From NCBI GenBank assembly GCA_023663225.1, contig JAMPHU010000002.1, forward strand, positions 62,001 to 126,000: a stretch of DNA of 64,000 nt. Direction: 5' to 3'. The DNA is from Candidatus Gastranaerophilales bacterium. Its GTDB lineage: Bacteria; Bacillota; Clostridia; Lachnospirales; Lachnospiraceae. Positions 1 through 64,000 of this stretch are shown here, one piece after another (positions within the stretch are counted from its first letter, which is position 1; each line of letters opens with the position of its first letter). Both the position numbers and the translations under genes were made by a program. The notes beneath the pieces were generated by a model. It searched no databases. It had not been told where the DNA came from and was given only the letters and a program-made list of their open reading frames with translations.

Positions 1-473
1 CGCAGACAGGTTACACGGCAATTTCCTTGGAAGGTTTGAACAGGATATCAATTTGTCATATATGGAGAGGTTATGGTATGCCAAACGATATGTTGATTAA
101 GTTGAATATAGCGAAATGTAGAATAAAGGAAGTCCCGATTAAGCCGGTATATGCGGTGGGAGAACAGTCCAAGATGAAAATTAAAAAAATTATTCCAACC
201 GTCAGTGTGTTATTGTTAAAGGGTTTTTTTGAGCGCATAATCAAAAAATATTGTGTCAATGATTTTCATCCTATTTTTGTTTTTTATTTGACCAGTTTGT
301 TGTCCTTTATTTCTTCGCTGTATTTTTTTGTGATAATTGTCAGGGCATTGGTGACAGACCGATTAGTGACCAGCGGCACATATCAAGGGTTTGGTATTTT
401 AGTTTTTGTGACTCTTTTGATGTTTGGATTTGCCATGTGGTTTGATATGTATGATAATGATAACTTACAATAG
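1..473 (+). CDS. Family 2 glycosyltransferase, C-terminal part (cut by window start)
   Basis: The frame is open from base 3, so about 157 C-terminal codons are present and the nucleotide-sugar domain is missing. The visible part opens with QTGYTAIS, a motif that follows the active site in DPM1/GtrB-like transferases, then YGMPNDML. It ends with two hydrophobic helices (within the last ~65 residues) that anchor this class in the membrane. By family, such enzymes move a sugar from UDP- or GDP-sugar to polyprenyl phosphate on the cytoplasmic side. The missing N-terminus prevents any donor prediction. It lies 65 bp upstream of the MBOAT gene on the same strand, so it is probably the preceding gene of the glycan locus. 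Confidence 0.8.
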   Translation, partial: QTGYTAISLEGLNRISICHIWRGYGMPNDMLIKLNIAKCRIKEVPIKPVYAVGEQSKMKIKKIIPTVSVLLLKGFFERIIKKYCVNDFHPIFVFYLTSLLSFISSLYFFVIIVRALVTDRLVTSGTYQGFGILVFVTLLMFGFAMWFDMYDNDNLQ

Positions 474-538
474 AAATATTCATGGGTTCTATTTGAATGA
501 TAGAAGGCAATGAACGATAATGAGGAGTGGCAGGGACA

Positions 539-1999
539 ATGCTGTTTAATTCTATGGAGTTTTTAATATTTTTTCCAATCGTGACAGGAGTATTTCTAAT
601 TATTCCAAGGAAATGCAGATATATCTGGTTATTGATTGCCAGCTATTATTTTTATATGAGTTGGAATCCGAAATATGCCATTTTGATAGCTGTTTCAACC
701 ATCATTACCTTCATAAGCGGATTGCTGTTAGGGGGGGTAGAACAAAAGTGGATGAAGCAACTTGTGATGGTTGTCTCCCTGATCAGCAATCTGGCAATTT
801 TGGCAATATTCAAATATGCTGATTTTGTATTACAGACTTTAAGCGATATTGCAATTCACGTGGGATTGTCGCCGATTGATAGGAGATTGGATTTGCTTCT
901 TCCGGTAGGGATTTCTTTTTATACTTTTCAGGCGCTTAGTTATACGATCGATGTGTATCGTGGAGATATTCGAGCGGAAAAGAATCTCCTAAGATATGCA
1001 TTGTTCGTTTCTTTTTTTCCCCAACTTGTGGCTGGCCCGATTGAAAGATCGGGCAGTTTGTTGACGCAAATACAGAAGATACATGAATTGAAGTTATGGG
1101 ATTTCAAGCGTATTCGAGATGGGTTTCTTTTAATATTTTGGGGCCTGTTTCAAAAATTAGTGATTGCTGACAGAGCAGCTCTTTTGGTTGGGCATGTGTA
1201 TGACCATTATTTGGATTATGGTTTTTTGGAACTGGCTCTGGCATCTGTTCTGTTTGCATTTCAAATCTATTGCGATTTTGGAGGATATAGTAATATTGCC
1301 TGTGGAGCGGCGCAGGTCATGGGAATTTCATTGATGAAAAATTTTCGACAACCTTATTTGGCCACAAGTATCAAAGAATTTTGGAGGAGATGGCATATCT
1401 CTCTGACTTCATGGTTTACGGATTACTTGTACATACCGTTAGGTGGAAATCGAAAAGGGTTATTGAGGAAATACCTTCATATTCTTATTGTTTTTACGGT
1501 CAGTGGTTTGTGGCATGGAGCAAGTTGGAATTTTGTGGCTTGGGGAGGTATTCATGCTGTCTATCAGATTGTTGGGGATATGAAGGCAAAATTGGAACAA
1601 AAGATGAGAAAGACTGCTCCGATGGATTCTTTTAGCCGCAAATTGGGAAAAATGATTCTGACCTTTATCTTGGTGGATATCGCATGGATATTCTTTGCGG
1701 CCGATGATCTGCGCCATGCCTGGCATATTTTTCAACAGATGTCCAGAATTTTTCAGACGACAAGTATATATGCGATTGGCTTGGACAGAGGGAACTGGTT
1801 TATGCTCTGTTTTGGAATCGTTGTCTTGATGATCGTCGATCTGATCCATGAAAAGGGAAAGTCTGTTTTTGTATTGATAGGCCAACAAACAGTTTGGTTT
1901 AGATGGATTTTATATTTGGGTTTGATCTGGTGCATTATTATGTTTGGAATATATGGTATCGGTTATGATACCAGCCAATTCATTTATTTTCAATTTTAA
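539..1999 (+). CDS. MBOAT family O-acyltransferase (AlgI/DltB-like)
   Basis: Polytopic membrane protein of 486 residues that transfers an acyl group, usually acetyl, across the membrane to a surface glycan. The MBOAT signature is clear: FWRRWHISLTSWF with a histidine near residue 285, and SGLWHGASWNF with the second, catalytic histidine near residue 325. The N-terminus MLFNSMEFLIFFPIV is typical of the AlgI branch. I chose ATG at 539 because GAGGAG at 522-527 sits 11 bases before it; a GTG 12 bases upstream would overlap that site. The next gene encodes an SGNH-type lipoprotein 15 bp downstream, and the two probably form an acylation pair comparable to AlgI with AlgJ/AlgX or DltB with DltD. 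Confidence 0.93.
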   Translation: MLFNSMEFLIFFPIVTGVFLIIPRKCRYIWLLIASYYFYMSWNPKYAILIAVSTIITFISGLLLGGVEQKWMKQLVMVVSLISNLAILAIFKYADFVLQTLSDIAIHVGLSPIDRRLDLLLPVGISFYTFQALSYTIDVYRGDIRAEKNLLRYALFVSFFPQLVAGPIERSGSLLTQIQKIHELKLWDFKRIRDGFLLIFWGLFQKLVIADRAALLVGHVYDHYLDYGFLELALASVLFAFQIYCDFGGYSNIACGAAQVMGISLMKNFRQPYLATSIKEFWRRWHISLTSWFTDYLYIPLGGNRKGLLRKYLHILIVFTVSGLWHGASWNFVAWGGIHAVYQIVGDMKAKLEQKMRKTAPMDSFSRKLGKMILTFILVDIAWIFFAADDLRHAWHIFQQMSRIFQTTSIYAIGLDRGNWFMLCFGIVVLMIVDLIHEKGKSVFVLIGQQTVWFRWILYLGLIWCIIMFGIYGIGYDTSQFIYFQF

Positions 2000-2014
2000 A
2001 AGAGGTGCTGATCG

Positions 2015-3313
2015 ATGAAAAAAATAAAGATGATTGTTTCCGCTTTGATATTCTGCCTCCTATTTGCAGGTTGTAACCGTTTTTTTCGGTATATTCTAAT
2101 CGATGACACTACTTCGTATACAAGAATCACTTTTCATGAAATGTACGAACAGGATAACATAGATGTATTATTTGTAGGTTCTTCTCATTGTTATAGGACA
2201 TTTATTCCTGAAATTTTTGACAGCGAACTGGGGATGAATACCTATAATGCAGGAACTTCCAGCCAGTGCTTAGATGGTTCTTATATGGTGATTCAGGAGG
2301 CGGCAAGATACAATGACATTAAGCATATTTATTTGGAAGTTTATTATGAGATGGCATTTGTAGAAAATAAAGACAGAGATATGACCTCCACTTATATCAT
2401 TTCAGATTATTTGAAACCATCTCTGGATAAGGTTCAATATTTGATAAACGCGTCAACCATCGAGCATTATTTTAATAGCTTTATATTGGGAAGGAGAAAT
2501 TGGTCAAAATTTTTTGATGCCGAGTATGTAAAAAATCTAATCATACAGAAGCAGACAGAAGATTATAAAAATTATGAATATACATATGTTACTTACGACA
2601 GTGAGTGGTATGCCGGAAAAGGTTATGTGGCAAATAATGGCGTGATAGAGAACTGGAATTTTTTTTCAGAAAAAGGGTGGGATAATATAAATATTGAGGG
2701 GATTTCAGATGACTGGCTTAAATCGCTTACAGATATTATTACTTTTTGTGATAAGAATGGTATTGTGTTAACTCTGGTGTCTACACCTATGTCCAATTTT
2801 TTGTTGACCGGATTAGGAAATTATGATGATTATGTGAATATGATCAGGGATCTTATCAAGGATACCGATGTTGAGTACTACGATTTTAATTTGTGTAAAG
2901 AGGAGTATTTTTCCAGTACTTCTTCTCTGTTTATGGATGATCATCATTTGAATTGTGATGGCGCAGAACAGTTCAGTTATTTGCTGTCAGATGTTATAAA
3001 TGGCGAAATTTCAGAAGAAGAGTTGTTTTATGACTCATTTGAGGAAAAAATAGAAAACTTGGAACCTACCGTGTTTGGGATCTGTTACCATGATGATCAA
3101 GAGGTCAGAACTTGTAAGATTGTTTCAAATTATGCCGATGATCTGGAATATGCAATAACTTTAGTCCCAAATGGAGGCGAACCCAACATGCTTCAAAATT
3201 TTGCACATAATAATATCTTTACCATCGCTCCGAATGAGCACGGCACATGTACGATTGCGTATCGGTTGAGTAATTCATCTGACGAAGTGCAAACGGTAGA
3301 TGTTACCTATTAG
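2015..3313 (+). CDS. SGNH/AlgX-like lipoprotein, partner of the MBOAT
   Basis: Exported lipoprotein of 432 residues. The N-terminus is a lipoprotein signal with lipobox LFAGC (Cys20). After it come VGSSHCYR near residue 56, the nucleophile block of SGNH-fold acyltransferases (GSSH rather than GDSL), and MDDHHLNCDG near residue 308, which supplies the Asp-x-x-His pair of AlgJ/AlgX-like proteins. It starts 15 bp after the MBOAT stop behind AGAGGTG. The likely role is to take the acyl group delivered by the MBOAT and place it on a glycan outside the membrane. The last ~100 residues look like a separate beta-rich domain of unknown role. Acceptor and acyl type cannot be read from the sequence. Confidence 0.8.
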   Translation: MKKIKMIVSALIFCLLFAGCNRFFRYILIDDTTSYTRITFHEMYEQDNIDVLFVGSSHCYRTFIPEIFDSELGMNTYNAGTSSQCLDGSYMVIQEAARYNDIKHIYLEVYYEMAFVENKDRDMTSTYIISDYLKPSLDKVQYLINASTIEHYFNSFILGRRNWSKFFDAEYVKNLIIQKQTEDYKNYEYTYVTYDSEWYAGKGYVANNGVIENWNFFSEKGWDNINIEGISDDWLKSLTDIITFCDKNGIVLTLVSTPMSNFLLTGLGNYDDYVNMIRDLIKDTDVEYYDFNLCKEEYFSSTSSLFMDDHHLNCDGAEQFSYLLSDVINGEISEEELFYDSFEEKIENLEPTVFGICYHDDQEVRTCKIVSNYADDLEYAITLVPNGGEPNMLQNFAHNNIFTIAPNEHGTCTIAYRLSNSSDEVQTVDVTY

Positions 3314-3332
3314 TGCTTGTCATTTTGAAACT

Positions 3333-3360
3333 CTCGCGCCTGCCATGCGAGTTTTACTTT
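3333..3360 (+). terminator. Possible intrinsic terminator after the acylation pair
   Basis: CTCGC at 3333-3337 can pair with GCGAG at 3347-3351 across a 9-base loop, followed by TTTTACTTT. The stem is short, so this is a weak terminator or pause site. Its position between the SGNH stop and a new promoter fits a transcription-unit boundary. Confidence 0.4.
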
Positions 3361-3387
3361 ACTCATAATACGGAATTGGTATATAAT
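3358..3387 (+). promoter_or_regulatory. Sigma-A-type promoter for the DegT aminotransferase gene
   Basis: TTTACT (3358-3363) and a perfect TATAAT (3382-3387) are separated by 18 bases. The aminotransferase start at 3427 lies about 33 bases after the expected transcription start, with GGGAGG at 3413-3418 in between. Confidence 0.6.
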
Positions 3388-3426
3388 GGAGTTGATAGTT
3401 TAAGACGATGCAGGGAGGTAAGGACA

Positions 3427-4566
3427 ATGCAGTTTAGAGATTTAAAAAAGCAGTATGATGCTTTAAAAGAAGAAATTGACGCTGGAATCAATGATGTAAT
3501 TGCTTCTACAGCTTTTATAAGTGGGAAACAGGTGGAAATTTTGGAGAGAGAATTGGCGGAATATGTGGGTGTGAAGCATTGTGTCACTTGCGCCAATGGT
3601 ACAGATGCTCTTTCCATGGCGTTGATGGCGTGGGGGATCAAGGAAGGGGAGTGTGCGTTTGTGCCAGATTTCACCTTCTTTGCCTCTGGTGAGACAGTCT
3701 CTTTTGAGGGCGCGACTCCGATATTTGTGGACGTGGACGAGCGAACCTACAATATGGATCCGGCAAAGCTGGAAGCAGCGATTCAAAGGGTGAAGGAGGA
3801 AGGACGATTAATTCCAAGAGTGATCGTAGCGGTAGATCTGTTTGGACTGCCGGCTGATTATGATGCGATTCGTCCGATTGCTCAAAAATATGGACTGAAA
3901 ATTTTAGAGGATGGTGCGCAGGGATTTGGCGGAGAGATTCATGGCAGACGGGCATGCTCTTTCGGAGACATCTCTGCCACTTCTTTTTTTCCGGCCAAGC
4001 CGCTTGGATGTTATGGGGATGGCGGGGCAGTCTTTACGGATGATGATGAGACGGACGCATATCTTCGCTCTATAAGAGTGCACGGGAAAGGAAGTTTTAA
4101 GTATGATAATGTCAGAATCGGGTGGAATTCCAGGCTTGACACATTGCAGGCAGCTATATTACTGCCTAAACTTCATGCATTTATTGAATATGAGAGAGCG
4201 GCAGTCAATAAGGTTGCGGCGAAATATACAGAGATGCTGAAGGATAAGGTAATCGTACCCTGTTTTGAGGACAAATACCTTTCCTCCTGGGCGCAATATT
4301 GTATTCAATTAAAAAGTGAGACAGAGCGGGACGCTTTACAGAGCTATTTAAAGGAGCAAGGCATACCGACAATGATTTATTACCCGAAGCCAATGCATCG
4401 TCAGGAAGCTTTTTGTGAGCAGAAATTTGACGAGAAGGATTTTGAGGTGACAAATCGATTGTGTAAGACTGTTTTATCATTGCCGATGCATCCCTATATG
4501 GAGGATGAGGAGATTTTATCGGTTGCCGGACAAATTTCATCATTTTTGAATCAGTATCGTGTTTAG
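3427..4566 (+). CDS. DegT/DnrJ/EryC1 sugar aminotransferase (WbpE-like)
   Basis: PLP-dependent aminotransferase of 379 residues that converts a nucleotide-linked keto-sugar to an amino-sugar. The start MQFRDLKKQYDALK, the block CANGTDALSMAL and the lysine motif SFFPAKPLGCYGDGG (Schiff-base lysine near residue 190) are those of the DegT fold. In wording it is closest to WbpE/WlbC, the 3-aminotransferases of UDP-2-acetamido-3-keto-glucuronate, but no WbpA/WbpB partner is in the window. A PseC-like 4-aminotransferase working with the PseB-like enzyme at 19711 is the alternative. ATG at 3427 is preferred over an upstream ATG at 3313 because it has GGGAGG 8 bases before it and a promoter upstream. 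The ligase-like gene follows after 12 bp. Confidence 0.88.
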   Translation: MQFRDLKKQYDALKEEIDAGINDVIASTAFISGKQVEILERELAEYVGVKHCVTCANGTDALSMALMAWGIKEGECAFVPDFTFFASGETVSFEGATPIFVDVDERTYNMDPAKLEAAIQRVKEEGRLIPRVIVAVDLFGLPADYDAIRPIAQKYGLKILEDGAQGFGGEIHGRRACSFGDISATSFFPAKPLGCYGDGGAVFTDDDETDAYLRSIRVHGKGSFKYDNVRIGWNSRLDTLQAAILLPKLHAFIEYERAAVNKVAAKYTEMLKDKVIVPCFEDKYLSSWAQYCIQLKSETERDALQSYLKEQGIPTMIYYPKPMHRQEAFCEQKFDEKDFEVTNRLCKTVLSLPMHPYMEDEEILSVAGQISSFLNQYRV

Positions 4567-4578
4567 GAGATTGAAGCA

Positions 4579-6228
4579 ATGCAAAAGCAACTGCAACTGA
4601 AATGGAAATCAAATGTATTTTATGAAATCTCTTGGAAACGGATTCTATATACAGTTTGTTTTATCGTGCTGTGTGTGATTGATCAGAGGACGAAGACGGG
4701 ATCCGGATTGGATGGATGGTTGGAGACTTTTCGCGATCTGATGGGAGTGATCATGGCGTGTATGATATTGATTCACTATAAAGTGGAGGATTTCAAGAGG
4801 TGGAAGACGCCCTATCTGATCTGGAGCGTGTTGAGCGTCATAGGGGGAATCGGGGCCTTTTTATGGGGGATAGATCGACGCCCTTTTTTGAATGATTGGA
4901 TCGTGGTCATCCTGGATGTAATACTTTTTGGCTACATTATAATCCATACTTTTATCAGTGTGATCATTGAAAACAAGTTGCCCAAACTGGAAAAGGGATT
5001 TGGTATTGTATGGGCCATTATGATGTTGTTGATGATCGTCTCCAGAAGTGATTACAGTTGGCCTTTGTGCTATATGATCATGTTTGGTTGTTTTTGTCTG
5101 ACGGATTTTACGCGGGAGGAGCGGATGGATTTATTCCATGGCTCACTGAACGGGATCATATGCAGTTTCTTTTTGTTCCAGGGGTATTGTCTGATGTTTC
5201 GCCCCTATGATATAGTGCGGTACACGGGAATCTACAATAACCCCAATTTGAATGCTCTCTTTTATGTAGAGGTTTTGTGTGCGGTGTTTATCAAAGTATT
5301 ATATGTGACCAAAAAGAAGGCGTGTAAAGGAATAAGGATATTCTACTGGTTGGGCGTGGGAGTATTGTTATCCTTTCTGTTTATGACGATCGGTAGAACG
5401 GCATGGATGGTCGCGTTCTTGTTTGGAATATTGTTTTTGATTTTATGGAATAAACTGATGAACAGAAAAAGGTTTCTGATAAATGGCATTGTCATGGTAT
5501 TATGTGCTTGCCTTATGTTTCCGCTGTGTTATGGTCTGGTCAGGTATGTACCGCCGATGTTTCATCATCCGGTCTGGTTTTGGGGAGAGTGGAGTGATGA
5601 GAGGGCACACTCATGGGATGCATGGGATTCCGAAAAGTATATTGATATGGAGGAATTGATGCAGAATGCATTGGGGAGAGTGACTGTCATTTTGGGCGAT
5701 GCTTTAAAGAACTCTCCCTTTTTGATCAAAGCAGATGCAGCAGATGCGACAGAAACCACTCCGGAAGATGATCTCAGGATGCGAGCGGCGGTATTGACTC
5801 CGGAAGAGGGAGAAGATCCTATATTAGTGAGAAACACTATTTACAAGCATTATTGGCAGAATTTGAATTGGTTTGGACATCGTTATGAAGAACAAGGCTT
5901 TCAGCTTACGTGGCGGTATTGGATTGGACATGCCCACAATATTTATCTCCAATATGGCACCGATTTTGGGATACCGGTTATGATATTGTTTGTCATCTTG
6001 CTTATATGGGGAAGTGCCATGTGCTTGTGGCGTGGTGTTCGCTGTAGGTCGGTGGAGTTTGGAATCATTGAGATTATGGCTTCGTTTTTTATCCTTGTTC
6101 CGGCATTGTTTGGTATACTGGAATATTCTTGGGGGGTAAGCAGTTTAAGTATTACCATGCTTTTTATATCATGGAGTCAGGCGATGCAGGCAGAGTCCTG
6201 GCAATCCGTTATTCATAATGAGGAATGA
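4579..6228 (+). CDS. O-antigen ligase / Wzy-type polymerase-like membrane protein
   Basis: Integral membrane protein of 549 residues with about 12 hydrophobic helices and one large external loop (roughly residues 330-440, rich in Asp/Glu/Trp). After the loop, GHAHNIYLQYGTDFGIP near residue 452 matches the WaaL/Wzy_C pattern (HNxxLQ, then G-x-G-x-P before the next helix). In this family the loop histidine and arginines handle undecaprenyl-linked glycan, either polymerising repeat units or ligating the finished chain to a carrier. In a Gram-positive, ligation to wall polymer or protein is equally possible. It starts 12 bp after the aminotransferase, behind AGGAG at 4565-4569, so the two are probably co-transcribed. 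Confidence 0.82.
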   Translation: MQKQLQLKWKSNVFYEISWKRILYTVCFIVLCVIDQRTKTGSGLDGWLETFRDLMGVIMACMILIHYKVEDFKRWKTPYLIWSVLSVIGGIGAFLWGIDRRPFLNDWIVVILDVILFGYIIIHTFISVIIENKLPKLEKGFGIVWAIMMLLMIVSRSDYSWPLCYMIMFGCFCLTDFTREERMDLFHGSLNGIICSFFLFQGYCLMFRPYDIVRYTGIYNNPNLNALFYVEVLCAVFIKVLYVTKKKACKGIRIFYWLGVGVLLSFLFMTIGRTAWMVAFLFGILFLILWNKLMNRKRFLINGIVMVLCACLMFPLCYGLVRYVPPMFHHPVWFWGEWSDERAHSWDAWDSEKYIDMEELMQNALGRVTVILGDALKNSPFLIKADAADATETTPEDDLRMRAAVLTPEEGEDPILVRNTIYKHYWQNLNWFGHRYEEQGFQLTWRYWIGHAHNIYLQYGTDFGIPVMILFVILLIWGSAMCLWRGVRCRSVEFGIIEIMASFFILVPALFGILEYSWGVSSLSITMLFISWSQAMQAESWQSVIHNEE

Positions 6229-6231
6229 AAA

Positions 6232-6258
6232 TACCTGACAAAAGTCGTATAATAGGTA
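6232..6258 (+). promoter_or_regulatory. Promoter/operator of the tandem-HTH regulator
   Basis: TATAAT at 6248-6253 is preceded by GAC-AAAA-GTC (6237-6246). The right arm reads GTCGTAT and the left ATACCTGAC, an imperfect inverted repeat overlapping the -10 box, and an outer TACCT/AGGTA pair encloses it. The paralogous regulator at 58051-58758 has a related repeat over its own TATAAT, suggesting both genes are controlled by themselves or by each other. No good -35 box is visible. Confidence 0.45.
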
Positions 6259-6280
6259 CAGAGAGGAGGCTCTGTCACCT

Positions 6281-6973
6281 ATGAATACGAAATATCAGGA
6301 AATAGCGCGCCGGTTTCGAGAAGAGCGAGAGAGGCTTAAATTGACGCAGGAGGAGCTTTGCGCCAAGCTGTATATGTCACAGGGGCATTATTGCAAGGCT
6401 GAGCAGGGCAAAAATCGCTTTACTTACAGCGAACTTTTGAATCTGGTCAAGGTTGGGGTGGACTTGCATTATGTCTATACGGGCGAGCGGCTGTCTCATC
6501 CTGCGTATTATGATTTTTTGATCGGTTGTCAGCCGGAGGATCTTCGGTGTCTTGCTGAAATGTTCCTTCCGTTGGCCGCCTATTCTATGCGCGATCGAGC
6601 GCCGCAAGAAGCGGAAAGGATACAACAGCGGGTCAGACATATCCAATGCCTGTTGATCAAGGACAGGCGGGAGGATAGTTGTCTCTACCAACTGCGCAGA
6701 TACAAATCTTATTCTCAACACTACATGGCGAGTTTGCTAGGCGTGGACATCAAGAAGTACACATCCATGGAAAAACAGAAAAGTTTTGGAGACAGCGAGA
6801 TTCTGATGCATATTTATAATCATTTTGTGGTGCCGCCGCTTATCATTCTCCAAACGGATGACGGTATTGCCCGCGAGATCTGTGCTCTGCTGGATTTGGC
6901 GGACGAACAGACCGGACAAAGGCAATTTCAAGCCATCAAAAGCGCCTATGAGAACTGGCTGACGCAGTCGTAA
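6281..6973 (+). CDS. XRE-type regulator with two helix-turn-helix segments
   Basis: Cytoplasmic DNA-binding protein of 230 residues. Residues ~10-60 form a Cro/CI helix-turn-helix (RLKLTQEELCAKLYMSQGHY). A second HTH-like stretch, SYSQHYMASLLGVDIKKYTS, lies near residues 143-165, so the protein seems to carry two such segments in tandem. A paralogue with the same layout lies at 58051-58758, sharing long blocks such as GHYCKAEQGK and GVDLHYVYTGERL. I do not recognise a named family. It is preceded by GAGGAGG (6263-6269) and a promoter with a palindrome over the -10 box, and is followed after 12 bp by a small XRE gene. It probably regulates the surface-glycan locus, but that is inferred only from position. 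Confidence 0.85.
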   Translation: MNTKYQEIARRFREERERLKLTQEELCAKLYMSQGHYCKAEQGKNRFTYSELLNLVKVGVDLHYVYTGERLSHPAYYDFLIGCQPEDLRCLAEMFLPLAAYSMRDRAPQEAERIQQRVRHIQCLLIKDRREDSCLYQLRRYKSYSQHYMASLLGVDIKKYTSMEKQKSFGDSEILMHIYNHFVVPPLIILQTDDGIAREICALLDLADEQTGQRQFQAIKSAYENWLTQS

Positions 6974-6985
6974 AGGAGACGAGGT

Positions 6986-7330
6986 ATGTCTATCGCGAAA
7001 AAGCTGAAGTATGTGCGTGAAAGGAGAGGCGTCTGTCAAAAGGAGCTTGCTTCTTATCTGAAAGTTTCGATCGGTACCATATCAAACTATGAGACAGGCG
7101 TTCATAAACCGGATCTGACTACGTTGGGCAGGATTGCAGATTTTTATGGGGTTTCCACGGATTATCTGCTGGAGCGGACAAATGTCCCGTTGCCTGTCAA
7201 AAAGCTTCCGCCAAAAAAGCATGATCCCCTGGAACGACTTTTTGCGGATGTGGTGCGGCTTTCCCCTGAAAACAGGGAAGCAGTCAGGATGTTTGAAGAA
7301 TATCTGCAAGAAAATGAGATTCAAATTTAA
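6986..7330 (+). CDS. Small XRE family regulator (first of three paralogues)
   Basis: Protein of 114 residues: an N-terminal HTH (QKELASYLKVSIGTISNYE, residues ~18-37) of the classical Cro/CI type, the linker YGVSTDYLLERT, then a C-terminal helical segment ending RLSPENREAVRMFEEYL. Paralogues lie at 7485-7838 and, on the other strand, 10969-11322. All share the same HTH, STDYLL and a C-terminal LSxxNxxxxxxFxxxL helix, probably for dimerisation. It begins 12 bp after the tandem-HTH gene with AAGGAG overlapping that gene's stop, so the two are likely co-transcribed. Confidence 0.88.
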   Translation: MSIAKKLKYVRERRGVCQKELASYLKVSIGTISNYETGVHKPDLTTLGRIADFYGVSTDYLLERTNVPLPVKKLPPKKHDPLERLFADVVRLSPENREAVRMFEEYLQENEIQI

Positions 7331-7349
7331 CAAAAATAACTCCTTTATC

Positions 7350-7378
7350 TTGCTTTTCTTGTGAAAAGTGCCTATAAT
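7350..7378 (+). promoter_or_regulatory. Sigma-A-type promoter for the second small XRE gene
   Basis: TTGCTT (7350-7355), a 17-base spacer and a perfect TATAAT (7373-7378). The leader to the start codon at 7485 is about 100 bases and holds no obvious ORF. Confidence 0.7.
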
Positions 7379-7484
7379 ATAATTGTCAACGATAACTGTG
7401 AAGGGATAACTACAGATGACGTGATCGCCTATGCAGTGGTCCGCGGAACGTAAAGGGCTTGCACGGAAGAGAAGGAGGAGTACC

Positions 7485-7838
7485 ATGGTTTTAGGAGAAA
7501 AGTTAGCTCTGTTGCGCGAAAAGAAAGAAATCTACCAAAAAGAACTGGCAACCTATCTGGAGGTTTCTATTGGCACGGTATCAAACTATGAGAAGGGGAT
7601 CCATGAACCGGATTTGGAGACGCTTTGTAAGATCTCTGATTACTATGGAGTTACCACTGACTACTTGTTAGGCAGGACTTCCATTCCTGTTCAAGATTCC
7701 ACGATACCGACGAAACAGCCTATGGATATTGAGGAACTATTCTTAGACCTTACGAGACTGTCGCCGAATAATCTCGAGGTCATCAGAAAATTTGTGACGT
7801 TTTTACAAAAAGACGAGATATTGGACCAACCCAAATAG
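7485..7838 (+). CDS. Small XRE family regulator (second paralogue)
   Basis: Protein of 117 residues with HTH QKELATYLEVSIGTVSNYEK, the linker YGVTTDYLLGRT and a C-terminal helix around RLSPNNLEVIRKFVTFL. ATG at 7485 is chosen because AAGGAGG (7472-7478) precedes it; an upstream ATG at 7431 has no ribosome site. It has its own TTGCTT/TATAAT promoter and runs convergently into the AraC gene, only 10 bp separating the two stop codons. Its C-terminal half resembles the 10969-11322 paralogue (LFLDLT plus N-L) more than its immediate neighbour does. Confidence 0.88.
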   Translation: MVLGEKLALLREKKEIYQKELATYLEVSIGTVSNYEKGIHEPDLETLCKISDYYGVTTDYLLGRTSIPVQDSTIPTKQPMDIEELFLDLTRLSPNNLEVIRKFVTFLQKDEILDQPK

Positions 7839-7848
7839 ATGCTATGAC

Positions 7849-8709
7849 TTACCACATTTTCCGATATTCACTGGGGCTGATGCCCTCCCATTTCTTAAAT
7901 GTTCTTGAAAAATACGTCGGAGCGCCCATGCCACATTCAGTGCCTATCGCTTCCAGAGTCTTATCTGTGAAGCGGAGCAACTGTTTGGCATGGGTAATTC
8001 TTTTCGACAGGATATAGTTATTGACTGTCACGCCCATCTCCTCCCGAAAAGTTTTGGCAAGATAAAATTTATTAATAAAAAAAAGTCCTGACAACTCGTC
8101 CAATGTGATGTGGTTTTGATAGTTCTGGTCCAGGTATTCTCGAACTTTCAACAGACTCGCCCGCTTTTTTCCGATTGAGCGGCCTTCTGATTGCCAGCTT
8201 TCCTGCATGAGGAGAGTGAGCAATGAAGTAAGGGATTCATTGATCCGCATATCGCGGATGTGGTCGGACGAAACTGCTACATCGTAGAGCGTCTGCCATG
8301 CGGCATCAAAATCGGTCAGATTGTTCGGGTGAAAACGAGGGGATCCCCCGCGTTCCCTATATTTGTCATATATATTTGCCATGGCTGTGCCGTTGAAATG
8401 GATCCATTTGAGTTTCCACAGGTTGTCTGAGGTGCGGTGAGAATAAGCTTTGCGGCAATCAATAAACACACAGTCGCCGGCGGTCAGTTCATAGGGGACA
8501 TGCTGATATTCCAGGACCCCTGAGCCGGAGGACACCATAAAGAAAAGATAGGAAGATAAGTTTTCGCGTCGGCTGACGTGGGGCATTTTGGCCTGCAGCT
8601 TCCCGATCTCCTGTAAATAGAGCAGGCTAGTCTTGGCAAACATAGAGGGAGTATAGAGTACCCTTGCGGAATTGACCATATCACCATGAAACATTGGGCT
8701 CTGAGTCAT
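7849..8709 (-). CDS. AraC family transcription regulator
   Basis: Regulator of 286 residues. Residues ~30-130 form a cupin-like sensing domain (ELTAGDCVFIDCRKAYSHRT). The last ~100 residues hold two HTHs typical of AraC: ITLDELSGLFFINKFYLAKTF, then TLEAIGTECGMGAPTYFSRTF, ending in GISPSEYRKMW. I start at 8709 because AAAGGAGG precedes that ATG at the usual distance; an in-frame start 30 bases upstream lacks one. It is transcribed divergently from gmd, 174 bp away, so a role in controlling the GDP-fucose genes in response to a sugar is plausible but unproven. Confidence 0.92.
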   Translation of the reverse strand: MTQSPMFHGDMVNSARVLYTPSMFAKTSLLYLQEIGKLQAKMPHVSRRENLSSYLFFMVSSGSGVLEYQHVPYELTAGDCVFIDCRKAYSHRTSDNLWKLKWIHFNGTAMANIYDKYRERGGSPRFHPNNLTDFDAAWQTLYDVAVSSDHIRDMRINESLTSLLTLLMQESWQSEGRSIGKKRASLLKVREYLDQNYQNHITLDELSGLFFINKFYLAKTFREEMGVTVNNYILSKRITHAKQLLRFTDKTLEAIGTECGMGAPTYFSRTFKKWEGISPSEYRKMW

Positions 8710-8760
8710 CTGAAACCTCCTTTGAATTGCAAAAATCAACTGTCAGCGAATATTATTTTT

Positions 8761-8789
8761 AGTATAGCAAAAAAACCAATATTGTGCAA
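8761..8789 (-). promoter_or_regulatory. Promoter of the AraC gene
   Basis: On the minus strand TTGCAC (8789-8784), a 17-base spacer and TATACT (8766-8761), with TGC just before the -10 hexamer (extended -10). It lies in the intergenic space shared with gmd. Confidence 0.72.
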
Positions 8790-8883
8790 GAATGTCACAA
8801 GATAGGGAATTCCAATAGGTAGGGTTTTCCGATAAAATCATTTACGAGATCAGTAAAGTATCATTAGTAAAGGAGCGCAGATT

Positions 8884-9975
8884 ATGGGTAAAGTTGCTTT
8901 GATCACCGGAGTTACAGGACAAGATGGCTCTTATCTGGCGGAGCTATTGCTGGAGAAGGGATACGATGTACATGGGATGATAAGACGTTCTTCTGTGGAT
9001 TACAGGGAGCGCATTGCACATTTGGAGGGGCAGGCGCATTTTCACCTGCATTATGGGGATTTGAGCGACTCTATGAGCCTGGTTGCCATTATTGGAAAGA
9101 TTCGGCCGGATGAGATTTATAATCTGGCGGCCCAGAGTCATGTGCAGGTATCCTTTGATGTGCCTGAGTATACTGCGGATGTGGTGGCTACGGGGGTGCT
9201 GAGAGTGCTGGAGGCAGTTCGGTTGTGTGGCTTGACGGAGACCTGTCGCATTTATCAGGCATCCACCTCCGAGCTTTACGGCAAGGTGGAGGAAGTGCCG
9301 CAGAATGAGAAGACGCCTTTTCATCCTTATAGCCCATACGCCGTGGCAAAACAGTATGGATTTTGGATTGTGAAAGAATACAGAGAAGCGTACCATATGT
9401 TCTGTTGCAGCGGTATCTTGTTCAACCATGAGTCGGAGCGCAGGGGGGAGACTTTTGTGACCAGAAAGATCACGCTCGCCGCTGCGAGGATTGCTCAGGG
9501 TATACAGGACAAGCTCTATTTGGGGAATCTCTCAAGCCTGCGGGATTGGGGATACGCCAAGGATTACGTGGAATGTATGTGGTTGATCTTGCAGAATAGC
9601 GAGCCGGAGGATTATGTGATCGCCACAGGTGAGCAGCACAGCGTCCGTGAATTTTGTCAACTTGCTTTCCATTATGTAGGAATTGAATTGGAGTTTTCCG
9701 GCACAGGAATGGATGAGAAAGGGATCGACAAAGCGACAGGGAGAGTGCTGGTGGAGGTCTCTCCCGATTTCTATCGGCCTACGGATGTTGTAAATCTGTG
9801 GGGAGATCCGACGAAGGCCAGGACGGAGTTGGGTTGGAATCCGACCAAGACCAGTTTTGAGGAGCTTGTCAGACTGATGGTGGAGCATGACAAGAAAAAG
9901 GTGGCGGTCGAAAGAGCGGAAGAACATATTCGGACGAATCTGGCGGAGTATTTGGAAAAGGGTGTCATAAAGTAA
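8884..9975 (+). CDS. gmd: GDP-mannose 4,6-dehydratase
   Basis: Short-chain dehydrogenase of 363 residues that converts GDP-D-mannose to GDP-4-keto-6-deoxy-D-mannose, the first step to GDP-L-fucose. The NADP site [12 protein letters not shown] (residues 9-20), the catalytic block STSELYGK near residue 130, YAVAK (Tyr152/Lys156) and the GDP-binding [14 protein letters not shown] are all intact, and the length is normal for the family. It starts behind AAAGGAGCG. The GDP-fucose synthase gene follows after 33 bp, completing the pathway, while manC and manA further along provide the GDP-mannose. Confidence 0.97.
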
Positions 9976-10008
9976 GGCGCTTGTACGATATAGGAGGCTG
10001 TGACAATT

Positions 10009-10947
10009 ATGATGGAGAAAAATGCTAAAATATATGTTGCGGGACATCGGGGAATGGTGGGTTCCGCCATTGTGCGGGAACTGGAGCGGCAAGGTTATTC
10101 CAATATCATCACCCGCACACATCAGGAGTTGGATCTGTGCAGACAGGTTGATGTGGAGCGCTTCTTTGCGGAAGAAAAGCCGGAGTATGTGTTTTTGGCC
10201 GCAGCGAAGGTGGGGGGTATCCTGGCGAACAGCGAAGCGTTGGCTGACTTTATGTATGATAATATGACGTTGGAGATGAATGTCATTCACGCTGCATGGG
10301 AGAATGGCTGCAAGAAGCTGGAATTTCTCGGCTCATCCTGTATTTATCCGCGCATGGCTCCGCAGCCTATGCCGGAGAGCTGCCTGTTGACTTCCGAGCT
10401 GGAGAAAACCAACGAAGCCTACGCGTTGGCGAAGATATCCGGATTGAAGTATTGCGAATTTCTAAACAGACAGTATGGCACAGACTATATTTCCGTGATG
10501 CCCACCAATCTGTATGGGCCAAATGACAATTATCATCCGACCCACAGCCATGTGTTGCCGGCGTTGATACGTCGTTTTCACGAGGCCAAGGCGGCGGGGG
10601 CAGCCTATGTCACCTGTTGGGGGGACGGCTCTCCCTTGCGCGAATTCTTGTATGTGGACGATCTGGCGGATCTGTGCGTATTCCTGATGAATCATTACAG
10701 CGGGAATGAGACGGTCAATGCCGGAACTGGTAAGGAACTGACGATCAAAGAGCTGACGGAGTTGGTTGCGAAGGTGATCGGGTATACCGGAGAGATTCGC
10801 TGGGATACGAGCAAACCCAACGGCACGCCCAGAAAGCTTTTGGATGTGAGTAAGGCAGCCAAGCTGGGGTGGACCTATAAGACGGAGCTGGAGGATGGGA
10901 TTCGGCTATCGTATGAGGACTTTCTGAAGAATGTGGAGAGGCGGTGA
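10009..10947 (+). CDS. fcl: GDP-L-fucose synthase (epimerase/reductase)
   Basis: Bifunctional 3,5-epimerase/4-reductase of 312 residues, completing GDP-L-fucose from the Gmd product with NADPH. Visible motifs are GHRGMVGSAIVREL near residue 11, the catalytic SSCIYPRMAPQPMPES near residue 108, and YALAKISGLKYCE with Tyr138/Lys142. I place the start at ATG 10009, 11 bases after AGGAGG (9992-9997); a GTG at 10000 would be too close and ATG 10012 is also possible. It follows gmd in the same operon. The next gene is on the opposite strand, so the operon ends here. Confidence 0.96.
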   Translation: MMEKNAKIYVAGHRGMVGSAIVRELERQGYSNIITRTHQELDLCRQVDVERFFAEEKPEYVFLAAAKVGGILANSEALADFMYDNMTLEMNVIHAAWENGCKKLEFLGSSCIYPRMAPQPMPESCLLTSELEKTNEAYALAKISGLKYCEFLNRQYGTDYISVMPTNLYGPNDNYHPTHSHVLPALIRRFHEAKAAGAAYVTCWGDGSPLREFLYVDDLADLCVFLMNHYSGNETVNAGTGKELTIKELTELVAKVIGYTGEIRWDTSKPNGTPRKLLDVSKAAKLGWTYKTELEDGIRLSYEDFLKNVERR

Positions 10948-10968
10948 AGGCCCTCAAATAAATGGTTA

Positions 10969-11322
10969 TTATTTTTTGGCAGACGAAAGTTCCTGCTTGT
11001 GCAAAAATTTTGTAAATTGCTGAATGATTTGAAGATTATTGTCCGATAATTTTGTGAGATCCAAAAACAGGTTTTCGTATTTTTGATATTGTTCCGGCGA
11101 CATTTTGGAGGCTGGCGCAGGATTGGAAGTTTGCCCCAGCAGATAGTCTGTGGAGACACCGTAAAAGTCGGCAATCCGACTTAAGGTTGACATGTTGGGT
11201 TCGTGGATCCCTTTTTCATAGTTTGAGATCGTGCCAACGGAAAGTCCTAAAAGGTCGGCCAGATCTTTTTGGAGCACACCTCGGTTTTCACGTAAAAGGG
11301 TTAATGTTTCTGCAAATGCCAT
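10969..11322 (-). CDS. Small XRE family regulator (third paralogue)
   Basis: Protein of 117 residues with HTH QKDLADLLGLSVGTISNYEK, the linker YGVSTDYLLGQT, and a C-terminal helix around KLSDNNLQIIQQFTKFL. It is clearly related to the products of 6986-7330 and 7485-7838. Its stop lies 21 bp from the fcl stop (convergent), and it is divergent from rfbA. Its upstream region carries two overlapping inverted repeats (11340-11396) that look like binding sites for a dimeric repressor, so autoregulation and joint control of rfbA are possible. Confidence 0.88.
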   Translation of the reverse strand: MAFAETLTLLRENRGVLQKDLADLLGLSVGTISNYEKGIHEPNMSTLSRIADFYGVSTDYLLGQTSNPAPASKMSPEQYQKYENLFLDLTKLSDNNLQIIQQFTKFLHKQELSSAKK

Positions 11323-11339
11323 AATGTTTTCACTCTCCC

Positions 11340-11396
11340 AGGTATTATATTTCGTAAAATATTGAGAATGTATTCTATAATACCTATTATAGTAGG
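11340..11396. promoter_or_regulatory. Candidate operator region between the XRE gene and rfbA
   Basis: AGGTATTATA (11340-11349) and TATAATACCT (11376-11385) are perfect 10-bp inverted repeats. Overlapping the second is CCTATTATAGTAGG (11383-11396), palindromic apart from one base pair. Read on the minus strand, TATAATAGGTA here is identical to 6248-6258 upstream of the tandem-HTH gene. The arms contain -10-like TATAAT sequences, so a bound repressor would block transcription. Confidence 0.45.
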
Positions 11397-11469
11397 AGAT
11401 GTTTGTGCAAGATATGTCGAATCATGAATACTGTGTTTGGAGAGTGGGTTATTCATAAATAGGCGTAAA

Positions 11470-11497
11470 TTGACATATGGAAAAATGTATCTAGATA
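11470..11497 (+). promoter_or_regulatory. Candidate promoter for rfbA
   Basis: Perfect TTGACA (11470-11475), a 16-base spacer and TAGATA (11492-11497). The rfbA start at 11561 follows about 57 bases later, behind AGGAGG. Confidence 0.5.
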
Positions 11498-11560
11498 AAA
11501 GGGCGGAAATATGGTAAAATAAGCCCAAGATTTTGACTATGTCATCAGGAGGTTTCAACT

Positions 11561-12439
11561 ATGAAGGGAATCATACTTGCCGGAGGCTCCGGCACACGGC
11601 TCTATCCGTTGACCAAGGCGATTTCCAAGCAGATCATGCCTGTGTATGATAAGCCCATGATCTACTACCCTCTGTCAACTTTAATGTTGGCTGGGATTCG
11701 AGAGGTACTTATCATTTCCACACCCAGAGATTTACCGGTTTTTCAGGATCTTTTTGGTGACGGCAGCCAGTTGGGTATGCGTTTTTCCTATGCGGAGCAG
11801 AAAACGCCCCGAGGGCTGGCGGATGCATTTATTATTGGGAAGTCGTTCATAGGGAAGGACGCCGTGGCCCTTGTGCTGGGAGACAATATTTTCTATGGAC
11901 AAAGTTTTTCCAGAGTGCTGCGGGAAGCGGCCGAGCGCACAGAGAGCTGTCCCGGGGCTACGATCTTTGGCTATTATGTGAGGGATCCCAGGGAATATGG
12001 GGTGGTAGAGTTCGACGAAAACGGAAAGGCTCTGTCGATAGAGGAGAAGCCGGAGCGGCCCAAGAGCAATTATGCGGTGCCGGGATTGTATTTCTATGAC
12101 AATGATGTGGTGGAGATCGCGGCGAATGTAAAGCCCTCCGCTCGTGGCGAAATAGAGATCACTTCCGTAAATAATGCGTATTTGCAACGAGGGACGCTGC
12201 AAGTGGAGACGTTGGGGCGCGGTTTTGCGTGGCTCGATACCGGCAACCACGATATGCTTCTGGCGGCGGCAGATTTTGTGTCCGCCTTTCAAAAAAGGCA
12301 GGGATTGTATATTTCCTGTATTGAGGAGATCGCTTACAAGCGGGGATTTATTGACAAGGAACAGTTAGTAAAGTTGGCGCAGCCTTTGTTAAAGACTGAT
12401 TACGGCAAATATTTGATCGAGGTGGCGGAAGGGTTGTGA
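11561..12439 (+). CDS. rfbA: Glucose-1-phosphate thymidylyltransferase
   Basis: Nucleotidyltransferase of 292 residues that makes dTDP-glucose from glucose-1-phosphate and dTTP, the entry step to dTDP-rhamnose and other dTDP-6-deoxysugars. The pyrophosphorylase loop [11 protein letters not shown] (residues 8-18), KPMIYYPL, and the metal/sugar site LGDNIFYG near residue 107 are intact, and the length is normal. The start has AGGAGG upstream. rfbC follows after 95 bp with a hairpin in the gap. The middle and last enzymes, RfbB and RfbD, are not in this window and must be encoded elsewhere if the pathway is complete. Confidence 0.97.
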
Positions 12440-12442
12440 TTC

Positions 12443-12474
12443 CCGCAAGCAATGAGTCAAGTGTGTGCTTGCGG
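12443..12474 (+). promoter_or_regulatory. Intercistronic hairpin between rfbA and rfbC
   Basis: CCGCAAGCA (12443-12451) and TGCTTGCGG (12466-12474) form a perfect 9-bp stem with a 14-base loop. No T-run follows, so it is more likely an mRNA stability or partial-termination element than a full terminator. Confidence 0.5.
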
Positions 12475-12534
12475 TGGGATTGTTGATTAGATACAGTGCG
12501 GCGCGTCGAACGGCGGCCCGGAAAGAGGATAGCG

Positions 12535-13113
12535 ATGGGAAAGATTCAGGTGACAGAAAACTGTAATGGTATTCAGGGATTGAAGATTGTGGAACCCGAG
12601 GTGCGCGGCGATGCGCGCGGTTATTTTATGGAGACTTACAATTACAATGATTTCGCAGCGGCAGGGATAGATTGCCAGTTTGTGCAGGATAATCAGTCGG
12701 CCTCCAAAAAAGGTGTGCTGCGAGGGATGCATTTTCAGATCAACCATCCGCAGGACAAGTTGGTGCGTGTAGTCAGAGGAGAAGTGTTCGATGTGGTGAT
12801 CGATCTGCGCAAGGGTTCTGAGACTTTTGGCAAATGGTATGGAGTGATTTTGTCGGAAGAAAATAAAAAGCAGCTTTTTGTCCCCCAAAATTTTGCGCAT
12901 GGTTTCCTGGTATTGTCCGACTATGCGGAGTTTTGTTATAAGGTGACAGACTTTTATCACCCCAATGATGAGGGCGGCATTTTTTGGAAGGATCCCGCGG
13001 TCGGTATCGACTGGCCCTTGCCGGAGGGAATGACGGAAGCGGATTTGATTTTGGCTGACAGAGATACCGCCTGGGGCGGAATTGAGGCGTACAAGCGGGA
13101 GAGAGGACTATGA
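12535..13113 (+). CDS. rfbC: dTDP-4-dehydrorhamnose 3,5-epimerase
   Basis: Cupin-fold epimerase of 192 residues acting at C3 and C5 of dTDP-4-keto-6-deoxyglucose. Visible are the DNQSASKKGVLRGMHFQ block with its catalytic histidine (near residue 66), VRVVRGEVFDVVIDLRKGS, and VPQNFAHGFLVLSD. ATG at 12535 is preferred because AAAGAGGA lies at 12522-12529; a GTG at 12496 is in frame but has no site. Its last codons overlap manC in an ATGA junction, indicating translational coupling of rhamnose and mannose precursor synthesis. A second, AT-rich RfbC-like gene lies at 55749. Confidence 0.95.
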   Translation: MGKIQVTENCNGIQGLKIVEPEVRGDARGYFMETYNYNDFAAAGIDCQFVQDNQSASKKGVLRGMHFQINHPQDKLVRVVRGEVFDVVIDLRKGSETFGKWYGVILSEENKKQLFVPQNFAHGFLVLSDYAEFCYKVTDFYHPNDEGGIFWKDPAVGIDWPLPEGMTEADLILADRDTAWGGIEAYKRERGL

Positions 13114-14426
13114 ATATTATTTTACTATCTGGAGGAAGTGGCAGGCGGCTTTGGCCTTTATCCAATGATATCCGCTCCAAACAGTTTATTCAGATATTCC
13201 AGGCGGAGGATGGCGGGTATGAATCCATGGTACAGCGTGTGTACAGACAGATTCGCTCAGTGGATCCGGACGCTAATGTGACCATAGCTACTTCCAAATC
13301 TCAGGTTTCCACGATTCACAGTCAACTGGGAATGGATGTGGGAATTTGTGTGGAACCCAGCAGAAGAGATACTTTTCCGGCGATTGCGCTGGCTACGTCC
13401 TACCTCCACGATGTGAGGGGAATTTCTGAGGAGGATGCGGTGGTGGTGTGTCCTGTGGATCCCTACGTGGAGAAGGCTTACTTTGAGACGATCGAAAAGT
13501 TGGGACGTCTTGCCGCAGAGGAGAGCGCCAATCTGGTGTTGATGGGCATAGAACCCACCTATCCCAGCGAAAAGTACGGCTATATTATTCCGCAAGACCA
13601 AAAAGAACTCAGTCGGGTGCAGACCTTCAAGGAGAAGCCGGATGCAGATACGGCAAAGAAATATATCAATCAGGGTGCGCTGTGGAACGGCGGCGTGTTT
13701 GCGTATCAATTAAAATATGTGCTGCAAAAAGCCCACGAGTTGATCGATTTCACGGATTATGAGGATCTTTATGAAAAATATGACAGCCTGACCAAGATCA
13801 GCTTTGATTATGCAGTGGTGGAAAAAGAAAGTAATATTTCGGTACTGCGCTTTTCGGGAGAGTGGAAAGATGTGGGCACGTGGAACACACTCACGGAGGT
13901 CATGGGTGAAAATTGTGTCGGTGAGGCCATAATGAATGAGGCCTGTGAAAATGTGCACATTGTCAATGAGCTGGATGTCCCGATTCTCTGTATGGGACTG
14001 AAGGATGTGGTAGTGTCGGCTAGCTCGGAGGGAATATTGGTATCCGACAAGGAGCAGTCCAGTTACATCAAGCCGTTTGTGGATCGGTTGGACAGTCAGA
14101 TTATGTTTGCGGAGAAGTCATGGGGAAGCTTTCGTGTGATGGATATTGAGGAAGAGAGCATGACGATCAAGGTGACGCTTCGCCCCGGCCATCGCATGAA
14201 CTATCACAGCCATGAGAGACGGGATGAGGTGTGGACGATCATCGAAGGAAGCGGCCGAACGATCGTGGACGGCATGGAGCAGCCTGTGCAGGCGGGGGAT
14301 GTGATCACCATGCAGGCAGGGTGTAAGCATACGATCATAGCTGACACGGAGCTCAAGGTGATGGAAGTACAGTTGGGTAAGGAGATCAGCGTCCGTGACA
14401 AGCAAAAATTTGAATTGGATGAATGA
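13110..14426 (+). CDS. manC: Mannose-1-phosphate guanylyltransferase with C-terminal isomerase-type cupin
   Basis: Protein of 438 residues. The N-terminal ~330 residues form a GT-A-like nucleotidyltransferase with SGGSGRRLWPLSNDIRSKQF and ALWNGGVFAY, making GDP-mannose from mannose-1-phosphate and GTP. The C-terminal ~100 residues are a cupin of the type II mannose-6-phosphate isomerase kind (GHRMNYHSHERRDEVWTI, then QAGDVITMQAGCKHTI). It overlaps rfbC by 4 bases and the next gene, a separate class I isomerase, by 8. The product feeds Gmd/Fcl and any mannosyltransferases in the locus. Confidence 0.95.
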   Translation: MNIILLSGGSGRRLWPLSNDIRSKQFIQIFQAEDGGYESMVQRVYRQIRSVDPDANVTIATSKSQVSTIHSQLGMDVGICVEPSRRDTFPAIALATSYLHDVRGISEEDAVVVCPVDPYVEKAYFETIEKLGRLAAEESANLVLMGIEPTYPSEKYGYIIPQDQKELSRVQTFKEKPDADTAKKYINQGALWNGGVFAYQLKYVLQKAHELIDFTDYEDLYEKYDSLTKISFDYAVVEKESNISVLRFSGEWKDVGTWNTLTEVMGENCVGEAIMNEACENVHIVNELDVPILCMGLKDVVVSASSEGILVSDKEQSSYIKPFVDRLDSQIMFAEKSWGSFRVMDIEEESMTIKVTLRPGHRMNYHSHERRDEVWTIIEGSGRTIVDGMEQPVQAGDVITMQAGCKHTIIADTELKVMEVQLGKEISVRDKQKFELDE

Positions 14427-15399
14427 GCCTTTTTTGTTGGAACCGGCAGGCAAGGATTATCTGTGGGGGGGAGAACGGTTGAAGACGGAGTTCGGCAAGA
14501 AGCTGCACATGCGGCCGCTTGCGGAGACGTGGGAGTGTTCGACGCATCCGGATGGTCCCAGCATTGTGTCCGGTGGTCTGCATGATCAAAAGACGCTCAC
14601 AAAAGTGCTGCAGGAGCATCCGGAGTATCTGGGAACGCACCCGAGGACCAGCAGGGAACTGCCTATTTTAGTCAAACTGATCGACGCTGCCGGCAATTTG
14701 TCGGTACAGGTTCATCCCGATGACGATTACGCCAGAGAGCATGAAAATGGTTCTCTGGGGAAGACAGAAATGTGGTATGTGTTGGATGCCAAGCCGGGTA
14801 CGAAGTTAGTGTATGGTTTTCGCCATGACATGACGCGGGAGAGGATTCGGGAAAGCTTGCAGGGGGGAACGATTGAGAGACACTTGCAGAAGGTTCCCGT
14901 ACAAAAGGATGACGTGTTTTATATTGAAGCGGGCACGGTTCACGCCATCGGGGCGGGGGCGCTTATCGCTGAGATACAGGAGAATTCCAATCTGACCTAT
15001 CGTCTGTACGATTATCAGCGTGTGGACAAAAACGGAAAACCCAGGCAACTGCATGTAGAGAAGGCGTTAGATGTGGTGAGGCTTCAGGGGAGTCAGGAAC
15101 CCAGACAACCGATGCGTGTGTTGCGTTACAGCAGGGGGTGCGCTTTGGAACTGCTTTGCAGATGCCGTTATTTCCAGGTGGAGAGGCTGCTTTTGAATGT
15201 GACAGAAGAGATTCCTCCTGTGGAGATGCAGACGCAGGGCAATTCTTTTCAGGTATTGTTGTGTGTGGACGGCAGCGGCGTGTTGTCCTGGACGCGCGGT
15301 GAGATTGCCTTTCGTCGGGGAGACTGCATCTTTCTTCCGGCGGATTCGGTTCCCATGGAGCTTTGCGGCAGGGCGCAGCTTTTGCGGGTAGGCTGTTGA
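14419..15399 (+). CDS. manA: Mannose-6-phosphate isomerase, class I
   Basis: Zinc-dependent isomerase of 326 residues interconverting fructose-6-phosphate and mannose-6-phosphate. The N-terminus MNEPFLLEPAGKDYLWGGER, the metal site SVQVHPDDDYA near residue 97, GKTEMWYVLDA, and EAGTVHAIGAGALIAEIQ near residue 170 are typical of the short Firmicute ManA. I chose ATG at 14419, inside an ATGAATGA overlap with the manC stop; a GTG at 14395 would give a 32-base overlap. With manC it completes the route from glycolysis to GDP-mannose. Because ManC also carries an isomerase-type cupin, the reaction may be duplicated. Confidence 0.94.
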   Translation: MNEPFLLEPAGKDYLWGGERLKTEFGKKLHMRPLAETWECSTHPDGPSIVSGGLHDQKTLTKVLQEHPEYLGTHPRTSRELPILVKLIDAAGNLSVQVHPDDDYAREHENGSLGKTEMWYVLDAKPGTKLVYGFRHDMTRERIRESLQGGTIERHLQKVPVQKDDVFYIEAGTVHAIGAGALIAEIQENSNLTYRLYDYQRVDKNGKPRQLHVEKALDVVRLQGSQEPRQPMRVLRYSRGCALELLCRCRYFQVERLLLNVTEEIPPVEMQTQGNSFQVLLCVDGSGVLSWTRGEIAFRRGDCIFLPADSVPMELCGRAQLLRVGC

Positions 15400-15414
15400 A
15401 AAACATTTCTTTAC

Positions 15415-16647
15415 TCACATTGCTGCTTGCAGGAGATGAGAAAACTGTGCCGCCATCATAAAATAGGTCTCGCCCTGCAGCAATTTTGCAAAGAAGCATA
15501 TGCCGCAGAAGAGTTGATAGGCGAGTATACATCCGGCGATTGCAAATGCCGCTCGATATCGTGTCGGGCGGTTTTCTTTTTTCAAAAAACATATCCATTT
15601 TTGGAAACTGAACACAAAGGCAAGGAAGATGGCAAAGCTGTATCCCCACAGGAAATTGCCGTCCCGAGAGCGGCTGCCCGTCTCCACCAGGCACAGCGCC
15701 TCCAGAAAGCCGACTCCCATCATGCCCCAGACAAACAGATAAATTCGGTCTGACAGAAGGTCTTTCAGGGAGAAACACAATACTGCCAAAGGGAAGGCGA
15801 TGGAGCACAGCACTGCTAGTTTGGTTTTATTGGCATGTAAAGAAAAGGTGTACCAAGGATCGAAAGTCATGCTGTTTCCTGTGTCTGAACCGAATAGCAC
15901 CATGTTTTGCCACAAGATGATCGCACAGGACGGAAGCACTGTGCTTCCCAGCAAAAAGACCTGTTTGAACGGAGTCTTCCGGCACAGATCGACCAGGAGT
16001 CTGACTGCCAGCACCGGCGCAAACACCGTCAGAAAGCTAGGCTTGATGCCCGTGCAGAGAAGCAGGAGGCCAGACAGTGTGAGCCATTGTCGAAGCGTAA
16101 ATTTTTGTCTGTATTGTGATTGGACTTGACAGTAGCATAACATGACCGCAAGTGCGACGGGCTTCATGCACTGATAAGTGGAATTGTGCCAAATGTTGCC
16201 CGCCTGATAGCTCACATAGCGGTAGGCTCCCGCATAGGTCCAGAAAAATGGCATCACAAGATTCAAGACAAGGGAACCGCCCAGAGTCAGAATATTGGTT
16301 TTTTCCCGTTCCAAGATCAGCCGCAGCAGCCTTTCAGTCAGCACGATGCACAGCACGGCCGCGGCCGCCAGAAAGACTGCGATCCATATAGTGCTGCCTC
16401 CGCCCAGCCAATAGAGGATTTGATAGGCGTAGGCTGTAAAACTATAATTCCATCCGTCATCGATGGTCATACTGATGTGATAGGGCAGGTCCGACTGGAA
16501 ATAGCGATTGTTGTAATCCAAAGGCTGGATGGACTGCATGTAGAACAGATACAGGCACAAAAGACCGTATATCGCGGTGATTCCCCACAAAACGGGCACT
16601 ATATATTTGGAAAGATTTTTATTTTGAAGTCTCATTTGAAGTTTCAT
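15415..16647 (-). CDS. Polytopic membrane protein, GT-C-like paralogue A
   Basis: Protein of 410 residues with about ten hydrophobic helices. I know no named family, but it is clearly paralogous to the products of 16881-18098 and 23426-24703. All three share an acidic first external loop (here QSDLPYHIS), a HNSTYQ/HNATYM/WNATYL motif in mid-protein, KPSF at a cytoplasmic loop, and a late NFxWGY motif (here GNFLWGYSF). An Asp in the first external loop plus many helices is the layout of GT-C transferases using polyprenyl-phosphate sugars. It starts behind TAGGAGA and has its own TTGACA promoter, facing away from paralogue B. Function is inferred. Confidence 0.85.
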   Translation of the reverse strand: MKLQMRLQNKNLSKYIVPVLWGITAIYGLLCLYLFYMQSIQPLDYNNRYFQSDLPYHISMTIDDGWNYSFTAYAYQILYWLGGGSTIWIAVFLAAAAVLCIVLTERLLRLILEREKTNILTLGGSLVLNLVMPFFWTYAGAYRYVSYQAGNIWHNSTYQCMKPVALAVMLCYCQVQSQYRQKFTLRQWLTLSGLLLLCTGIKPSFLTVFAPVLAVRLLVDLCRKTPFKQVFLLGSTVLPSCAIILWQNMVLFGSDTGNSMTFDPWYTFSLHANKTKLAVLCSIAFPLAVLCFSLKDLLSDRIYLFVWGMMGVGFLEALCLVETGSRSRDGNFLWGYSFAIFLAFVFSFQKWICFLKKENRPTRYRAAFAIAGCILAYQLFCGICFFAKLLQGETYFMMAAQFSHLLQAAM

Positions 16648-16678
16648 CGGAAGTCTCCTATCTTTGTTTCTATGTGAT

Positions 16679-16708
16679 ATTCTAACGATAGTATTCGGGG
16701 TTTGTCAA
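16679..16708 (-). promoter_or_regulatory. Promoter of GT-C-like paralogue A
   Basis: Minus-strand TTGACA (16708-16703), an 18-base spacer and TAGAAT (16684-16679), about 32 bp upstream of the start codon. The rest of the 233-bp divergent gap to 16881 holds a 6-bp inverted repeat, AACTAT/ATAGTT (16804-16818), and no clear plus-strand promoter. Confidence 0.65.
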
Positions 16709-16880
16709 GGCATACTGTCGGAAGATTGAGGGAGGGGAAGAATACCCCTATTTTTGTACAGTAAACGCAAAGATTGAGTTGCATACGAGGAAAACTTCTG
16801 TTAAACTATTCGATAGTTGTAAGAAATTGGCGCATGCCAGGAAGTTGCGGACGGTGCCCAAGCGGCAAATGGGAGCAGTT

Positions 16881-18098
16881 ATGACGAGTCGCAGAAATAA
16901 AACAAGAGATTTGACCTTTTTTGTGATAATATGGCTGGTGGTTTCTGCTGTCACATTAGTTTTGTTTTACAGACAGACTATAGGGAATCCGGATTCTTAC
17001 GCCTCGGATATGAAGGCGTATATCTTGGAGATGCAGGGACTGGACAGTGGTTATAGCTTTCCCTATCCGATTTTTTTTAAATTGGGCGCTTTGATCCATC
17101 TTTTTGTGGGGCCGGAGCTGGCGATTGCTATCGCTACGATGCTTTTGAACAGTATGGCTATGGCTGTGGTCAAGTTAGCCCTAAATCGTTTGATGCTGAA
17201 GACTCTGGAGGAGGCATACGGGGGATGGGCAGGCGTTTTGATTAGCCTGGCCACGTTTTCTCTTTTTTTTATGTCCATGCTGTTTCCGCCGGAGGGAATT
17301 TATCTTCGGGGGATCAACTTCACTTATGTGGGTGTGTTCAGCGGCAATCCTTTTCACAATGCCACTTATATGGCGGCAAGGCCGTTTGCTGTTTTGGCGT
17401 TTTTGTGGTATGTGAAGCTGTTGGATATCTATGAAAAGGGTGTGCCAAAAGGTGCGGCATGGCGGGACTACGGATTGTTTGCCCTGTTTCTCTTGTTGAC
17501 GACCATGACCAAACCCAGCTTTACGATCGTGTTGGCAGGAACTGCCGGTCTGATCATGCTATATCGTCTGATCAAGTCGCGTTTTCATAATTTCATGCCG
17601 ACCTTGATGTTGGGTTTGTGTTTTGTACCTACCTTTATTGATTTGCTCTATCAATATCAGGGGGTGTTCGTGCCGGAGGAAGGCGTGGAGGGCGGCATCG
17701 GTTTTGGTTTTGGAGATGTGTGGAGTCTGTATTGCGACAACATTTTGCTAGGAGTATGTCTGGCTATGGGGTGCCCTCTTTTGGTGCTGGCGCTGCATCT
17801 GCGGCAGCTTAAGACGGATACGCTATACCGCTTTTCCTGGCAGGTGTACGGGATGAGCTTTCTCATGGCCTTCTTTTTGTATGAGAAGGGTTTTCGTAAA
17901 GTGGACTTCAATTTTTCCTGGGGATATATGTACGGGATCTTTTTTGGAATGTTGGGGACGCTGATCGTGTTGCTCGGGGATACCGCTCGAAAAGGGAAAA
18001 AATGGCGGTTGTTCGTGCAATGGGGCGCATGGCTGTGGCATGTGGCGTGCGGCGTGTACTATTTTGTGGGGATTTATTGTGGCGGAAGTTATTATTAG
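16881..18098 (+). CDS. Polytopic membrane protein, GT-C-like paralogue B
   Basis: Protein of about 405 residues with ten or more hydrophobic helices. Signature motifs shared with paralogues A and C are ASDMKAYILEMQG in the first external loop, GNPFHNATYMAARPFAV, TMTKPSFT and FNFSWGYMYG. Paralogues B and C are the closer pair: both also have YPYPIFFK or YPYPLFFI, GIDLLYQ or FIDLLYQ, and YEKGFR. The start is uncertain. ATG 16881 has GGGAG 5 bases upstream; ATG 16869 and a TTG at 16779 are alternatives. It is followed after 30 bp by a second unrelated polytopic protein. The likely role is transfer of a lipid-linked sugar to the surface glycan. Confidence 0.82.
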   Translation: MTSRRNKTRDLTFFVIIWLVVSAVTLVLFYRQTIGNPDSYASDMKAYILEMQGLDSGYSFPYPIFFKLGALIHLFVGPELAIAIATMLLNSMAMAVVKLALNRLMLKTLEEAYGGWAGVLISLATFSLFFMSMLFPPEGIYLRGINFTYVGVFSGNPFHNATYMAARPFAVLAFLWYVKLLDIYEKGVPKGAAWRDYGLFALFLLLTTMTKPSFTIVLAGTAGLIMLYRLIKSRFHNFMPTLMLGLCFVPTFIDLLYQYQGVFVPEEGVEGGIGFGFGDVWSLYCDNILLGVCLAMGCPLLVLALHLRQLKTDTLYRFSWQVYGMSFLMAFFLYEKGFRKVDFNFSWGYMYGIFFGMLGTLIVLLGDTARKGKKWRLFVQWGAWLWHVACGVYYFVGIYCGGSYY

Positions 18099-18128
18099 CG
18101 GGGAGTGTTGGAGAAGGAAGCGTAAGAG

Positions 18129-19628
18129 ATGGATAGGAAGAAATTAAGAATGATTTTGATCAATATTGCATTTGTACTGGCTCTGTTGATCGTTATTTTT
18201 CCATTGTTGCTGATCGCACAGTATAATTATCCTTCTGCGGATGACTGGAGCTTTGGCACTATGGGTTATCATGCGCTGAAAAATAAAGAGGGATTGCTTG
18301 GTGTGATCAGGGCAGCTTTTGCCGTGGTAAGTGACAATTATAGGAATTGGGAAGGCAGATTTTCCAATGCTTTTTTTGCTTCCTTACAGCCGGGGATATG
18401 GGGCGAGAAATATTATGGGGTGGTGGCCTGGATGATGATCGGAGGCCTGATTGTATCAGAGTGGTATCTGTGCAGGAGTTTGATCGACAGATATGCCAAA
18501 GGCAGTGGCGGATGGCTGAGCATACCGATCATAGTCCCTTCGCTGATCATGCAGATTTTGTACACCCCCTCGCCGGAAGAGAGTTTTTATTGGTATACCG
18601 GTTCTGTCAATTATACTTTTGTTTACGGACTTTCCCTGATTCTGTTGGCATTGTTTCTGAAACTCGGTACAGGAGAATATACAAAAGGAGCGTATATTTG
18701 GAGAGCGATTGTGACTTGTATTTTGGCCGTATTAGTGGGCGGCAACAATTTTTCTACCAGTTTGTCCAGCTTTTTGGCGCTGTTTTTGCTCTCCGCATTA
18801 TTTCTTTGGCTGGACAGGAGGGCATTTTATCGCACTTGGTTTGTGATGGCTCTCACGGGCGTCAGTTTGCTGATCTGCATTTTCGCCCCGGGGAATACGG
18901 CGCGTGTCAACGCAAATTTTAGCGGAGAAAAGGGCAGTGCGGTGGAAGCGGTTTTCATGTCTTTGGTTCGCTCCTTTACAAATATTTATTCTTGGAGCGC
19001 CGACATCAAGACGCTGATTGTGCTCCTGCTTATCCTGCCTTTCTTGTGGAAGGCTGTCAAAACCATGGATTGCAGTTTTCGTTTTCCCGGTTTATTTACC
19101 CTGGTGACTTTTGGATTGTATGCGTCTCAGGTGACGCCCAATCTGTATATTGAGGGCAGTATCAGCAGCGGTCGTCTGGGGGCGATTTTGTTTTATTCCT
19201 ATCATCTGTGGCTTGTAGGCAATGTAGGTTATTGGATTGGATGGATCAGCAGACGGAAAAACAAACTGACTGTGTATATGGAACAGATCAGCGGCAAGGC
19301 CGGAAAATATCTTTTGATCTATTGCGCCATAGTCGGTCTTCTTCTAGGGGGGGTAATCTATCGGTTCGATCTGCGCAGCCTTACCAGTTATAGGGCATAT
19401 CGAAGCTGGCGGCAGGGTTGGGCGCAGCAATATGCAAAAGAGTGGGAGGAACGGTTGGAAGTGCTGCATGATGACAGTGTGAAAGAGGTCTGTTTTTCCC
19501 CTTTGTCTGTGTATCCGGAGATGATCTTATATACAGATTTGCAGGAGGCGGATGGATATACTTGGGTGAATGTTGACTGTGCCAAGTATTATGATAAAGA
19601 TGTGATCAGGGTTGTGGCGCAGGAGTAG
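18129..19628 (+). CDS. Polytopic membrane protein, DUF6056-like (putative GT-C)
   Basis: Protein of 499 residues. A first helix (residues ~10-30) is followed by NYPSADDWSFG, the acidic pair expected just outside the membrane in GT-C transferases. Then come NWEGRFSNAFFASL and ESFYWYTGSVNYTF, which I remember from proteins labelled DUF6056, and about eleven more helices. A soluble C-terminal segment of ~80 residues begins after the last helix. It sits 30 bp after paralogue B on the same strand and is probably co-transcribed. The family has no established function that I know; sugar transfer from polyprenyl phosphate is inferred from topology and context. Confidence 0.82.
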   Translation: MDRKKLRMILINIAFVLALLIVIFPLLLIAQYNYPSADDWSFGTMGYHALKNKEGLLGVIRAAFAVVSDNYRNWEGRFSNAFFASLQPGIWGEKYYGVVAWMMIGGLIVSEWYLCRSLIDRYAKGSGGWLSIPIIVPSLIMQILYTPSPEESFYWYTGSVNYTFVYGLSLILLALFLKLGTGEYTKGAYIWRAIVTCILAVLVGGNNFSTSLSSFLALFLLSALFLWLDRRAFYRTWFVMALTGVSLLICIFAPGNTARVNANFSGEKGSAVEAVFMSLVRSFTNIYSWSADIKTLIVLLLILPFLWKAVKTMDCSFRFPGLFTLVTFGLYASQVTPNLYIEGSISSGRLGAILFYSYHLWLVGNVGYWIGWISRRKNKLTVYMEQISGKAGKYLLIYCAIVGLLLGGVIYRFDLRSLTSYRAYRSWRQGWAQQYAKEWEERLEVLHDDSVKEVCFSPLSVYPEMILYTDLQEADGYTWVNVDCAKYYDKDVIRVVAQE

Positions 19629-19640
19629 CAGATAAAAAAT

Positions 19641-19669
19641 TTGTATTTCTGAACAGGATGTGATATGAT
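19641..19669 (+). promoter_or_regulatory. Promoter upstream of the pseB-like gene
   Basis: TTGTAT (19641-19646), a 17-base spacer and TATGAT (19664-19669) with TGA immediately before the -10 box (extended -10). The start codon at 19711 follows about 35 bases after the predicted transcription start. Confidence 0.65.
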
Positions 19670-19710
19670 GAATTTGTATTTTTTGGGGTCAGCGTGAAAG
19701 AGAGGTTGTT

Positions 19711-20700
19711 ATGCTAAATAATAAAACGATTCTGATAACCGGTGGGACGGGAAGCTTTGGGAAAGCATTTACCAGATATGTCCTGGAGCATTATGAGCCT
19801 AAGAAGATTATCATCTATTCCCGAGATGAGTTCAAACAGCTCCTGATGCAGAATGAGTTTCATGATCATGTGTCCAAACTGAGATTTTTTATTGGAGATG
19901 TGCGTGATAAGGAGAGGCTGGTGAGAGCCTTAGAAGGTGTGGATTACGTGATACACGCCGCCGCCCTGAAACAGGTTCCCGCGTGTGAGTACAATCCGGC
20001 CGAGGCGATCAAGACCAATATCGGCGGAGCGCAGAATGTGATCGACGCCTGTCTGGACACCGGCGTGAAGAAAGTGGTGGCGTTGTCCACGGATAAGGCG
20101 GTCAATCCTGTGAATCTGTACGGCGGCACGAAATTAGTGTCAGACAAGCTCTTTGTGGCAGCCAACGCTTATGCCGGCAGCAAGGATATCAGTTTTTCCA
20201 TTGTGCGATACGGAAATGTGGCGGGCAGTCGAGGTTCTGTGATTCCGCTGTTCCAGAATATTTTGCAAAGCGGCGGTACGGAGCTGCCGATCACAGACTA
20301 TCGTATGACTCGTTTTTGGATCAGTTTACAGCAAGGAGTGGAATTGGTGATCAAGGCTTTGGAGGAGGCAAAAGGCGGAGAGACTTTTATCTCCAAGATC
20401 CCTTCTTTCAAGGTGACAGATCTGGCCGAAGCGATGGCGCCGGGTTGTAAGACGAAAGAGGTGGGGATTCGCGAAGGAGAAAAGCTCCATGAGATCATGG
20501 TCACAGTGGAGGATTCTCTGAATACCTATGAATATGACAAGCATTTTATTATCTACCCGCAGATGGTGTGGAGCGAGAGCAAGCGGGTGCAGCCTACCGG
20601 CAAACGGGTGCCGGAGGGTTTTTCCTACAGCTCCGGCAACAATACCTGGTGGCTTACTGTGGACGAGATCAAAGAGCGCCTGAAAGAGGTGGACTTATAA
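19711..20700 (+). CDS. pseB: UDP-GlcNAc 4,6-dehydratase (inverting), PseB-like
   Basis: Short-chain dehydrogenase of 329 residues. The NADP loop GGTGSFGKAF (residues ~11-20), AALKQVPACEYNP, STDKAVNPVNLYGGTK (Asp/Lys near 128, Tyr/Lys near 136-140), and YRMTRFWISLQQGVELV identify the soluble PseB/FlaA1 type. By family it converts UDP-GlcNAc to a UDP-4-keto-6-deoxy-AltNAc-type sugar, first step to pseudaminic acid or to 2,4-diamino or other N-acetyl-6-deoxy sugars. No PseC/F/G/I neighbours are present. Only the DegT aminotransferase (3427) and the GNAT enzyme (24726) could take the product further. It is convergent with the SGNH gene, 10 bp separating the stop codons. Confidence 0.9.
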   Translation: MLNNKTILITGGTGSFGKAFTRYVLEHYEPKKIIIYSRDEFKQLLMQNEFHDHVSKLRFFIGDVRDKERLVRALEGVDYVIHAAALKQVPACEYNPAEAIKTNIGGAQNVIDACLDTGVKKVVALSTDKAVNPVNLYGGTKLVSDKLFVAANAYAGSKDISFSIVRYGNVAGSRGSVIPLFQNILQSGGTELPITDYRMTRFWISLQQGVELVIKALEEAKGGETFISKIPSFKVTDLAEAMAPGCKTKEVGIREGEKLHEIMVTVEDSLNTYEYDKHFIIYPQMVWSESKRVQPTGKRVPEGFSYSSGNNTWWLTVDEIKERLKEVDL

Positions 20701-20710
20701 AGAAAGCAAA

Positions 20711-22204
20711 TTAATCTGTGGACAGCATGTCGGAGAGTTTCTCAATGATACGCTGTCCATAGATATATCTGAGATACTCGTTAGGATGGCAGCCGTCCTC
20801 CAGATACATTCCGTGATTTTTGATGGTGACGCCAAAATCTTGATAATTGTTCATACAGTCTACCTGTAATTCTTCTGCGAGAGCCAGAACGGCGTCCACA
20901 TAATCTTGCATGGTTCCGCCCTCGTCGCTGTTGATATCTTTTCCCGCGTTGTAATAACTGGTGAAATTGGGGGTTGTCAGGATGATTTTGCAGTCAGGGT
21001 AGGCATCCTGCAGCTTTGTTACGGCAGTTCGTATGCCGCCGCTGAACGTGTAGGGGTCATAAGGATCCTCTGTCGAAATGGGCAATCCGAAAAAGTAATC
21101 GTTGAGGCCATAATTTAAGAGGAAACAGTGTTTGTCCGGATGACCGGCCTGATAGCTGCTGATGCCGATATAGGGGCAGGAGCCTTCCTCGAAGAAATTG
21201 TTGTCCATTGCCAGAAAGGCGTCCACCTGCGTGTTCAGGGTGGGAACCTCCGGATCTCGGTTCCCGCAGGCGCTTGTGCCGCCCAAGCCGATGTTGAAGA
21301 CCTTGGCATGGGACAGTCCGTTTACGACACCCGGAATGGAGAGAGAATCCGTGTAGAGGCCAAAGACACTGTCTCCGAAAAATACGAGGGAGTAGTCTGA
21401 GTAGTCGGGATAATTTGTGGGCGGCGTATGAGTCAGCTCCGTCAGGGTTGAAAAATGTTCTTCCATATTGTTGGCATTGAGCACATAACGGTCGCTCCCA
21501 AAAGTGTATGCGAGGATGGTGTGGGTCACCGATGGATTACAGGTGTTATAATTGTCAAAATTGCCCGGATTAGCGATCAGCCATTCTTCATCAGCGAGAA
21601 AGTAGATACACATATTGTTGTAGGGAATACAAATGTTGACAAGATTACGGCAGGCGGTAATCAGACTGTCAAATTCCTTGTCAGACATCGTTTGCAAATA
21701 TTCCAGGGAATAGCTGGGCAGCAGCAGTTCAAATTGTGTGTCGGGATGGGCCTGTGCGTGATCGGTGAGATACTTTGCGTAATCTTTCACATAGAGTGAC
21801 GCATGATCTCCGTAGAGACTGCTGACAGCGTCCGGATCCAGCATAATATAAGCGGTGTACAGATTCGGATTTTGCAGAAACCCTTCTGTGAGAAAGGTTC
21901 CGATATCGGCCAGATTTTCAAAAGTGTGGGATGCTTTGAACACGGGATAACCGCGAAAAACTGCAAAATCTTCCGCATCAAAGGCGTCGGGTGAACACAT
22001 GGAAAGCAAGAGTCCGTCGTATGTCTCTGTGGACAGAGCGGCGACATCCTCCTCCCTCAAGGAATCGGTATGGTAATGATGTGTGCGGCGGTCGTAGAAA
22101 AAGAGCAGCGCACAGCCGACGACTACAGCCACGGCGAACAAAACTGCGAGGAACATCAAAAGCCGCCTTGCTTTTCCTTTTTTTCCTGTTTTTATCTTAT
22201 TCAT
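20711..22204 (-). CDS. Membrane-anchored SGNH/GDSL hydrolase
   Basis: Protein of 497 residues: a basic N-terminus, one membrane helix (residues ~16-38), then a large external part. The C-terminal ~230 residues form an SGNH hydrolase: FFGDSVFG (Ser nucleophile), IGLGGTSACG, LNYGLNDYF and EDGCHPNEYLRY (Asp-x-x-His). The first ~250 external residues are a separate domain I do not recognise. The likely role is acylation or deacylation of the surface glycan. ATG at 22204 is preferred over a GTG at 22228. Upstream lies the folded element at 22249-22366, between this gene and a divergent transferase gene. Confidence 0.85.
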   Translation of the reverse strand: MNKIKTGKKGKARRLLMFLAVLFAVAVVVGCALLFFYDRRTHHYHTDSLREEDVAALSTETYDGLLLSMCSPDAFDAEDFAVFRGYPVFKASHTFENLADIGTFLTEGFLQNPNLYTAYIMLDPDAVSSLYGDHASLYVKDYAKYLTDHAQAHPDTQFELLLPSYSLEYLQTMSDKEFDSLITACRNLVNICIPYNNMCIYFLADEEWLIANPGNFDNYNTCNPSVTHTILAYTFGSDRYVLNANNMEEHFSTLTELTHTPPTNYPDYSDYSLVFFGDSVFGLYTDSLSIPGVVNGLSHAKVFNIGLGGTSACGNRDPEVPTLNTQVDAFLAMDNNFFEEGSCPYIGISSYQAGHPDKHCFLLNYGLNDYFFGLPISTEDPYDPYTFSGGIRTAVTKLQDAYPDCKIILTTPNFTSYYNAGKDINSDEGGTMQDYVDAVLALAEELQVDCMNNYQDFGVTIKNHGMYLEDGCHPNEYLRYIYGQRIIEKLSDMLSTD

Positions 22205-22248
22205 AACCTTAATTGGTCCTTTCTTCACCTGCCTATTGTACCAGCTCC

Positions 22249-22366
22249 GCAGTGCACGCTCGAAAAACCTACGGTTTTCCTCGCTCGCGGGCTTCGCCCT
22301 ATCACTTCGCCATCTGACAAAACTGCCAGCAAGCTGTCATTTTGTCAGCTTGCTTCGTGGCACTGC
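22249..22366. repeat. Multi-branched palindromic element between divergent genes
   Basis: GCAGTGC (22249-22255) pairs with GCACTGC (22360-22366) to close a structure holding three inner hairpins: AAAACC/GGTTTT (22264-22278), GGGC/GCCC around TTC (22289-22299), and CTGACAAAA/TTTTGTCAG (22314-22322 with 22340-22348). The last competes with AGCAAGCTG/CAGCTTGCT (22328-22336 with 22346-22354). No ORF lies inside. It looks like a dispersed palindromic repeat or a structured leader RNA. Confidence 0.55.
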
Positions 22367-22482
22367 TCATTGCCATCGCGTACATTATAACATAAAAACA
22401 ATGACAAAAATAGTAGATGAATATGAGTAATCGTGTTAAAATGGAAATAATGATATAAATTGGAAGAAAGGTTGCACATAGG

Positions 22483-23433
22483 ATGGATAAGATTGCAGTA
22501 TTGATTCCCTGCTATAATGAGGCACAGACGATCGTCAAGGTGATACAGGATGTGAGAGAGGCTTTGCCGGAGGCGGTCATTTACGTGTATAACAATAATT
22601 CGACGGATGGGACAGAGCGGCTGGCCCGTGATGCGGGTGCGGTGGTTCGGCAGGAATATAAGCAGGGCAAAGGGAATGTAATACGCAGGATGTTCCGTGA
22701 GATCGACGCGGAGTGCTATCTGATAGTCGATGGGGACGATACTTATCCGTTGAACTGTGCGCGAGAGATGGTGGACAAGGTATTGTACCACAATGCGGAT
22801 ATGGTCGTGGGCGATAGACTTTCTTCCACTTATTTTACAGAGAACAAGCGGCCCTTCCACAACTTTGGCAACAGTCTGATGCGGTTTGGCATCAACAGCC
22901 TGTTCCATTCGGATATTAAGGATATTATGACCGGATATCGCGCCTTCAGTTATGAGTTTGTGAAGACTTTCCCCGTGTTTTCCAAAGGTTTTGAGATTGA
23001 GACAGAGATGACGATTCATGCAGTCAACTATAACATGCAGGTGGAAAATGTGGTGGTGGAATATCGGGATCGGCCCGAAGGAAGTGTCTCTAAGCTGAAT
23101 ACTTACAGTGACGGTATGCGTGTGATCCGCAAAATGATACAACTGTACAAGAACTACAAACCCTTACGCTTTTTTGGCATGTTATGCCTTCTTTTGGTGT
23201 TGATCGCCATGATTTTACTGTTTCCCATTATACGGGACTATCTGGATACCGGTCTTGTGCCGAGATTCCCTACGTTGATTGTGTGCGGGTTTATGGTGTT
23301 GGCGGGGATACAGTCTTTTTTTGCCGGTATGATCTTGGAGATTATTGCTGCCAAGGATAAACGCGATTTTGAATATAGATTGAACAGGGTATACAGCAGA
23401 CGGACGAAAAACAGGGAGACAAAAAATGGATAA
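22483..23433 (+). CDS. Family 2 glycosyltransferase, polyprenyl-phosphate sugar synthase type
   Basis: Protein of 316 residues. The catalytic domain (1-~225) shows IPCYNEAQTIVKVI, YVYNNNSTDGT, the metal motif DGDDTYP and GYRAFSYEFVKTFPV, all of the DPM1-like family 2 fold. Two membrane helices follow (~228-250 and ~260-285) and a basic tail. By family it makes polyprenyl-phosphate-hexose from a UDP- or GDP-sugar at the inner membrane face. It overlaps the next gene, GT-C-like paralogue C, by 8 bp, so the two are translationally coupled and probably act as donor synthase and transferase. AAAGG lies 11 bases before the start. Confidence 0.9.
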   Translation: MDKIAVLIPCYNEAQTIVKVIQDVREALPEAVIYVYNNNSTDGTERLARDAGAVVRQEYKQGKGNVIRRMFREIDAECYLIVDGDDTYPLNCAREMVDKVLYHNADMVVGDRLSSTYFTENKRPFHNFGNSLMRFGINSLFHSDIKDIMTGYRAFSYEFVKTFPVFSKGFEIETEMTIHAVNYNMQVENVVVEYRDRPEGSVSKLNTYSDGMRVIRKMIQLYKNYKPLRFFGMLCLLLVLIAMILLFPIIRDYLDTGLVPRFPTLIVCGFMVLAGIQSFFAGMILEIIAAKDKRDFEYRLNRVYSRRTKNRETKNG

Positions 23434-24703
23434 GGATAGAGAGCGGTGCAGAGAAGACAAATTTCTTTTTGCCATATTGCTGTTGGTGTATTCTGCTCTG
23501 ACCTTGTATCTGTTTACCATGCAATGTTATCAAGTGCCGGAATTTGAGGCGGATATGCCGGCTTATGTGCGCACGGTGCAGGGAGTGGAAACAGATTATA
23601 AATATCCATACCCGCTGTTTTTTATTCTGGCAAAAGGAATATCCTGGTTTTGCGGCGCACCCTTGGCGGTGGCGATCGTCACGACTGCGCTCAATTCGTT
23701 TGCAATCTGTATTGCCAGAAACTATATGGGGCGGATGAGAGATTCTTTTTTTGCGGAGCGGAAAGGAAAAGGAGTTGACATCATGTTGACATTCCTGACC
23801 TTTGCGCTGTTTTTGTTGGGCAATCTGTATTCCCCCAAATATACCGCTTTTTTTGGTTTTGAATATGCGTACCGATGCATGGGAATTTATACGCCCAATC
23901 CTCTTTGGAATGCCACCTATCTGGCGACGCGGCCGTTTGCGGTCATCTGTTTTTTTGAAAGCTGCCGTATGCTGATTTTGGCAGAGAAGCTGTGGAAAGA
24001 GAAGGCAGATAGCGGATGGCGTGACGGTTTCAAGAACTTTCCCTGGAAGGAGACGATTCCTTTTGCGGTGAGCCTGTTTTTGACAACGTTCACGAAACCC
24101 AGTTTTACTATGGTGGTCGTGCCGGGCATGGGGATCTTGTTGTTGATTCAGTTGATGAAAAGCCGCGGAAAGAGTTTTCTGTATGCGTTTGCGCTGTGCC
24201 TGACGATGATACCTACCGGAATAGACTTATTATATCAGTTTTTTGGTTTATTCACCGGCGTCAATACGCGGGGAGAGGAGACGGGAATCGGTTTTGCGTT
24301 CGCAAAGGTGTGGAGTATCTATTCCCAAAATATTCCATTGAGTATTGTAATGGGGATGGCCCTTCCCATCGGCGTATTACTTCTCAACAAGAAAGAATTT
24401 TTGAGAAACGCTTATTATCGTTTTTCCTGGTATCTGTATCTGGTGTCGGCCATAATGTTTTTGTGCCTGTATGAGAAAGGCTTCCGTATGCCTCACGCGA
24501 ATTTTTCCTGGGGTTATATGCACGGGATGTTCTTTGTGTTTATGATGACTTTGATCGTCATGCTGAAAAACACCCTTCAATGGCGGAAAGGCTATAAGGT
24601 GATTTTTGTGTTAGCGGAATGGGCCGTTTTCTGTTATCATCTGATCTGTGGAACTTATTTTATGATATATATGCTACAGGGCAAGGCACCGTCGGGTTTT
24701 TGA
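23426..24703 (+). CDS. Polytopic membrane protein, GT-C-like paralogue C
   Basis: Protein of 425 residues with about ten hydrophobic helices. Motifs shared with paralogues A and B: EADMPAYVRTVQG in the first external loop, NPLWNATYLATRPFAV, TTFTKPSFT, and HANFSWGYMHG. Its start overlaps the upstream family 2 transferase by 8 bp, the strongest contextual evidence that this paralogue family uses polyprenyl-phosphate sugars made by such synthases. The sugar is unknown. No Pfam name comes to mind for the family, and the three copies within 9 kb have diverged well beyond recent duplication. Confidence 0.86.
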   Translation: MDKDRERCREDKFLFAILLLVYSALTLYLFTMQCYQVPEFEADMPAYVRTVQGVETDYKYPYPLFFILAKGISWFCGAPLAVAIVTTALNSFAICIARNYMGRMRDSFFAERKGKGVDIMLTFLTFALFLLGNLYSPKYTAFFGFEYAYRCMGIYTPNPLWNATYLATRPFAVICFFESCRMLILAEKLWKEKADSGWRDGFKNFPWKETIPFAVSLFLTTFTKPSFTMVVVPGMGILLLIQLMKSRGKSFLYAFALCLTMIPTGIDLLYQFFGLFTGVNTRGEETGIGFAFAKVWSIYSQNIPLSIVMGMALPIGVLLLNKKEFLRNAYYRFSWYLYLVSAIMFLCLYEKGFRMPHANFSWGYMHGMFFVFMMTLIVMLKNTLQWRKGYKVIFVLAEWAVFCYHLICGTYFMIYMLQGKAPSGF

Positions 24704-24725
24704 GTGAAAAGAAGGAGAATATCGG

Positions 24726-25286
24726 ATGGATATAGAGGAAAAATACAGGGATCAGGAGGCAGGCATCTATCTGCGCAAGATGACCGGCGATGATACGGAT
24801 CGGATCGTTTGGTGGCGCAACAGTGATGCCGTGCGCAAAAAGTTTATCTATCAGGAGTTGTTTACCCGAGAGAGCCATGAACACTGGATCCACACAAAAG
24901 TAGAGACAGGGGACGTAGTGCAGATGATGATCTGTGAGCTGGCGTCGGGCAAGCCGGTGGGCTCCGTGTACATCCGTGATATTGACAGACAACACAATAA
25001 AGCGGAATATGGTATTTTCATCGGGGAAGCTGACGCGAGAGGCAGAGGAATCGGGACTGCGGCGGCAAAACTAATGTTGCGTTACTGCTTTGAAGAGGAA
25101 AAATTACATCGGATCTATCTGCGTGTGTTGGCCGACAATATGGCGGCGGTCCGCAGTTATGAGAAGGCAGGTTTTTTGCGGGAGGGGTATCTGAGAGAAG
25201 ACGTCCGAATCGATGGGAAATATGTTGATATTATCTGGATGGCGGCCCTGTGTCCAGCCGCTTTGCAGTCGGAAGATAAGGTTTGA
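24726..25286 (+). CDS. GNAT family N-acetyltransferase (RimJ/PseH-like)
   Basis: Soluble acetyltransferase of 186 residues. The acetyl-CoA pyrophosphate loop ARGRGIGTAA lies near residue 102, preceded by the strand EYGIFIGE and followed by HRIYLRVLADNMAAVRSYEKAGF, the usual GNAT motif B. The layout resembles RimJ/RimL and PseH-type enzymes. Since a PseB-like dehydratase and a DegT aminotransferase are in the same locus, N-acetylation of a nucleotide-linked amino sugar is a reasonable inference. Acetylation of a protein is the alternative. It sits 22 bp after paralogue C behind AAGGAG, in the same operon. Confidence 0.88.
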   Translation: MDIEEKYRDQEAGIYLRKMTGDDTDRIVWWRNSDAVRKKFIYQELFTRESHEHWIHTKVETGDVVQMMICELASGKPVGSVYIRDIDRQHNKAEYGIFIGEADARGRGIGTAAAKLMLRYCFEEEKLHRIYLRVLADNMAAVRSYEKAGFLREGYLREDVRIDGKYVDIIWMAALCPAALQSEDKV

Positions 25287-25312
25287 GACATGCAGAAGGA
25301 AGGATTAAGGAT

Positions 25313-26275
25313 ATGAAGAAAGTCAGTTTTGTCATTCCCTGCTATCGCTCGGAGCATACGCTGCCCCATGTGATTGCAGAGATCGATGAAAAAATGAAGC
25401 AGCTTACACAGTATGAATATGAGATTTTGCTGGTCAATGATTGTTCTCCGGATAATACCTTTGGCGTGATACGGGAACTCTGCGCCAAGCGCAGTGAGGT
25501 GAAAGGCTTTAGCTTTGCCAGAAATTTTGGACAGCACGCCGCATTGATGGCGGGGCTGCGCTATTCTACGGGGGATTATGTGGTCTGTTTGGACGATGAC
25601 GGGCAGACGCCTGCGAACGAGGTCGATAAGCTGTTGGACAAGCTGGAGGACGGCTGTGACGCCGTCTATGCGAAGTATGAACACAAAAAGCACTCTCTCT
25701 TCCGCAATGTGGGCAGCAAGGTCAACGAGCTGATGACCAGGATGATGTTGGATAAACCTGCGGAACTCTATATTTCCAGTTATTTTGCCGTGAAAAGATT
25801 CGTGGTGGAGGATATGATCCGCTATGAAAATTCTTATCCTTATGTGATCGGGTTGGTACTTCGCGCCACAAAAAATATTGCCAATGTGGCGGTGACACAT
25901 AGGGAACGGGAGGAAGGTACATCCGGCTACACGATAAAGAAACTGTTGAATCTGTGGTTCAATGGTTTTACTGCCTTTTCGGTGAAGCCCTTGCGCATTG
26001 CCACCGCCGTGGGAGGAACCTTTGCGGCCTTGGGATTTCTTTACGGTATTTACACGATCATCAAAAGGCTGGTGAATCCGGCCGTGCCCATTGGATTCAG
26101 CTCTTTGATGTCGGCGATGGTATTTTTTGGCGGCATGATCATGGTGATGCTGGGATTGATCGGCGAATATATCGGCAGGATATACATCAGTATGAATAAT
26201 TCGCCTCAGTATGTGATCAGGGAGAGCCTGAATGTGGATGCGGAGCCGTGGAAAGATAAGGATAGGCGGATATGA
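25313..26275 (+). CDS. Family 2 glycosyltransferase, GtrB/ArnC-like
   Basis: Protein of 320 residues. Catalytic motifs: IPCYRSEHTLPHVIAEID, VNDCSPDNTF, LDDDGQTP (metal-binding acidic motif) and SSYFAVKRFVVEDM; two C-terminal membrane helices (~225-250, ~260-285) follow. It resembles GtrB (bactoprenol glucosyltransferase) and ArnC, which load a sugar on undecaprenyl phosphate. The start is ATG 25313 behind AAGGAAGGA; an earlier TTG overlaps the GNAT gene. The next gene (38 bp downstream) is a large polytopic protein, repeating the pattern of a synthase followed by a putative GT-C transferase. Confidence 0.92.
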   Translation: MKKVSFVIPCYRSEHTLPHVIAEIDEKMKQLTQYEYEILLVNDCSPDNTFGVIRELCAKRSEVKGFSFARNFGQHAALMAGLRYSTGDYVVCLDDDGQTPANEVDKLLDKLEDGCDAVYAKYEHKKHSLFRNVGSKVNELMTRMMLDKPAELYISSYFAVKRFVVEDMIRYENSYPYVIGLVLRATKNIANVAVTHREREEGTSGYTIKKLLNLWFNGFTAFSVKPLRIATAVGGTFAALGFLYGIYTIIKRLVNPAVPIGFSSLMSAMVFFGGMIMVMLGLIGEYIGRIYISMNNSPQYVIRESLNVDAEPWKDKDRRI

Positions 26276-26312
26276 CGGGAAGATTAAAATATTGTGAGAG
26301 GACTCGGGGCGA

Positions 26313-27917
26313 ATGGACAGATTGAAAGCGTGGTGGAAAAAGGATAAAAGATATATGCTGTTGTGCAAGGCCGTACTGATCGCGCTCTTGCCCGTGCTGT
26401 GCTGTCTGGTGTCCTGCGCCGTACAGGGTCAAAAGATAAGCGAGGCATATCTGCCCAATTCGGAGTGGAATGATGAACTTTTCTACTATAAGCAGGTGGA
26501 AGGGATCGTGGAGTATGGTTATCCGCAGGGATATTTTGGCTTCAATGAGAGCCATGCGCAAAAGCTTTCCTTTGCGGCTTGGAGTCCGGTGCTGGTATTT
26601 CCCTGGATCCTTTGGGGACTTATATTTGGCTGGAATCTGTTGTCCCCCATAATCTGTAACATTGTGCTTTTGACGGCAGCCTGCTTTTTGTTTGTGTGGA
26701 TGGCGCGGCCTACGTGGAGACAGACAGGGGTGCTGGCCTTGCTTTTCTGTCTTTACACGTCCTTTGTGCGCTATATGCTTTCCGGTATGCCGGAGATCAT
26801 CTGTTTTTCTCTGCTGATTATCTTTTATGGGATGGCAGTCAGTTATCTGAGGGAGGAGAAAGGCTGGAAGCTGGCGGTATTGTTTGGCCTGTCGGGACTA
26901 TTGACGCTGATGCGGCCTTATATGCTGCTTTTTATGATATTTCCGGCTTTTTTGTGGTTTCGGCGCGGAAGATGGAAGGGGGCGGCGGGGTCGGCCCTGC
27001 TGATCGGTGCGACGCTGGTCGTGTATGTTCTGATCAAACGATATCTGGGCGCGGAATATTTCACCCCTCTTTTTTATACAGACTGGATCACCACCTTCGT
27101 GCGGGAAGGAATCGGCGCGGGGATTCATAATTTTTTTGGGACGTTGTATTGGAAGGGAACGGATCTGATATCGCATATTCGGGAAGGGTTCCGCAGTGGT
27201 CTGGCGTCGGGAGCTTTCTTTGGGGGCTTTTTGGTGATGATGGCGGTGTTGGTATGGCAGACCGTGTCGGATTGGCGTCGCCTTGGCAAGATGGAAATGG
27301 CGGATGGGAAGGCAAAAGAATTGCGCGCCAAAATGTGGATAGAGGGACATTTGGCACTCAGTTTTGTGGGAATGTTGTTTGCGCTGTTGCTGATGTATAA
27401 GCTCACGGAGGGGAGCAAACATCTGTTGACTTTTATGGCGGCGGGGATCTTTGTGGTCAGTCTGATGGAGACCAAAACTTACAAAAAAGCGGTGCTTTTG
27501 GGGGCGGTATTTGCGTATCTCTATTCCTATAAGGCGGTGAATCCTTATGACTATCAGGTGCCCTATGTGACGGAGGAGCGCTGTATGCAGGTAGAAGAGT
27601 GGCGCGCTGTGTTTGAAGAGACGATCAAACTGTCGCGGGAGGATGTCCCCAATTTTGACAATGTGGTCATATGGATGTTTTATGACAAGGTGGGAGAGGA
27701 GACGGTCATCACGGACTGGCAGATCTTATATGCGCTTCCCGCCGGCATGGGTATCAGTTGTTGCGAGCAGGAATATGTCGCAGAGAATCTGGACACTTTG
27801 CAAAGCCGCTACCTTGCGATTCCTGCGGGCGGCGAGCTGGATGAGATGTGTTTGGAGCGGGGATATACGGAGCTTGGCAGGGACAGTGTGTCAGTGGTAT
27901 ATAGGAGGGAATTATGA
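26313..27917 (+). CDS. Large polytopic membrane protein, putative GT-C transferase
   Basis: Protein of 534 residues with a first helix at ~18-40, then SEWNDELFYYKQVEG in the first external loop (Asp-Glu pair typical of GT-C active sites), about ten further helices, and a soluble external domain over the last ~110 residues. It is not an obvious paralogue of the A/B/C family because it lacks the KPSF and NFSWGY motifs. Its start follows the GtrB-like gene by 38 bp, and its stop overlaps the DHH gene in an ATGA junction. The pairing with a bactoprenol sugar synthase suggests it decorates the surface glycan. Confidence 0.82.
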   Translation: MDRLKAWWKKDKRYMLLCKAVLIALLPVLCCLVSCAVQGQKISEAYLPNSEWNDELFYYKQVEGIVEYGYPQGYFGFNESHAQKLSFAAWSPVLVFPWILWGLIFGWNLLSPIICNIVLLTAACFLFVWMARPTWRQTGVLALLFCLYTSFVRYMLSGMPEIICFSLLIIFYGMAVSYLREEKGWKLAVLFGLSGLLTLMRPYMLLFMIFPAFLWFRRGRWKGAAGSALLIGATLVVYVLIKRYLGAEYFTPLFYTDWITTFVREGIGAGIHNFFGTLYWKGTDLISHIREGFRSGLASGAFFGGFLVMMAVLVWQTVSDWRRLGKMEMADGKAKELRAKMWIEGHLALSFVGMLFALLLMYKLTEGSKHLLTFMAAGIFVVSLMETKTYKKAVLLGAVFAYLYSYKAVNPYDYQVPYVTEERCMQVEEWRAVFEETIKLSREDVPNFDNVVIWMFYDKVGEETVITDWQILYALPAGMGISCCEQEYVAENLDTLQSRYLAIPAGGELDEMCLERGYTELGRDSVSVVYRREL

Positions 27918-29443
27918 GATTATGTGAGCTTTTGGACTATGACCAGATCGTGGTGCAATGCCATGACAATCCGGATGCGGATGCTTTGGCCAGTGGTTTT
28001 GGGGTATATACTTATTTAAAAGAGCGGGGAAAAGATGTGCGTTTTGTCTATGGAGGACGCTATCAAGTACAGAAGAGCAATCTGGTGCTGATGGTGTCGG
28101 AACTGGGAATCCCTGCCGAGCATGTGGATACATTGGAGCCGCCCGAACTGTTGGTCACGGTGGACTGTCAGTATGGTGAGGGAAATGTGACCAGATTCGA
28201 GGCGGATACGGTGGCTGTGATAGACCATCATCAGGTGAGCGGGCCGCTGCCTGCTTTGAGCGAGGTCAGAAGTAATCTGGGCGCCTGCGCCACAGTGGTG
28301 CGGGAACTATTAAGTCGGGAGGGCGTGGATATCAACTGTGATAAAAAGCTTGCTACGGCGCTTTACTATGGACTTTTGACGGATACCAACCACTTTACGG
28401 AGATATCGCATCCGCTGGACAAAGATCTGCGGGATGACGCAGTCTTTGACCGCAGTCTGATCACGCGGTTCCGCAATGCCAATCTGTCGCTGCGGGAACT
28501 GGAAATTGCAGGGACTGCGCTGATGAACTACCATTATCACGAGGACTACCGCTATGCGGTGGTGGTTGCGGAACCCTGTGATCCGAATATTTTGGGGATG
28601 ATCAGCGATCTGATGTTGGAGGTGGACGCGGTGGACACTTGTCTGGTGTACAGCGTGCAGCCTTTTGGCGTGAAAATTTCCGTGAGGAGTTGTGTGAAGG
28701 AAGTCAAGGCAAGCGAACTGGCAGAGTTTATCACGGATGGCATCGGTTCGGGGGGAGGCCATCTGGAAAAAGCGGGAGGCTTTATTCAGATGGAACTGTT
28801 GGAGAAGGCCTATCATAGCTTTGCCGCAGCGCAGGAGGATTACAGGAAGACGCTTGAAGAAGGCATTTCGGATTTCCTGATCTGGCGTATGGATGATTAT
28901 TTCGACGATATTCAGATTATCCGCGCGGCGGAATATGAGATTGATATTTCCGGAATGGAGGCATACAAGAAACGGCCGATTCCTATAGGATATGTAGAGG
29001 CTTGCCAGGTTTTCCCTGTCGGCACCCAGATCAGTGTCCGTACTTTGGAAGGGGATCTGGATGTGCAGATACAGGAGGATCTGTACATTATGATCGGAAT
29101 CCAGGGAGAAGTGTATCCCAACGAGAGAGCCAAGTTCGAGCGCAGCTATAAAAGGCTGGACGTCCCGTATACTTTTCGGGGGGAGTATGAACCTGTGGTC
29201 AAGGATGTACTGGAAGGACGGAACATATCGCTGATCCCCCACGCGAAGTCCTGTGTTTCCACCGGTGAGGTACATATTTATGTGAAGGAACTGGACCATA
29301 GGGTGAAAGTGTTCACGGCGTGGGATGCGGATAAATACATGCTCGGCAGGGAGGGCGATTTCCTGGCGGTGCGTATGGACGATATGCATGATATTTATGT
29401 GATAGAGAAAACTCTTTTTTATGAGACTTATGAAAAGATGTAG
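27914..29443 (+). CDS. DHH family phosphoesterase with a long C-terminal extension
   Basis: Protein of 509 residues. The DHH domain has CHDNPDADALASG (residues ~16-28), TVDCQYGEG and VIDHHQ near residue 105. The DHHA1 domain ends with GSGGGHLEKAGG near residue 280, as in NrnA-like phosphodiesterases. Residues ~330-509 form an extra region (with VYPNERAKFERSY and VRMDDMHDIYV) that I cannot assign. No membrane, PAS or GGDEF part is present, so it is not GdpP. The likely substrates are short nucleotides or cyclic-dinucleotide breakdown products. It overlaps the preceding glycan gene by 4 bp, and dnaE follows after 35 bp, so it bridges the glycan and housekeeping regions. Confidence 0.88.
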   Translation: MRLCELLDYDQIVVQCHDNPDADALASGFGVYTYLKERGKDVRFVYGGRYQVQKSNLVLMVSELGIPAEHVDTLEPPELLVTVDCQYGEGNVTRFEADTVAVIDHHQVSGPLPALSEVRSNLGACATVVRELLSREGVDINCDKKLATALYYGLLTDTNHFTEISHPLDKDLRDDAVFDRSLITRFRNANLSLRELEIAGTALMNYHYHEDYRYAVVVAEPCDPNILGMISDLMLEVDAVDTCLVYSVQPFGVKISVRSCVKEVKASELAEFITDGIGSGGGHLEKAGGFIQMELLEKAYHSFAAAQEDYRKTLEEGISDFLIWRMDDYFDDIQIIRAAEYEIDISGMEAYKKRPIPIGYVEACQVFPVGTQISVRTLEGDLDVQIQEDLYIMIGIQGEVYPNERAKFERSYKRLDVPYTFRGEYEPVVKDVLEGRNISLIPHAKSCVSTGEVHIYVKELDHRVKVFTAWDADKYMLGREGDFLAVRMDDMHDIYVIEKTLFYETYEKM

Positions 29444-29478
29444 TCTCAACTGATCAGAGATGGGAAGGAGCGCGCGGC

Positions 29479-32400
29479 ATGGCGTTTACACACTTACATG
29501 TTCACACGGAGTACTCTCTGTTGGACGGCGCTAACAAAATCAAGGAATATGTCAATCGTGTCAAGGAACTGGGGATGGATAGTGCGGCGATCACCGATCA
29601 TGGCGTGATGTACGGCGTGATCGATTTTTACCGTGCGGCAAGAGCGGCGGGGATCAAACCTATTCTGGGATGCGAGATCTATGTAGCGCCCAATTCCCGT
29701 TTTGATAAAGAGACCACAGGCGGAGAGGATCGATATTATCATCTGGTGCTTCTGGCGGAAAATAACACTGGTTATGCAAACTTGATGAAAATTGTCAGCA
29801 AGGGTTTTACGGAAGGGTATTATTACAAGCCGCGTGTGGATATGGAGGTCTTGAATCAATACCATGAAGGGATGATCGCGCTGTCGGCCTGCCTGGCGGG
29901 AGAGGTGCAGAGGGATATTGTGAAAGGATTGACTGACGAGGCGAGAAAGGCAGCCTTAAAGTATGAAGCCTGTTTTGGAAAGGGAAATTATTTCCTGGAG
30001 ATGCAGGATCATGGACTTTTGGAGCAGCGGATGGTGAACATGGAGCTCATGAAGATGAGCAAGGAGCTGGATATTCCGTTGGTGGTCACCAATGATGTGC
30101 ACTATACCAATGCGGAGGATGCAGAACCCCATGACATTCTGTTGTGTCTACAGACAGGCAAAAAGCTGGCGGACGAAGACCGTATGCGCTATGAGGGCGG
30201 CCAATATTATGTGAAGAGCGAGGAAGAGATGAAGGGACTGTTTCCCTATGCCTGGGAGGCGGTGGAAAACACCCAGCGCATTGCGGATCGCTGCAACGTA
30301 GAGATTACGTTCGGTGAGACGAAACTGCCGCGGTTTGAAGTGCCGGAAGGGTATGATTCCTGGGGGTATCTGAATAAGCTTTGTGATGATGGTCTGCGGG
30401 AACGCTATGAGGATGAAAAGAAGGTCATAGGAGAGGATGGTCAGACGCTCAGAGCGCGCTTAGATTATGAGTTAGGCGTGATCCGCACGATGGGGTATGT
30501 GGATTATTTCCTGATCGTCTGGGATTTTATCAATTATGCCAGAGAACATGACATTCCGGTGGGGCCGGGCAGAGGCTCGGCTGCGGGCAGCATTGTGGCG
30601 TATTGTCTGAAGATCACCAATATCGATCCGATCAAATACAACTTGCTGTTTGAGCGCTTCCTGAATCCGGAGCGCGTGTCCATGCCGGATATCGACGTGG
30701 ATTTTTGCTATGAGCGCAGGCAGGAGGTCATCGACTATGTGGAGCGCAAGTACGGCGAGGGGAAAGTGGTGCAGATCATCACCTTTGGCACGTTGGCGGC
30801 GAAAGGTGTGATACGGGATGTGGGGCGTGTTATGGACTTGCCCTATGCGCTTACGGATTCCATCGCCAAGATGGTGCCGGGTGAGCTGAATATCACTTTG
30901 GATCGCGCGCTGGAGTTGAACCCGGAGCTGAGAAAGTTTTATAATGAAGATGAGAGTGTCCATCGTCTGATCGAGATGTGCAAGAGATTGGAAGGGATGC
31001 CCAGACATTCCTCTATGCATGCCGCGGGAGTGGTTATCTGTCCGGAGGAGGCGGATGATTTTGTGCCGCTTTCGCGCGGTTCCGACGGTTCTATTGTCAC
31101 ACAGTTCACGATGACCACCTTGGAGGAACTGGGACTGCTCAAAATGGATTTTCTGGGTTTGCGCACGCTGACTGTGATCCATGACACGGTGACATTTGTG
31201 AAGGAAAACAGGGGCGTTACTATCGATATAGACGAGATCGATTACGACGACAAAAAAGTGTTGGAATCTCTGGGAACGGGGCGAACGGACGGCGTGTTCC
31301 AGTTGGAGAGCGGAGGGATGAAGAACTTTATGAAGGAGCTGCGCCCCCAGACGCTTGAGGATGTGATCGCCGGTATCTCTCTCTATCGCCCGGGGCCTAT
31401 GGATTTTATTCCCAAATACATCAAGGGGAAGAATGAACATGGGGCGGTGACTTATCTGTGTCCCCAGTTGGAGCCGATCCTGGCGCCCACTTATGGCTGT
31501 ATCGTCTATCAGGAACAAGTCATGCAGATCGTGCGGGATCTGGGCGGTTACACGCTGGGGAGGAGCGATCTGGTGCGGCGTGCCATGAGCAAGAAAAAGC
31601 AGGCCGTCATGGAAAAAGAGCGCGCGAACTTCATCTATGGGAACGAGGAAGAAAATGTGACAGGTTGTATCAAGAATCATATCAGCGAGCAGGTGGCGTC
31701 GCAGATCTATGAGGATATGATGGATTTTGCCAAGTATGCATTCAATAAATCTCATGCCGCCTGTTATGCTGTGGTGGCCTATCAGACCGCGTGGCTGAAA
31801 TATTACTATCCGGTCGAATTTATGGCCGCGCTGCTGACTTCCGTGATCGATAACACCAAAAAAGTGTCTGAGTATATTTTGACTTGCCGCAGCATGGGGA
31901 TCAAACTGATGCCGCCCGATATCAATGAGGGGAAAAGAGGTTTTTCCGTGTCCAAAGGCGGAATCCGTTATGCCCTCACAGCCATCAAAGGCGTGGGTCG
32001 GTCGCTCATCGACAATCTGGTAAAAGAGCGGGAGGAGCGGGGGCCTTTCACCAATCTGAAGGACTTTATCACACGCATGACAGATAAAGACTTGAACAGG
32101 CGAGCCGTGGAAAACTTTATCAAGGCGGGGGCGATGGACAACCTGGGCGGCAGCAGAAAACAGCTTATGAGCGTGTATGTGCAGATCATGGATCATATCG
32201 CCAAAGATAAAAAGAGCAATCTGGCAGGACAATTAACTCTGTTTGACATTGCGGGCGAGGAGAGCAGGGATGAGTTCGATGTAAAGCTGCCGGATGTGGG
32301 AGAGTACAGCAAGGAAATGAGGTTGGCTTTTGAAAAGGAAGTGCTGGGCATCTATGTCAGTGGACATCCTTTGGAAGAATACCAGGAATTATGGCAGCGG

Positions 32401-33105
32401 GTGACGACCAATACCACCAATGATTTTGCGCTGGATGAAGAGACGGGCAGCGTTCGGGTGCCGGATCAGGCACGAGCGGTGGTAGGAGGTATTTTGACAG
32501 ATAAAAAGATCAAGTATACCAAAAATGACAAGATTATGGCGTTTTTGAATCTTGAGGATCTGGTGGGGATAGTCGAGGTCATTGTATTCCCGCGGGATTA
32601 TGAGCGTTTTGGGAGCGTTTTGCTGGAGGAGTCCAAGATATTTATCAAGGGACGTGTTTCTGTGGAGGAAGATAAGGATGCCAAGTTGATCTGCGAGGAG
32701 ATCGTCACTTTCGAGGAGGCGGAACAAAGACCTGCAGGGAAGGTGTTTTCAGGCGCAGCAAGAGGCTATTCGTATTCCGCAGACAGCGCCGATCCGGTCA
32801 AAAGGCAAAATTTTGCTATGAGAAGGCGGGCAACCGCAAAGGTGCCGCAGGGAGTGTGGATTCAGTTTGCGGATAGACAGGCATATGAGGCGCGGGAGAA
32901 GGAGCTTTTGGAAACCATCGCGGACTCGGATGGAAATGACGATGTTGTCATTTTTTTGAAGGACAGCAAAGCGATCAAGGTTTTGCCCCAAAATCTGTGT
33001 GTGAATGCGGATGAAGATCTGCGGAACAAGTTGAGCGGCGTTTTCGGTGCAGAAAATATACGTTTCGTGACAAAACCTATTGAAAACCATTCCGAAAAAG
33101 TTTAA
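29479..33105 (+). CDS. dnaE: DNA polymerase III alpha subunit, DnaE type
   Basis: Replicative polymerase of 1208 residues. The N-terminal PHP domain opens with HLHVHTEYSLLDGANK and has AITDHGVMYG. The palm carries GPGRGSAAGSIVAYCL and the catalytic PDIDVDFCYERR near residue 403, with a further Asp in KMDFLGL. Then come fingers, helix-hairpin-helix and, near residue 1000, an OB-fold (VVGGILTDKKIKYTKNDKIMA). There is no DEDD exonuclease, so it is DnaE and not PolC. The start has GGGAAGGAG upstream. Genes for pfkA and an rRNA methylase follow on the same strand. Confidence 0.98.
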   Translation: MAFTHLHVHTEYSLLDGANKIKEYVNRVKELGMDSAAITDHGVMYGVIDFYRAARAAGIKPILGCEIYVAPNSRFDKETTGGEDRYYHLVLLAENNTGYANLMKIVSKGFTEGYYYKPRVDMEVLNQYHEGMIALSACLAGEVQRDIVKGLTDEARKAALKYEACFGKGNYFLEMQDHGLLEQRMVNMELMKMSKELDIPLVVTNDVHYTNAEDAEPHDILLCLQTGKKLADEDRMRYEGGQYYVKSEEEMKGLFPYAWEAVENTQRIADRCNVEITFGETKLPRFEVPEGYDSWGYLNKLCDDGLRERYEDEKKVIGEDGQTLRARLDYELGVIRTMGYVDYFLIVWDFINYAREHDIPVGPGRGSAAGSIVAYCLKITNIDPIKYNLLFERFLNPERVSMPDIDVDFCYERRQEVIDYVERKYGEGKVVQIITFGTLAAKGVIRDVGRVMDLPYALTDSIAKMVPGELNITLDRALELNPELRKFYNEDESVHRLIEMCKRLEGMPRHSSMHAAGVVICPEEADDFVPLSRGSDGSIVTQFTMTTLEELGLLKMDFLGLRTLTVIHDTVTFVKENRGVTIDIDEIDYDDKKVLESLGTGRTDGVFQLESGGMKNFMKELRPQTLEDVIAGISLYRPGPMDFIPKYIKGKNEHGAVTYLCPQLEPILAPTYGCIVYQEQVMQIVRDLGGYTLGRSDLVRRAMSKKKQAVMEKERANFIYGNEEENVTGCIKNHISEQVASQIYEDMMDFAKYAFNKSHAACYAVVAYQTAWLKYYYPVEFMAALLTSVIDNTKKVSEYILTCRSMGIKLMPPDINEGKRGFSVSKGGIRYALTAIKGVGRSLIDNLVKEREERGPFTNLKDFITRMTDKDLNRRAVENFIKAGAMDNLGGSRKQLMSVYVQIMDHIAKDKKSNLAGQLTLFDIAGEESRDEFDVKLPDVGEYSKEMRLAFEKEVLGIYVSGHPLEEYQELWQRVTTNTTNDFALDEETGSVRVPDQARAVVGGILTDKKIKYTKNDKIMAFLNLEDLVGIVEVIVFPRDYERFGSVLLEESKIFIKGRVSVEEDKDAKLICEEIVTFEEAEQRPAGKVFSGAARGYSYSADSADPVKRQNFAMRRRATAKVPQGVWIQFADRQAYEAREKELLETIADSDGNDDVVIFLKDSKAIKVLPQNLCVNADEDLRNKLSGVFGAENIRFVTKPIENHSEKV

Positions 33106-33173
33106 AATAATTTTTTGAAAGAATAGGATGATTAAAATCCATACATAGAATGCGAAAGACAGGAGGTTAGGTC

Positions 33174-34148
33174 ATGGCAAAGGAGATTAAGACGATCGGT
33201 GTTCTGACAAGTGGCGGAGATGCACCGGGTATGAATGCGGCGATCCGTGCGGTGGTCCGCACCGCTATCGCGAAGGGGTTGAAGGTCAAGGGGATTAAGA
33301 AAGGTTATCAGGGCCTTTTAAAGGAAGAGATCATAGACATGGAAGCGCACCATGTTTCCGATATGATGCAGCGGGGCGGCACTGTCCTGGGGACAGCTAG
33401 GAGCATGGAGTTCAAGACGCCGGAGGGACAGAAAAAGGGCGCGGATATCTGCAGGAAACATGGGATTGACGGGATTGTAGTCATCGGCGGCGATGGTTCC
33501 TATCGGGGCGCGCAGGCCTTGTCCAGATTGGGGATCAACACCATAGGGATTCCCGGGACGATAGACCTCGACATTGCCTGTACGGAATATACCATTGGCT
33601 TTGATACGGCTGTCAACACTGCCATGCAGGCGATCGACAAGGTGAAGGACACCTCCTCCTCCCATGAGAGATGCAGCATCATAGAGGTTATGGGGCGTCA
33701 TGCAGGTTATATCGCTCTCTGGTGCGGTATCGCCAACGGCGCGGAAGATATTCTCCTCCCTGAAAAATACGATTTTAATGAGCAGAATATTATCAACAAT
33801 ATTATTGCCAACAGGAAGAGGGGCAAAACGCATCACATTATTATCAATGCGGAGGGCATCGGGCACTCCTCATCCATGGCGCGCAGGATTGAAGCGGCGA
33901 CCGGCATAGAGACGAGAGCCACCATCTTGGGATACATGCAGCGCGGCGGCAGTCCGACGGCGAAGGATCGCTATTATGCCTCCATCATGGGATCATACGC
34001 GGTAGATATCATGCTTCAGGGTAAGACCAACCGAGTGGTGGGTTACCAGCACGGAGAATTTGTGGACTTTGACATTGAGGCTGCATTAAATATGGAAAAG
34101 GGTATCGACGAGTATCAGTTTAAAGTGGCGTATTTGCTTTCTATTTAA
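33174..34148 (+). CDS. pfkA: ATP-dependent 6-phosphofructokinase
   Basis: Glycolytic enzyme of 324 residues phosphorylating fructose-6-phosphate with ATP. TSGGDAPGMNAAIRAVVR (residues ~12-29), IGGDGSYRGAQ (Gly after Asp points to ATP rather than pyrophosphate), MGRHAGYIALWCG and GYMQRGGSPTAKDR are all present. The catalytic loop reads PGTIDLDI, whereas the Escherichia coli enzyme has PGTIDNDI; the catalytic Asp is kept and the Asn replaced by Leu. It starts behind AGGAGG, 68 bp after dnaE. A second, divergent phosphofructokinase is at 59415. Confidence 0.97.
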   Translation: MAKEIKTIGVLTSGGDAPGMNAAIRAVVRTAIAKGLKVKGIKKGYQGLLKEEIIDMEAHHVSDMMQRGGTVLGTARSMEFKTPEGQKKGADICRKHGIDGIVVIGGDGSYRGAQALSRLGINTIGIPGTIDLDIACTEYTIGFDTAVNTAMQAIDKVKDTSSSHERCSIIEVMGRHAGYIALWCGIANGAEDILLPEKYDFNEQNIINNIIANRKRGKTHHIIINAEGIGHSSSMARRIEAATGIETRATILGYMQRGGSPTAKDRYYASIMGSYAVDIMLQGKTNRVVGYQHGEFVDFDIEAALNMEKGIDEYQFKVAYLLSI

Positions 34149-34172
34149 ATGAGTGCGAGAGGCTGGACTGTT

Positions 34173-34976
34173 ATGATTACAAGCAGTGCCAATACAAAGA
34201 TCAAACAGGTGACACAGTGGCAGGCCAAGGCAAAGGAGCGCAGGAGGGATCGAATCTTTGTGACCGAAGGGGTCAAAATGTATGAAGAGGCTCCCATAGA
34301 AAGTATTGTGGAGGTTTATCTGTCACAGAGTATGGAAGAAAAGGTGACAGAGGGACTATTTTCTGACAAAATGAAGGAAAAATTGCAAATTACTGACTAC
34401 GAGGTGGTGACAGATGCACTGTTTCGAAAAATGTCAGATACGCAGACACCCCAGGGGATCCTGACGGTAGTGCGGCAGCCGCAATATGAGCTGGAAGAAT
34501 TATTACAACAGCCTAACCCTCTCTTTTTGGTTCTGGAGGGCGTGCAGGATCCTGGAAATCTGGGGACCATCTTCCGAACCGGAGAAGGCGCAGGAATAAC
34601 GGGCGTCATCATGGACAATCAGACAGTCGATCTGTTTAATCCCAAAACCATACGTGCAACAATGGGTTCCATCTATCGGCTTCCCTTTGCGTATACAGCC
34701 GATATTGGGGAGATGATCGAGAAGCTTCACCAAAGGAAGGTTCGTATCTTTGCGGCACATTTAAAAGGAAACAAATGTTATTCTGAATGTTCTTTTCGAG
34801 AACCCACCGCTTTCCTGATCGGCAATGAGGGTAATGGACTTTCCGCAGAGGTGGCGGATAAGGCGGACAGTTATCTGAAGATTCCTATGGAAGGACAAGT
34901 AGAATCTCTCAATGCGGCAGTTGCGGCGGCAATCTTGATGTATGAGGCGCACAGGCAGCGAAGCGGCATAGGGTGA
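34173..34976 (+). CDS. TrmH/SpoU family RNA 2'-O-methyltransferase
   Basis: Protein of 267 residues with an N-terminal substrate-binding domain (KAKERRRDRIFVTEGVKMYEE) and a C-terminal SPOUT knot. The three family motifs are visible: VQDPGNLGTIFRTGEGAG, FLIGNEGNGLSAE and IPMEGQVESLNAAVAAAI. The target, rRNA or tRNA, cannot be decided. ATG at 34173 is chosen, with GAGAGG 11 bases upstream; another in-frame ATG (34149) directly abuts the pfkA stop and has no site. The close spacing after pfkA implies co-transcription. Confidence 0.93.
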   Translation: MITSSANTKIKQVTQWQAKAKERRRDRIFVTEGVKMYEEAPIESIVEVYLSQSMEEKVTEGLFSDKMKEKLQITDYEVVTDALFRKMSDTQTPQGILTVVRQPQYELEELLQQPNPLFLVLEGVQDPGNLGTIFRTGEGAGITGVIMDNQTVDLFNPKTIRATMGSIYRLPFAYTADIGEMIEKLHQRKVRIFAAHLKGNKCYSECSFREPTAFLIGNEGNGLSAEVADKADSYLKIPMEGQVESLNAAVAAAILMYEAHRQRSGIG

Positions 34977-35030
34977 AAGTTTCATCGTGATTTGAGATTA
35001 GCACAAAAAAGCGAAAAGGGATGGAAAAGT

Positions 35031-35831
35031 ATGAAGATCGGAATGATCGGGTTGGGCAACATGGCATCCGCCATGATAAAAGGCATGCTGGAAAAAGGTA
35101 TGGTACAGGCGCAGGACATAATCGGCTGCGCAAAGACTGTGGAAACCAAAAAGAGGATGGAAGAACAGTATGGTATTCGCATTGCGGAAAGCAATGTCCA
35201 GGTGGCGGAAGAGGCAGACATTCTTTTTTTGGCGGTAAAGCCTGCCATCTTTCCTGAGGTGACCAGCCAGATCCGTGACTATGTGCGCGGAGAGACGGTG
35301 ATCGTCAGCATTGCGGCCGGTATTACGCTGGATTATATGGAGAAGGCTTTTGACAGGCCGAACCTTAAGCTGATGCGCTGTATGCCCAATGTGGCGGCGC
35401 TGGTGTTGGAAGGATGTACTGCCGTGTGCGCGGGAGCGCATGTTTCGGCGGAAAAGATTGATCAAGTGTGCGGGTTGCTTGAGTCTTTCGGCAAGGCGAG
35501 TAGGGTGCCCGAGTGTCTGATGGATGTGGTGGTGGGAGTCAGCGGAAGTTCTCCCGCCTATGTGTTTCTGTTTATTGAAGCGATGGCGGATGCGGCGGTA
35601 GCGGGAGGGATGCCCCGCGCGCAGGCATACGAGTTTGCCGCCCAGTCTGTGATGGGCAGCGCCAAGATGGTGTTGGAAACTCACATGCACCCCGGCGCGC
35701 TGAAAGATATGGTCTGCTCTCCCAGCGGCACCACGATACAGGCGGTGAAAGTCTTGGAAGAGAGCGGTTTCAGGGGCGCTGTCATGGACGCCGTGGAGGC
35801 ATGTGTCGAGAAGTCAAGGCAGCTTTCATAG
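35031..35831 (+). CDS. proC: Pyrroline-5-carboxylate reductase
   Basis: Enzyme of 266 residues completing proline synthesis by NAD(P)H reduction of pyrroline-5-carboxylate. It shows the Rossmann start MKIGMIGLGNMASAMIKG, LAVKPAIFPEV, MRCMPNVAALVLEG, and the C-terminal SGSSPAYVFLFIEAMADAAV and HPGALKDMVCSPSGTTI. Length is normal. ATG at 35031 directly opens the nucleotide-binding strand and is preferred to an in-frame TTG at 34992. The SleB gene downstream has its own promoter, so proC probably ends the preceding unit, although no clear terminator is visible after it. Confidence 0.97.
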   Translation: MKIGMIGLGNMASAMIKGMLEKGMVQAQDIIGCAKTVETKKRMEEQYGIRIAESNVQVAEEADILFLAVKPAIFPEVTSQIRDYVRGETVIVSIAAGITLDYMEKAFDRPNLKLMRCMPNVAALVLEGCTAVCAGAHVSAEKIDQVCGLLESFGKASRVPECLMDVVVGVSGSSPAYVFLFIEAMADAAVAGGMPRAQAYEFAAQSVMGSAKMVLETHMHPGALKDMVCSPSGTTIQAVKVLEESGFRGAVMDAVEACVEKSRQLS

Positions 35832-35860
35832 ACGGTGTTTTCTTATAAATTCATATATGC

Positions 35861-35889
35861 TTGACAAAAAGAAAAGCTTCTGTTATTAT
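35861..35889 (+). promoter_or_regulatory. Strong promoter of the SleB-like gene
   Basis: Perfect TTGACA (35861-35866), a 17-base spacer and TATTAT (35884-35889) with an extended TGT before it. The ~110-base leader contains a perfect 9-bp inverted repeat, TTAACAAAG (35907-35915) with CTTTGTTAA (35946-35954), which may shape or stabilise the mRNA. Confidence 0.8.
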
Positions 35890-36005
35890 TACTCTACGTA
35901 ACAAATTTAACAAAGTTGTAATAAAATATTAAGAAAGTAGCATATCTTTGTTAAGGTTAGTACACTATTACAGGTTTGAAAAGAATTTGGAGGTATGGAG
36001 TAAAA

Positions 36006-37097
36006 ATGACAGGAATGAAAAAACTGCTTATAGCGTTTTTGGGACTTTTGCCTGCCATGTTTATGACAGTGCAGACAGGTATGGCTGTACAGGCCGGCAG
36101 TAAAAATTCTTTGAACGATTTAAACGGCGGCGTTACGGCTATATTGGACCCCGGAACAAAAGACACAAGCGAGATCATCAACGCTACGGCAAAGGCTTTG
36201 AATCTGACGCTCACTCCTGAGGAGACAAATGTGGAGGAGGAAGAAACTTCCAATTTGGTTATGGCAAATGTTCAGAATGCGTTGAATGTGAGAATGGAGC
36301 CGAACGAAAATGCGGAGAAAGTAGGCATGTTGTACAAGGATTGCGGCGGTACCATTCTGGAAAGACGAGACGGCTGGACGAAATTGCAGTCAGGCAATAT
36401 TGTAGGATGGGCTTCCGACGATTATCTTCTCTTTGGTGAGGAGGCGGAGGCTCTGGCGAACGATGTGGGCAGAATGATCGCTACCGTCAATACGGAGGCT
36501 CTGCGTTTCCGTGCTGATGCAGATGAAAATGCCGCAGTCTACACACTGATCCCCAAGGGAGAGATCCTGGAAGTCATCAATATGGAAAATGAGGGATGGA
36601 TAGGTGTATATTTCGAGGACGAGGACGGTTATGTCTCGGCTGATTATGTCACATTAGATTTCCAGATAGATGCGGGGGAGACCATGCGGGAGATCGCGAT
36701 CCGTGAGGAGGCTGAGCGCGAGGCGAAGCGTCATGTGAACTATGGACAGTATACGACAGATGCGGACAGCACCAGATTGTTGGCTGCACTGATTCAGTGT
36801 GAGGCCGGCGGAGAGGGCTACGAAGGTCAACTGGCGGTGGCGTCCGTGGTTATGAACCGCGTGAGGAGCGGCGCTTATCCCAACAGTATCCACGGTGTTA
36901 TCTATGCGTCAGGACAGTTTACACCCGCTATGAATGGCAAGGTAAACTCGGTGTATGAGTCCGGCAGATACTCGGCAAGCTGCTTACAGGCGGCGCAGGA
37001 TGCGATCGCGGGGACTTCCAATGTGGGCGATCTGACGCATTTCCGCAGGAATGACGGACGCAACGGGCTTGTGATCGGACATCATGTATTCTATTGA
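36006..37097 (+). CDS. Secreted cell-wall hydrolase: two SH3b domains plus SleB (Hydrolase_2)
   Basis: Exported protein of 363 residues. A signal peptide (KKLLIAFLGLLPAMFMTV, then AVQA before the likely cleavage site) leads to a spacer, an SH3b domain at ~85-150 (NALNVRMEPNENAEKVG), a second at ~155-215 (EALRFRADADENAAVY), a charged linker, and a C-terminal SleB domain (LIQCEAGGEGYEGQLAVASV near residue 250, with the catalytic Glu of the lysozyme-like fold). It should cleave peptidoglycan. SleB domains occur in spore germination enzymes but also in vegetative remodelling, and nothing here ties it to spores. The start is ATG 36006, after GGAGG at 35989 and TGGAG at 35996. Confidence 0.93.
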   Translation: MTGMKKLLIAFLGLLPAMFMTVQTGMAVQAGSKNSLNDLNGGVTAILDPGTKDTSEIINATAKALNLTLTPEETNVEEEETSNLVMANVQNALNVRMEPNENAEKVGMLYKDCGGTILERRDGWTKLQSGNIVGWASDDYLLFGEEAEALANDVGRMIATVNTEALRFRADADENAAVYTLIPKGEILEVINMENEGWIGVYFEDEDGYVSADYVTLDFQIDAGETMREIAIREEAEREAKRHVNYGQYTTDADSTRLLAALIQCEAGGEGYEGQLAVASVVMNRVRSGAYPNSIHGVIYASGQFTPAMNGKVNSVYESGRYSASCLQAAQDAIAGTSNVGDLTHFRRNDGRNGLVIGHHVFY

Positions 37098-37183
37098 GCA
37101 GAAGCGATGGAGGTATCATTTTGGGCGTTATGTGAAATGATAAGAGTGTGGTGGACGGTTTGTAAAAGACAGGGAGTGGTTGT

Positions 37184-37648
37184 ATGAACGAGTATATGAT
37201 TTTTTGGCTGGTGGTTTTGATCATATCCATTGTTGTGGAGCTGGTCACTCTGGGACTCACCTCCATCTGGTTTGCCGGAGGCGCTGTGGTGGCGGTTCTC
37301 GCAGCCGCGCTGGGACTGCCGCTCTCTGTTCAGATTGTTCTGTTTTTGGCTGTTTCGTTGGTACTGCTCGCGTTTACCAGACCGATTGCGGTGAAATATT
37401 TTAACAAGGAGCGTGTAAAGACGAATGTGGAGAGTCTGGTGGGGCGTCAGGCTATCGTGATCAGTGAGATCGATAATCTGCAGGGCATCGGGCAGGTGAC
37501 TGTGGGCGGCCAGGAGTGGAGTGCCAGGAATGTCAGGCCGGATATTCCGATCCAGGTGGGTGCTGTGGTGATTGTGACGGCCATCGACGGCGTCAAGTTG
37601 ATCGTCCAGGAGCAAGATCAGATGGGCGGCAGCGCTCCCGTTCAATAG
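37184..37648 (+). CDS. NfeD family membrane protein
   Basis: Protein of 154 residues: two or three helices in the first ~80 residues (a first helix, then IWFAGGAVVAVLAAALGLPL and a third), followed by a C-terminal OB-fold (LVGRQAIVISEIDNLQGIGQ, then VGAVVIVTAIDGVKLIV). This short NfeD type is usually encoded beside an SPFH protein, exactly as here (117 bp downstream), and is thought to work with it in membrane microdomains. No protease domain is present. The start has AGGGAG upstream. Confidence 0.92.
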   Translation: MNEYMIFWLVVLIISIVVELVTLGLTSIWFAGGAVVAVLAAALGLPLSVQIVLFLAVSLVLLAFTRPIAVKYFNKERVKTNVESLVGRQAIVISEIDNLQGIGQVTVGGQEWSARNVRPDIPIQVGAVVIVTAIDGVKLIVQEQDQMGGSAPVQ

Positions 37649-37764
37649 GCAGACGTTTTATCTTTGCGAGGTTATTGATTCTCGTGTAAGTCAAGCGCCC
37701 TGCTTGCGGCGGAGGTGTTGGTTATAGAAAATGAGCGGCACCGCTGCGGTGCAGAAAAGAGGCT

Positions 37765-38700
37765 ATGATGTATCTTATTCTTCCATTTATCTTTATTATT
37801 TTAGTATTGTGGATTCTGGTATCCTGCATCAAGATTGTGCCTCAGGCACAAGCCTATGTGGTGGAGCGTCTTGGCGCGTATCAGGGCACTTGGTCCGTGG
37901 GTTTTCATCTAAAGATGCCATTTTTGGACAGAGTGGCAAGAAGAGTAAATTTAAAAGAGCAGGTGGCGGATTTTCCGCCTCAGCCTGTGATCACGAAAGA
38001 TAACGCATCTGTGCGGATTGATACGGTTGTGTTTTATCAGATCACCGATCCCAAGTTATTTACCTACGGTGTGGAGAATCCCATGATGGCGATTGAGAAT
38101 CTGACGGCGACCACACTCCGTAACATTATCGGCGACCTGGAGTTGGATCAGACTTTGACTTCCCGTGAGATCATCAATACCAAGATGCGTTCTGCGCTTG
38201 ATATTGCCACCGATCCCTGGGGGATCAAGGTAAATCGCGTGGAGCTCAAGAATATCATTCCTCCCGCGGAGATTCAAAATGCCATGGAGAAGCAGATGAA
38301 AGCAGAGCGTGAGAGACGTGAGGCGGTCACTCGTGCAGAAGGTGAAAAGAAGGCCAAGATTCTGGAGGCGGAAGGTGAGAAGGAATCCGCTATCCTCCGC
38401 GCCGAGGCAGATAAGCAGGCGGCGATCTTACGTGCAGAGGCCCAGAAGGAAAAGATGATCCGCGAGGCAGAAGGCGAGGCGGAAGCTATTTTGAAAGTGC
38501 AGCAGGCGAAGGCGGACGGTCTCAAGATGCTCAAGGGCGCCGGAGCGGACGAGGCGGTATTGCGTTTGAAAAGTCTGGAAGCCTTCGAGCGTGTGGCGGA
38601 TGGCAAGGCAACCACCATTTTGCTTCCCGCGGAATTGCAGGGGATTGCCAGTGTCGGCGCTGCCCTGAAAGAAGGCGCGAGGGCGGCAGAGATCGAGTAA
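37765..38700 (+). CDS. SPFH/band-7 (stomatin-like) membrane protein
   Basis: Protein of 311 residues: one N-terminal helix (~3-24), a band-7 domain (VPQAQAYVVERLGAYQGTW, TKDNASVRIDTVVFYQITDP, NIIGDLELDQTLTSREIIN), then a long Ala/Glu/Lys-rich coiled coil (~185-260, with repeated AEGEKE and AEADKQA units) and a short C-terminal domain. It resembles QmcA/stomatin rather than FloT. Such proteins oligomerise in the membrane and organise partner proteins, commonly NfeD. A G+C-rich palindrome (GCACCGC/GCGGTGC, ~37738-37752) lies just before its ribosome site. An intrinsic terminator follows. Confidence 0.93.
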   Translation: MMYLILPFIFIILVLWILVSCIKIVPQAQAYVVERLGAYQGTWSVGFHLKMPFLDRVARRVNLKEQVADFPPQPVITKDNASVRIDTVVFYQITDPKLFTYGVENPMMAIENLTATTLRNIIGDLELDQTLTSREIINTKMRSALDIATDPWGIKVNRVELKNIIPPAEIQNAMEKQMKAERERREAVTRAEGEKKAKILEAEGEKESAILRAEADKQAAILRAEAQKEKMIREAEGEAEAILKVQQAKADGLKMLKGAGADEAVLRLKSLEAFERVADGKATTILLPAELQGIASVGAALKEGARAAEIE

Positions 38701-38720
38701 AGGTTTTGGAAATTTTTATG

Positions 38721-38770
38721 AAAAGAGGGGGCTGTCGCACGATCGGCAGCCTCTTTTCGCTTGTTTTTTC
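38721..38770 (+). terminator. Intrinsic terminator after the SPFH gene
   Basis: AAAAGAGG with GCTG (38721-38734) pairs with CAGC-CTCTTTT (38746-38756), with a two-base G bulge, followed by a T-rich tract to 38769. It ends the NfeD-SPFH unit and separates it from pth. Confidence 0.75.
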
Positions 38771-38830
38771 TGAAAAATAGTGCAACAATAGGAATGTATT
38801 GAGGATAAAAAGGTAAAGGCGGAGAAGGTT

Positions 38831-39400
38831 ATGTATATCATTGTAGGTTTGGGCAATCCAGGAAGTAAATATGAAAATACCAGGCATAATATAGGTTTTT
38901 CCACAATAGATAAATTAGCAGAACAGGAAAATATCCAGGTGTTGGAGAGAAAGCATAAAGCGCTTCTGGGAAAAGGCTATATAGCCGGCAGTAAATGTAT
39001 TTTGGTAAAACCTCAGACTTTTATGAATCTGAGTGGCGAAAGCGTGCGTGAATTGATAGACTATTACAAGGTGGATGAGAAGTCAGATCTTATCATTATT
39101 TCCGATGATATCAGCCTGGATGTGGGACAGATCCGCATCCGTAAAAAGGGCAGCGCCGGAGGACATAACGGTCTGAAAAATATTATCTCCCACTTAGGAC
39201 ATGATCAGTTTGTGCGAATCAGAATGGGCGTGGGGGAGAAGCCGGAGCAATATGAGTTGATAGATTATGTGTTGGGGCATTTCTCGAAGGAGGAAGGCGC
39301 AAAGATGGATGATGCATCAGGTCGGGCGGCAGATGCAGTGCGCATGATGATAGCCAAGGATGTGGAATCCGCAATGACCACATATAACCGTAAGGCATAG
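38831..39400 (+). CDS. pth: Peptidyl-tRNA hydrolase
   Basis: Enzyme of 189 residues releasing peptides from stalled peptidyl-tRNA. It shows IVGLGNPGSKYENTRHNIGF with the catalytic His near residue 20, KPQTFMNLSGESV, SDDISLDVGQIRIRKKGS, and AGGHNGLKNI, all canonical. The gene sits 37 bp before mfd, an arrangement shared with many Firmicutes (pth-mfd). The start has GGAGAAGG about 4-10 bases upstream. Confidence 0.97.
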   Translation: MYIIVGLGNPGSKYENTRHNIGFSTIDKLAEQENIQVLERKHKALLGKGYIAGSKCILVKPQTFMNLSGESVRELIDYYKVDEKSDLIIISDDISLDVGQIRIRKKGSAGGHNGLKNIISHLGHDQFVRIRMGVGEKPEQYELIDYVLGHFSKEEGAKMDDASGRAADAVRMMIAKDVESAMTTYNRKA

Positions 39401-39437
39401 CATAGTGTGGGCGGTTGAAAGGAAAAGGAGAGATACC

Positions 39438-42400
39438 ATGCAGGCATTACTTGCTCCGTTGGAGGAGCTGGCGGAATATGATCAGATGAGGGACAATATC
39501 AGGAAGGGCGGTTCTATCGCCCTGACCGGATGTGTGGACTCTCAAAAATTACACATGATATATGGTCTTGGTCAGGGTGTCAAATATAAGTGTATTGTCA
39601 CATACAGCGATCTGCGGGCAAAGGCGATTCAGGAAGAGTATTTGTTTTATGACAGAAATGTCATGCTGTATCCCGCCAAGGATCTGATTTTTTTTCAGGC
39701 GGATATCCATGGCAATCAGTTGACCAGAGAGCGTATCCGCACACTGAGAAGGCTGATGGAAGGCAAGCCGGTAACGATCGTGACTACCTATGCGGCGCTG
39801 ATGGCCCCTCAGGTCTTATGGGATAAAAAAACGGATGTTATATACGTGCAGCGGGGAGAAGATTTGGACATAGACAATCTGGCAAGGAATTTGGTCTCCA
39901 TGGGTTATGAGAAGACTTATCAGGTGGAGGTTCAGGGACAGTTTTCTATTCGAGGCGGGATTGTGGATGTGTTTGATCTGACCGAAGAGAATCCCTGTCG
40001 CATGGAATTATGGGGAGATACGGTGGACTCCATCCGAAGTTTTGACATTCTCAGCCAGCGCTCCATTGAAAATCTGGAGAGTATCAGTATCTATCCTGCG
40101 GCGGAGTTTGTTTTGTCCAAAGACAGGGTACGGGCAGGTCTGTCCAGGCTGGAGCAGGAGACTGCCAGACAGGAGAAGATTTTTCGGGATGCGCACCAGC
40201 CGGAGGAGGCGCATCGTCTTGTCGCTCAGATGAAGGAACTCGAAGAGCAGCTTACAGAGTTTCAAAGCAAGGTGAATTTAGAAAGTTACATCCGTTATTT
40301 TTATGAAGAAACCGTCACTCTGCCGGAACTTTTGCAAAGTCTGGCGCGAGACAGTGGGGGACAGAGCGGCGGACTGGCTTTTTTTGTGGATGAGCCCGTG
40401 CGGATCAGGGAGCAGGCGGACGCTGTGGAGCTGGAGTTTCGCGAGAGCATGGGACAGCGCGTCCGCAAGGGATACATTTTGCCGGGGCAGGCCGATATCC
40501 TCTACAGCGGGGAACAGGTTGCCGCCAAGGTTTTGCAGGGAAGTGTGGCTACACTCTCCACGATGGAGAGCAAAAACTCTTTTTTTAAGCCGGAAAAGAA
40601 ATATGACATCAATGCCAGAAATGCGGCATCCTACCACAACAGTTTTGAGGCGTTGGTGAAGGACTTAAAGTTGTATCGGAAACGTGACTATCGGGTGTTG
40701 CTTTTGTCCGGTTCCCGCACCCGTGCAAAGCGTCTGGCGGAGGATTTGCGGGATCAGGAGATTGCGGCAGTCTATTCGGAGGATCCCATGCGTGAGGTGC
40801 TGCCCGGAGAAGTGTTGACTTGTTATGGCTATGTGGGGAGAGGATTTGAGTATCCGCTGCTGAAATTTGTCGTATTGACGGAAACAGACATTTTTGGCGC
40901 AGAAAAGAAAAAAAAGAAGAAGAAAAAACATTATCAGGGCCAGAAGATCAATGATTTCAACGAACTTAAGGTAGGGGATTATGTGGTGCATGAGACCCAC
41001 GGCCTGGGAATTTATCGCGGCATTGAGAAGGTCGAAGTGGAGAAGGTGGTCAAGGATTACATTAAGATTGAATATCGGGACGGAGGCAATCTCTATGTGT
41101 TAGCCACCGGCTTGGATGTCATCCAGAAATATGCATCCGCCGACGCCGAAAAGAAACCCAAACTCAACAAACTTGGCACAAAAGAATGGGAGCGAACCAA
41201 GACGAAGGTCAAAAGCGCCGTGAATGAGGTCGCAAGAGACCTGGTGGAACTGTATGCGCTGCGACAGCAGGATACCGGTTATCAGTTTGGTGCAGATACC
41301 GTATGGCAGAAAGAATTTGAGGAAATGTTTCCCTTTGAGGAGACGGAGGATCAGTTGAACGCCATTGCCGACACGAAGGAGGATATGGAGAGCAGCAGGA
41401 TCATGGATCGCCTGATCTGCGGCGATGTGGGTTACGGTAAGACAGAGATCGCCATTCGCGCCGCATTTAAGGCTGTGCAGGAGGGAAAGCAGGTGGTGTA
41501 TCTGGCGCCCACCACGATCCTGGCCCAGCAGCATTACACTACCTTTGTGCAACGAATGAAGGACTTCCCTGTGAGGATAGACCTGATGAGCAGATTCCGC
41601 ACTCCGGCGGAATTAAAGAAGACGATCGTGGATCTTCATAAGGGCATGGTGGATATCGTGATCGGCACTCACAGAGTGTTATCCAAGGATGTGCTGTTTA
41701 AAGATTTGGGACTTTTGATCATCGACGAGGAGCAGCGTTTTGGCGTGGCACACAAGGAAAAGATCAAAAAACTCAAGGAAAATGTGGATGTGCTGACTTT
41801 GACAGCCACGCCGATTCCCAGGACACTCCATATGAGTCTGGTGGGGATTCGAGATATGAGCGTGTTGGAAGAGGCGCCCGACGACCGGCTGCCCATTCAG
41901 ACTTTTGTGTGCGAGTACAATGAAGAGATGGTGCGGGAGGCGATCGTCAGAGAATTGGCAAGAAACGGACAGGTGTATTATGTATACAATCGCGTTAATA
42001 ACATCGCGGATATCACAGCGCGAATTGCGGCCCTGGTGCCGGAGGCAACGGTCGCTTTTGCCCATGGACAGATGAAGGAGCATGAGTTGGAGCAGATCAT
42101 GTATGATTTCATCAACGGTGAGATCGATGTGCTGGTGTCCACTACCATCATTGAGACTGGACTGGATATTCCCAATGTCAACACCATTGTCATTCACGAT
42201 TCCGATAATATGGGATTGTCCCAGTTGTATCAGTTGCGCGGGAGAGTGGGACGTTCCAACCGAACCGCCTATGCTTTTTTGATGTACAGACGGGATAAGG
42301 TTCTGCGCGAGGTGGCGGAAAAGCGGTTGGAGGCGATACGAGATTTTACGGATCTGGGTAGCGGGTTCAAGATCGCCATGCGGGATCTCGAGATCAGAGG

Positions 42401-42995
42401 AGCCGGAAACTTGCTGGGCGTTCGGCAGCATGGCCATATGGAAGCCGTGGGTTATGACATGTACTGTAAACTGCTCAACGAGGCGGTTCAGAATCTAAAG
42501 GGAAACGCTGTGGTTAATGATTTTGCGACTGTGATCGACCTGGATGTGGATGCATTTATCCCAGCGTCCTACATTGTCAATGAAGTGCAGAAATTGGATA
42601 TCTATAAGCGGATCACGGGAATTGAAAACGGGAAGGAGCGGGACGATATGCGGGATGAGCTGCTGGATCGTTTCGGGGAGATCCCAAAATCGGTGGATAA
42701 TCTGCTCCGCATTGCCCTGATTCGCGTTTCGGCGCACAGACTGGAGCTGACGGAGGTAAAGGGGAAGAATGAGCGTATTCTCTTTACGTTTTTGCCTACC
42801 GCCAACATCGATCCTGTCAAAATACCGGATTTCCTGAGACGATATGGGCAGGAATTGAGTTTTACCGCCTACGGCGTTCCGTTTTTTACCTACAAATACA
42901 AAAAGACAGATTTGGTGGAGACTACGGCGGAGCTTATTTTGAGCAAGACCGAAGATCTGCTCGGTGAGATGAGATGCCTTTTGAGGGAGGATTAA
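39438..42995 (+). CDS. mfd: Transcription-repair coupling factor
   Basis: ATP-dependent translocase of 1185 residues that removes stalled RNA polymerase and recruits UvrA. The order is a UvrB-like N-terminal region, a CarD-like polymerase-interaction domain ([19 protein letters not shown] near residue 515), RecG-like motor motifs ([15 protein letters not shown] near 662, DEEQRFGV near 762, [19 protein letters not shown]), then the regulatory C-terminal domain. Just before the CarD-like domain is a run of eight lysines encoded by a very A-rich stretch (40902-40928). ATG at 39438 is chosen because AAAAGGAG precedes it at 39423. Confidence 0.98.
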
Positions 42996-43010
42996 AGGAC
43001 TTAAAATATG

Positions 43011-43061
43011 ATACCTTTTTATCAGATGCGAACAAACATTCTGATAAGGAGGTATTTTTTT
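43011..43061 (+). promoter_or_regulatory. 16-bp hairpin masking a ribosome site, followed by a T-run
   Basis: Positions 43011-43026 pair with 43040-43055 over all 16 positions, counting two G-U wobbles, around a 13-base loop. The right arm contains the AAGGAGG ribosome site (43046-43052) of the next ORF, and seven T residues (43055-43061) follow. It can act as the mfd terminator, as a translational lock on the 33-aa ORF, or both. Confidence 0.7.
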
Positions 43062-43163
43062 ATGAAAGGTTATACGACAGCAAGCGGTTATATGGGATTG
43101 GTGGACGGTACTTATATACTCTTCGCCAGCGAGGAAGAGTATAGAGAATATATGGAGGTGTAA
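43062..43163 (+). CDS. 33-aa small protein of unknown function
   Basis: A 34-codon ORF beginning MKGYTTASGYMGLVDGTYI and ending EEEYREYMEV, rich in Tyr, Gly and Glu. I recall similar short proteins with a GYMG-VDG-Y-LF pattern in related Clostridia, but no function. Support for coding is a full AAGGAGG site 8-9 bases upstream and balanced codon use. That site is buried in a 16-bp hairpin (43011-43055), so expression may need the hairpin to open. No separate promoter is clear; transcription would have to read through from mfd. Confidence 0.6.
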   Translation: MKGYTTASGYMGLVDGTYILFASEEEYREYMEV

Positions 43164-43187
43164 ACGACATTTTTTTAAAGTTGACGA

Positions 43188-43216
43188 TTGAGATATGGAA
43201 GAAAAGCTGTTATAAT
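43188..43216 (+). promoter_or_regulatory. Promoter of the coiled-coil/NYN two-gene operon
   Basis: TTGAGA (43188-43193), a 17-base spacer and perfect TATAAT (43211-43216) with an extended TGT before it. The start codon at 43251 follows GAGGAGG at 43237-43243. A TTGACG at 43181 is spaced too far from the -10 to be the -35 box. Confidence 0.75.
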
Positions 43217-43250
43217 AATCATATATACTTTATGGCGAGGAGGACTGATT

Positions 43251-43685
43251 ATGGCAAAGTTTATTATAACAGTAGAGGGAGGCAAAATAACGCAGACTCT
43301 AAATTTCCTGGATCGCAACGTTAAGGACAACAGGTATGTATATGAGAATGGCAATGAGTCGGGCATCATGGAAGATCCGGAAAAAATATATGCGGATATT
43401 CCAGAATGTGGGCGAATCACTGAGAAGTATAATGAGCTGCTTGAGACGGTGAATCTGGGGAAAAGCCAGATTACGGATGTGATGCGTCGGTTAAATGAGT
43501 TGGAGCGGGAGATGGATGCGTATGCGATTCCGGCGCCGCAAAATGAGCAGGAGCATGTTATAACCCTGAATGATGAGGATCTGAAGGTGTTGGCGGACAA
43601 ATGTGGCGTTTATCCCTTTGCCAATGACAAACATATTGAAGAGGTGATCAAGAAGCTGATCCATGATAAAGAGGATGGAGAGTGA
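43251..43685 (+). CDS. Hypothetical 144-aa protein upstream of a NYN-domain protein
   Basis: I do not recognise the family. The N-terminus MAKFIITVEGGKITQTLNFL looks like a short beta structure. Residues ~60-95 (ITEKYNELLETVNLGKSQI and onward) are helical and likely coiled-coil, and the C-terminus ends in a charged helix KHIEEVIKKLIHDKEDGE. There is no signal peptide or membrane helix. It has a strong promoter of its own, and the NYN-LOTUS gene starts 5 bp after its stop, so it is presumably a partner or regulator of that putative RNase. ATG 43251 is chosen for its GAGGAGG site. Confidence 0.85.
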   Translation: MAKFIITVEGGKITQTLNFLDRNVKDNRYVYENGNESGIMEDPEKIYADIPECGRITEKYNELLETVNLGKSQITDVMRRLNELEREMDAYAIPAPQNEQEHVITLNDEDLKVLADKCGVYPFANDKHIEEVIKKLIHDKEDGE

Positions 43686-43690
43686 TCACT

Positions 43691-44470
43691 ATGAACGAAA
43701 AGCAAATCGCAATATTGATTGACGGAGATAACATATCGCCAAAGTATGCCGCATATATCCGACAGGAAGCGGCAATGATGGGAAAGATTAAAATCTTTCG
43801 ATTATATGGCTCGATCAGTTCGCCGACTGTCAAATCATGGTATGGGGTTATGCCGAAATACGGGATCAGTCCGATTTTACAGATATCCTATTCGCAAAGA
43901 AAAAGTGTTGCGGATCAGGCATTGACGATCGATGCCATGGATATTTTGTATAGCGGAGAGATCAATACTATTTGCCTTGTGACGAGCGACAGTGATTTCA
44001 CAAAGCTGGCTTATCGCATAAAGGAATCCGGCAAAGAACTGATCGGAATGGGCGAACAAAAAACAAATGAATCGCTTGCGCAGGCTTGTGATGAGTTTAA
44101 AGTGCTTGACCTGATATATCAGGTTGAGAATAATACGGATTCCGAAGAGGCCGCGACAGTACAGGAAGAAGCGGAGGCTGCAGTAGAAGCTCCCGGCGAA
44201 GAGACTCTTGAAGAGGCAGTGAAAACAATCAGTATCCCTACAGAAGAGGAAATTATCGAAATTATTTTGAATTCCCTTGACGAGAGCTGGGAGAATCTTG
44301 CCAATGTTGGTTTTGCTCTGAACAGGCAGATATCAGGTTTTGACGCCCGAAATTACGGATACAAAAATATGACGCAATTAATAAAGAACCATGCGGAAGA
44401 ACTTGAACTGAAAGTGGAAACGGCAAAGGATGGGATCAATAGTATTGTCTATATAAAAAGGAAAAAATAG
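43691..44470 (+). CDS. NYN-domain (LabA/PIN-like) putative RNase with LOTUS/OST-HTH domain
   Basis: Protein of 259 residues. Residues 1-~145 are a NYN nuclease fold: IAILIDGDNISPKYAAYI with acidic residues near 11-13, RLYGSISSPTVKSWY, and VTSDSDFTKLAYRIKESG near 97. An acidic linker rich in Glu and Ala (~150-180) leads to a C-terminal LOTUS/OST-HTH-like domain (~183-255: EEIIEIILNSLDESWENLA and GYKNMTQLIKNHAE), which in other proteins binds RNA. RNA cleavage or processing is expected from the fold. ATG 43691 is preferred to a GTG at 43682. The 144-aa protein gene precedes it by 5 bp. Confidence 0.88.
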   Translation: MNEKQIAILIDGDNISPKYAAYIRQEAAMMGKIKIFRLYGSISSPTVKSWYGVMPKYGISPILQISYSQRKSVADQALTIDAMDILYSGEINTICLVTSDSDFTKLAYRIKESGKELIGMGEQKTNESLAQACDEFKVLDLIYQVENNTDSEEAATVQEEAEAAVEAPGEETLEEAVKTISIPTEEEIIEIILNSLDESWENLANVGFALNRQISGFDARNYGYKNMTQLIKNHAEELELKVETAKDGINSIVYIKRKK

Positions 44471-44475
44471 AATAC

Positions 44476-44503
44476 TTGAAAAAATCGGGCAACTTGATAT
44501 AAT
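44476..44503 (+). promoter_or_regulatory. Strong promoter of a free-standing micro-transcription unit
   Basis: TTGAAA (44476-44481), a 16-base spacer and perfect TATAAT (44498-44503) with an extended TGA before it. It begins only 6 bases after the NYN gene stop, and a strong terminator follows 129 bases downstream. Confidence 0.75.
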
Positions 44504-44518
44504 GGAGACATCAATAAG

Positions 44519-44599
44519 ATGGATCGATACATTGAATTGAAGGTATTTTTACAGATTTCAGGCGTTAACCTTGTAGAATTAGACAAGATCAAGGAATGA
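44519..44599 (+). CDS. 26-aa micro-ORF (or small RNA) with its own promoter and terminator
   Basis: An ORF of 27 codons starting MDRYIELKVFLQISG and ending VELDKIKE: an amphipathic helix-like peptide with no cysteine and alternating acidic and basic residues. GGAGA (44505-44509) lies 9 bases before the ATG. The ORF sits alone between an extended -10 promoter and an intrinsic terminator, giving an expected transcript of about 150 bases. Whether the product is the peptide or the RNA cannot be decided. I know no homologue. Confidence 0.5.
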   Translation: MDRYIELKVFLQISGVNLVELDKIKE

Positions 44600-44631
44600 A
44601 GATGCGATAAAGATTATTATGTGGCGAAAAG

Positions 44632-44662
44632 GCACCAGTCAGGAGTGGCTGGTGCTTTTTTT
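44632..44662 (+). terminator. Intrinsic terminator of the micro-transcription unit
   Basis: GCACCAGTCA (44632-44641) pairs with TGGCTGGTGC (44646-44655), one G-U wobble, with a GGAG tetraloop and seven T residues (44656-44662). This is a textbook intrinsic terminator. Confidence 0.9.
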
Positions 44663-44670
44663 AAAATAAT

Positions 44671-45755
44671 CGAAAAAACATTTGTTGACAGACGTATTTG
44701 ATCATGTTATTTTAGACATAAGAAGTATTGACATATATCTGAGAGTTTTGGCTCATCTACCGCAAGATTCCTTGCTCAATTACCTGACATACAATTGATA
44801 CCGCAGGGGATGTATGGCGGTTAGTATATTTTCCTGCGCTTATTTTACACAGGAGGATTTATGGGACAAAAAGATTTAACAGAGAAAAATTTTATAATGT
44901 ATCCGGATGTTTATGCAGATATCCTGAACGCTTTAGTGTTTGCTGGAAAAGAGACTGTACACACGGAAGATTTGATGCCAGCGCCTACGGAGAGTTTCTA
45001 CTATGTGGGACGGGGCAGACTGTCAAACCAGTTCAGCGATGCAGCAATGTACGAGATGCAGGAGGGGCAGATCCACACCCAGTACATTTTGGAGAATGAG
45101 GTGCAGCCAAAGTCCGGCACTGTGATGCGAAAAGCTGGGTATGAAGGCGCTATATACCGCAGACAGTTGAATCTCTCTTGGAAATATCCAGTGGTCAGTC
45201 TGTTACTTTATTGGGGTAATACTCCTTGGTCCTGTTCGACAAGCATACGGGAATTATTTCATGATCAGATCGGGGAGCGTGACATAGGAAAGTACATTAC
45301 CGAGGGGAGGCTGCATATATACTCCATGATGCATCTGCCCAAAGGCCTCCGAAACCGATTTAAAAGCGATATGCGATTTGTAGTAGATATCTTGGCAGAG
45401 GGTGCGGATTATCGGCCTACAGAGCAAAAGATTCTTCATCCGGAGGCATTGATGTTGATGCTGGGAGCTTTGACGAACGAAAGGAAATATGGGAGAATGC
45501 TCAAGTCTTATATAGGAGATGAGCGGAAAGGAGATCTGACAATGTGCGAATTTCTTGATGCATATGAGAAGAGAAGTATAGAAAAAGGTAAAAAGCAGGG
45601 TATAAAGCAAGGCATTACTCAGGGTGAGACACGCCTTGCCACCCTGAACCAAGCGCTGCTTAAGCAGAACCGGATCGATGACATCCGCAAGGCATCCAAC
45701 AGTAAGCGCTACCGTAATCAACTATATCGGGAGTTTGGGATACTTTAGTGTTGGT
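44671..45755 (+). repeat. Left copy of a 1.1-kb Rpn nuclease unit (inverted repeat)
   Basis: Aligns with 56428-57528 in opposite orientation, starting at CGA-AAAACATTTGTTGACA and ending just after the Rpn stop codon. The 190-bp upstream part is conserved too and contains a promoter, TTGACA (44685-44690), 17 bases, TATTTT (44708-44713) with TG before it. Sizes are 1085 and 1101 bases; the 16-base difference is one 12-base KQG unit plus a 4-base insertion. Confidence 0.85.
44861..45748 (+). CDS. Rpn family recombination-promoting nuclease / putative transposase
   Basis: Protein of 295 residues of the PD-(D/E)XK nuclease group often labelled Rpn or transposase_31-like. The N-terminal part has NFIMYPDVYADILNALVF, LSNQFSDAAMYEM and ILENEVQPKSG (the ExQ-type active-site strand). 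The C-terminal part carries MCEFLDAYEKRSIEKGKKQG and a basic repeat KQGIKQGITQG typical of these proteins. By analogy it nicks DNA and promotes RecA-independent recombination. A ~90% identical copy lies inverted at 56435-57334. The start is ATG 44861 behind CAGGAGG. Confidence 0.88.
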   Translation: MGQKDLTEKNFIMYPDVYADILNALVFAGKETVHTEDLMPAPTESFYYVGRGRLSNQFSDAAMYEMQEGQIHTQYILENEVQPKSGTVMRKAGYEGAIYRRQLNLSWKYPVVSLLLYWGNTPWSCSTSIRELFHDQIGERDIGKYITEGRLHIYSMMHLPKGLRNRFKSDMRFVVDILAEGADYRPTEQKILHPEALMLMLGALTNERKYGRMLKSYIGDERKGDLTMCEFLDAYEKRSIEKGKKQGIKQGITQGETRLATLNQALLKQNRIDDIRKASNSKRYRNQLYREFGIL

Positions 45756-45833
45756 TTTGGTTAGGTGCTACTTACCTGTTGTCACTCGTTTAGACGACGT
45801 CCAAAACAGGACTTACATCCTCTTATTATAAGC

Positions 45834-45937
45834 TATACTCACTAACGATTAGCTTTTCCTTTCCGTACAATGCATGTTGCCTAGTTATGCGACATGTACT
45901 ATGCGGAAATTGGAAAAGCTTAACGTTAGTGAGTATA
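45834..45937. repeat. 104-bp near-perfect palindrome (MITE-like) inserted in a glycosyltransferase gene
   Basis: The ends TATACTCACTAACG (45834-45847) and CGTTAGTGAGTATA (45924-45937) are perfect inverted repeats. The similarity continues inward through AGCTTTTCC and TTTCCG to CATGT/ACATG, leaving a ~13-base loop. The right arm supplies the last codons and stop of the adjacent glycosyltransferase fragment, so the element interrupts that gene. It encodes no protein. Confidence 0.65.
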
Positions 45938-46470
45938 AAAATCGTCAAATTGGTATAACTCTGTGTATATTCGAGCAACCATCTCTCTCATTTCCATCAT
46001 CGGTTTTGACGCTAAAATGATTTGATTCATATGCGCGAGTTTTTCACTTTTTAAACTTTTTATGGCGTCTTTAATCCCCTTAGGCGAAATATCATCGATA
46101 ACCAGTCCGGCCCCATTTGGAATGACATCCTTTGCTCCTACATTTTTGGTGACTATAACCGGTACGCCATAACTAAGCGCTTCAACTACCGTATAGGCAA
46201 AAGTTTCATACCATATACTCGGGGCTATCAATACATCGGTCTCATCAAAAATCTTCACATTCTGTCCTTAAATCATCAAGAGCCGCCTTGAGAAGAAAAA
46301 ACCCTTTGCCCCTCAGCCGGTCCTAAATAAGTGATTCTCGACTTATCATGGGTAAACTTCTTTTCTATGATCCGAAATACTCCCATGGGTAAGCGGAATT
46401 ATTACAGAATCAAAATCACCAAGATATTGTTCATACGCTTGTTTTGTTACTTCACTATCGAAAATTTCTT
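45926..46470 (-). pseudogene. Decayed family 4 glycosyltransferase (C-terminal half, several frameshifts)
   Basis: Reading the minus strand from 46470, homology passes through three frames: EIFDSEVTKQAYEQYLGDF and SVIIPLTHGSISDHRKEVYP, then RITYLGPAEGQRVF, then LKAALDDLRTECEDF, and finally FDETDVLIAPSIWYETFAY, VEALSYGVPVIVTKNVG. The last part is the GT-B C-terminal nucleotide-sugar site (E-x7-E region). It is therefore a dead family 4 transferase with at least two frameshifts, its 3' end replaced by the palindrome at 45834-45937 and its 5' end cut at the junction with the recombinase remnant. Only the final 110 codons remain open. Confidence 0.8.
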
Positions 46471-46472
46471 AA

Positions 46473-46712
46473 AGTCCTAATATTCAAGAAAATATAGGAA
46501 AATACCGGAAAATTCTGCAACAGTTGGGTCTTAGATATATTAATTTTCATTCTTTGCGGCACAGCTTTGCCACACTCTGTATTCAAAGTGGCTGTGATTA
46601 TCGCACGATAGCCGAGCTTTTGGGACATTCTTCTGTAAATACAACATTAAATGTTTATGTGCACAGTGGGATCGATCAAAAACGAAGCTGCCTGGAACAC
46701 TTGCGGCATTGA
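46473..46712 (+). pseudogene. Tyrosine recombinase remnant (C-terminal catalytic part)
   Basis: About 80 codons without a proper start: YRKILQQLGLRYINFHSLRH, SFATLCIQSGCDYRTIAELL, GHSSVNTTLNVYVHS. These show the HxLRH box, the LLGH box and the nucleophile tyrosine of phage-type integrases. The N-terminal arm-binding and core domains and the first catalytic arginine are missing. It abuts the dead glycosyltransferase at about 46471, marking a rearrangement point. A stem-loop terminator follows. It is probably the relic of the enzyme that brought part of this island next to tRNA-Ser. Confidence 0.8.
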
Positions 46713-46735
46713 ATTTCACCCAATATATATACAAA

Positions 46736-46789
46736 GAGGAGATGATGTCCCAATAGAGAAATGATCGGTCGGCACATCATCTCCGTTTT
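46736..46789 (+). terminator. Intrinsic terminator after the recombinase remnant
   Basis: GGAGATGATGT (46738-46748) pairs perfectly with ACATCATCTCC (46774-46784), followed by GTTTTTG. It may also stop transcripts of the minus-strand defence operon whose last gene ends at 46837. Confidence 0.75.
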
Positions 46790-46836
46790 TGTATTTTATC
46801 CTCATATACTTCGAGAAATTCACGATTTCAATATGT

Positions 46837-49311
46837 TTACTGCACTGTAAGATCTGAAATATAATCCTTAGGCAGATCCGGATACTGTTTCAAGATTGCT
46901 TCAGCCTTTCGGTGATACGTTTCGGCCTGTGCGAACTCTCCCTTTTTCTCTAAAATCAGTCCCAGCTCCCGATAGGTCAGTCCCAGCTCAAGTTCATAGA
47001 CTTGAGGCACTTCTGTTGCCAGTTGTCGCTGCACATTCATGGCTTCCACACAGTTCTGCTCAGCAGATGACATATGATCTTCCTCGGCCAACAAATGCGC
47101 CAAGGTTCTTTTCGCCAAGGCAATCGGTGCGGCATAAAATACAGATGTCAATGGGTCTTCGACAGAGATTTTCTCAAATTTCCGAATACACTCTTGCAGC
47201 ATTCCGCAGGCTTCTCCGCCTCTGTCAAAATGAGCCAGAGCATTTGCATAGTTGATTGTTGTGTAGAGATAACTTTTATTGATAGGGTATCTGTTATTTT
47301 TAATCAGTTCCTCTTGTTCTTGGAGAGTATCCTCCAATATGTCTAATGCCAGCTCCCAGTCGCGGCTTCTGCAGAGCAGATATCCGTAATTGGCATAAGC
47401 AATTGCCAGACGATAGGCGTTACCTAGATTTTTGCCTTTTTCATCGGAGGCTTTCAATTTTTTTCGAATAGAAATAGCTTCCTTATATAATGGCTGCGCC
47501 TTATCCGTTTTTCCTCGAATCGCCAGAAAATTGCCATAATCAATACAGGTGTAAGCCAAAGAAGGCTGCCACTTTTCCGGTAGAACTTCTCTATGCTTTT
47601 TTTTATTTTCAATAGCCTCTTGAAAATATTGCTCCGCCTCGCTGTCACGTCTCTCCTTTTCCAACAGAGTAGCATAATTTCCCTCCACGACAGCGACAGA
47701 TGCCTCATAAGTGCTCGATAATTCCGCAGTCAGTCTTTGACGGATCGCAATCGCTTCTTTATATAGTTTTTCGGCCTTCTGAAATTGATTTAAGTCTTTA
47801 CATAGGACTGCATAATTATTACATGTGGTAGAAAAATCAAAGGCATACTTGTAAAAATCTTTTCCCATTAGCGTTCTGCGGATATCAAGGGCTTTCTGCG
47901 CATAATACTGTGCCTGGCCGTACTCGTTTTTTCTACGGTAAATGACAGCCTGGCGATGATAGTTTGTCCCCAAATACACGTCATAGCGGACATCGTAATC
48001 ATGCTGTTGCGCTTGCAACGTCTGGATCTCTTCTTCAGAATGTATTAAAAAGCGTAAGCCTGTGTCAAATATATGTTTTTTCCAATAAACAGTGCCCAAC
48101 TGATTTAAGACTGCGATCATATTTTCTCTTTCTCTTAAAGTAGGTTGTTTTCTTGAGCGGAAAGCGGCCTGCGCTTCGTTGAGCGCCTTTTCGGAAGCGG
48201 AAAAATCTAATACCATTTCATAAAAAGACCCTAGCAGATACAAAATTTCACTTAAGCATACCGTAAAAGGATCCTGCCATACTGCAACGTAATTTATTAA
48301 GCGTTTGGTCAACAAAGTACCAGTTTTGTAATCACCTTTATTAAAAAGGAACCAAGCGTATTCATATAAGAGATCCAGTTCCACTTGCCATTCTTCCGCT
48401 ATTGGTACAACGTCGTGATATATTTTTTCTATTTCCTTCTGACTTTCTAGCTTTTGTTCCTTTATTCGAACAGTCTGTAGATTTGAAATCAAAAGTCGTT
48501 GCCCTGCAATATAAGAGCGTATTCGCTTCTTTGCATCCTGCGCGATTGCAATATTACTCTTCACGTTTATGCGCCATGCGTTATCCCGCAGATACGTATT
48601 TGCCGTCTCAATATCGCCTTCGCGCATGCAAATTTCGGCATAATACAAGGGAGAATCTTTGTCGGCGGCTTTTTTTCGGCCTTCCAATACCAGTTGGCAG
48701 CTTTTATATATAGTTTCATCCCTTTGATCCAAATCTTTGGACAGTTCTTCAAATTGATTGGCTGTCTGCAGTAGTTTTCTAAATAGATCGTCCCCCTGTT
48801 TTTCCACATAATCTGCCTTTAACTTTTGGACAGTTTTTTCCAAACTCGCCAATTCTGTCCAAGCCTGTCTGCGTTCCTTGTTTTGGCCGTAGACTGGTAC
48901 ATTTTGCAATTGCAAGATAACTCTGCCTTTTAGCTTTGCCTCGCCCTTTTCCATCAAAAGAACATTGCCGGATTCATCTGCTCTGGCAATTTCCATAAGC
49001 AGATCCCATTTGATAGCGTCTACATGAGAATATTCCTGCATCACCATTCCATTGACCTGTGAAAGACTTTCCGTGAATCTTTTAGCATCCGAAGTAGTAT
49101 CATTGTCGTCATTTGACTTGTGATAATAGAGATAGTCGCAAGAGCACAACTCTGCTTTCTTTGTTCTGTCCACAGAAGAGTCTGCTAATACCAATGTAAA
49201 ATGCATTTGGGGACATAGATTTTCCGTTTCAAGAAAAGTAAAAAACGCCTGCAGTTTCTCTTCATCATTTCTGTTTTCGTCAGATAAAATCATTCCTACT
49301 TTTATCACCAT
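46837..49311 (-). CDS. TPR-repeat protein with alpha/beta N-terminal domain, third gene of a Septu-like operon
   Basis: Protein of 824 residues. Residues 1-~150 look like an alpha/beta fold (KVGMILSDE, MHFTLVLAD, CDYLYYHKS, NVLLMEKGEAKLKGRVILQL), perhaps TIR/SEFIR-like or a related effector or sensor domain, but no diagnostic motif settles it. Residues ~150-260 are helical or coiled-coil. The remainder is an array of about ten tetratricopeptide repeats of the 42-residue kind (YAVLCKDLNQFQKAEKLYKE, YGNFLAIRGKTDKAQPLYKE). ATG 49311 follows GGAGG; ATG 49326 is possible. It starts 19 bp after the HNH gene in the same operon. A role as sensor or regulator of the ATPase-nuclease pair is inferred; the family is not one I can name. 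Confidence 0.85.
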   Translation of the reverse strand: MVIKVGMILSDENRNDEEKLQAFFTFLETENLCPQMHFTLVLADSSVDRTKKAELCSCDYLYYHKSNDDNDTTSDAKRFTESLSQVNGMVMQEYSHVDAIKWDLLMEIARADESGNVLLMEKGEAKLKGRVILQLQNVPVYGQNKERRQAWTELASLEKTVQKLKADYVEKQGDDLFRKLLQTANQFEELSKDLDQRDETIYKSCQLVLEGRKKAADKDSPLYYAEICMREGDIETANTYLRDNAWRINVKSNIAIAQDAKKRIRSYIAGQRLLISNLQTVRIKEQKLESQKEIEKIYHDVVPIAEEWQVELDLLYEYAWFLFNKGDYKTGTLLTKRLINYVAVWQDPFTVCLSEILYLLGSFYEMVLDFSASEKALNEAQAAFRSRKQPTLRERENMIAVLNQLGTVYWKKHIFDTGLRFLIHSEEEIQTLQAQQHDYDVRYDVYLGTNYHRQAVIYRRKNEYGQAQYYAQKALDIRRTLMGKDFYKYAFDFSTTCNNYAVLCKDLNQFQKAEKLYKEAIAIRQRLTAELSSTYEASVAVVEGNYATLLEKERRDSEAEQYFQEAIENKKKHREVLPEKWQPSLAYTCIDYGNFLAIRGKTDKAQPLYKEAISIRKKLKASDEKGKNLGNAYRLAIAYANYGYLLCRSRDWELALDILEDTLQEQEELIKNNRYPINKSYLYTTINYANALAHFDRGGEACGMLQECIRKFEKISVEDPLTSVFYAAPIALAKRTLAHLLAEEDHMSSAEQNCVEAMNVQRQLATEVPQVYELELGLTYRELGLILEKKGEFAQAETYHRKAEAILKQYPDLPKDYISDLTVQ

Positions 49312-49330
49312 CTTATGTACCTCCATATAC

Positions 49331-50503
49331 TTATTCTGCGATCATTTTTAAGATTTCTTCTCCAAAAATGTCCCGTATGATATCTCGCTTCAATTTGTTT
49401 AACGGCTCTTTCAAAATATCTTTCTCCACACTGACCTTGCCCAAGATCAATTGATACAATTCTTTTCTGGTCAACGATTTGCTTTGCAGAAAATCCTCAA
49501 CCCATTGACTGTTATATCTTTGCGACTGCTCATAAATTTCATTCGCAATATTTTCGTGACTGTCATAAAGCAATTCCAGTTGAAACATTTCTGCATAGGG
49601 TCGGATTTCCGGTTTCCTTTCCTCCAAATGAATTTTTGATGTGGAGGCCCGATCATATCGAAATCTGGCCATCTCATCTAAAGATACTTCATATGGACTT
49701 TTATCTTCTAATTGAAACTCATTCTTTCCCTTAAGTGAAGAATTGCAGAATTTACAGCAGGGAATCAAATTGTAAATGGACATTGAAAAATAAGGATACT
49801 TACTCCTGGGATAAAAATGATCAAGATCCGCCCTGACTTTTTTCTCCTCCGAATACATGGGTGTGATATACTGGCGATGACAATAGGGACAGGTTCTCAC
49901 CTTGCGATGATATTGTAGTAAATAGGCGTTCCATTCCGGAAAATGTTCCACGGAAATAAGCCCTTCTTTTATACAGGGGACTATTGTTTCATCCAGCAGC
50001 CGCAGTAATGACTTTTGGGTCAATTTCCCTTGAAATACATCCAACTTTATAGTAAAAGCTTTTCCTAATTCCTGATCACAATCATACAATTTTTCCTTTA
50101 TCCGATTCAAAAGAGTGGGATCTTGACAAGAAACTCTGGCAATCTTTAGATCTGCTTTCACTTCCTCCAATATTTGCTCTCCAATACAGCTTTCGCTAAA
50201 TGCATCATAGCCAAAAGCTTTGTCGATGGCTTCACGAAAATCCTTATCTTTTTGCAAAATATCCCCATAGTGATCTTGGATCACCTGCTGAATTTTTCGC
50301 AATTGATCAGGACGGCCGATCGCCAACTGCCTTTTGTAATACAAGCACAGGGAAAGCAATTTGATCTGTCTGTGAGTCTGCGGAAGTGTTCCCTTTTGCC
50401 TCTTTAATTCTGCCTTTAACTGTCTTAAATTCTCCCAAGCATGCTGACCAAAATAACGCTTATGTCGCTTTAATTCTTCTTTGGTAATGACTAATTCCGG
50501 CAT
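49331..50503 (-). CDS. HNH endonuclease, PtuB-like (Septu)
   Basis: Protein of 390 residues. A helical N-terminal half (~1-190) precedes an HNH zinc-finger nuclease domain: TCPYCHRQYI near residue 200, ADLDHFYPRSKYPYFS near 224 (catalytic DH), NLIPCCKFCNSSLKGKNEF near 246, so two CxxC knuckles frame the active site. This is the pattern of PtuB. The C-terminal ~100 residues (LLYDSHENIANEIYEQSQRY) are helical. It begins one base after the ATPase stop, with AGAGGA inside the ATPase's last codons, implying tight coupling. In Septu, the ATPase and HNH protein form a complex that degrades nucleic acid on phage infection. Confidence 0.88.
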   Translation of the reverse strand: MPELVITKEELKRHKRYFGQHAWENLRQLKAELKRQKGTLPQTHRQIKLLSLCLYYKRQLAIGRPDQLRKIQQVIQDHYGDILQKDKDFREAIDKAFGYDAFSESCIGEQILEEVKADLKIARVSCQDPTLLNRIKEKLYDCDQELGKAFTIKLDVFQGKLTQKSLLRLLDETIVPCIKEGLISVEHFPEWNAYLLQYHRKVRTCPYCHRQYITPMYSEEKKVRADLDHFYPRSKYPYFSMSIYNLIPCCKFCNSSLKGKNEFQLEDKSPYEVSLDEMARFRYDRASTSKIHLEERKPEIRPYAEMFQLELLYDSHENIANEIYEQSQRYNSQWVEDFLQSKSLTRKELYQLILGKVSVEKDILKEPLNKLKRDIIRDIFGEEILKMIAE

Positions 50504-50504
50504 A

Positions 50505-52478
50505 TTATTTTCCTCTTAATTCGTCTATTACATCAGCTACTCTGTCAAGAAATTCCGGTTCAAGTTTTTTTAAATTCTCCTGTACTGACAAAAATATGTT
50601 TTCTCCAATTTCCTGCTTGTTCAGATTAAGCCGTTCTTTTTGCTGATCGATCCTGCGTGTCAGCATTTTTCTGATAACGGGTTCCCCGATGCAGTCCGCC
50701 AACTTTTCAATTTCATACAAACGGGAGATATACGCCTGATCTGAACCACATTCTTCCAAATACTTTATTGCTTCCTCAATCTTTTGAACAGCGTAAGCAC
50801 CGATGATGCCCAGCTTTCCGCCCCCTAAAAACATCCCGTTTCGATACAAATCATAAATATTAGCGCCAAAGGTATTTTCCATATCCGCTTCCCCTTTTGG
50901 ATTGAGGAATACCACATTCCCTTTCAGAACGTCGGAAAGAATGATGGGGGAATGTGTTGCGATAATCAGTTGTATCTGATGAGCCGGATAACTATGGTTC
51001 AGAAAGCTCACTAAATTGGCTACATATTCCTGCTGCCATCTGGGATGATAGGACAGATCCGCCTCATCGATCAAAAATATCAATGAAGAAAAGTCCTGAA
51101 GCTTTTCCCGCAACGAAAAAATACGGGCATACAAATTAAACAGATTATACTCTCCGCTGCTCAAACCATTCCAGCGGAAGGTGAGATAGTCGTAACCCAA
51201 AGAAGTCGTGCGAATGTCTTTATAAATATCGATCAATATATTCTCATGCGAGCGTGCTTCCATGTAAAAACCGTCATTAACGACTCGAATGATACCCTGC
51301 TCTTTGCCCGAATACCTCTGATTCAATCGCCCCATCGCTTCCATCAGTCCATCCATATTGTCCAAATGCATGTCATGTATAAATTGCGCAACAAAATCCT
51401 CGCTGTTACCATGAGAATCATGCAGCTTTGTTCGAGATATCTGCTCAGAAATATGGTACTCCCAGAATTTTATTAAATCTGAGATCAATTTTTTTAATGT
51501 TTGAAAAGTACCCATACCGATTGAGTGAGGGAATATTAATAGAATAGCAGACATTAAAATGCCTCGATTGATCAAATAGCGAAATCGATCTTTCTCCTTT
51601 CGGAACCAAGAGTTGTATTGTTTCACAATATCTTTGCAGATATGAGCCGCGATCTCCTGCAACTGATCTATATTATAACCAACCCAAGAATCCGGTTCGT
51701 ACTGATAAATGCTACGCATATCCTCCGCAGTTATAGTGTGAAGATCATATTGGTAGACAAAGTTTAACATATCGTCTTCCCGAAAAATGAAATACAGCAC
51801 ATGAGGCAGAGGAAAGGATATCCATCTTTTGAAATCCTCATTTGAGTAAGCAGATATGAAATGTATCTGCCGGATCATATCCGCGTCTAGGTAAGCGCGC
51901 AGTTGCGTACCTACTTTTGCGTTCAAAAGGCCATTAAATGAAATGTCTTCTACTCCGTAAAAAGTATCCTGCATATTATATCGATCTCTATCAAAAATGT
52001 TGGAATGAAAAATCACAGCGGTGTGCGCCATCTCTTTGCAACGGAGAAAATTTCCGGAATCCATCTCCATTCTAGAGATGGTAAAATTTTGACTGTTTTT
52101 AACATTGACACCGTGATGGGCTTGAATACGGATCTGTTCCAAAGAAGTGTATACATATATATCGCCTGTCACATCGTCATCCGCTTTCAAAGCATAAATG
52201 CACGGAAGGGGATTAAAACCGCTCAGGCCTCCTTTATAAGGAAGAATTGTCATCAACAGTCTTAGCAAAGTAGTCTTACCTTGTCCGTTATTCCCAATAA
52301 TGCAGGAAATAGAGTTCACATTTTGTGTGTGATCAAACATTGCAGGATAGCGATCATTGTACTGACAATCTAAAATCTGTGTTTCTTGGTTAAAATGAAA
52401 ATGGTATTCATCGCTGAAATGAAATTCTCTATTATCGAAAAGACTGTATTTCTGAACCCACAGATATAATAACTTCAT
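50505..52478 (-). CDS. AAA/SMC-like ATPase, PtuA-like (Septu)
   Basis: Protein of 657 residues of the ABC/SMC-head ATPase group found in defence systems. Walker A IIGNNGQGKTTLLRLL is near residue 62, the signature WNGLSSGEYNLFNLYARI near 438, Walker B SLIFLIDEADLSYHPRW near 465, and the switch histidine IATHSPIILSD near 507. After these comes NTFGANIYDLYRNGMFLGGG, typical of ATPases paired with HNH nucleases. The long insert between Walker A and the signature (~350 residues) is helical, with no recognisable toprim. It is first in a three-gene minus-strand operon with its own promoter; GGGGGAT precedes the start. It is expected to sense infection and control the nuclease. Confidence 0.9.
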   Translation of the reverse strand: MKLLYLWVQKYSLFDNREFHFSDEYHFHFNQETQILDCQYNDRYPAMFDHTQNVNSISCIIGNNGQGKTTLLRLLMTILPYKGGLSGFNPLPCIYALKADDDVTGDIYVYTSLEQIRIQAHHGVNVKNSQNFTISRMEMDSGNFLRCKEMAHTAVIFHSNIFDRDRYNMQDTFYGVEDISFNGLLNAKVGTQLRAYLDADMIRQIHFISAYSNEDFKRWISFPLPHVLYFIFREDDMLNFVYQYDLHTITAEDMRSIYQYEPDSWVGYNIDQLQEIAAHICKDIVKQYNSWFRKEKDRFRYLINRGILMSAILLIFPHSIGMGTFQTLKKLISDLIKFWEYHISEQISRTKLHDSHGNSEDFVAQFIHDMHLDNMDGLMEAMGRLNQRYSGKEQGIIRVVNDGFYMEARSHENILIDIYKDIRTTSLGYDYLTFRWNGLSSGEYNLFNLYARIFSLREKLQDFSSLIFLIDEADLSYHPRWQQEYVANLVSFLNHSYPAHQIQLIIATHSPIILSDVLKGNVVFLNPKGEADMENTFGANIYDLYRNGMFLGGGKLGIIGAYAVQKIEEAIKYLEECGSDQAYISRLYEIEKLADCIGEPVIRKMLTRRIDQQKERLNLNKQEIGENIFLSVQENLKKLEPEFLDRVADVIDELRGK

Positions 52479-52556
52479 TTGTATCCCCCATTCCCCTGTT
52501 ATGTCCTTATGACAACGGCGGCTCTTTTTCTTTCGACTGATGCTTCCTTATTAACA

Positions 52557-52585
52557 AGGGTATCAAAATCTAAAGAATGTGTCAA
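52557..52585 (-). promoter_or_regulatory. Promoter of the Septu-like operon
   Basis: Minus-strand TTGACA (52585-52580), a 17-base spacer and TACCCT (52562-52557) preceded by TGA (extended -10), about 79 bp before the start codon. Just upstream, ATCGACAA occurs twice in direct repeat (52603 and 52613), a possible activator or repressor site. The rest of the 372-bp gap 52479-52850 is AT-rich; I see no gene in it. Confidence 0.65.
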
Positions 52586-52850
52586 TCAATGTTTTCTGAA
52601 AAATCGACAAACATCGACAAAATGTGATATGTACAGTTGCTCATTTATAGAAATTCAATATATGGTATGCAGGGCGATACTTTTACGTCACTTTTACAAT
52701 CTGAAATTTGTTTCATTTAGGAAATACTAGAAGCAGTATAAAAAGTCGATTTTATATTATTAATAATAAATATACATCTAATGAAAATAAAAGAGCTCTT
52801 CGTTTCTTTAAAATAAGGGTATTGTTAGGAATAGCATAGTTAGGAGAGGT

Positions 52851-53933
52851 ATGATACTAAGATCAATTAAGGTTCTACATTTGACAAATACGTTAGGATA
52901 TGGCGGCGTAGAGAAGATCGTTTATCAACTCTGCATGGGAACAAAAGATAAATTTCAAGAAGTTGTAGTGGTTTCTGGTGGTGGAGCTTTTGCTGAACGT
53001 TTACAGGAAAATGGAGTACAGCATTATATTATTCCTGATTTGAGTACGAAGAACCCAGTTGAAATTTACAAGATTATTAAGGAAATAAAGCATATTGTAA
53101 AGAAACACAATATTAACATGATACATTGTCATCATAGAATGGCTGTTTTATTTGCTAAAATAGCGTGTCACGGAATTAAAATAATCTACAACAACCACAC
53201 AATATATTCTGATAAAAGAATATTAAGTCATTTTGTGTTACAAAACGTAAATATAATAGCTGATGGTCAACAAGCAAAGGTAAATGTAGTAGATTATTTT
53301 AAGATAGCAGATGAAAAGATTACAATTATAAATAATGCGGTAGATGCAGATGATGGTTTTTTTAGTGAAGTTCCTGAAATAAGGAGAGAAAAAGATAAGG
53401 GCAATTTTATAGTACTTAATTCATCGAGACTACATCCGCAAAAAGGTATTTTCTACTATCTAGAGGCTGCAAAGATATTGAAAGAAAAGGGGTTTTCGAT
53501 ATCATTCTTTATCGTAGGTGATGGAGAACAACGTTTAAAAGTTGAGGAGTATATAAAAGTTAATAACTTAAAAGATTGTGTGTTTATGCTTGGTTTTAGA
53601 AAAGATATTAAAAATGTTATAAAACAAGTAGATGTGCTTGTTCTTACGTCAGTATATGAAGGCTTGCCGCTTACACCAATGGAAGCATTTTCTGTAAAGA
53701 GGTCAGTAATTGCTACAAATATTGATGGAACAAGAGAAGTGGTGGAGGATGGATATAATGGCTTACTTGCTGAACCATGTAATCCCGATTCGGTTGCACA
53801 AAAGATACAAATGCTGTTTGAGAACAGAGTACTTTTACAAAAATGTTCTGATGGAGCAATTGAAACTTATCGGTCAAAGTTTTGCTTAGGAGTCTTTATA
53901 AACGAGTATATTAAATACTATGAAAGTTTATGA
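52851..53933 (+). CDS. Family 4 (GT-B) glycosyltransferase
   Basis: Soluble transferase of 360 residues. The N-terminal Rossmann half has VLHLTNTLGYGGVEKIVYQL and MIHCHHRMAVLFAKI. The C-terminal half has LNSSRLHPQKGIFYYLEAAK, FFIVGDGEQRLKV and TSVYEGLPLTPMEAF, the E-x7-E motif of family 4 near residue 275. It adds a sugar from a nucleotide donor to a lipid-linked glycan. Base composition is visibly more AT-rich than the glycan genes at 1-28 kb, suggesting separate acquisition. It is intact, but everything else of its cluster is broken except the last gene. AGGAGAGG precedes the start. Confidence 0.92.
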   Translation: MILRSIKVLHLTNTLGYGGVEKIVYQLCMGTKDKFQEVVVVSGGGAFAERLQENGVQHYIIPDLSTKNPVEIYKIIKEIKHIVKKHNINMIHCHHRMAVLFAKIACHGIKIIYNNHTIYSDKRILSHFVLQNVNIIADGQQAKVNVVDYFKIADEKITIINNAVDADDGFFSEVPEIRREKDKGNFIVLNSSRLHPQKGIFYYLEAAKILKEKGFSISFFIVGDGEQRLKVEEYIKVNNLKDCVFMLGFRKDIKNVIKQVDVLVLTSVYEGLPLTPMEAFSVKRSVIATNIDGTREVVEDGYNGLLAEPCNPDSVAQKIQMLFENRVLLQKCSDGAIETYRSKFCLGVFINEYIKYYESL

Positions 53934-53964
53934 GGCACATTATTTATTGGAGTTTGTGATATTA

Positions 53965-54324
53965 ATGAGAAAAATAAATTATATGGAAATTCTATATTTC
54001 CTTGCAGGACTTGTTGCGACCTTTCAAGTCACACAGGTATTTGGAGTGACAATATTTACATTTATGGTGTTTTTGATAGTAGCACTATCAGTACTTTACT
54101 ATAAAAGAACAAAAATTAGCAAGAAGAGTATGGCTGTTTATGCATATTTTTTTATCGCAGGGATTGCTGAAATAGTTGGAGTAACAACTATTGATTTACC
54201 AAATAAAATGGAGTGGATAGTTCCATCACTAAAGAAATTTATATTATTATTTGTTTTGGTGTTACTTTATTCTTTTATAACTGATTTGAAAAAAAATAAT
54301 GTATGTGCTTCCAAAGGGTTATGA
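53965..54324 (+). pseudogene. 5' fragment of a Wzy/ligase-like membrane protein gene
   Basis: An open frame beginning MRKINYMEILYFLAGLVATF shows four hydrophobic helices, as at the start of polysaccharide polymerases, but at ~54300 it runs into the middle of an rfbH-like sequence and stops within a few codons. A polymerase normally needs 350-450 residues, so this is a truncated gene of ~110 codons. An ATG at 53920, overlapping the glycosyltransferase, is an alternative start. The junction indicates a deletion that fused it to the next fragment. Confidence 0.7.
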
Positions 54325-54811
54325 CCATAAATATACATATTCCCACTTTGGATATAATCTTAAGGTTACTGATATGCAGGCAGCAGTTGGTGTTGAACAG
54401 CTTAAGAAGTTCCCTTCTTTCATTGAAAAAAGAAAGCATAACTGGACAAGGTTGCATGCCGCGCTTGAAGATGTTCAAGATAAAATTATTCTTCCGGAAG
54501 CTGCAGAAAACAGCGTTCCTTCTTGGTTCGGCTTTCTAATCTCTGTTAGACCTGAAGCAGGATTAAATAGAAATGATGTAACAAGGTATATTGAAAGTAA
54601 GAATATTCAGACACGTCTTTTGTTCTCTGGAAATATTGTAAAGCAGCCTTGTTTTGATGGGATTAGAGATACTGAGGCATATAGAGTAGTAGGCAGCCTT
54701 GAAGTAAGTGATTTTATTGTACGCAATACATTTTGGGTAGGTGTTTATCCGGGAATGACGGATGCTATGATTGATTATATGGCACAAGTAATTAAAGAAT
54801 CTGTAAGTTAG
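54299..54811 (+). pseudogene. 3' fragment of an RfbH/AscC-like dehydrase gene
   Basis: Encodes 170 residues matching the C-terminal part of CDP-4-keto-6-deoxyglucose 3-dehydrase (E1 of 3,6-dideoxyhexose synthesis): PKGYDHKYTYSHFGYNLKVT, DMQAAVGVEQLKKFPSFIEK, SWFGFLISVRPEAG and VRNTFWVGVYPGMTD. The first ~265 residues of a normal 435-residue enzyme, including the cofactor-binding residues and iron-sulfur ligands, are missing. It starts at the deletion junction with the polymerase fragment and must be inactive alone. Confidence 0.82.
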
Positions 54812-54830
54812 AAGAGGAGATAATGATTGG

Positions 54831-55748
54831 ATGAAAAAAGCAATAGTTACTGGTGCAAATAGTTTTATAGGAACGGCATTATGCAATGAATTGTCCAATC
54901 AAGGTATTGAAGTTATTGCCGTTGTTCGAAGTGAAGAAGAAAATATTAGGAATATACAGTGTTTGAAAAATTTGAAGATTGTATATTGCGATTTGGCAAA
55001 TTTTAGTTCCTTATCGAATGTTATTGCTGACAGGGATGTAGACGTATTATATCATCTTGCTTGGGTTGGCAGCGCAGGCCCGTTAAGAGGTGATATAGAT
55101 GTACAGTTGAAGAACGTAAAATACACTTGTGATACTGTCAAAGCATGTGCTGATTTAAAGTGAAAGAAGTTTGTTTTTGCTTCAAGTATCATGGAATATG
55201 AGATTGAAGCATTGATGGCATCAGATAATACACCTGGAATGAATACGTTATATTGCAGTGCCAAAGTATCAGCCGATTACATGGCTCGTACTTTGGCGGG
55301 TTCATTAAATATAAGTTATATAAGAGCTGTTATATCTAATATATATGGCCCTGGAGAGACGAGTCCGAGACTGATTAATACTAGCCTAAGGAAATTACTT
55401 GCTGGTGAGCATTGTGCTTTTTCTTTAGGAGAACAGATGTATGATTTTATTTATATCACAGACGCGGCAAAGGCATTTGTTGCGATTGGTAAAAATGGTA
55501 TTGCTAATAGAACCTACTATGTTGGAAGCCGGAATCCGAAACCGTTAAAAGATTTTTTATGTGAAATGAGGGATCAGGTTGATCCTGCTATTGAGATAGG
55601 GCTTGGAGAAATACCTTTTAATGGAATTTCTTTGACTTACAAAGAGTTTGATATCAATTCAGTAAAAAAAGACACAGGTTTTATTCCAGAAATTCCATTT
55701 GATAAAGGTATCAGAAATACTATTGAATGGATAAGGGAGGTAGGGTAA
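54831..55748 (+). pseudogene. NAD(P)-dependent sugar reductase/epimerase with a single in-frame stop
   Basis: A complete short-chain dehydrogenase frame of 305 codons is interrupted once, by TGA at 55161-55163. The N-terminal part has TGANSFIGTALCNELS (NAD site) and YHLAWVGSAGP; the frame continues after the stop with KKFVFASSIMEYEIEAL, then YCSAKVSADYMARTLAG (Tyr-x3-Lys) and YDFIYITDAAKAF. A single base change such as TGC/TGT to TGA explains it. In context, between an RfbH remnant and a 3,5-epimerase gene, it is probably an AscF/RfbJ-type 4-reductase of a CDP-3,6-dideoxyhexose pathway. Confidence 0.82.
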
Positions 55749-56306
55749 ATGTCAGGTTTTAGTTTTACCGAATTAGAATTAAAAGGAGTATATTTAATTG
55801 AAAACTTTTCTGTCGATGATAATAGAGGCGGGTTCACGAAATGTTTTGAAAAAGATATCTATTCAAATGCAGGTATTAAATTTCAATTGAACGAAACATT
55901 TATTTCCGTTTCCGCAAAAAATGTTATTAGGGGGCTTCATTTCCAAACGCATAACCCACAAGCTAAGCTAGTATGTGTTGTGAAAGGAAAAGTATGGGAT
56001 GTCATTGTGGATTTGAGACCAGAAAGTCAAACTTATAAAAAATGGGTTAGTGCTGAACTAAGTGCTGAAAACCATAAGGCACTCTATATTCCAAGAGGAT
56101 TTGCGCATGGGTTTGCTTCCCTGGAGGACAGAACGGTAATGCTCTATCAATGTGATGGTGCATATGATAGGGAAACCGATACGGGCATATTGTTTTGTGA
56201 TCCAGAGATTGGTATTAATTGGCCAATAAGCAGAGATAACTCTGTACACAGTGAGAGAGATTTGCAGTTACCTATGTTGAAAGACTTTTGTTTATTATGG
56301 GATTAA
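55749..56306 (+). CDS. RfbC/AscE-like nucleotide-sugar 3,5-epimerase
   Basis: Intact cupin-fold epimerase of 185 residues: ENFSVDDNRGGFTKCFEKD, NVIRGLHFQTHNPQAKLVCV with the catalytic His, GKVWDVIVDLRPES and IPRGFAHGFASLEDRT. It is similar in design to the rfbC product at 12535 but diverged and AT-rich. Lying after RfbH-like and reductase remnants, it is more likely the epimerase of CDP-ascarylose synthesis (AscE) than a dTDP-rhamnose enzyme. GGGAGG precedes the start, overlapping the end of the broken gene. With its pathway partners dead, it may have no substrate. Confidence 0.85.
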   Translation: MSGFSFTELELKGVYLIENFSVDDNRGGFTKCFEKDIYSNAGIKFQLNETFISVSAKNVIRGLHFQTHNPQAKLVCVVKGKVWDVIVDLRPESQTYKKWVSAELSAENHKALYIPRGFAHGFASLEDRTVMLYQCDGAYDRETDTGILFCDPEIGINWPISRDNSVHSERDLQLPMLKDFCLLWD

Positions 56307-56427
56307 TGTTTTTTATAGGGAGGATTGTGCAAAGCATGGGAAATAGAAAAAGGGCGATTTCATTGGGAATTAATTTTATTGAATAAAAAGCTGCCGTTGT
56401 CGCAATTGATTGTGATAATTAGGAAGA

Positions 56428-57528
56428 ATCAACGCTAAAGTATCCCAAACTCCCGATATAGCTGATTGCGGTAGCGCTTGTTGCCGGATGCCTTGCGGAT
56501 GTCATCGATCCGGTCCTGCTTAAGCAACGCTTGGTTCAGGGTGGCAAAGCGTGTTTCGCCCTGAGTAATGCCTTGCTTTATACCTTGTTTCATGCCCTGC
56601 TTTTTCCCTTTTTCTATACTTCTCTTCTCATATGCATCAAGAAATTCGCACATTGTCAGTTCTCCCTTCCGTTCATCTCCAATATAAGTTTTAAGCATTC
56701 TCCCATATTTCCTGTCGTTTGTCAAAGCACTCAGCATCAACATCAATGCCTCCGGATGAAGGATCTTTTGCTCTGTAGGCCGATAATTTACACCCTCTGC
56801 CAAGATATCTACTACAAATCGCATATCGCTTTTAAACAGATTCCGGAGGCATTTGGGCAGATGCATCATGGAGTATATGTGCAGTCTCTCCTCAGCGATG
56901 TATTTTTCTATGCCACGTTCCTCGATCTGATCCTGAAATAATTCCCGTATGCTTGTCGGACAGGACCAAGGAATATTACCCCAATAAAGCAACAGACTGA
57001 CTATTGGATATTTCCAAGGAAGACTCAACTGTCTGTGGTATATAGCGCCTTCATACCCAGCTTTGCGTATCACGGTGCCGGACTTTGGCTGCACCTCATT
57101 CTCCAAAATATACTGGGTGTGGATCTGCCCCTCCCGCATCTCGTACATTGCTGCATCGCTAAATTGGTTTGACAGTTTTCCCCGTCCCACATAGTAGAAA
57201 CTCTCCGTGGGCGCTGGCATCAAATCCTCCGTGTGGACAGTCTCTCTTCCGGCAAATACTAAAGCGTTTAGGATATCGGCATAAACATCCGGATACATTA
57301 TAAAATTTTTTCCTGTTAGGTCTTTTTGTCCCATAAATCCTCCTGTGTAAAATAAGCGCAGGAGAATATACCAACCGCCATCCATCCCCTGCGGTGTCAA
57401 TTGTGTACCAGGTAATTGAGCAAGGAAGGAATCTTGCGATAGACGAGCCAAAACTCTCAGATATATGTCAGTACTTCTTACGTTTAAAATAACATGATCA
57501 GATGCGTTTGTCAACAAATGTTTTATCG
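56428..57528 (-). repeat. Right copy of the 1.1-kb Rpn nuclease unit (inverted)
   Basis: Same unit as 44671-45755, opposite orientation. Its outer end, CGATAAAACATTTGTTGACA read on the minus strand, lies inside the reading frame 57498-57989 and provides that frame's last codons, so the unit was inserted there. The promoter hexamers TTGACA and TATTTT are conserved with the left copy. Confidence 0.85.
56435..57334 (-). CDS. Rpn family nuclease / putative transposase, second copy
   Basis: Protein of 299 residues, about 90% identical to the product of 44861-45748, with the same NFIMYPDVYADILNALVF start region, ENEVQPKSG nuclease strand and MCEFLDAYEKRSIEKGKKQG tail. It has one extra KQG unit (KQGMKQGIKQGITQG), so the basic repeat is length-variable. 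Substitutions are scattered and the frame is intact, suggesting both copies are under selection. CAGGAGG precedes the ATG; an in-frame extension to 57517 is open only because of a 4-base insertion and runs over the promoter. Confidence 0.88.
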   Translation of the reverse strand: MGQKDLTGKNFIMYPDVYADILNALVFAGRETVHTEDLMPAPTESFYYVGRGKLSNQFSDAAMYEMREGQIHTQYILENEVQPKSGTVIRKAGYEGAIYHRQLSLPWKYPIVSLLLYWGNIPWSCPTSIRELFQDQIEERGIEKYIAEERLHIYSMMHLPKCLRNLFKSDMRFVVDILAEGVNYRPTEQKILHPEALMLMLSALTNDRKYGRMLKTYIGDERKGELTMCEFLDAYEKRSIEKGKKQGMKQGIKQGITQGETRFATLNQALLKQDRIDDIRKASGNKRYRNQLYREFGIL

Positions 57529-57989
57529 TTAATTCCGTAGATCCCTAATTCTCTCTCCAGATCCCGAAGCATCCGGCCCAATGGTTTTTTCTTCATGTTC
57601 TCCTTTGTAATCTCAGGTCCAAACACCATAGCCTTTATGTCCTGCTCAGTCAGTCCGGCCTTGCCCAGCACTTTATTGAATTCCTCCAACTGTGTTTCCT
57701 GGTACATTTGGTGTTTATCGAGCAATTCATTTATGTCCGTTTCATGAATCTCATAAGCGGTTTCTATGTGCATCGCTTCCAAAGTTCTTGATATTTTTGA
57801 CACATCTTCCCCGTCTATTCCTTGACCGTTTTCCATTCGTATTGCCTGGTTTCCCGTAAATTGTTGAGAAAAATATGCTATTTTACAAAAATCTATATTG
57901 CGATATATGCCTGTCTCATAAGGCGACGCGCCAGTGGAAGACAAATTGGCAATGTTTGTCAGAAAGTAGTATTCTTGTCCGAAACGCAA
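57498..57989 (-). pseudogene. Hypothetical protein truncated by the Rpn unit
   Basis: An open frame of up to 163 codons with a TTG start at 57989; ATG at 57836 (MENGQGIDGEDVSKI) is a more conservative start. The product is charged and helical (DINELLDKHQMYQETQLEEF, LGRMLRDLERELGIYG) with no recognised domain. Its final ten codons lie within the inserted Rpn unit, so the original C-terminus is lost. It follows the XRE gene, from which it is separated by a hairpin terminator, so it may be only a remnant of an Rpn- or phage-type gene. Confidence 0.4.
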
Positions 57990-58025
57990 AACAACAAGAC
58001 ACCGCCCAAACGGAGCCGTGTCTTG
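57988..58025 (-). terminator. Terminator of the second tandem-HTH gene
   Basis: CAAGACAC and GTGTCTTG (58002-57995 and 58025-58018) form an 8-bp stem with further inner pairing. On the minus strand it is followed by TTGTTTT. It lies 26 bases after the regulator's stop. Confidence 0.65.
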
Positions 58026-58050
58026 CTGTCCTGAATGATCTGCCGCAATA

Positions 58051-58758
58051 TTACTTCATAATATCAAACGGCGGCATTAACAGGTGCTCATAAATGTGTT
58101 TGATGTAGGCAAAAATTCTCTGCCCACCCTGTTCCCCCAGCAATTCCAGCAGGGCGCATATTTCTCGGGCGACACCGTTCTCGGCATGTAACATAATCAG
58201 AGGGTTTATTCCAAATTGATCATATATCCGCAGAAGCAATTCGCTGTCTCCAAATCGCCGGTTCTTTTCCAGAGCGGCATATTTTTTGACATCTATCCCC
58301 AATAAACCTGCCATGTAGGCCTGTGTATAAGAGGCGTAACGGCGCAACTGAAAGAAATAGTTGTCCATGTTCCGGTTTCTTGCGAGAAGACATTTTTCGT
58401 GTTTGATCCGTTTGTACAAATCATTGTCAACCGGTTGCGGAAGATGTCGCAGAATGTAAAGCAGCAGCGGAAGCGTCATCTCGGTTAGGCATTGGGCCTC
58501 CTCGGAACCGCAGTTTGCGAAGAAGGTGTAGTATTCGGGGTGATGGAGGCGCTCTCCTGTGTAAACATAGTGCAGATCGACACCTGTTCTGGTGAGACTT
58601 TGCAACTCCCCGTAGGTAAATCGCTTCTTGCCCTGCTCTGCTTTACAGTAATGTCCCTGTGTCATGTAAATTTTTTTGCTGACTTCCTCTTGCGTCAGAT
58701 TCAGGCGTTTTCTCTCCTGTCTGAAACGAGTTGTCACTTCTTGATATTCTGTAGACAT
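58051..58758 (-). CDS. XRE-type regulator with two helix-turn-helix segments (paralogue of 6281-6973)
   Basis: Protein of 235 residues with the same plan as the product of 6281-6973. The N-terminal HTH is RLNLTQEEVSKKIYMTQGHY, followed by CKAEQGKKRFTYGELQSL and GVDLHYVYTGERL. A second HTH-like stretch, SYTQAYMAGLLGIDVKKYAA, lies near residues 143-165, then NGVAREICALLELLGEQGGQ. Identity to the other copy looks like about half. AGAAAGGAG precedes the start. An inverted repeat of half-site ATACG(A/T)CAT overlaps its -10 box. Two such genes about 50 kb apart, each beside surface-glycan genes, suggest a shared regulatory circuit, not proven. Confidence 0.85.
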   Translation of the reverse strand: MSTEYQEVTTRFRQERKRLNLTQEEVSKKIYMTQGHYCKAEQGKKRFTYGELQSLTRTGVDLHYVYTGERLHHPEYYTFFANCGSEEAQCLTEMTLPLLLYILRHLPQPVDNDLYKRIKHEKCLLARNRNMDNYFFQLRRYASYTQAYMAGLLGIDVKKYAALEKNRRFGDSELLLRIYDQFGINPLIMLHAENGVAREICALLELLGEQGGQRIFAYIKHIYEHLLMPPFDIMK

Positions 58759-58784
58759 GGCATTTCTCTCCTTTCTGTAGACTT

Positions 58785-58808
58785 ATTATACGTCATAAAA
58801 TGTCGTAT
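58785..58808 (-). promoter_or_regulatory. Promoter/operator of the second tandem-HTH gene
   Basis: Minus-strand TATAAT at 58790-58785. Overlapping and upstream lies an inverted repeat with 9-bp arms ATACGTCAT (58788-58796) and ATGTCGTAT (58800-58808), one mismatch, 3-base centre. The core CGTATAATA is shared with the paralogue's promoter at 6246-6254. No good -35 box is visible. Confidence 0.5.
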
Positions 58809-58938
58809 GAATATACGTTTTGTGAATATTTTTTTGAAATAATGGCTTTGTCACCTTACCCTCCTACTTTTCTATATACTCTGCCTTGCTTTATTTGCCA
58901 GCACAAACGCGGGGAGTACGGGCACAAGGATTGATGGA

Positions 58939-59136
58939 GTGGATGTCTCCCAAGAGATGAGTTATCTGTATGAATATGACCGCCAGGGAAGGGAGATTCG
59001 GAGAGCGGAATATAACGAGGACGGGAGGTATGTCAGGGAGACTTATTATGGTGAGAATGGGGACATGGCAAAGTTTATCACAACGCTCGAAAACGGCAGA
59101 CTAAAAAAGGGACTGTCATATGACAGTCCCTTTTAG
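58939..59136 (+). pseudogene. Short YD/RHS-like repeat remnant
   Basis: Open frame of 65 codons from a GTG: SYLYEYDRQGREIRRAEYN and RYVRETYYGENGDMAKF resemble YD repeats of RHS-type surface proteins. The frame stays open upstream over a hydrophobic stretch like a signal peptide (LLLFYILCLALFAST) but has no ATG, GTG or TTG there. The last ten codons are read through the tRNA terminator palindrome. I consider it a remnant of a secreted YD-repeat protein. The remainder of the 378-bp gap 58759-59136 holds only the regulator's promoter. Confidence 0.35.
59105..59134 (-). terminator. Terminator of tRNA-Ser
   Basis: A perfect 30-base palindrome with 15-bp arms (AAAAGGGACTGTCAT and its complement), starting three bases after the tRNA end on the minus strand. 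The minus strand shows six T residues (59108-59103). Confidence 0.85.
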
Positions 59137-59224
59137 CGGAGAGTGTGGGATTCGAACCCACGTGCCCAGTAAAGGACAACTGCATTTCGAGTGCAGCTCG
59201 TTATGACCGCTTCGATAACTCTCC
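59137..59224 (-). tRNA. tRNA-Ser (anticodon CGA)
   Basis: On the minus strand the 88-base gene begins GGAGAGTTATCGAAGCGG. The 7-bp acceptor (GGAGAGT with ACTCTCC), the CTGCACTCGAAATGCAG anticodon arm with CGA in the loop, a long variable arm and the T arm GTGGGTTCGAATCCCAC are intact; discriminator G; no encoded CCA. The long variable arm is the serine-class hallmark. It reads UCG codons. It marks the right edge of the accessory island, as tRNA genes often do. Confidence 0.96.
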
Positions 59225-59335
59225 CTATCTTATCCATGGCGCAACTAAGCTATATTTTATAGGAAAATTCTCTCTTTGGCAACCCTAACCTTCAAAAAAA
59301 CCATAAAAAGTTTCCGGCAATGTTTGAATTATAAA

Positions 59336-59364
59336 TTGTGATATTTTCCAAGGTGTGATAAAAT
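59336..59364 (+). promoter_or_regulatory. Promoter of the second phosphofructokinase gene
   Basis: TTGTGA (59336-59341), a 17-base spacer and TAAAAT (59359-59364) with TGA before it (extended -10). The start codon at 59415 follows AGGAGG at 59401-59406. Confidence 0.7.
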
Positions 59365-59414
59365 AAAGGTGTTTCGTTATTCGAAAACAACAGAAATAAC
59401 AGGAGGTGTTCAGC

Positions 59415-60488
59415 ATGAGAAGAATAGGTATGCTAACCAGCGGCGGTGACTGCCAGGCGCTTAACGCAGCAATGAGAGGCGTTGTGAAGACTTTGGTCTA
59501 CAGCAAAGAAGAAGTGGAGATTTACGGTTTTATTGACGGCTATAGGGGATTGATCTATAGCAACTTCCAGATGCTTACCGGCAGAGATTTTTCCGGTATT
59601 CTGACCAAAGGAGGTACGATCCTGGGAACGTCCCGAACTCCTTTTAAGACCATACGGGAACCGGATGAGAATGGTTTGGACAAGGTAGAGGCTATGAAGC
59701 AGAATTATTACAAGCTGAAGTTGGACTGCCTGGTGGTTTTGGGCGGCAACGGCACCCACAAGACAGCCAATCTGCTCCGCGAGGAAGGCCTGAACGTCAT
59801 CACGCTTCCCAAGACCATTGACAATGATCTCTGGGGCACGGATATGACTTTTGGTTTCCAGAGCGCCGTGGATATTGCGACCAATGCGATTGACTGTATC
59901 CACACTACGGCCGCTTCCCATGGACGGGTATTTATTGTGGAAGTTATGGGCCACAAGGTGGGCTGGCTGACGTTGAACGCAGGGATGGCAGGCGGAGCTG
60001 ATATTATTCTGATCCCTGAGATCCCTTACGATATTGATAAAGTGACGGCGAAGATAGAGGAGCGCAACAAGAGAGGCAGCGGATTTACGATTATTGCTGT
60101 GGCGGAGGGCGCTATCTCCAAGGAGGATGCAAAGCTTTCCAAGAAAGAATACAAGGAAAAGATGAAAAATTATCCGCACCCTTCTGTGTCCTATGAGATT
60201 GCCGCCGCCATTCAGGAGAAAACCGGCAGAGAAGTGCGTGTCACGGTGCCCGGACATATGCAGCGGGGCGGCAGTCCTTGTCCTTATGACCGTGTGTTTG
60301 CCAGCCGTCTGGGTTCGGAGGCCGGCAAGTTGATATTGGATGGCCAGTATGGTTTCATGGTAGGGTATAAGAATCGCGAGATCGTGAGAGTGCCTCTGGA
60401 GGATGTCGCCGGCAAGCTGAAGTATCTGTCTCCTGACGCGTCTATTGTGCAGGAGGCCAAGATGCTGGGGATCAGCTTTGGAGACTGA
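59415..60488 (+). CDS. Phosphofructokinase family protein, divergent second copy
   Basis: Protein of 357 residues with the PFK fold: MLTSGGDCQALNAAMRGVVK, KGGTILGTSR, LPKTIDNDLWGTDMTFGF, EVMGHKVGWLTLNAGMAGGA, and GHMQRGGSPCPYDR. Two positions differ from pfkA. The nucleotide-site loop is LGGNGTHKTA, with Asn in place of the metal-binding Asp. The catalytic loop begins PKTIDND, where Lys is the residue found in pyrophosphate-using enzymes. Donor (ATP or PPi) and even substrate are therefore uncertain. ATG 59415 is 8 bases after AGGAGG; a GTG at 59406 would overlap that site. dnaX follows after 18 bp. Confidence 0.93.
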   Translation: MRRIGMLTSGGDCQALNAAMRGVVKTLVYSKEEVEIYGFIDGYRGLIYSNFQMLTGRDFSGILTKGGTILGTSRTPFKTIREPDENGLDKVEAMKQNYYKLKLDCLVVLGGNGTHKTANLLREEGLNVITLPKTIDNDLWGTDMTFGFQSAVDIATNAIDCIHTTAASHGRVFIVEVMGHKVGWLTLNAGMAGGADIILIPEIPYDIDKVTAKIEERNKRGSGFTIIAVAEGAISKEDAKLSKKEYKEKMKNYPHPSVSYEIAAAIQEKTGREVRVTVPGHMQRGGSPCPYDRVFASRLGSEAGKLILDGQYGFMVGYKNREIVRVPLEDVAGKLKYLSPDASIVQEAKMLGISFGD

Positions 60489-60506
60489 TGAAGGAGAGAA
60501 AGGCGT

Positions 60507-62087
60507 ATGTCGTATACGGCGCTTTACCGGAAATTCCGTCCTGACACGTTTCAAGATGTGAAAGGGCAGGATCATATTGTCACAACATTAAAAAATCAAC
60601 TCAAGGCGAATCGGATCGGCCATGCCTATCTGTTCACAGGGACGCGCGGGACAGGTAAGACCACTGTGGCGAAGATTCTGGCCAAGACGGTCAACTGTGA
60701 GAATCCTGCGGATGGCAGTCCGTGCAGGGAGTGCCGCAGTTGTAAAGCGATCGCGGCGGGCGCCAGCATGGACGTGGTTGAGATCGATGCGGCGTCCAAC
60801 AATGGTGTGGACAATATACGCGAGATCGTGGACGAGGTTTCCTATTCCCCGGCGGAGGGAAAATATAAGGTTTATATTATTGACGAGGTTCATATGCTTT
60901 CTATAGGGGCTTTCAACGCGCTGCTTAAGACGTTGGAGGAACCGCCTTCCTATGTGATCTTCATCCTTGCCACGACAGAGGTGCACAAGCTTCCTGTGAC
61001 GATCTTGTCCAGATGCCAGCGCTATGACTTTAAGCGTATTTCTATCGACACCATTGCGGACAGGCTGCGGGAACTGATGGAGACGGAACAGGTGCAGGTG
61101 GAGGACAAGGCGCTCCGTTATATTGCCAAGACGGCGGACGGTTCGCTCCGTGATGCCTTGAGTCTGCTGGATCAGTGCATTGCCTTCAATCTCGGAGAAG
61201 GTTTGACATACGACAAGACGCTGGAAGTGCTTGGCGCAGTAGACACGGAAGTATTCAGCCGCCTGTTTCGCAATGTGTTGGAACGTGATGTGCTGAAATG
61301 TATCGAACTTCTGGAGGAAATCGTGATGCAAGGGCGGGAGCTTGCGCAGTTTGTCACAGATTTTACCTGGTATCTGCGCAACCTGATGTTGGTGCAATCC
61401 TCGGATAATTTGGAGGATGTCATAGACATGTCAACGGACAATCTGGCGCGTCTCAAGGAGGAGGCGGGCATGGCCCAGATGGATCAGATTATCCGTTATA
61501 TTCGCATTTTCTCGGATCTGTCCGGCCAGATCCGCTATGCCTCGCAGAAGAGGATCTTGGTAGAGATCGCCCTGATAAAGTTGTGCAAACCTGACATGGA
61601 GATCAGTCAGGATGCGCTGTTAGACCGTATCCGTCAGGTGGAGGACAAGGTGGAAAATGGCGTTGTCGTCGCGGCGGAGGCAGGGAGAGAGGTGTTCTCG
61701 GGAAGTGCGGACGGAGCGGGAAGCGCTTTTGTGAAGCAGCCCAAGAAAGAACTGCCCAAGGCGGTTCCGGAGGATGTGAAGGAGATTGTGCAGAAGTGGG
61801 CGTCCATCGTGGGAAATGCGGAGAATCCCATGAAGACGCACTTAAAATCGGCCAAACTGAGCCTGGGCGGAGACAATCGGTTACTGTTGGTGCTCGAAGA
61901 TGGCCTGGCATCGGATTATTTTAGTGCGCATCCTGAGAACAAAGAGCAGTTGGAGCTTCTTTTGTCTGATGTATGTGGGAAAGAGATAGAAGTGAATATC
62001 CAGGTGGTTCGCAATGACAGGGAATTTGAAGAGAATTATGTGGATCTCTCACAAGTGATTCACATGGAGATTTTGGAGGAAGATTAG
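60507..62087 (+). CDS. dnaX: DNA polymerase III subunits gamma/tau
   Basis: Clamp-loader ATPase of 526 residues. Motifs: YRKFRPDTFQDVKGQDHI, Walker A GTRGTGKTTVAKILAK near residue 48, the zinc knuckle NCENPADGSPCRECRSC, IDEVHMLSIGAFNALLKTLE (Walker B), and the sensor TILSRCQRYDFKR. The C-terminal ~150 residues form a tau-like extension. I see no A-AAA-AAG slippery site, so production of gamma by frameshifting is not evident. It is followed after 2 bp by ybaB and then recR, the standard Firmicute order. Confidence 0.97.
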   Translation: MSYTALYRKFRPDTFQDVKGQDHIVTTLKNQLKANRIGHAYLFTGTRGTGKTTVAKILAKTVNCENPADGSPCRECRSCKAIAAGASMDVVEIDAASNNGVDNIREIVDEVSYSPAEGKYKVYIIDEVHMLSIGAFNALLKTLEEPPSYVIFILATTEVHKLPVTILSRCQRYDFKRISIDTIADRLRELMETEQVQVEDKALRYIAKTADGSLRDALSLLDQCIAFNLGEGLTYDKTLEVLGAVDTEVFSRLFRNVLERDVLKCIELLEEIVMQGRELAQFVTDFTWYLRNLMLVQSSDNLEDVIDMSTDNLARLKEEAGMAQMDQIIRYIRIFSDLSGQIRYASQKRILVEIALIKLCKPDMEISQDALLDRIRQVEDKVENGVVVAAEAGREVFSGSADGAGSAFVKQPKKELPKAVPEDVKEIVQKWASIVGNAENPMKTHLKSAKLSLGGDNRLLLVLEDGLASDYFSAHPENKEQLELLLSDVCGKEIEVNIQVVRNDREFEENYVDLSQVIHMEILEED

Positions 62088-62089
62088 TT

Positions 62090-62437
62090 ATGGCAAAACG
62101 AGGAGGCTTTCCGGGAGGCGCGATGCCCGGGAATATGAATAATCTGATGAAGCAGGCGCAGCGCATGCAGCGTCAGATGGAGGAAGGCCAGAAGGAGCTT
62201 GAGTCAAGAGAGTTTACGGCCAGCGCCGGAGGCGGTGCGGTGGAAGTCACTGTGAATGGTAAAAAGGAGTTGGTAGGGATCAAGCTTGCAGAGGAGATCG
62301 TAGATCCTGAGGATATTGAAACTTTGCAGGACTCTATTGTGGCGGCAGTCAATGAGGCGGTCAAGAAGGCGGATGAAGCAAGCGCAGAGCTGATGGGCAA
62401 GATGACTGGCGGTTTTGGAGGAGGACTTCCCTTCTGA
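62090..62437 (+). CDS. ybaB: YbaB/EbfC nucleoid-associated protein
   Basis: DNA-binding protein of 115 residues: a Gly/Met-rich start (RGGFPGGAMPGNMNNLMKQA), the helical segment QRMQRQMEEGQKELE, and the beta-core GGGAVEVTVNGKKELVGIKL. It is always found between dnaX and recR in this lineage and coats DNA as a dimer. GGAGGAAG lies inside the end of dnaX, and the stop overlaps the recR start by one base (TGATG). Confidence 0.95.
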   Translation: MAKRGGFPGGAMPGNMNNLMKQAQRMQRQMEEGQKELESREFTASAGGGAVEVTVNGKKELVGIKLAEEIVDPEDIETLQDSIVAAVNEAVKKADEASAELMGKMTGGFGGGLPF

Positions 62438-63033
62438 TGGAATTGTACAGCGGGCACATCAACAAGTTAATAGAGGAGCTTGCAGCTTTGCCAGGAATCG
62501 GCAATAAGTCTGCGCAGCGATTGGCTTTTCACTTGATCAACATGCCGCAGGAGAAAGTGGATCGTCTGGCAAAGGTCATTGTGGATGCCAAGGCCAATGT
62601 GCGTCACTGTAAGGAGTGTTACACTTTGACAGATAAAGAGATTTGTCCGGTGTGTGCCAATGAGAAGCGCAACCATAAGATGATCATGGTGGTGGAGAAT
62701 ACCAGAGATTTAGCGGCTTATGAGAAGACGGGCAAGTATGAGGGCGTTTATCATGTGTTGCATGGAGCGATATCGCCCATGTTGGGGATCGGGCCGAGCG
62801 ATATCAAGCTGAAGGAGTTGATGGAGCGGCTGCAGGGTGACGTGGAGGAAGTCATTATCGCTACCAATTCTAGCCTGGAAGGAGAGACTACCGCCATGTA
62901 CATTAGCAAACTGATCAAACCCATTCAGATCAAAGTCACCAGGATTGCCAGCGGCGTACCGGTGGGCGGAGATCTGGAGTATATTGATGAGGTGACGCTT
63001 TTGCGGGCGCTTGAGGGCAGAGTGGAAATATAA
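62437..63033 (+). CDS. recR: Recombination mediator RecR
   Basis: Protein of 198 residues that acts with RecO/RecF in loading RecA. It shows the helix-hairpin-helix LPGIGNKSAQRLAFHL (residues ~18-33), a four-cysteine zinc finger (CKECYTLTDKEICPVC, residues ~57-72), and a Toprim domain (VVENTRDLAAYEKTGKYEGV, then IATNSSLEGETTAMYI). Length and order are standard. It overlaps ybaB by one base. Confidence 0.97.
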   Translation: MELYSGHINKLIEELAALPGIGNKSAQRLAFHLINMPQEKVDRLAKVIVDAKANVRHCKECYTLTDKEICPVCANEKRNHKMIMVVENTRDLAAYEKTGKYEGVYHVLHGAISPMLGIGPSDIKLKELMERLQGDVEEVIIATNSSLEGETTAMYISKLIKPIQIKVTRIASGVPVGGDLEYIDEVTLLRALEGRVEI

Positions 63034-63052
63034 TAAACTAGGAGGAATTACT

Positions 63053-64000
63053 ATGGCAGTTGAGAAGAGTCTGTTTGGAAAAAGTCCCAAAGGAGAGGAG
63101 ATCAGCCTGTACACCTTGACCAACAGCAAAGGGATGAAGGTGTCTCTGACAGATCTGGGAGCAATTTTGGTCAGGCTTCTGGCGCCGGATGCGGCGGGAC
63201 AGGTGGAAGATGTGGTGCTCGGTTTTGACCAGCCGGAGCCTTATTATCATAACCCCAGCTTTTTCGGCGCGGTGATTGGGCCTTGTGCCAACAGGATCGG
63301 CGGTGCAAAATTTACGTTGGACGGCAAGGAATATCAGTTGGATGTGAATGATAATGAAAATAATCTGCACAGCCATAAAGAGCAGGGTTATCACAAGCGC
63401 ATCTGGGATGCGGAAATAGGTGACAATAGTGTCACATTTTCGTTGGAGGATCCCGGGACGATGGGGTTCCCCGGAAACAAGAAATTTCAGATTACTTACT
63501 CTTTGAGCGAGGAGAATGAATTGAAGCTTCAGTATCATGCGTCCAGTGACCAAAAGACGATTCTGAACCCGACGAATCACACGTATTTCAATTTGGACGG
63601 AGCAAAGAGCGGGACGATCGCGGATCATGAGCTTTATCTGGCTGCGTCCATGTATACGCCTGCGGACGCGGGATCGATCCCCACAGGGGAGATTGCGCCG
63701 GTGGCGGGGACTCCTATGGATTTTACTTCCATGAAGCGGATTGGACAGGAGATAGACGCCGACTTTGAACAGTTAAAACTGGCGGGCGGCTATGATCACA
63801 ACTGGGTGATAGACGGATGGAACGGGGAACTGCGGCATATCGCCACTTTGAAAGGGCCAAAGAGCGGCAGAGTGCTGAAAGCTTACACAACTTTGCCTGG
63901 GGTGCAGTTCTATGCGGGCAATTTTATTACCACTGAGACGGGAAAAGAAAATGTGACATATGAGAAGCGGTTTGGTCTGTGCCTGGAGACACAATATTAT
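63053..64000 (+). CDS. galM: Aldose 1-epimerase (mutarotase), cut by window end
   Basis: The frame is open from ATG 63053 to the last base (316 codons), with no stop in the window. GAILVRLLAPDAAGQVEDVV, GPCANRIGGAKFTLDGKEYQ, NNLHSHKEQGYHKRIW (first catalytic His region), LNPTNHTYFNLDG (second His), GGYDHNWV and CLETQYY (catalytic Glu) identify GalM, which interconverts alpha and beta anomers of hexoses. Only about 20-30 residues should be missing. AGGAGG lies 8 bases before the start, 19 bp after recR. Confidence 0.95.
   Translation, partial: MAVEKSLFGKSPKGEEISLYTLTNSKGMKVSLTDLGAILVRLLAPDAAGQVEDVVLGFDQPEPYYHNPSFFGAVIGPCANRIGGAKFTLDGKEYQLDVNDNENNLHSHKEQGYHKRIWDAEIGDNSVTFSLEDPGTMGFPGNKKFQITYSLSEENELKLQYHASSDQKTILNPTNHTYFNLDGAKSGTIADHELYLAASMYTPADAGSIPTGEIAPVAGTPMDFTSMKRIGQEIDADFEQLKLAGGYDHNWVIDGWNGELRHIATLKGPKSGRVLKAYTTLPGVQFYAGNFITTETGKENVTYEKRFGLCLETQYY

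Follow-up and report, generated by a model that had tools for sequence, protein, structure and literature searches.

An ATPase–HNH nuclease pair of the PtuAB/Septu superfamily (PDC-M62 branch) and a tightly linked TPR gene in an accessory island

The window, by which we mean the whole analysed stretch of 64,000 nucleotides, contains three tightly packed genes on the minus strand, in the order ATPase, HNH nuclease, TPR protein. The genes and the possible signals around them are:

50505..52478, minus strand: ABC/OLD-type ATPase of the PtuA superfamily, ORF of 657 aa (best family PDC-M62A; motifs; profile match to PtuA structures)
49331..50503, minus strand: HNH nuclease of the PtuB superfamily, ORF of 390 aa (best family PDC-M62B; zinc-knuckle and HNH residues conserved)
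46837..49326, minus strand: TPR ORF, 829 aa
46837..49311, minus strand: TPR protein, the third gene, 824 aa from the likely start, the ATG at 49311 (TPR_12 at 3.9e-20; relatives of 22–23% identity)
48997..49311, minus strand: probable shortened DUF4062/TIR-like N-terminal domain of the TPR protein, about the first 105 residues, from the alignment with L104/L107
49320..49324, minus strand: GGAGG resembling a ribosome-binding site of the TPR gene, read from the sequence
52557..52585, minus strand: promoter-like site, TTGACA (52585), 17 nt, TACCCT (52562), with TG preceding the second hexamer
46738..46784, minus strand: possible terminator hairpin 3' of the TPR gene, 11-bp perfect stem, 25 nt between the arms

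The ORF coordinates confirmed the three tightly spaced minus-strand genes described in the initial annotation, which was made by a model from the letters of the DNA. The ATPase and HNH genes are separated by 1 base, and the HNH stop codon is separated from the ATG of the TPR gene by 19 bases, with the GGAGG lying inside this gap. Counted from the ATG at 49311, the third protein has the 824 residues given earlier. The short gap, the good ribosome-binding site, an unbroken frame of 824 codons and a possible terminator located solely after the TPR gene suggest a single operon, and the three genes would then be co-transcribed. Partners within an operon often function together. The extended -10 promoter of the initial annotation held in part: both hexamers and the TG are present, but the automatic promoter scan does not list this site, and its 18 promoter-like sites are no excess over the shuffle mean of 20.1. 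A promoter upstream of the ATPase gene is therefore only plausible. The automatic terminator scan does not list the hairpin either, and its fold is mildly better than that of shuffles (z of -1.5, 17 of 200 shuffles as good, for a folded stretch without the last two bases).

The ATPase carries Walker A (GNNGQGKTT) at residue 62, LSSGE at 439 and Walker B (LIFLIDEAD) at 466, where they had been read by eye (about 62, 440 and 466), and also ATHSP at 507. In the PADLOC comparison its top family is PDC-M62A (1.2e-77, residues 1–640 of 657); PtuA1 matches at 1e-20 with partial coverage. The score against the NCBIfam model of retron Ec78 PtuA is 64.9 bits, which misses the curated cut-off of 500. Using a profile of 30 ATPase sequences against the PDB, we obtained retron Ec78 PtuA as the first match (8.8e-23) and the Septu PtuA 8ee4 at 5.9e-18, with AriA lower in the ranking.

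The two CxxC knuckles and the DLDHF motif noticed earlier in the nuclease were found at residues 205 (CPYC), 250 (CKFC) and 226, and NLIP lies at 245. PDC-M62B is the top PADLOC family of this protein (2.8e-53, best stretch residues 189–378); a second PADLOC model covers residues 41–285, and PtuB1 matches at 3.6e-7 in the HNH core alone. With 14.3 bits, the protein also misses the curated NCBIfam cut-off for retron Ec78 PtuB (150). A profile of 40 HNH proteins gave in the PDB a weak match (0.0039) to the TIGR02646 protein 9n69_F; the two other matches were designed proteins. The key zinc-knuckle and HNH residues are invariant across these 40 aligned proteins (that of the window and 39 picked from the 80 loci described below), as are the key motif residues across the 30 aligned ATPases (that of the window and 29 others). 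This argues that the motifs are more than chance.

Judged by its proteins, the pair belongs to the PtuAB/Septu superfamily, in the PDC-M62 branch, and is a relative of Septu, not textbook Septu. It shares with Septu the pairing of an ABC/OLD ATPase with an HNH nuclease, and its ATPase profile matches solved PtuA structures. The initial annotation had called the pair Septu-like. This is supported and can be refined: the PADLOC candidate PDC-M62 is preferred over PtuA1/PtuB1. The PADLOC check proposed earlier thus placed the pair in the PtuAB superfamily, but the best family was PDC-M62 and the curated cut-offs of retron PtuA/PtuB were missed. We rejected textbook Septu, since PtuA1 and PtuB1 match in part (1e-20 and 3.6e-7) and the scores are far under the NCBIfam retron cut-offs. 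PDC-M62 is a phage defence candidate of PADLOC; both window proteins match it best, and relatives have their genes in this order and at similarly tight spacing. Only its A and B models appeared in the scan, whereas the window additionally has a TPR gene downstream. In a survey of B. cereus, as given in the accessible part of PMC11811056, 203 PADLOC calls of PDC-M62 duplicated Septu calls.

We also considered retrons. The type I-A retron (Ec78/Eco7) combines a reverse transcriptase with PtuAB, whereas the further gene in the window encodes a TPR protein. Pfam found no reverse transcriptase among seven neighbour proteins, in agreement with the initial annotation, and Rfam over positions 43000–60500 gave, at gathering scores, a tRNA alone and no retron RNA. 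The retron reading was rejected on these grounds. The accessible text of PMC11980606 describes ptuXYZ (a DUF262 protein, a PtuA-like ATPase and a BECR-fold protein), which is likewise a three-gene operon around a PtuA-like ATPase; as far as that text goes, both its nuclease and its third gene differ from those of the window.

A genome scan confirmed 476 HNH relatives, 80 of which were kept. The ATPase gene lies no more than 100 bp upstream of the HNH gene in 71 of the 80 kept loci. The two genes overlap in 57 of these 71, and the overlap measures 4 bases in 24 cases. Counting the genome of the window itself, the pair occurs in 5 of 299 sampled genomes of the family (at 1e-10), in 8 of 138 of the genus (at 1e-6) and in 8 of 274 of the class (at 1e-20). 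Thus, the pair is common among kept HNH loci yet uncommon within sampled genomes. Plasmid searches with the HNH protein matched 34 records; none of the three neighbourhoods inspected by annotation has an annotated TPR gene. The nearest relative, L016, has an intact pair (HNH 48% identical, ATPase at 2e-165). L017 (HNH 46%) has a truncated ATPase frame that follows a transposase-like gene; the same-genus L137 is 45% identical across the last 86 HNH residues, at a contig end.

The pair probably serves in defence against viruses, by analogy with its relatives. The ATPase may oligomerise, bind the HNH nuclease and keep it restrained. Infection would disturb the ATPase and release the nuclease, which would cut tRNA or DNA, and the growth of the infected cell would stop. 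For Septu EcB88, the accessible part of PMC13096335 states that the Walker A and B residues of PtuA and the H-N-H residues of PtuB are required and that tRNA-Tyr is cleaved during infection. The accessible part of PMC11555353 states that PtuAB of retron-Eco7 is toxic unless neutralised by the reverse transcriptase and msDNA, that Eco4 PtuAB seemingly does not target tRNA, and that DNA is the reported target of one Septu.

The TPR gene was not found beside such pairs in the other loci examined. Comparison of the TPR protein with the ORFs of the 80 kept HNH loci gave no match. A TPR profile of seven sequences also matched none of 106 HNH loci (1.67 Mb), the three nearest pairs included. These 106 loci comprise the 80 kept ones, 5 from the family, 4 from the genus, 7 from the class and 10 from viral contigs, the latter being the first 10 of at least 27. 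All of them carry an HNH match and 98 also match the ATPase profile; 14 are shorter than 10 kb. Many HNH relatives fall outside this set (476 confirmed, 80 kept), as do three weaker same-genus matches and the plasmid matches. As a positive control, the TPR profile matched L185, which was not used in building it, at 1.4e-87. In the opposite direction, none of six loci with TPR relatives has a match to the HNH profile, two of them (L105 and L106) being short contigs; beside the TPR relative of L185 lies a divergent small ATP-binding gene. In L016 the HNH gene is followed by a fructosamine-kinase gene (Pfam), with no TPR gene in the available stretch; L017 has no TPR gene, and in L137 a thioredoxin-like gene (by eye) follows, again without a TPR gene. 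The literature search, which could not reach most subscription papers, found nothing on a TPR third gene with PtuA/PtuB or Septu.

The same three-gene order, the occurrence of which in other genomes had been proposed as a check, was therefore not found in 106 HNH loci and six TPR-relative loci. We rejected conservation of the TPR gene with the pair, and these counts (0 of 106 and 6 of 6) speak against the earlier view of the TPR protein as a third component acting as sensor or regulator. The ATPase–HNH pair is of a known kind and ordinary, and a TPR gene beside such a pair was found at no other examined locus. The lack of a conserved link argues against an essential role of the TPR gene; the operon layout argues for some link.

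We lean, with modest confidence, towards the view that the ATPase and HNH genes are a PtuAB-superfamily (PDC-M62) module complete in itself, with a lineage-specific, non-essential TPR addition at the 3' end of the operon. PDC-M62A and PDC-M62B as best families, an adjacent ATPase gene in 71 of 80 loci and the invariant catalytic positions support this reading. The TPR gene may then be a late, co-transcribed arrival, perhaps with a regulatory role, and its protein would be unneeded for the core function. One form of this preferred reading, with which its probability overlaps, makes the TPR gene a passenger without relation to the pair, co-transcribed by chance behind the HNH gene. We give this form an appreciable chance, well below even. 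It agrees with the absence of a conserved TPR–pair link in the loci examined and with the patchy island described below, but fits less easily with the long intact frame, the well-placed ribosome-binding site and the similar GC content of the three genes (ATPase 0.39, HNH 0.39, TPR 0.41).

The TPR content assigned earlier to the third protein was borne out by Pfam, in which TPR_12 (3.9e-20) is among the TPR families matched. Its BLASTP relatives L104 and L107 are 22–23% identical across about 750 aligned positions, part of which is general TPR likeness. The N-terminal domain, which the initial annotation could not name, is probably a shortened DUF4062/TIR-like domain, as judged through a chain of partly weak links. 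The N-terminus of L107 shares 34% identity (2e-23) with a free-standing protein of L105, and the latter matches Pfam DUF4062 with 31.0 bits (3e-7), above the cut-off of 24.7; its matches to TIR_2 (0.0014) and NPHP3 (0.0065) are both under the Pfam cut-offs. The N-terminus of L107 itself scores 13.8 against DUF4062 (0.069), under the cut-off of 24.7, and that of the window protein has no direct Pfam match. Thus, the name is reached through L107 and L105, but direct profile comparison of the window N-terminus with DUF4062 proteins is weak (33% probability, or 44% with the window sequence removed). In the alignment with L104 and L107, the window domain is without a block of some 30–40 residues, and the genome search split the window match at about the same place. 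L104 and L107 have the same overall build as the window protein, with the middle region and the TPRs in common; however, they are not beside ATPase–HNH pairs, and the window copy is without a stretch of the N-terminal domain. The shortened head would probably be without any enzymatic core, and the remaining TPR scaffold could bind either the pair or a ligand. A protein of L010 has the same middle region and TPRs with a kinase-like head (the kinase match is under the Pfam cut-off), which suggests that heads may be exchanged on the TPR scaffold.

Relatives of the TPR protein are few. Besides the genome of the window, they were found in 1 of 298 genomes of the family, 4 of 391 of the order and 1 of 397 in the phylum sample. 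All four order-level relatives belong to one family, a search of which gave the same four among 48 genomes. Two order-level matches, G083 and G326, had been dropped as false, being inside a gene of 877–878 aa that resembles pyruvate phosphate dikinase. Searches of plasmids and phages with the N-terminal region (tblastn) gave no match, and viral contigs held no relative of the TPR protein or profile. PHROGs has no family for the protein, and a sequence search of the PDB with its N-terminus returned nothing meaningful.

We also assessed which large genes lie beside other pairs. In 16 of the 80 kept loci, a neighbour gene encoding 450 aa or more runs in the same direction within 120 bp of the pair. 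The Pfam scan covered 74 of 77 neighbour ORFs, leaving out a transposase-like gene and two ATPases; its results list 25 of 170 families, and single TPR matches could lie among the rest. Pfam assigned these neighbours to CHAT-NACHT (L050), WD40 repeats (L069), nSTAND (L070), HATPase (L059 and L073), a type I restriction gene (L055), BrxL (L093) and AAA/SMC-like proteins (L063 and L088). By eye we recognised an ABC transporter (L058), specificity subunits (L057, L060 and L068), a caspase-like protein (L042) and a transposase (L017). The neighbour in L059 is 54% identical to that in L056, which has no Pfam match, and 53% identical to that in L073. This indicates that one HATPase-like third gene recurs.

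Sensor-type large neighbours linked to some pairs, one of them recurrent (L056/L059/L073), run counter to the two-gene reading. They would agree with the TPR protein being a genuine third part of the system, which would act as sensor or antitoxin-like regulator in place of the reverse transcriptase and msDNA and make the operon a three-gene Septu-like subtype. This three-part variant is possible, but we consider it rather unlikely. It draws on the tight operon with a ribosome-binding site in the 19 bp ahead of the TPR gene, on STAND or repeat partners at 13–106 bp from some pairs (CHAT-NACHT L050, WD40 L069, nSTAND L070), on the HATPase-like gene recurring in three loci, on the need of retron PtuAB for a restraining partner (in the accessible part of PMC11555353) and on a DUF4062 gene 515 bp downstream of the same-genus pair L139. 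Against it are the 0 of 106 HNH loci with a TPR-profile match, the three nearest pairs without a TPR gene, the TPR relatives that exist without the pair, and the shortened N-terminal domain. If the TPR protein does gate the pair, the locus would offer a simple genetic handle on how PtuAB nucleases without a retron are restrained and what they sense, and would support the idea of one constant effector pair with exchangeable sensors.

More generally, PDC-M62 pairs could recruit variable large partners as swappable sensors or antitoxins, a protein counterpart of the msDNA that restrains PtuAB in retrons. We regard this reading as doubtful. The large neighbours fit swappable partners and plain clustering of defence genes alike. 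If it is true, the window would hold the first TPR version, with a reduced DUF4062/TIR-like head.

The same neighbours bear on the function of the pair. It could be another conflict module, for example one directed at plasmids or an effector that backs up restriction systems, instead of phage defence. Some relatives adjoin a type I restriction gene (L055) or BrxL (L093), Methylase_S genes occur in at least three members of the neighbour set (among the families listed), and HNH proteins linked to OLD ABC-ATPases adjoining BREX are described in the accessible part of PMC12839542. However, the seven scanned neighbours in the window include no restriction or BREX gene, and the closest families are defence candidates. 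We hold this alternative to be improbable.

The surroundings of the three genes include the following features:

44665..45756, plus strand: left inverted Rpn/YhgA-like copy (ORF 44861–45748), sharing 90% identity with the right one across 1106 aligned positions
56427..57534, minus strand: right inverted Rpn/YhgA-like copy (ORF 56435–57517)
57498..57989, minus strand: dead remnant of a second, different ATPase–HNH module, a 163-aa ORF just outside the right repeat copy

The pair lies in an accessory island, as had been proposed. A segment of about 1.1 kb is present in two inverted copies about 10.7 kb apart, which bracket the island, and a tRNA-Ser is located near it. The Rpn repeats and tRNA of the initial annotation were thus found, but the Rpn/YhgA family matches of the copies are under curated cut-offs. 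The island is patchy and contains glycosyltransferase and aminotransferase fragments (Pfam), an epimerase fragment (by eye) and the dead second module. The first 73 residues of this remnant are 47% identical to the ATPase of the same-genus L138, and 86 residues near its end are 67% identical to the end of the L138 HNH protein. The best match of the L138 pair is PDC-M62. Since the remnant fuses an ATPase piece to an HNH end, with the middle gone, we conclude that a second module of the PDC-M62 type died here. Even if the TPR protein does not gate the pair, PDC-M62 modules have turned over at this site, which has an intact one and a dead one. The left flank has some match in 135 of 138 genomes of the genus, most of them in its first 1.2–1.7 kb, from which we infer that the contig is host chromosome.

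PDC-M62 pairs are the ATPase and HNH nuclease genes of a PADLOC phage defence candidate. One third gene recurs next to such pairs; it is HATPase-like, codes for about 800 aa and was found at three loci in other genomes:

L056:5190-7685, HATPase-like gene
L059:5274-7661, HATPase-like gene
L073:10653-13127, HATPase-like gene

These genes are 53-54% identical to one another and lie no more than 11 bp from the pair, upstream of it in two cases and downstream in the third. Other PDC-M62 pairs are adjoined by CHAT-NACHT (L050), WD40 (L069) and nSTAND (L070) proteins. Among the 106 HNH-relative loci scanned, the DUF4062 profile matched only L139, where the gene (L139:6568-8651) lies 515 bp downstream of an ATPase-HNH pair from the same genus as the window's source.

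In the window, the island carrying the intact pair and the 824-aa TPR gene is bracketed by inverted Rpn/YhgA-like copies, and a partial direct repeat flanks it on both sides:

44665-45756 and 56427-57534, inverted Rpn/YhgA-like copies, 90% identical, about 10.7 kb apart
43251-43290 and 59065-59104, partial direct repeat, 40 bp, 73%
57498-57989, dead remnant adjoining the right Rpn-like copy, in which part of an ATPase is fused to the C-terminus of an HNH protein, both of a different PDC-M62 type

The inverted copies could promote inversion or mark the island's borders. The fusion remnant represents module turnover at a single site. An element of roughly 105 bp (about 45832-45939) occurs again in several same-genus genomes at 84-92% identity.
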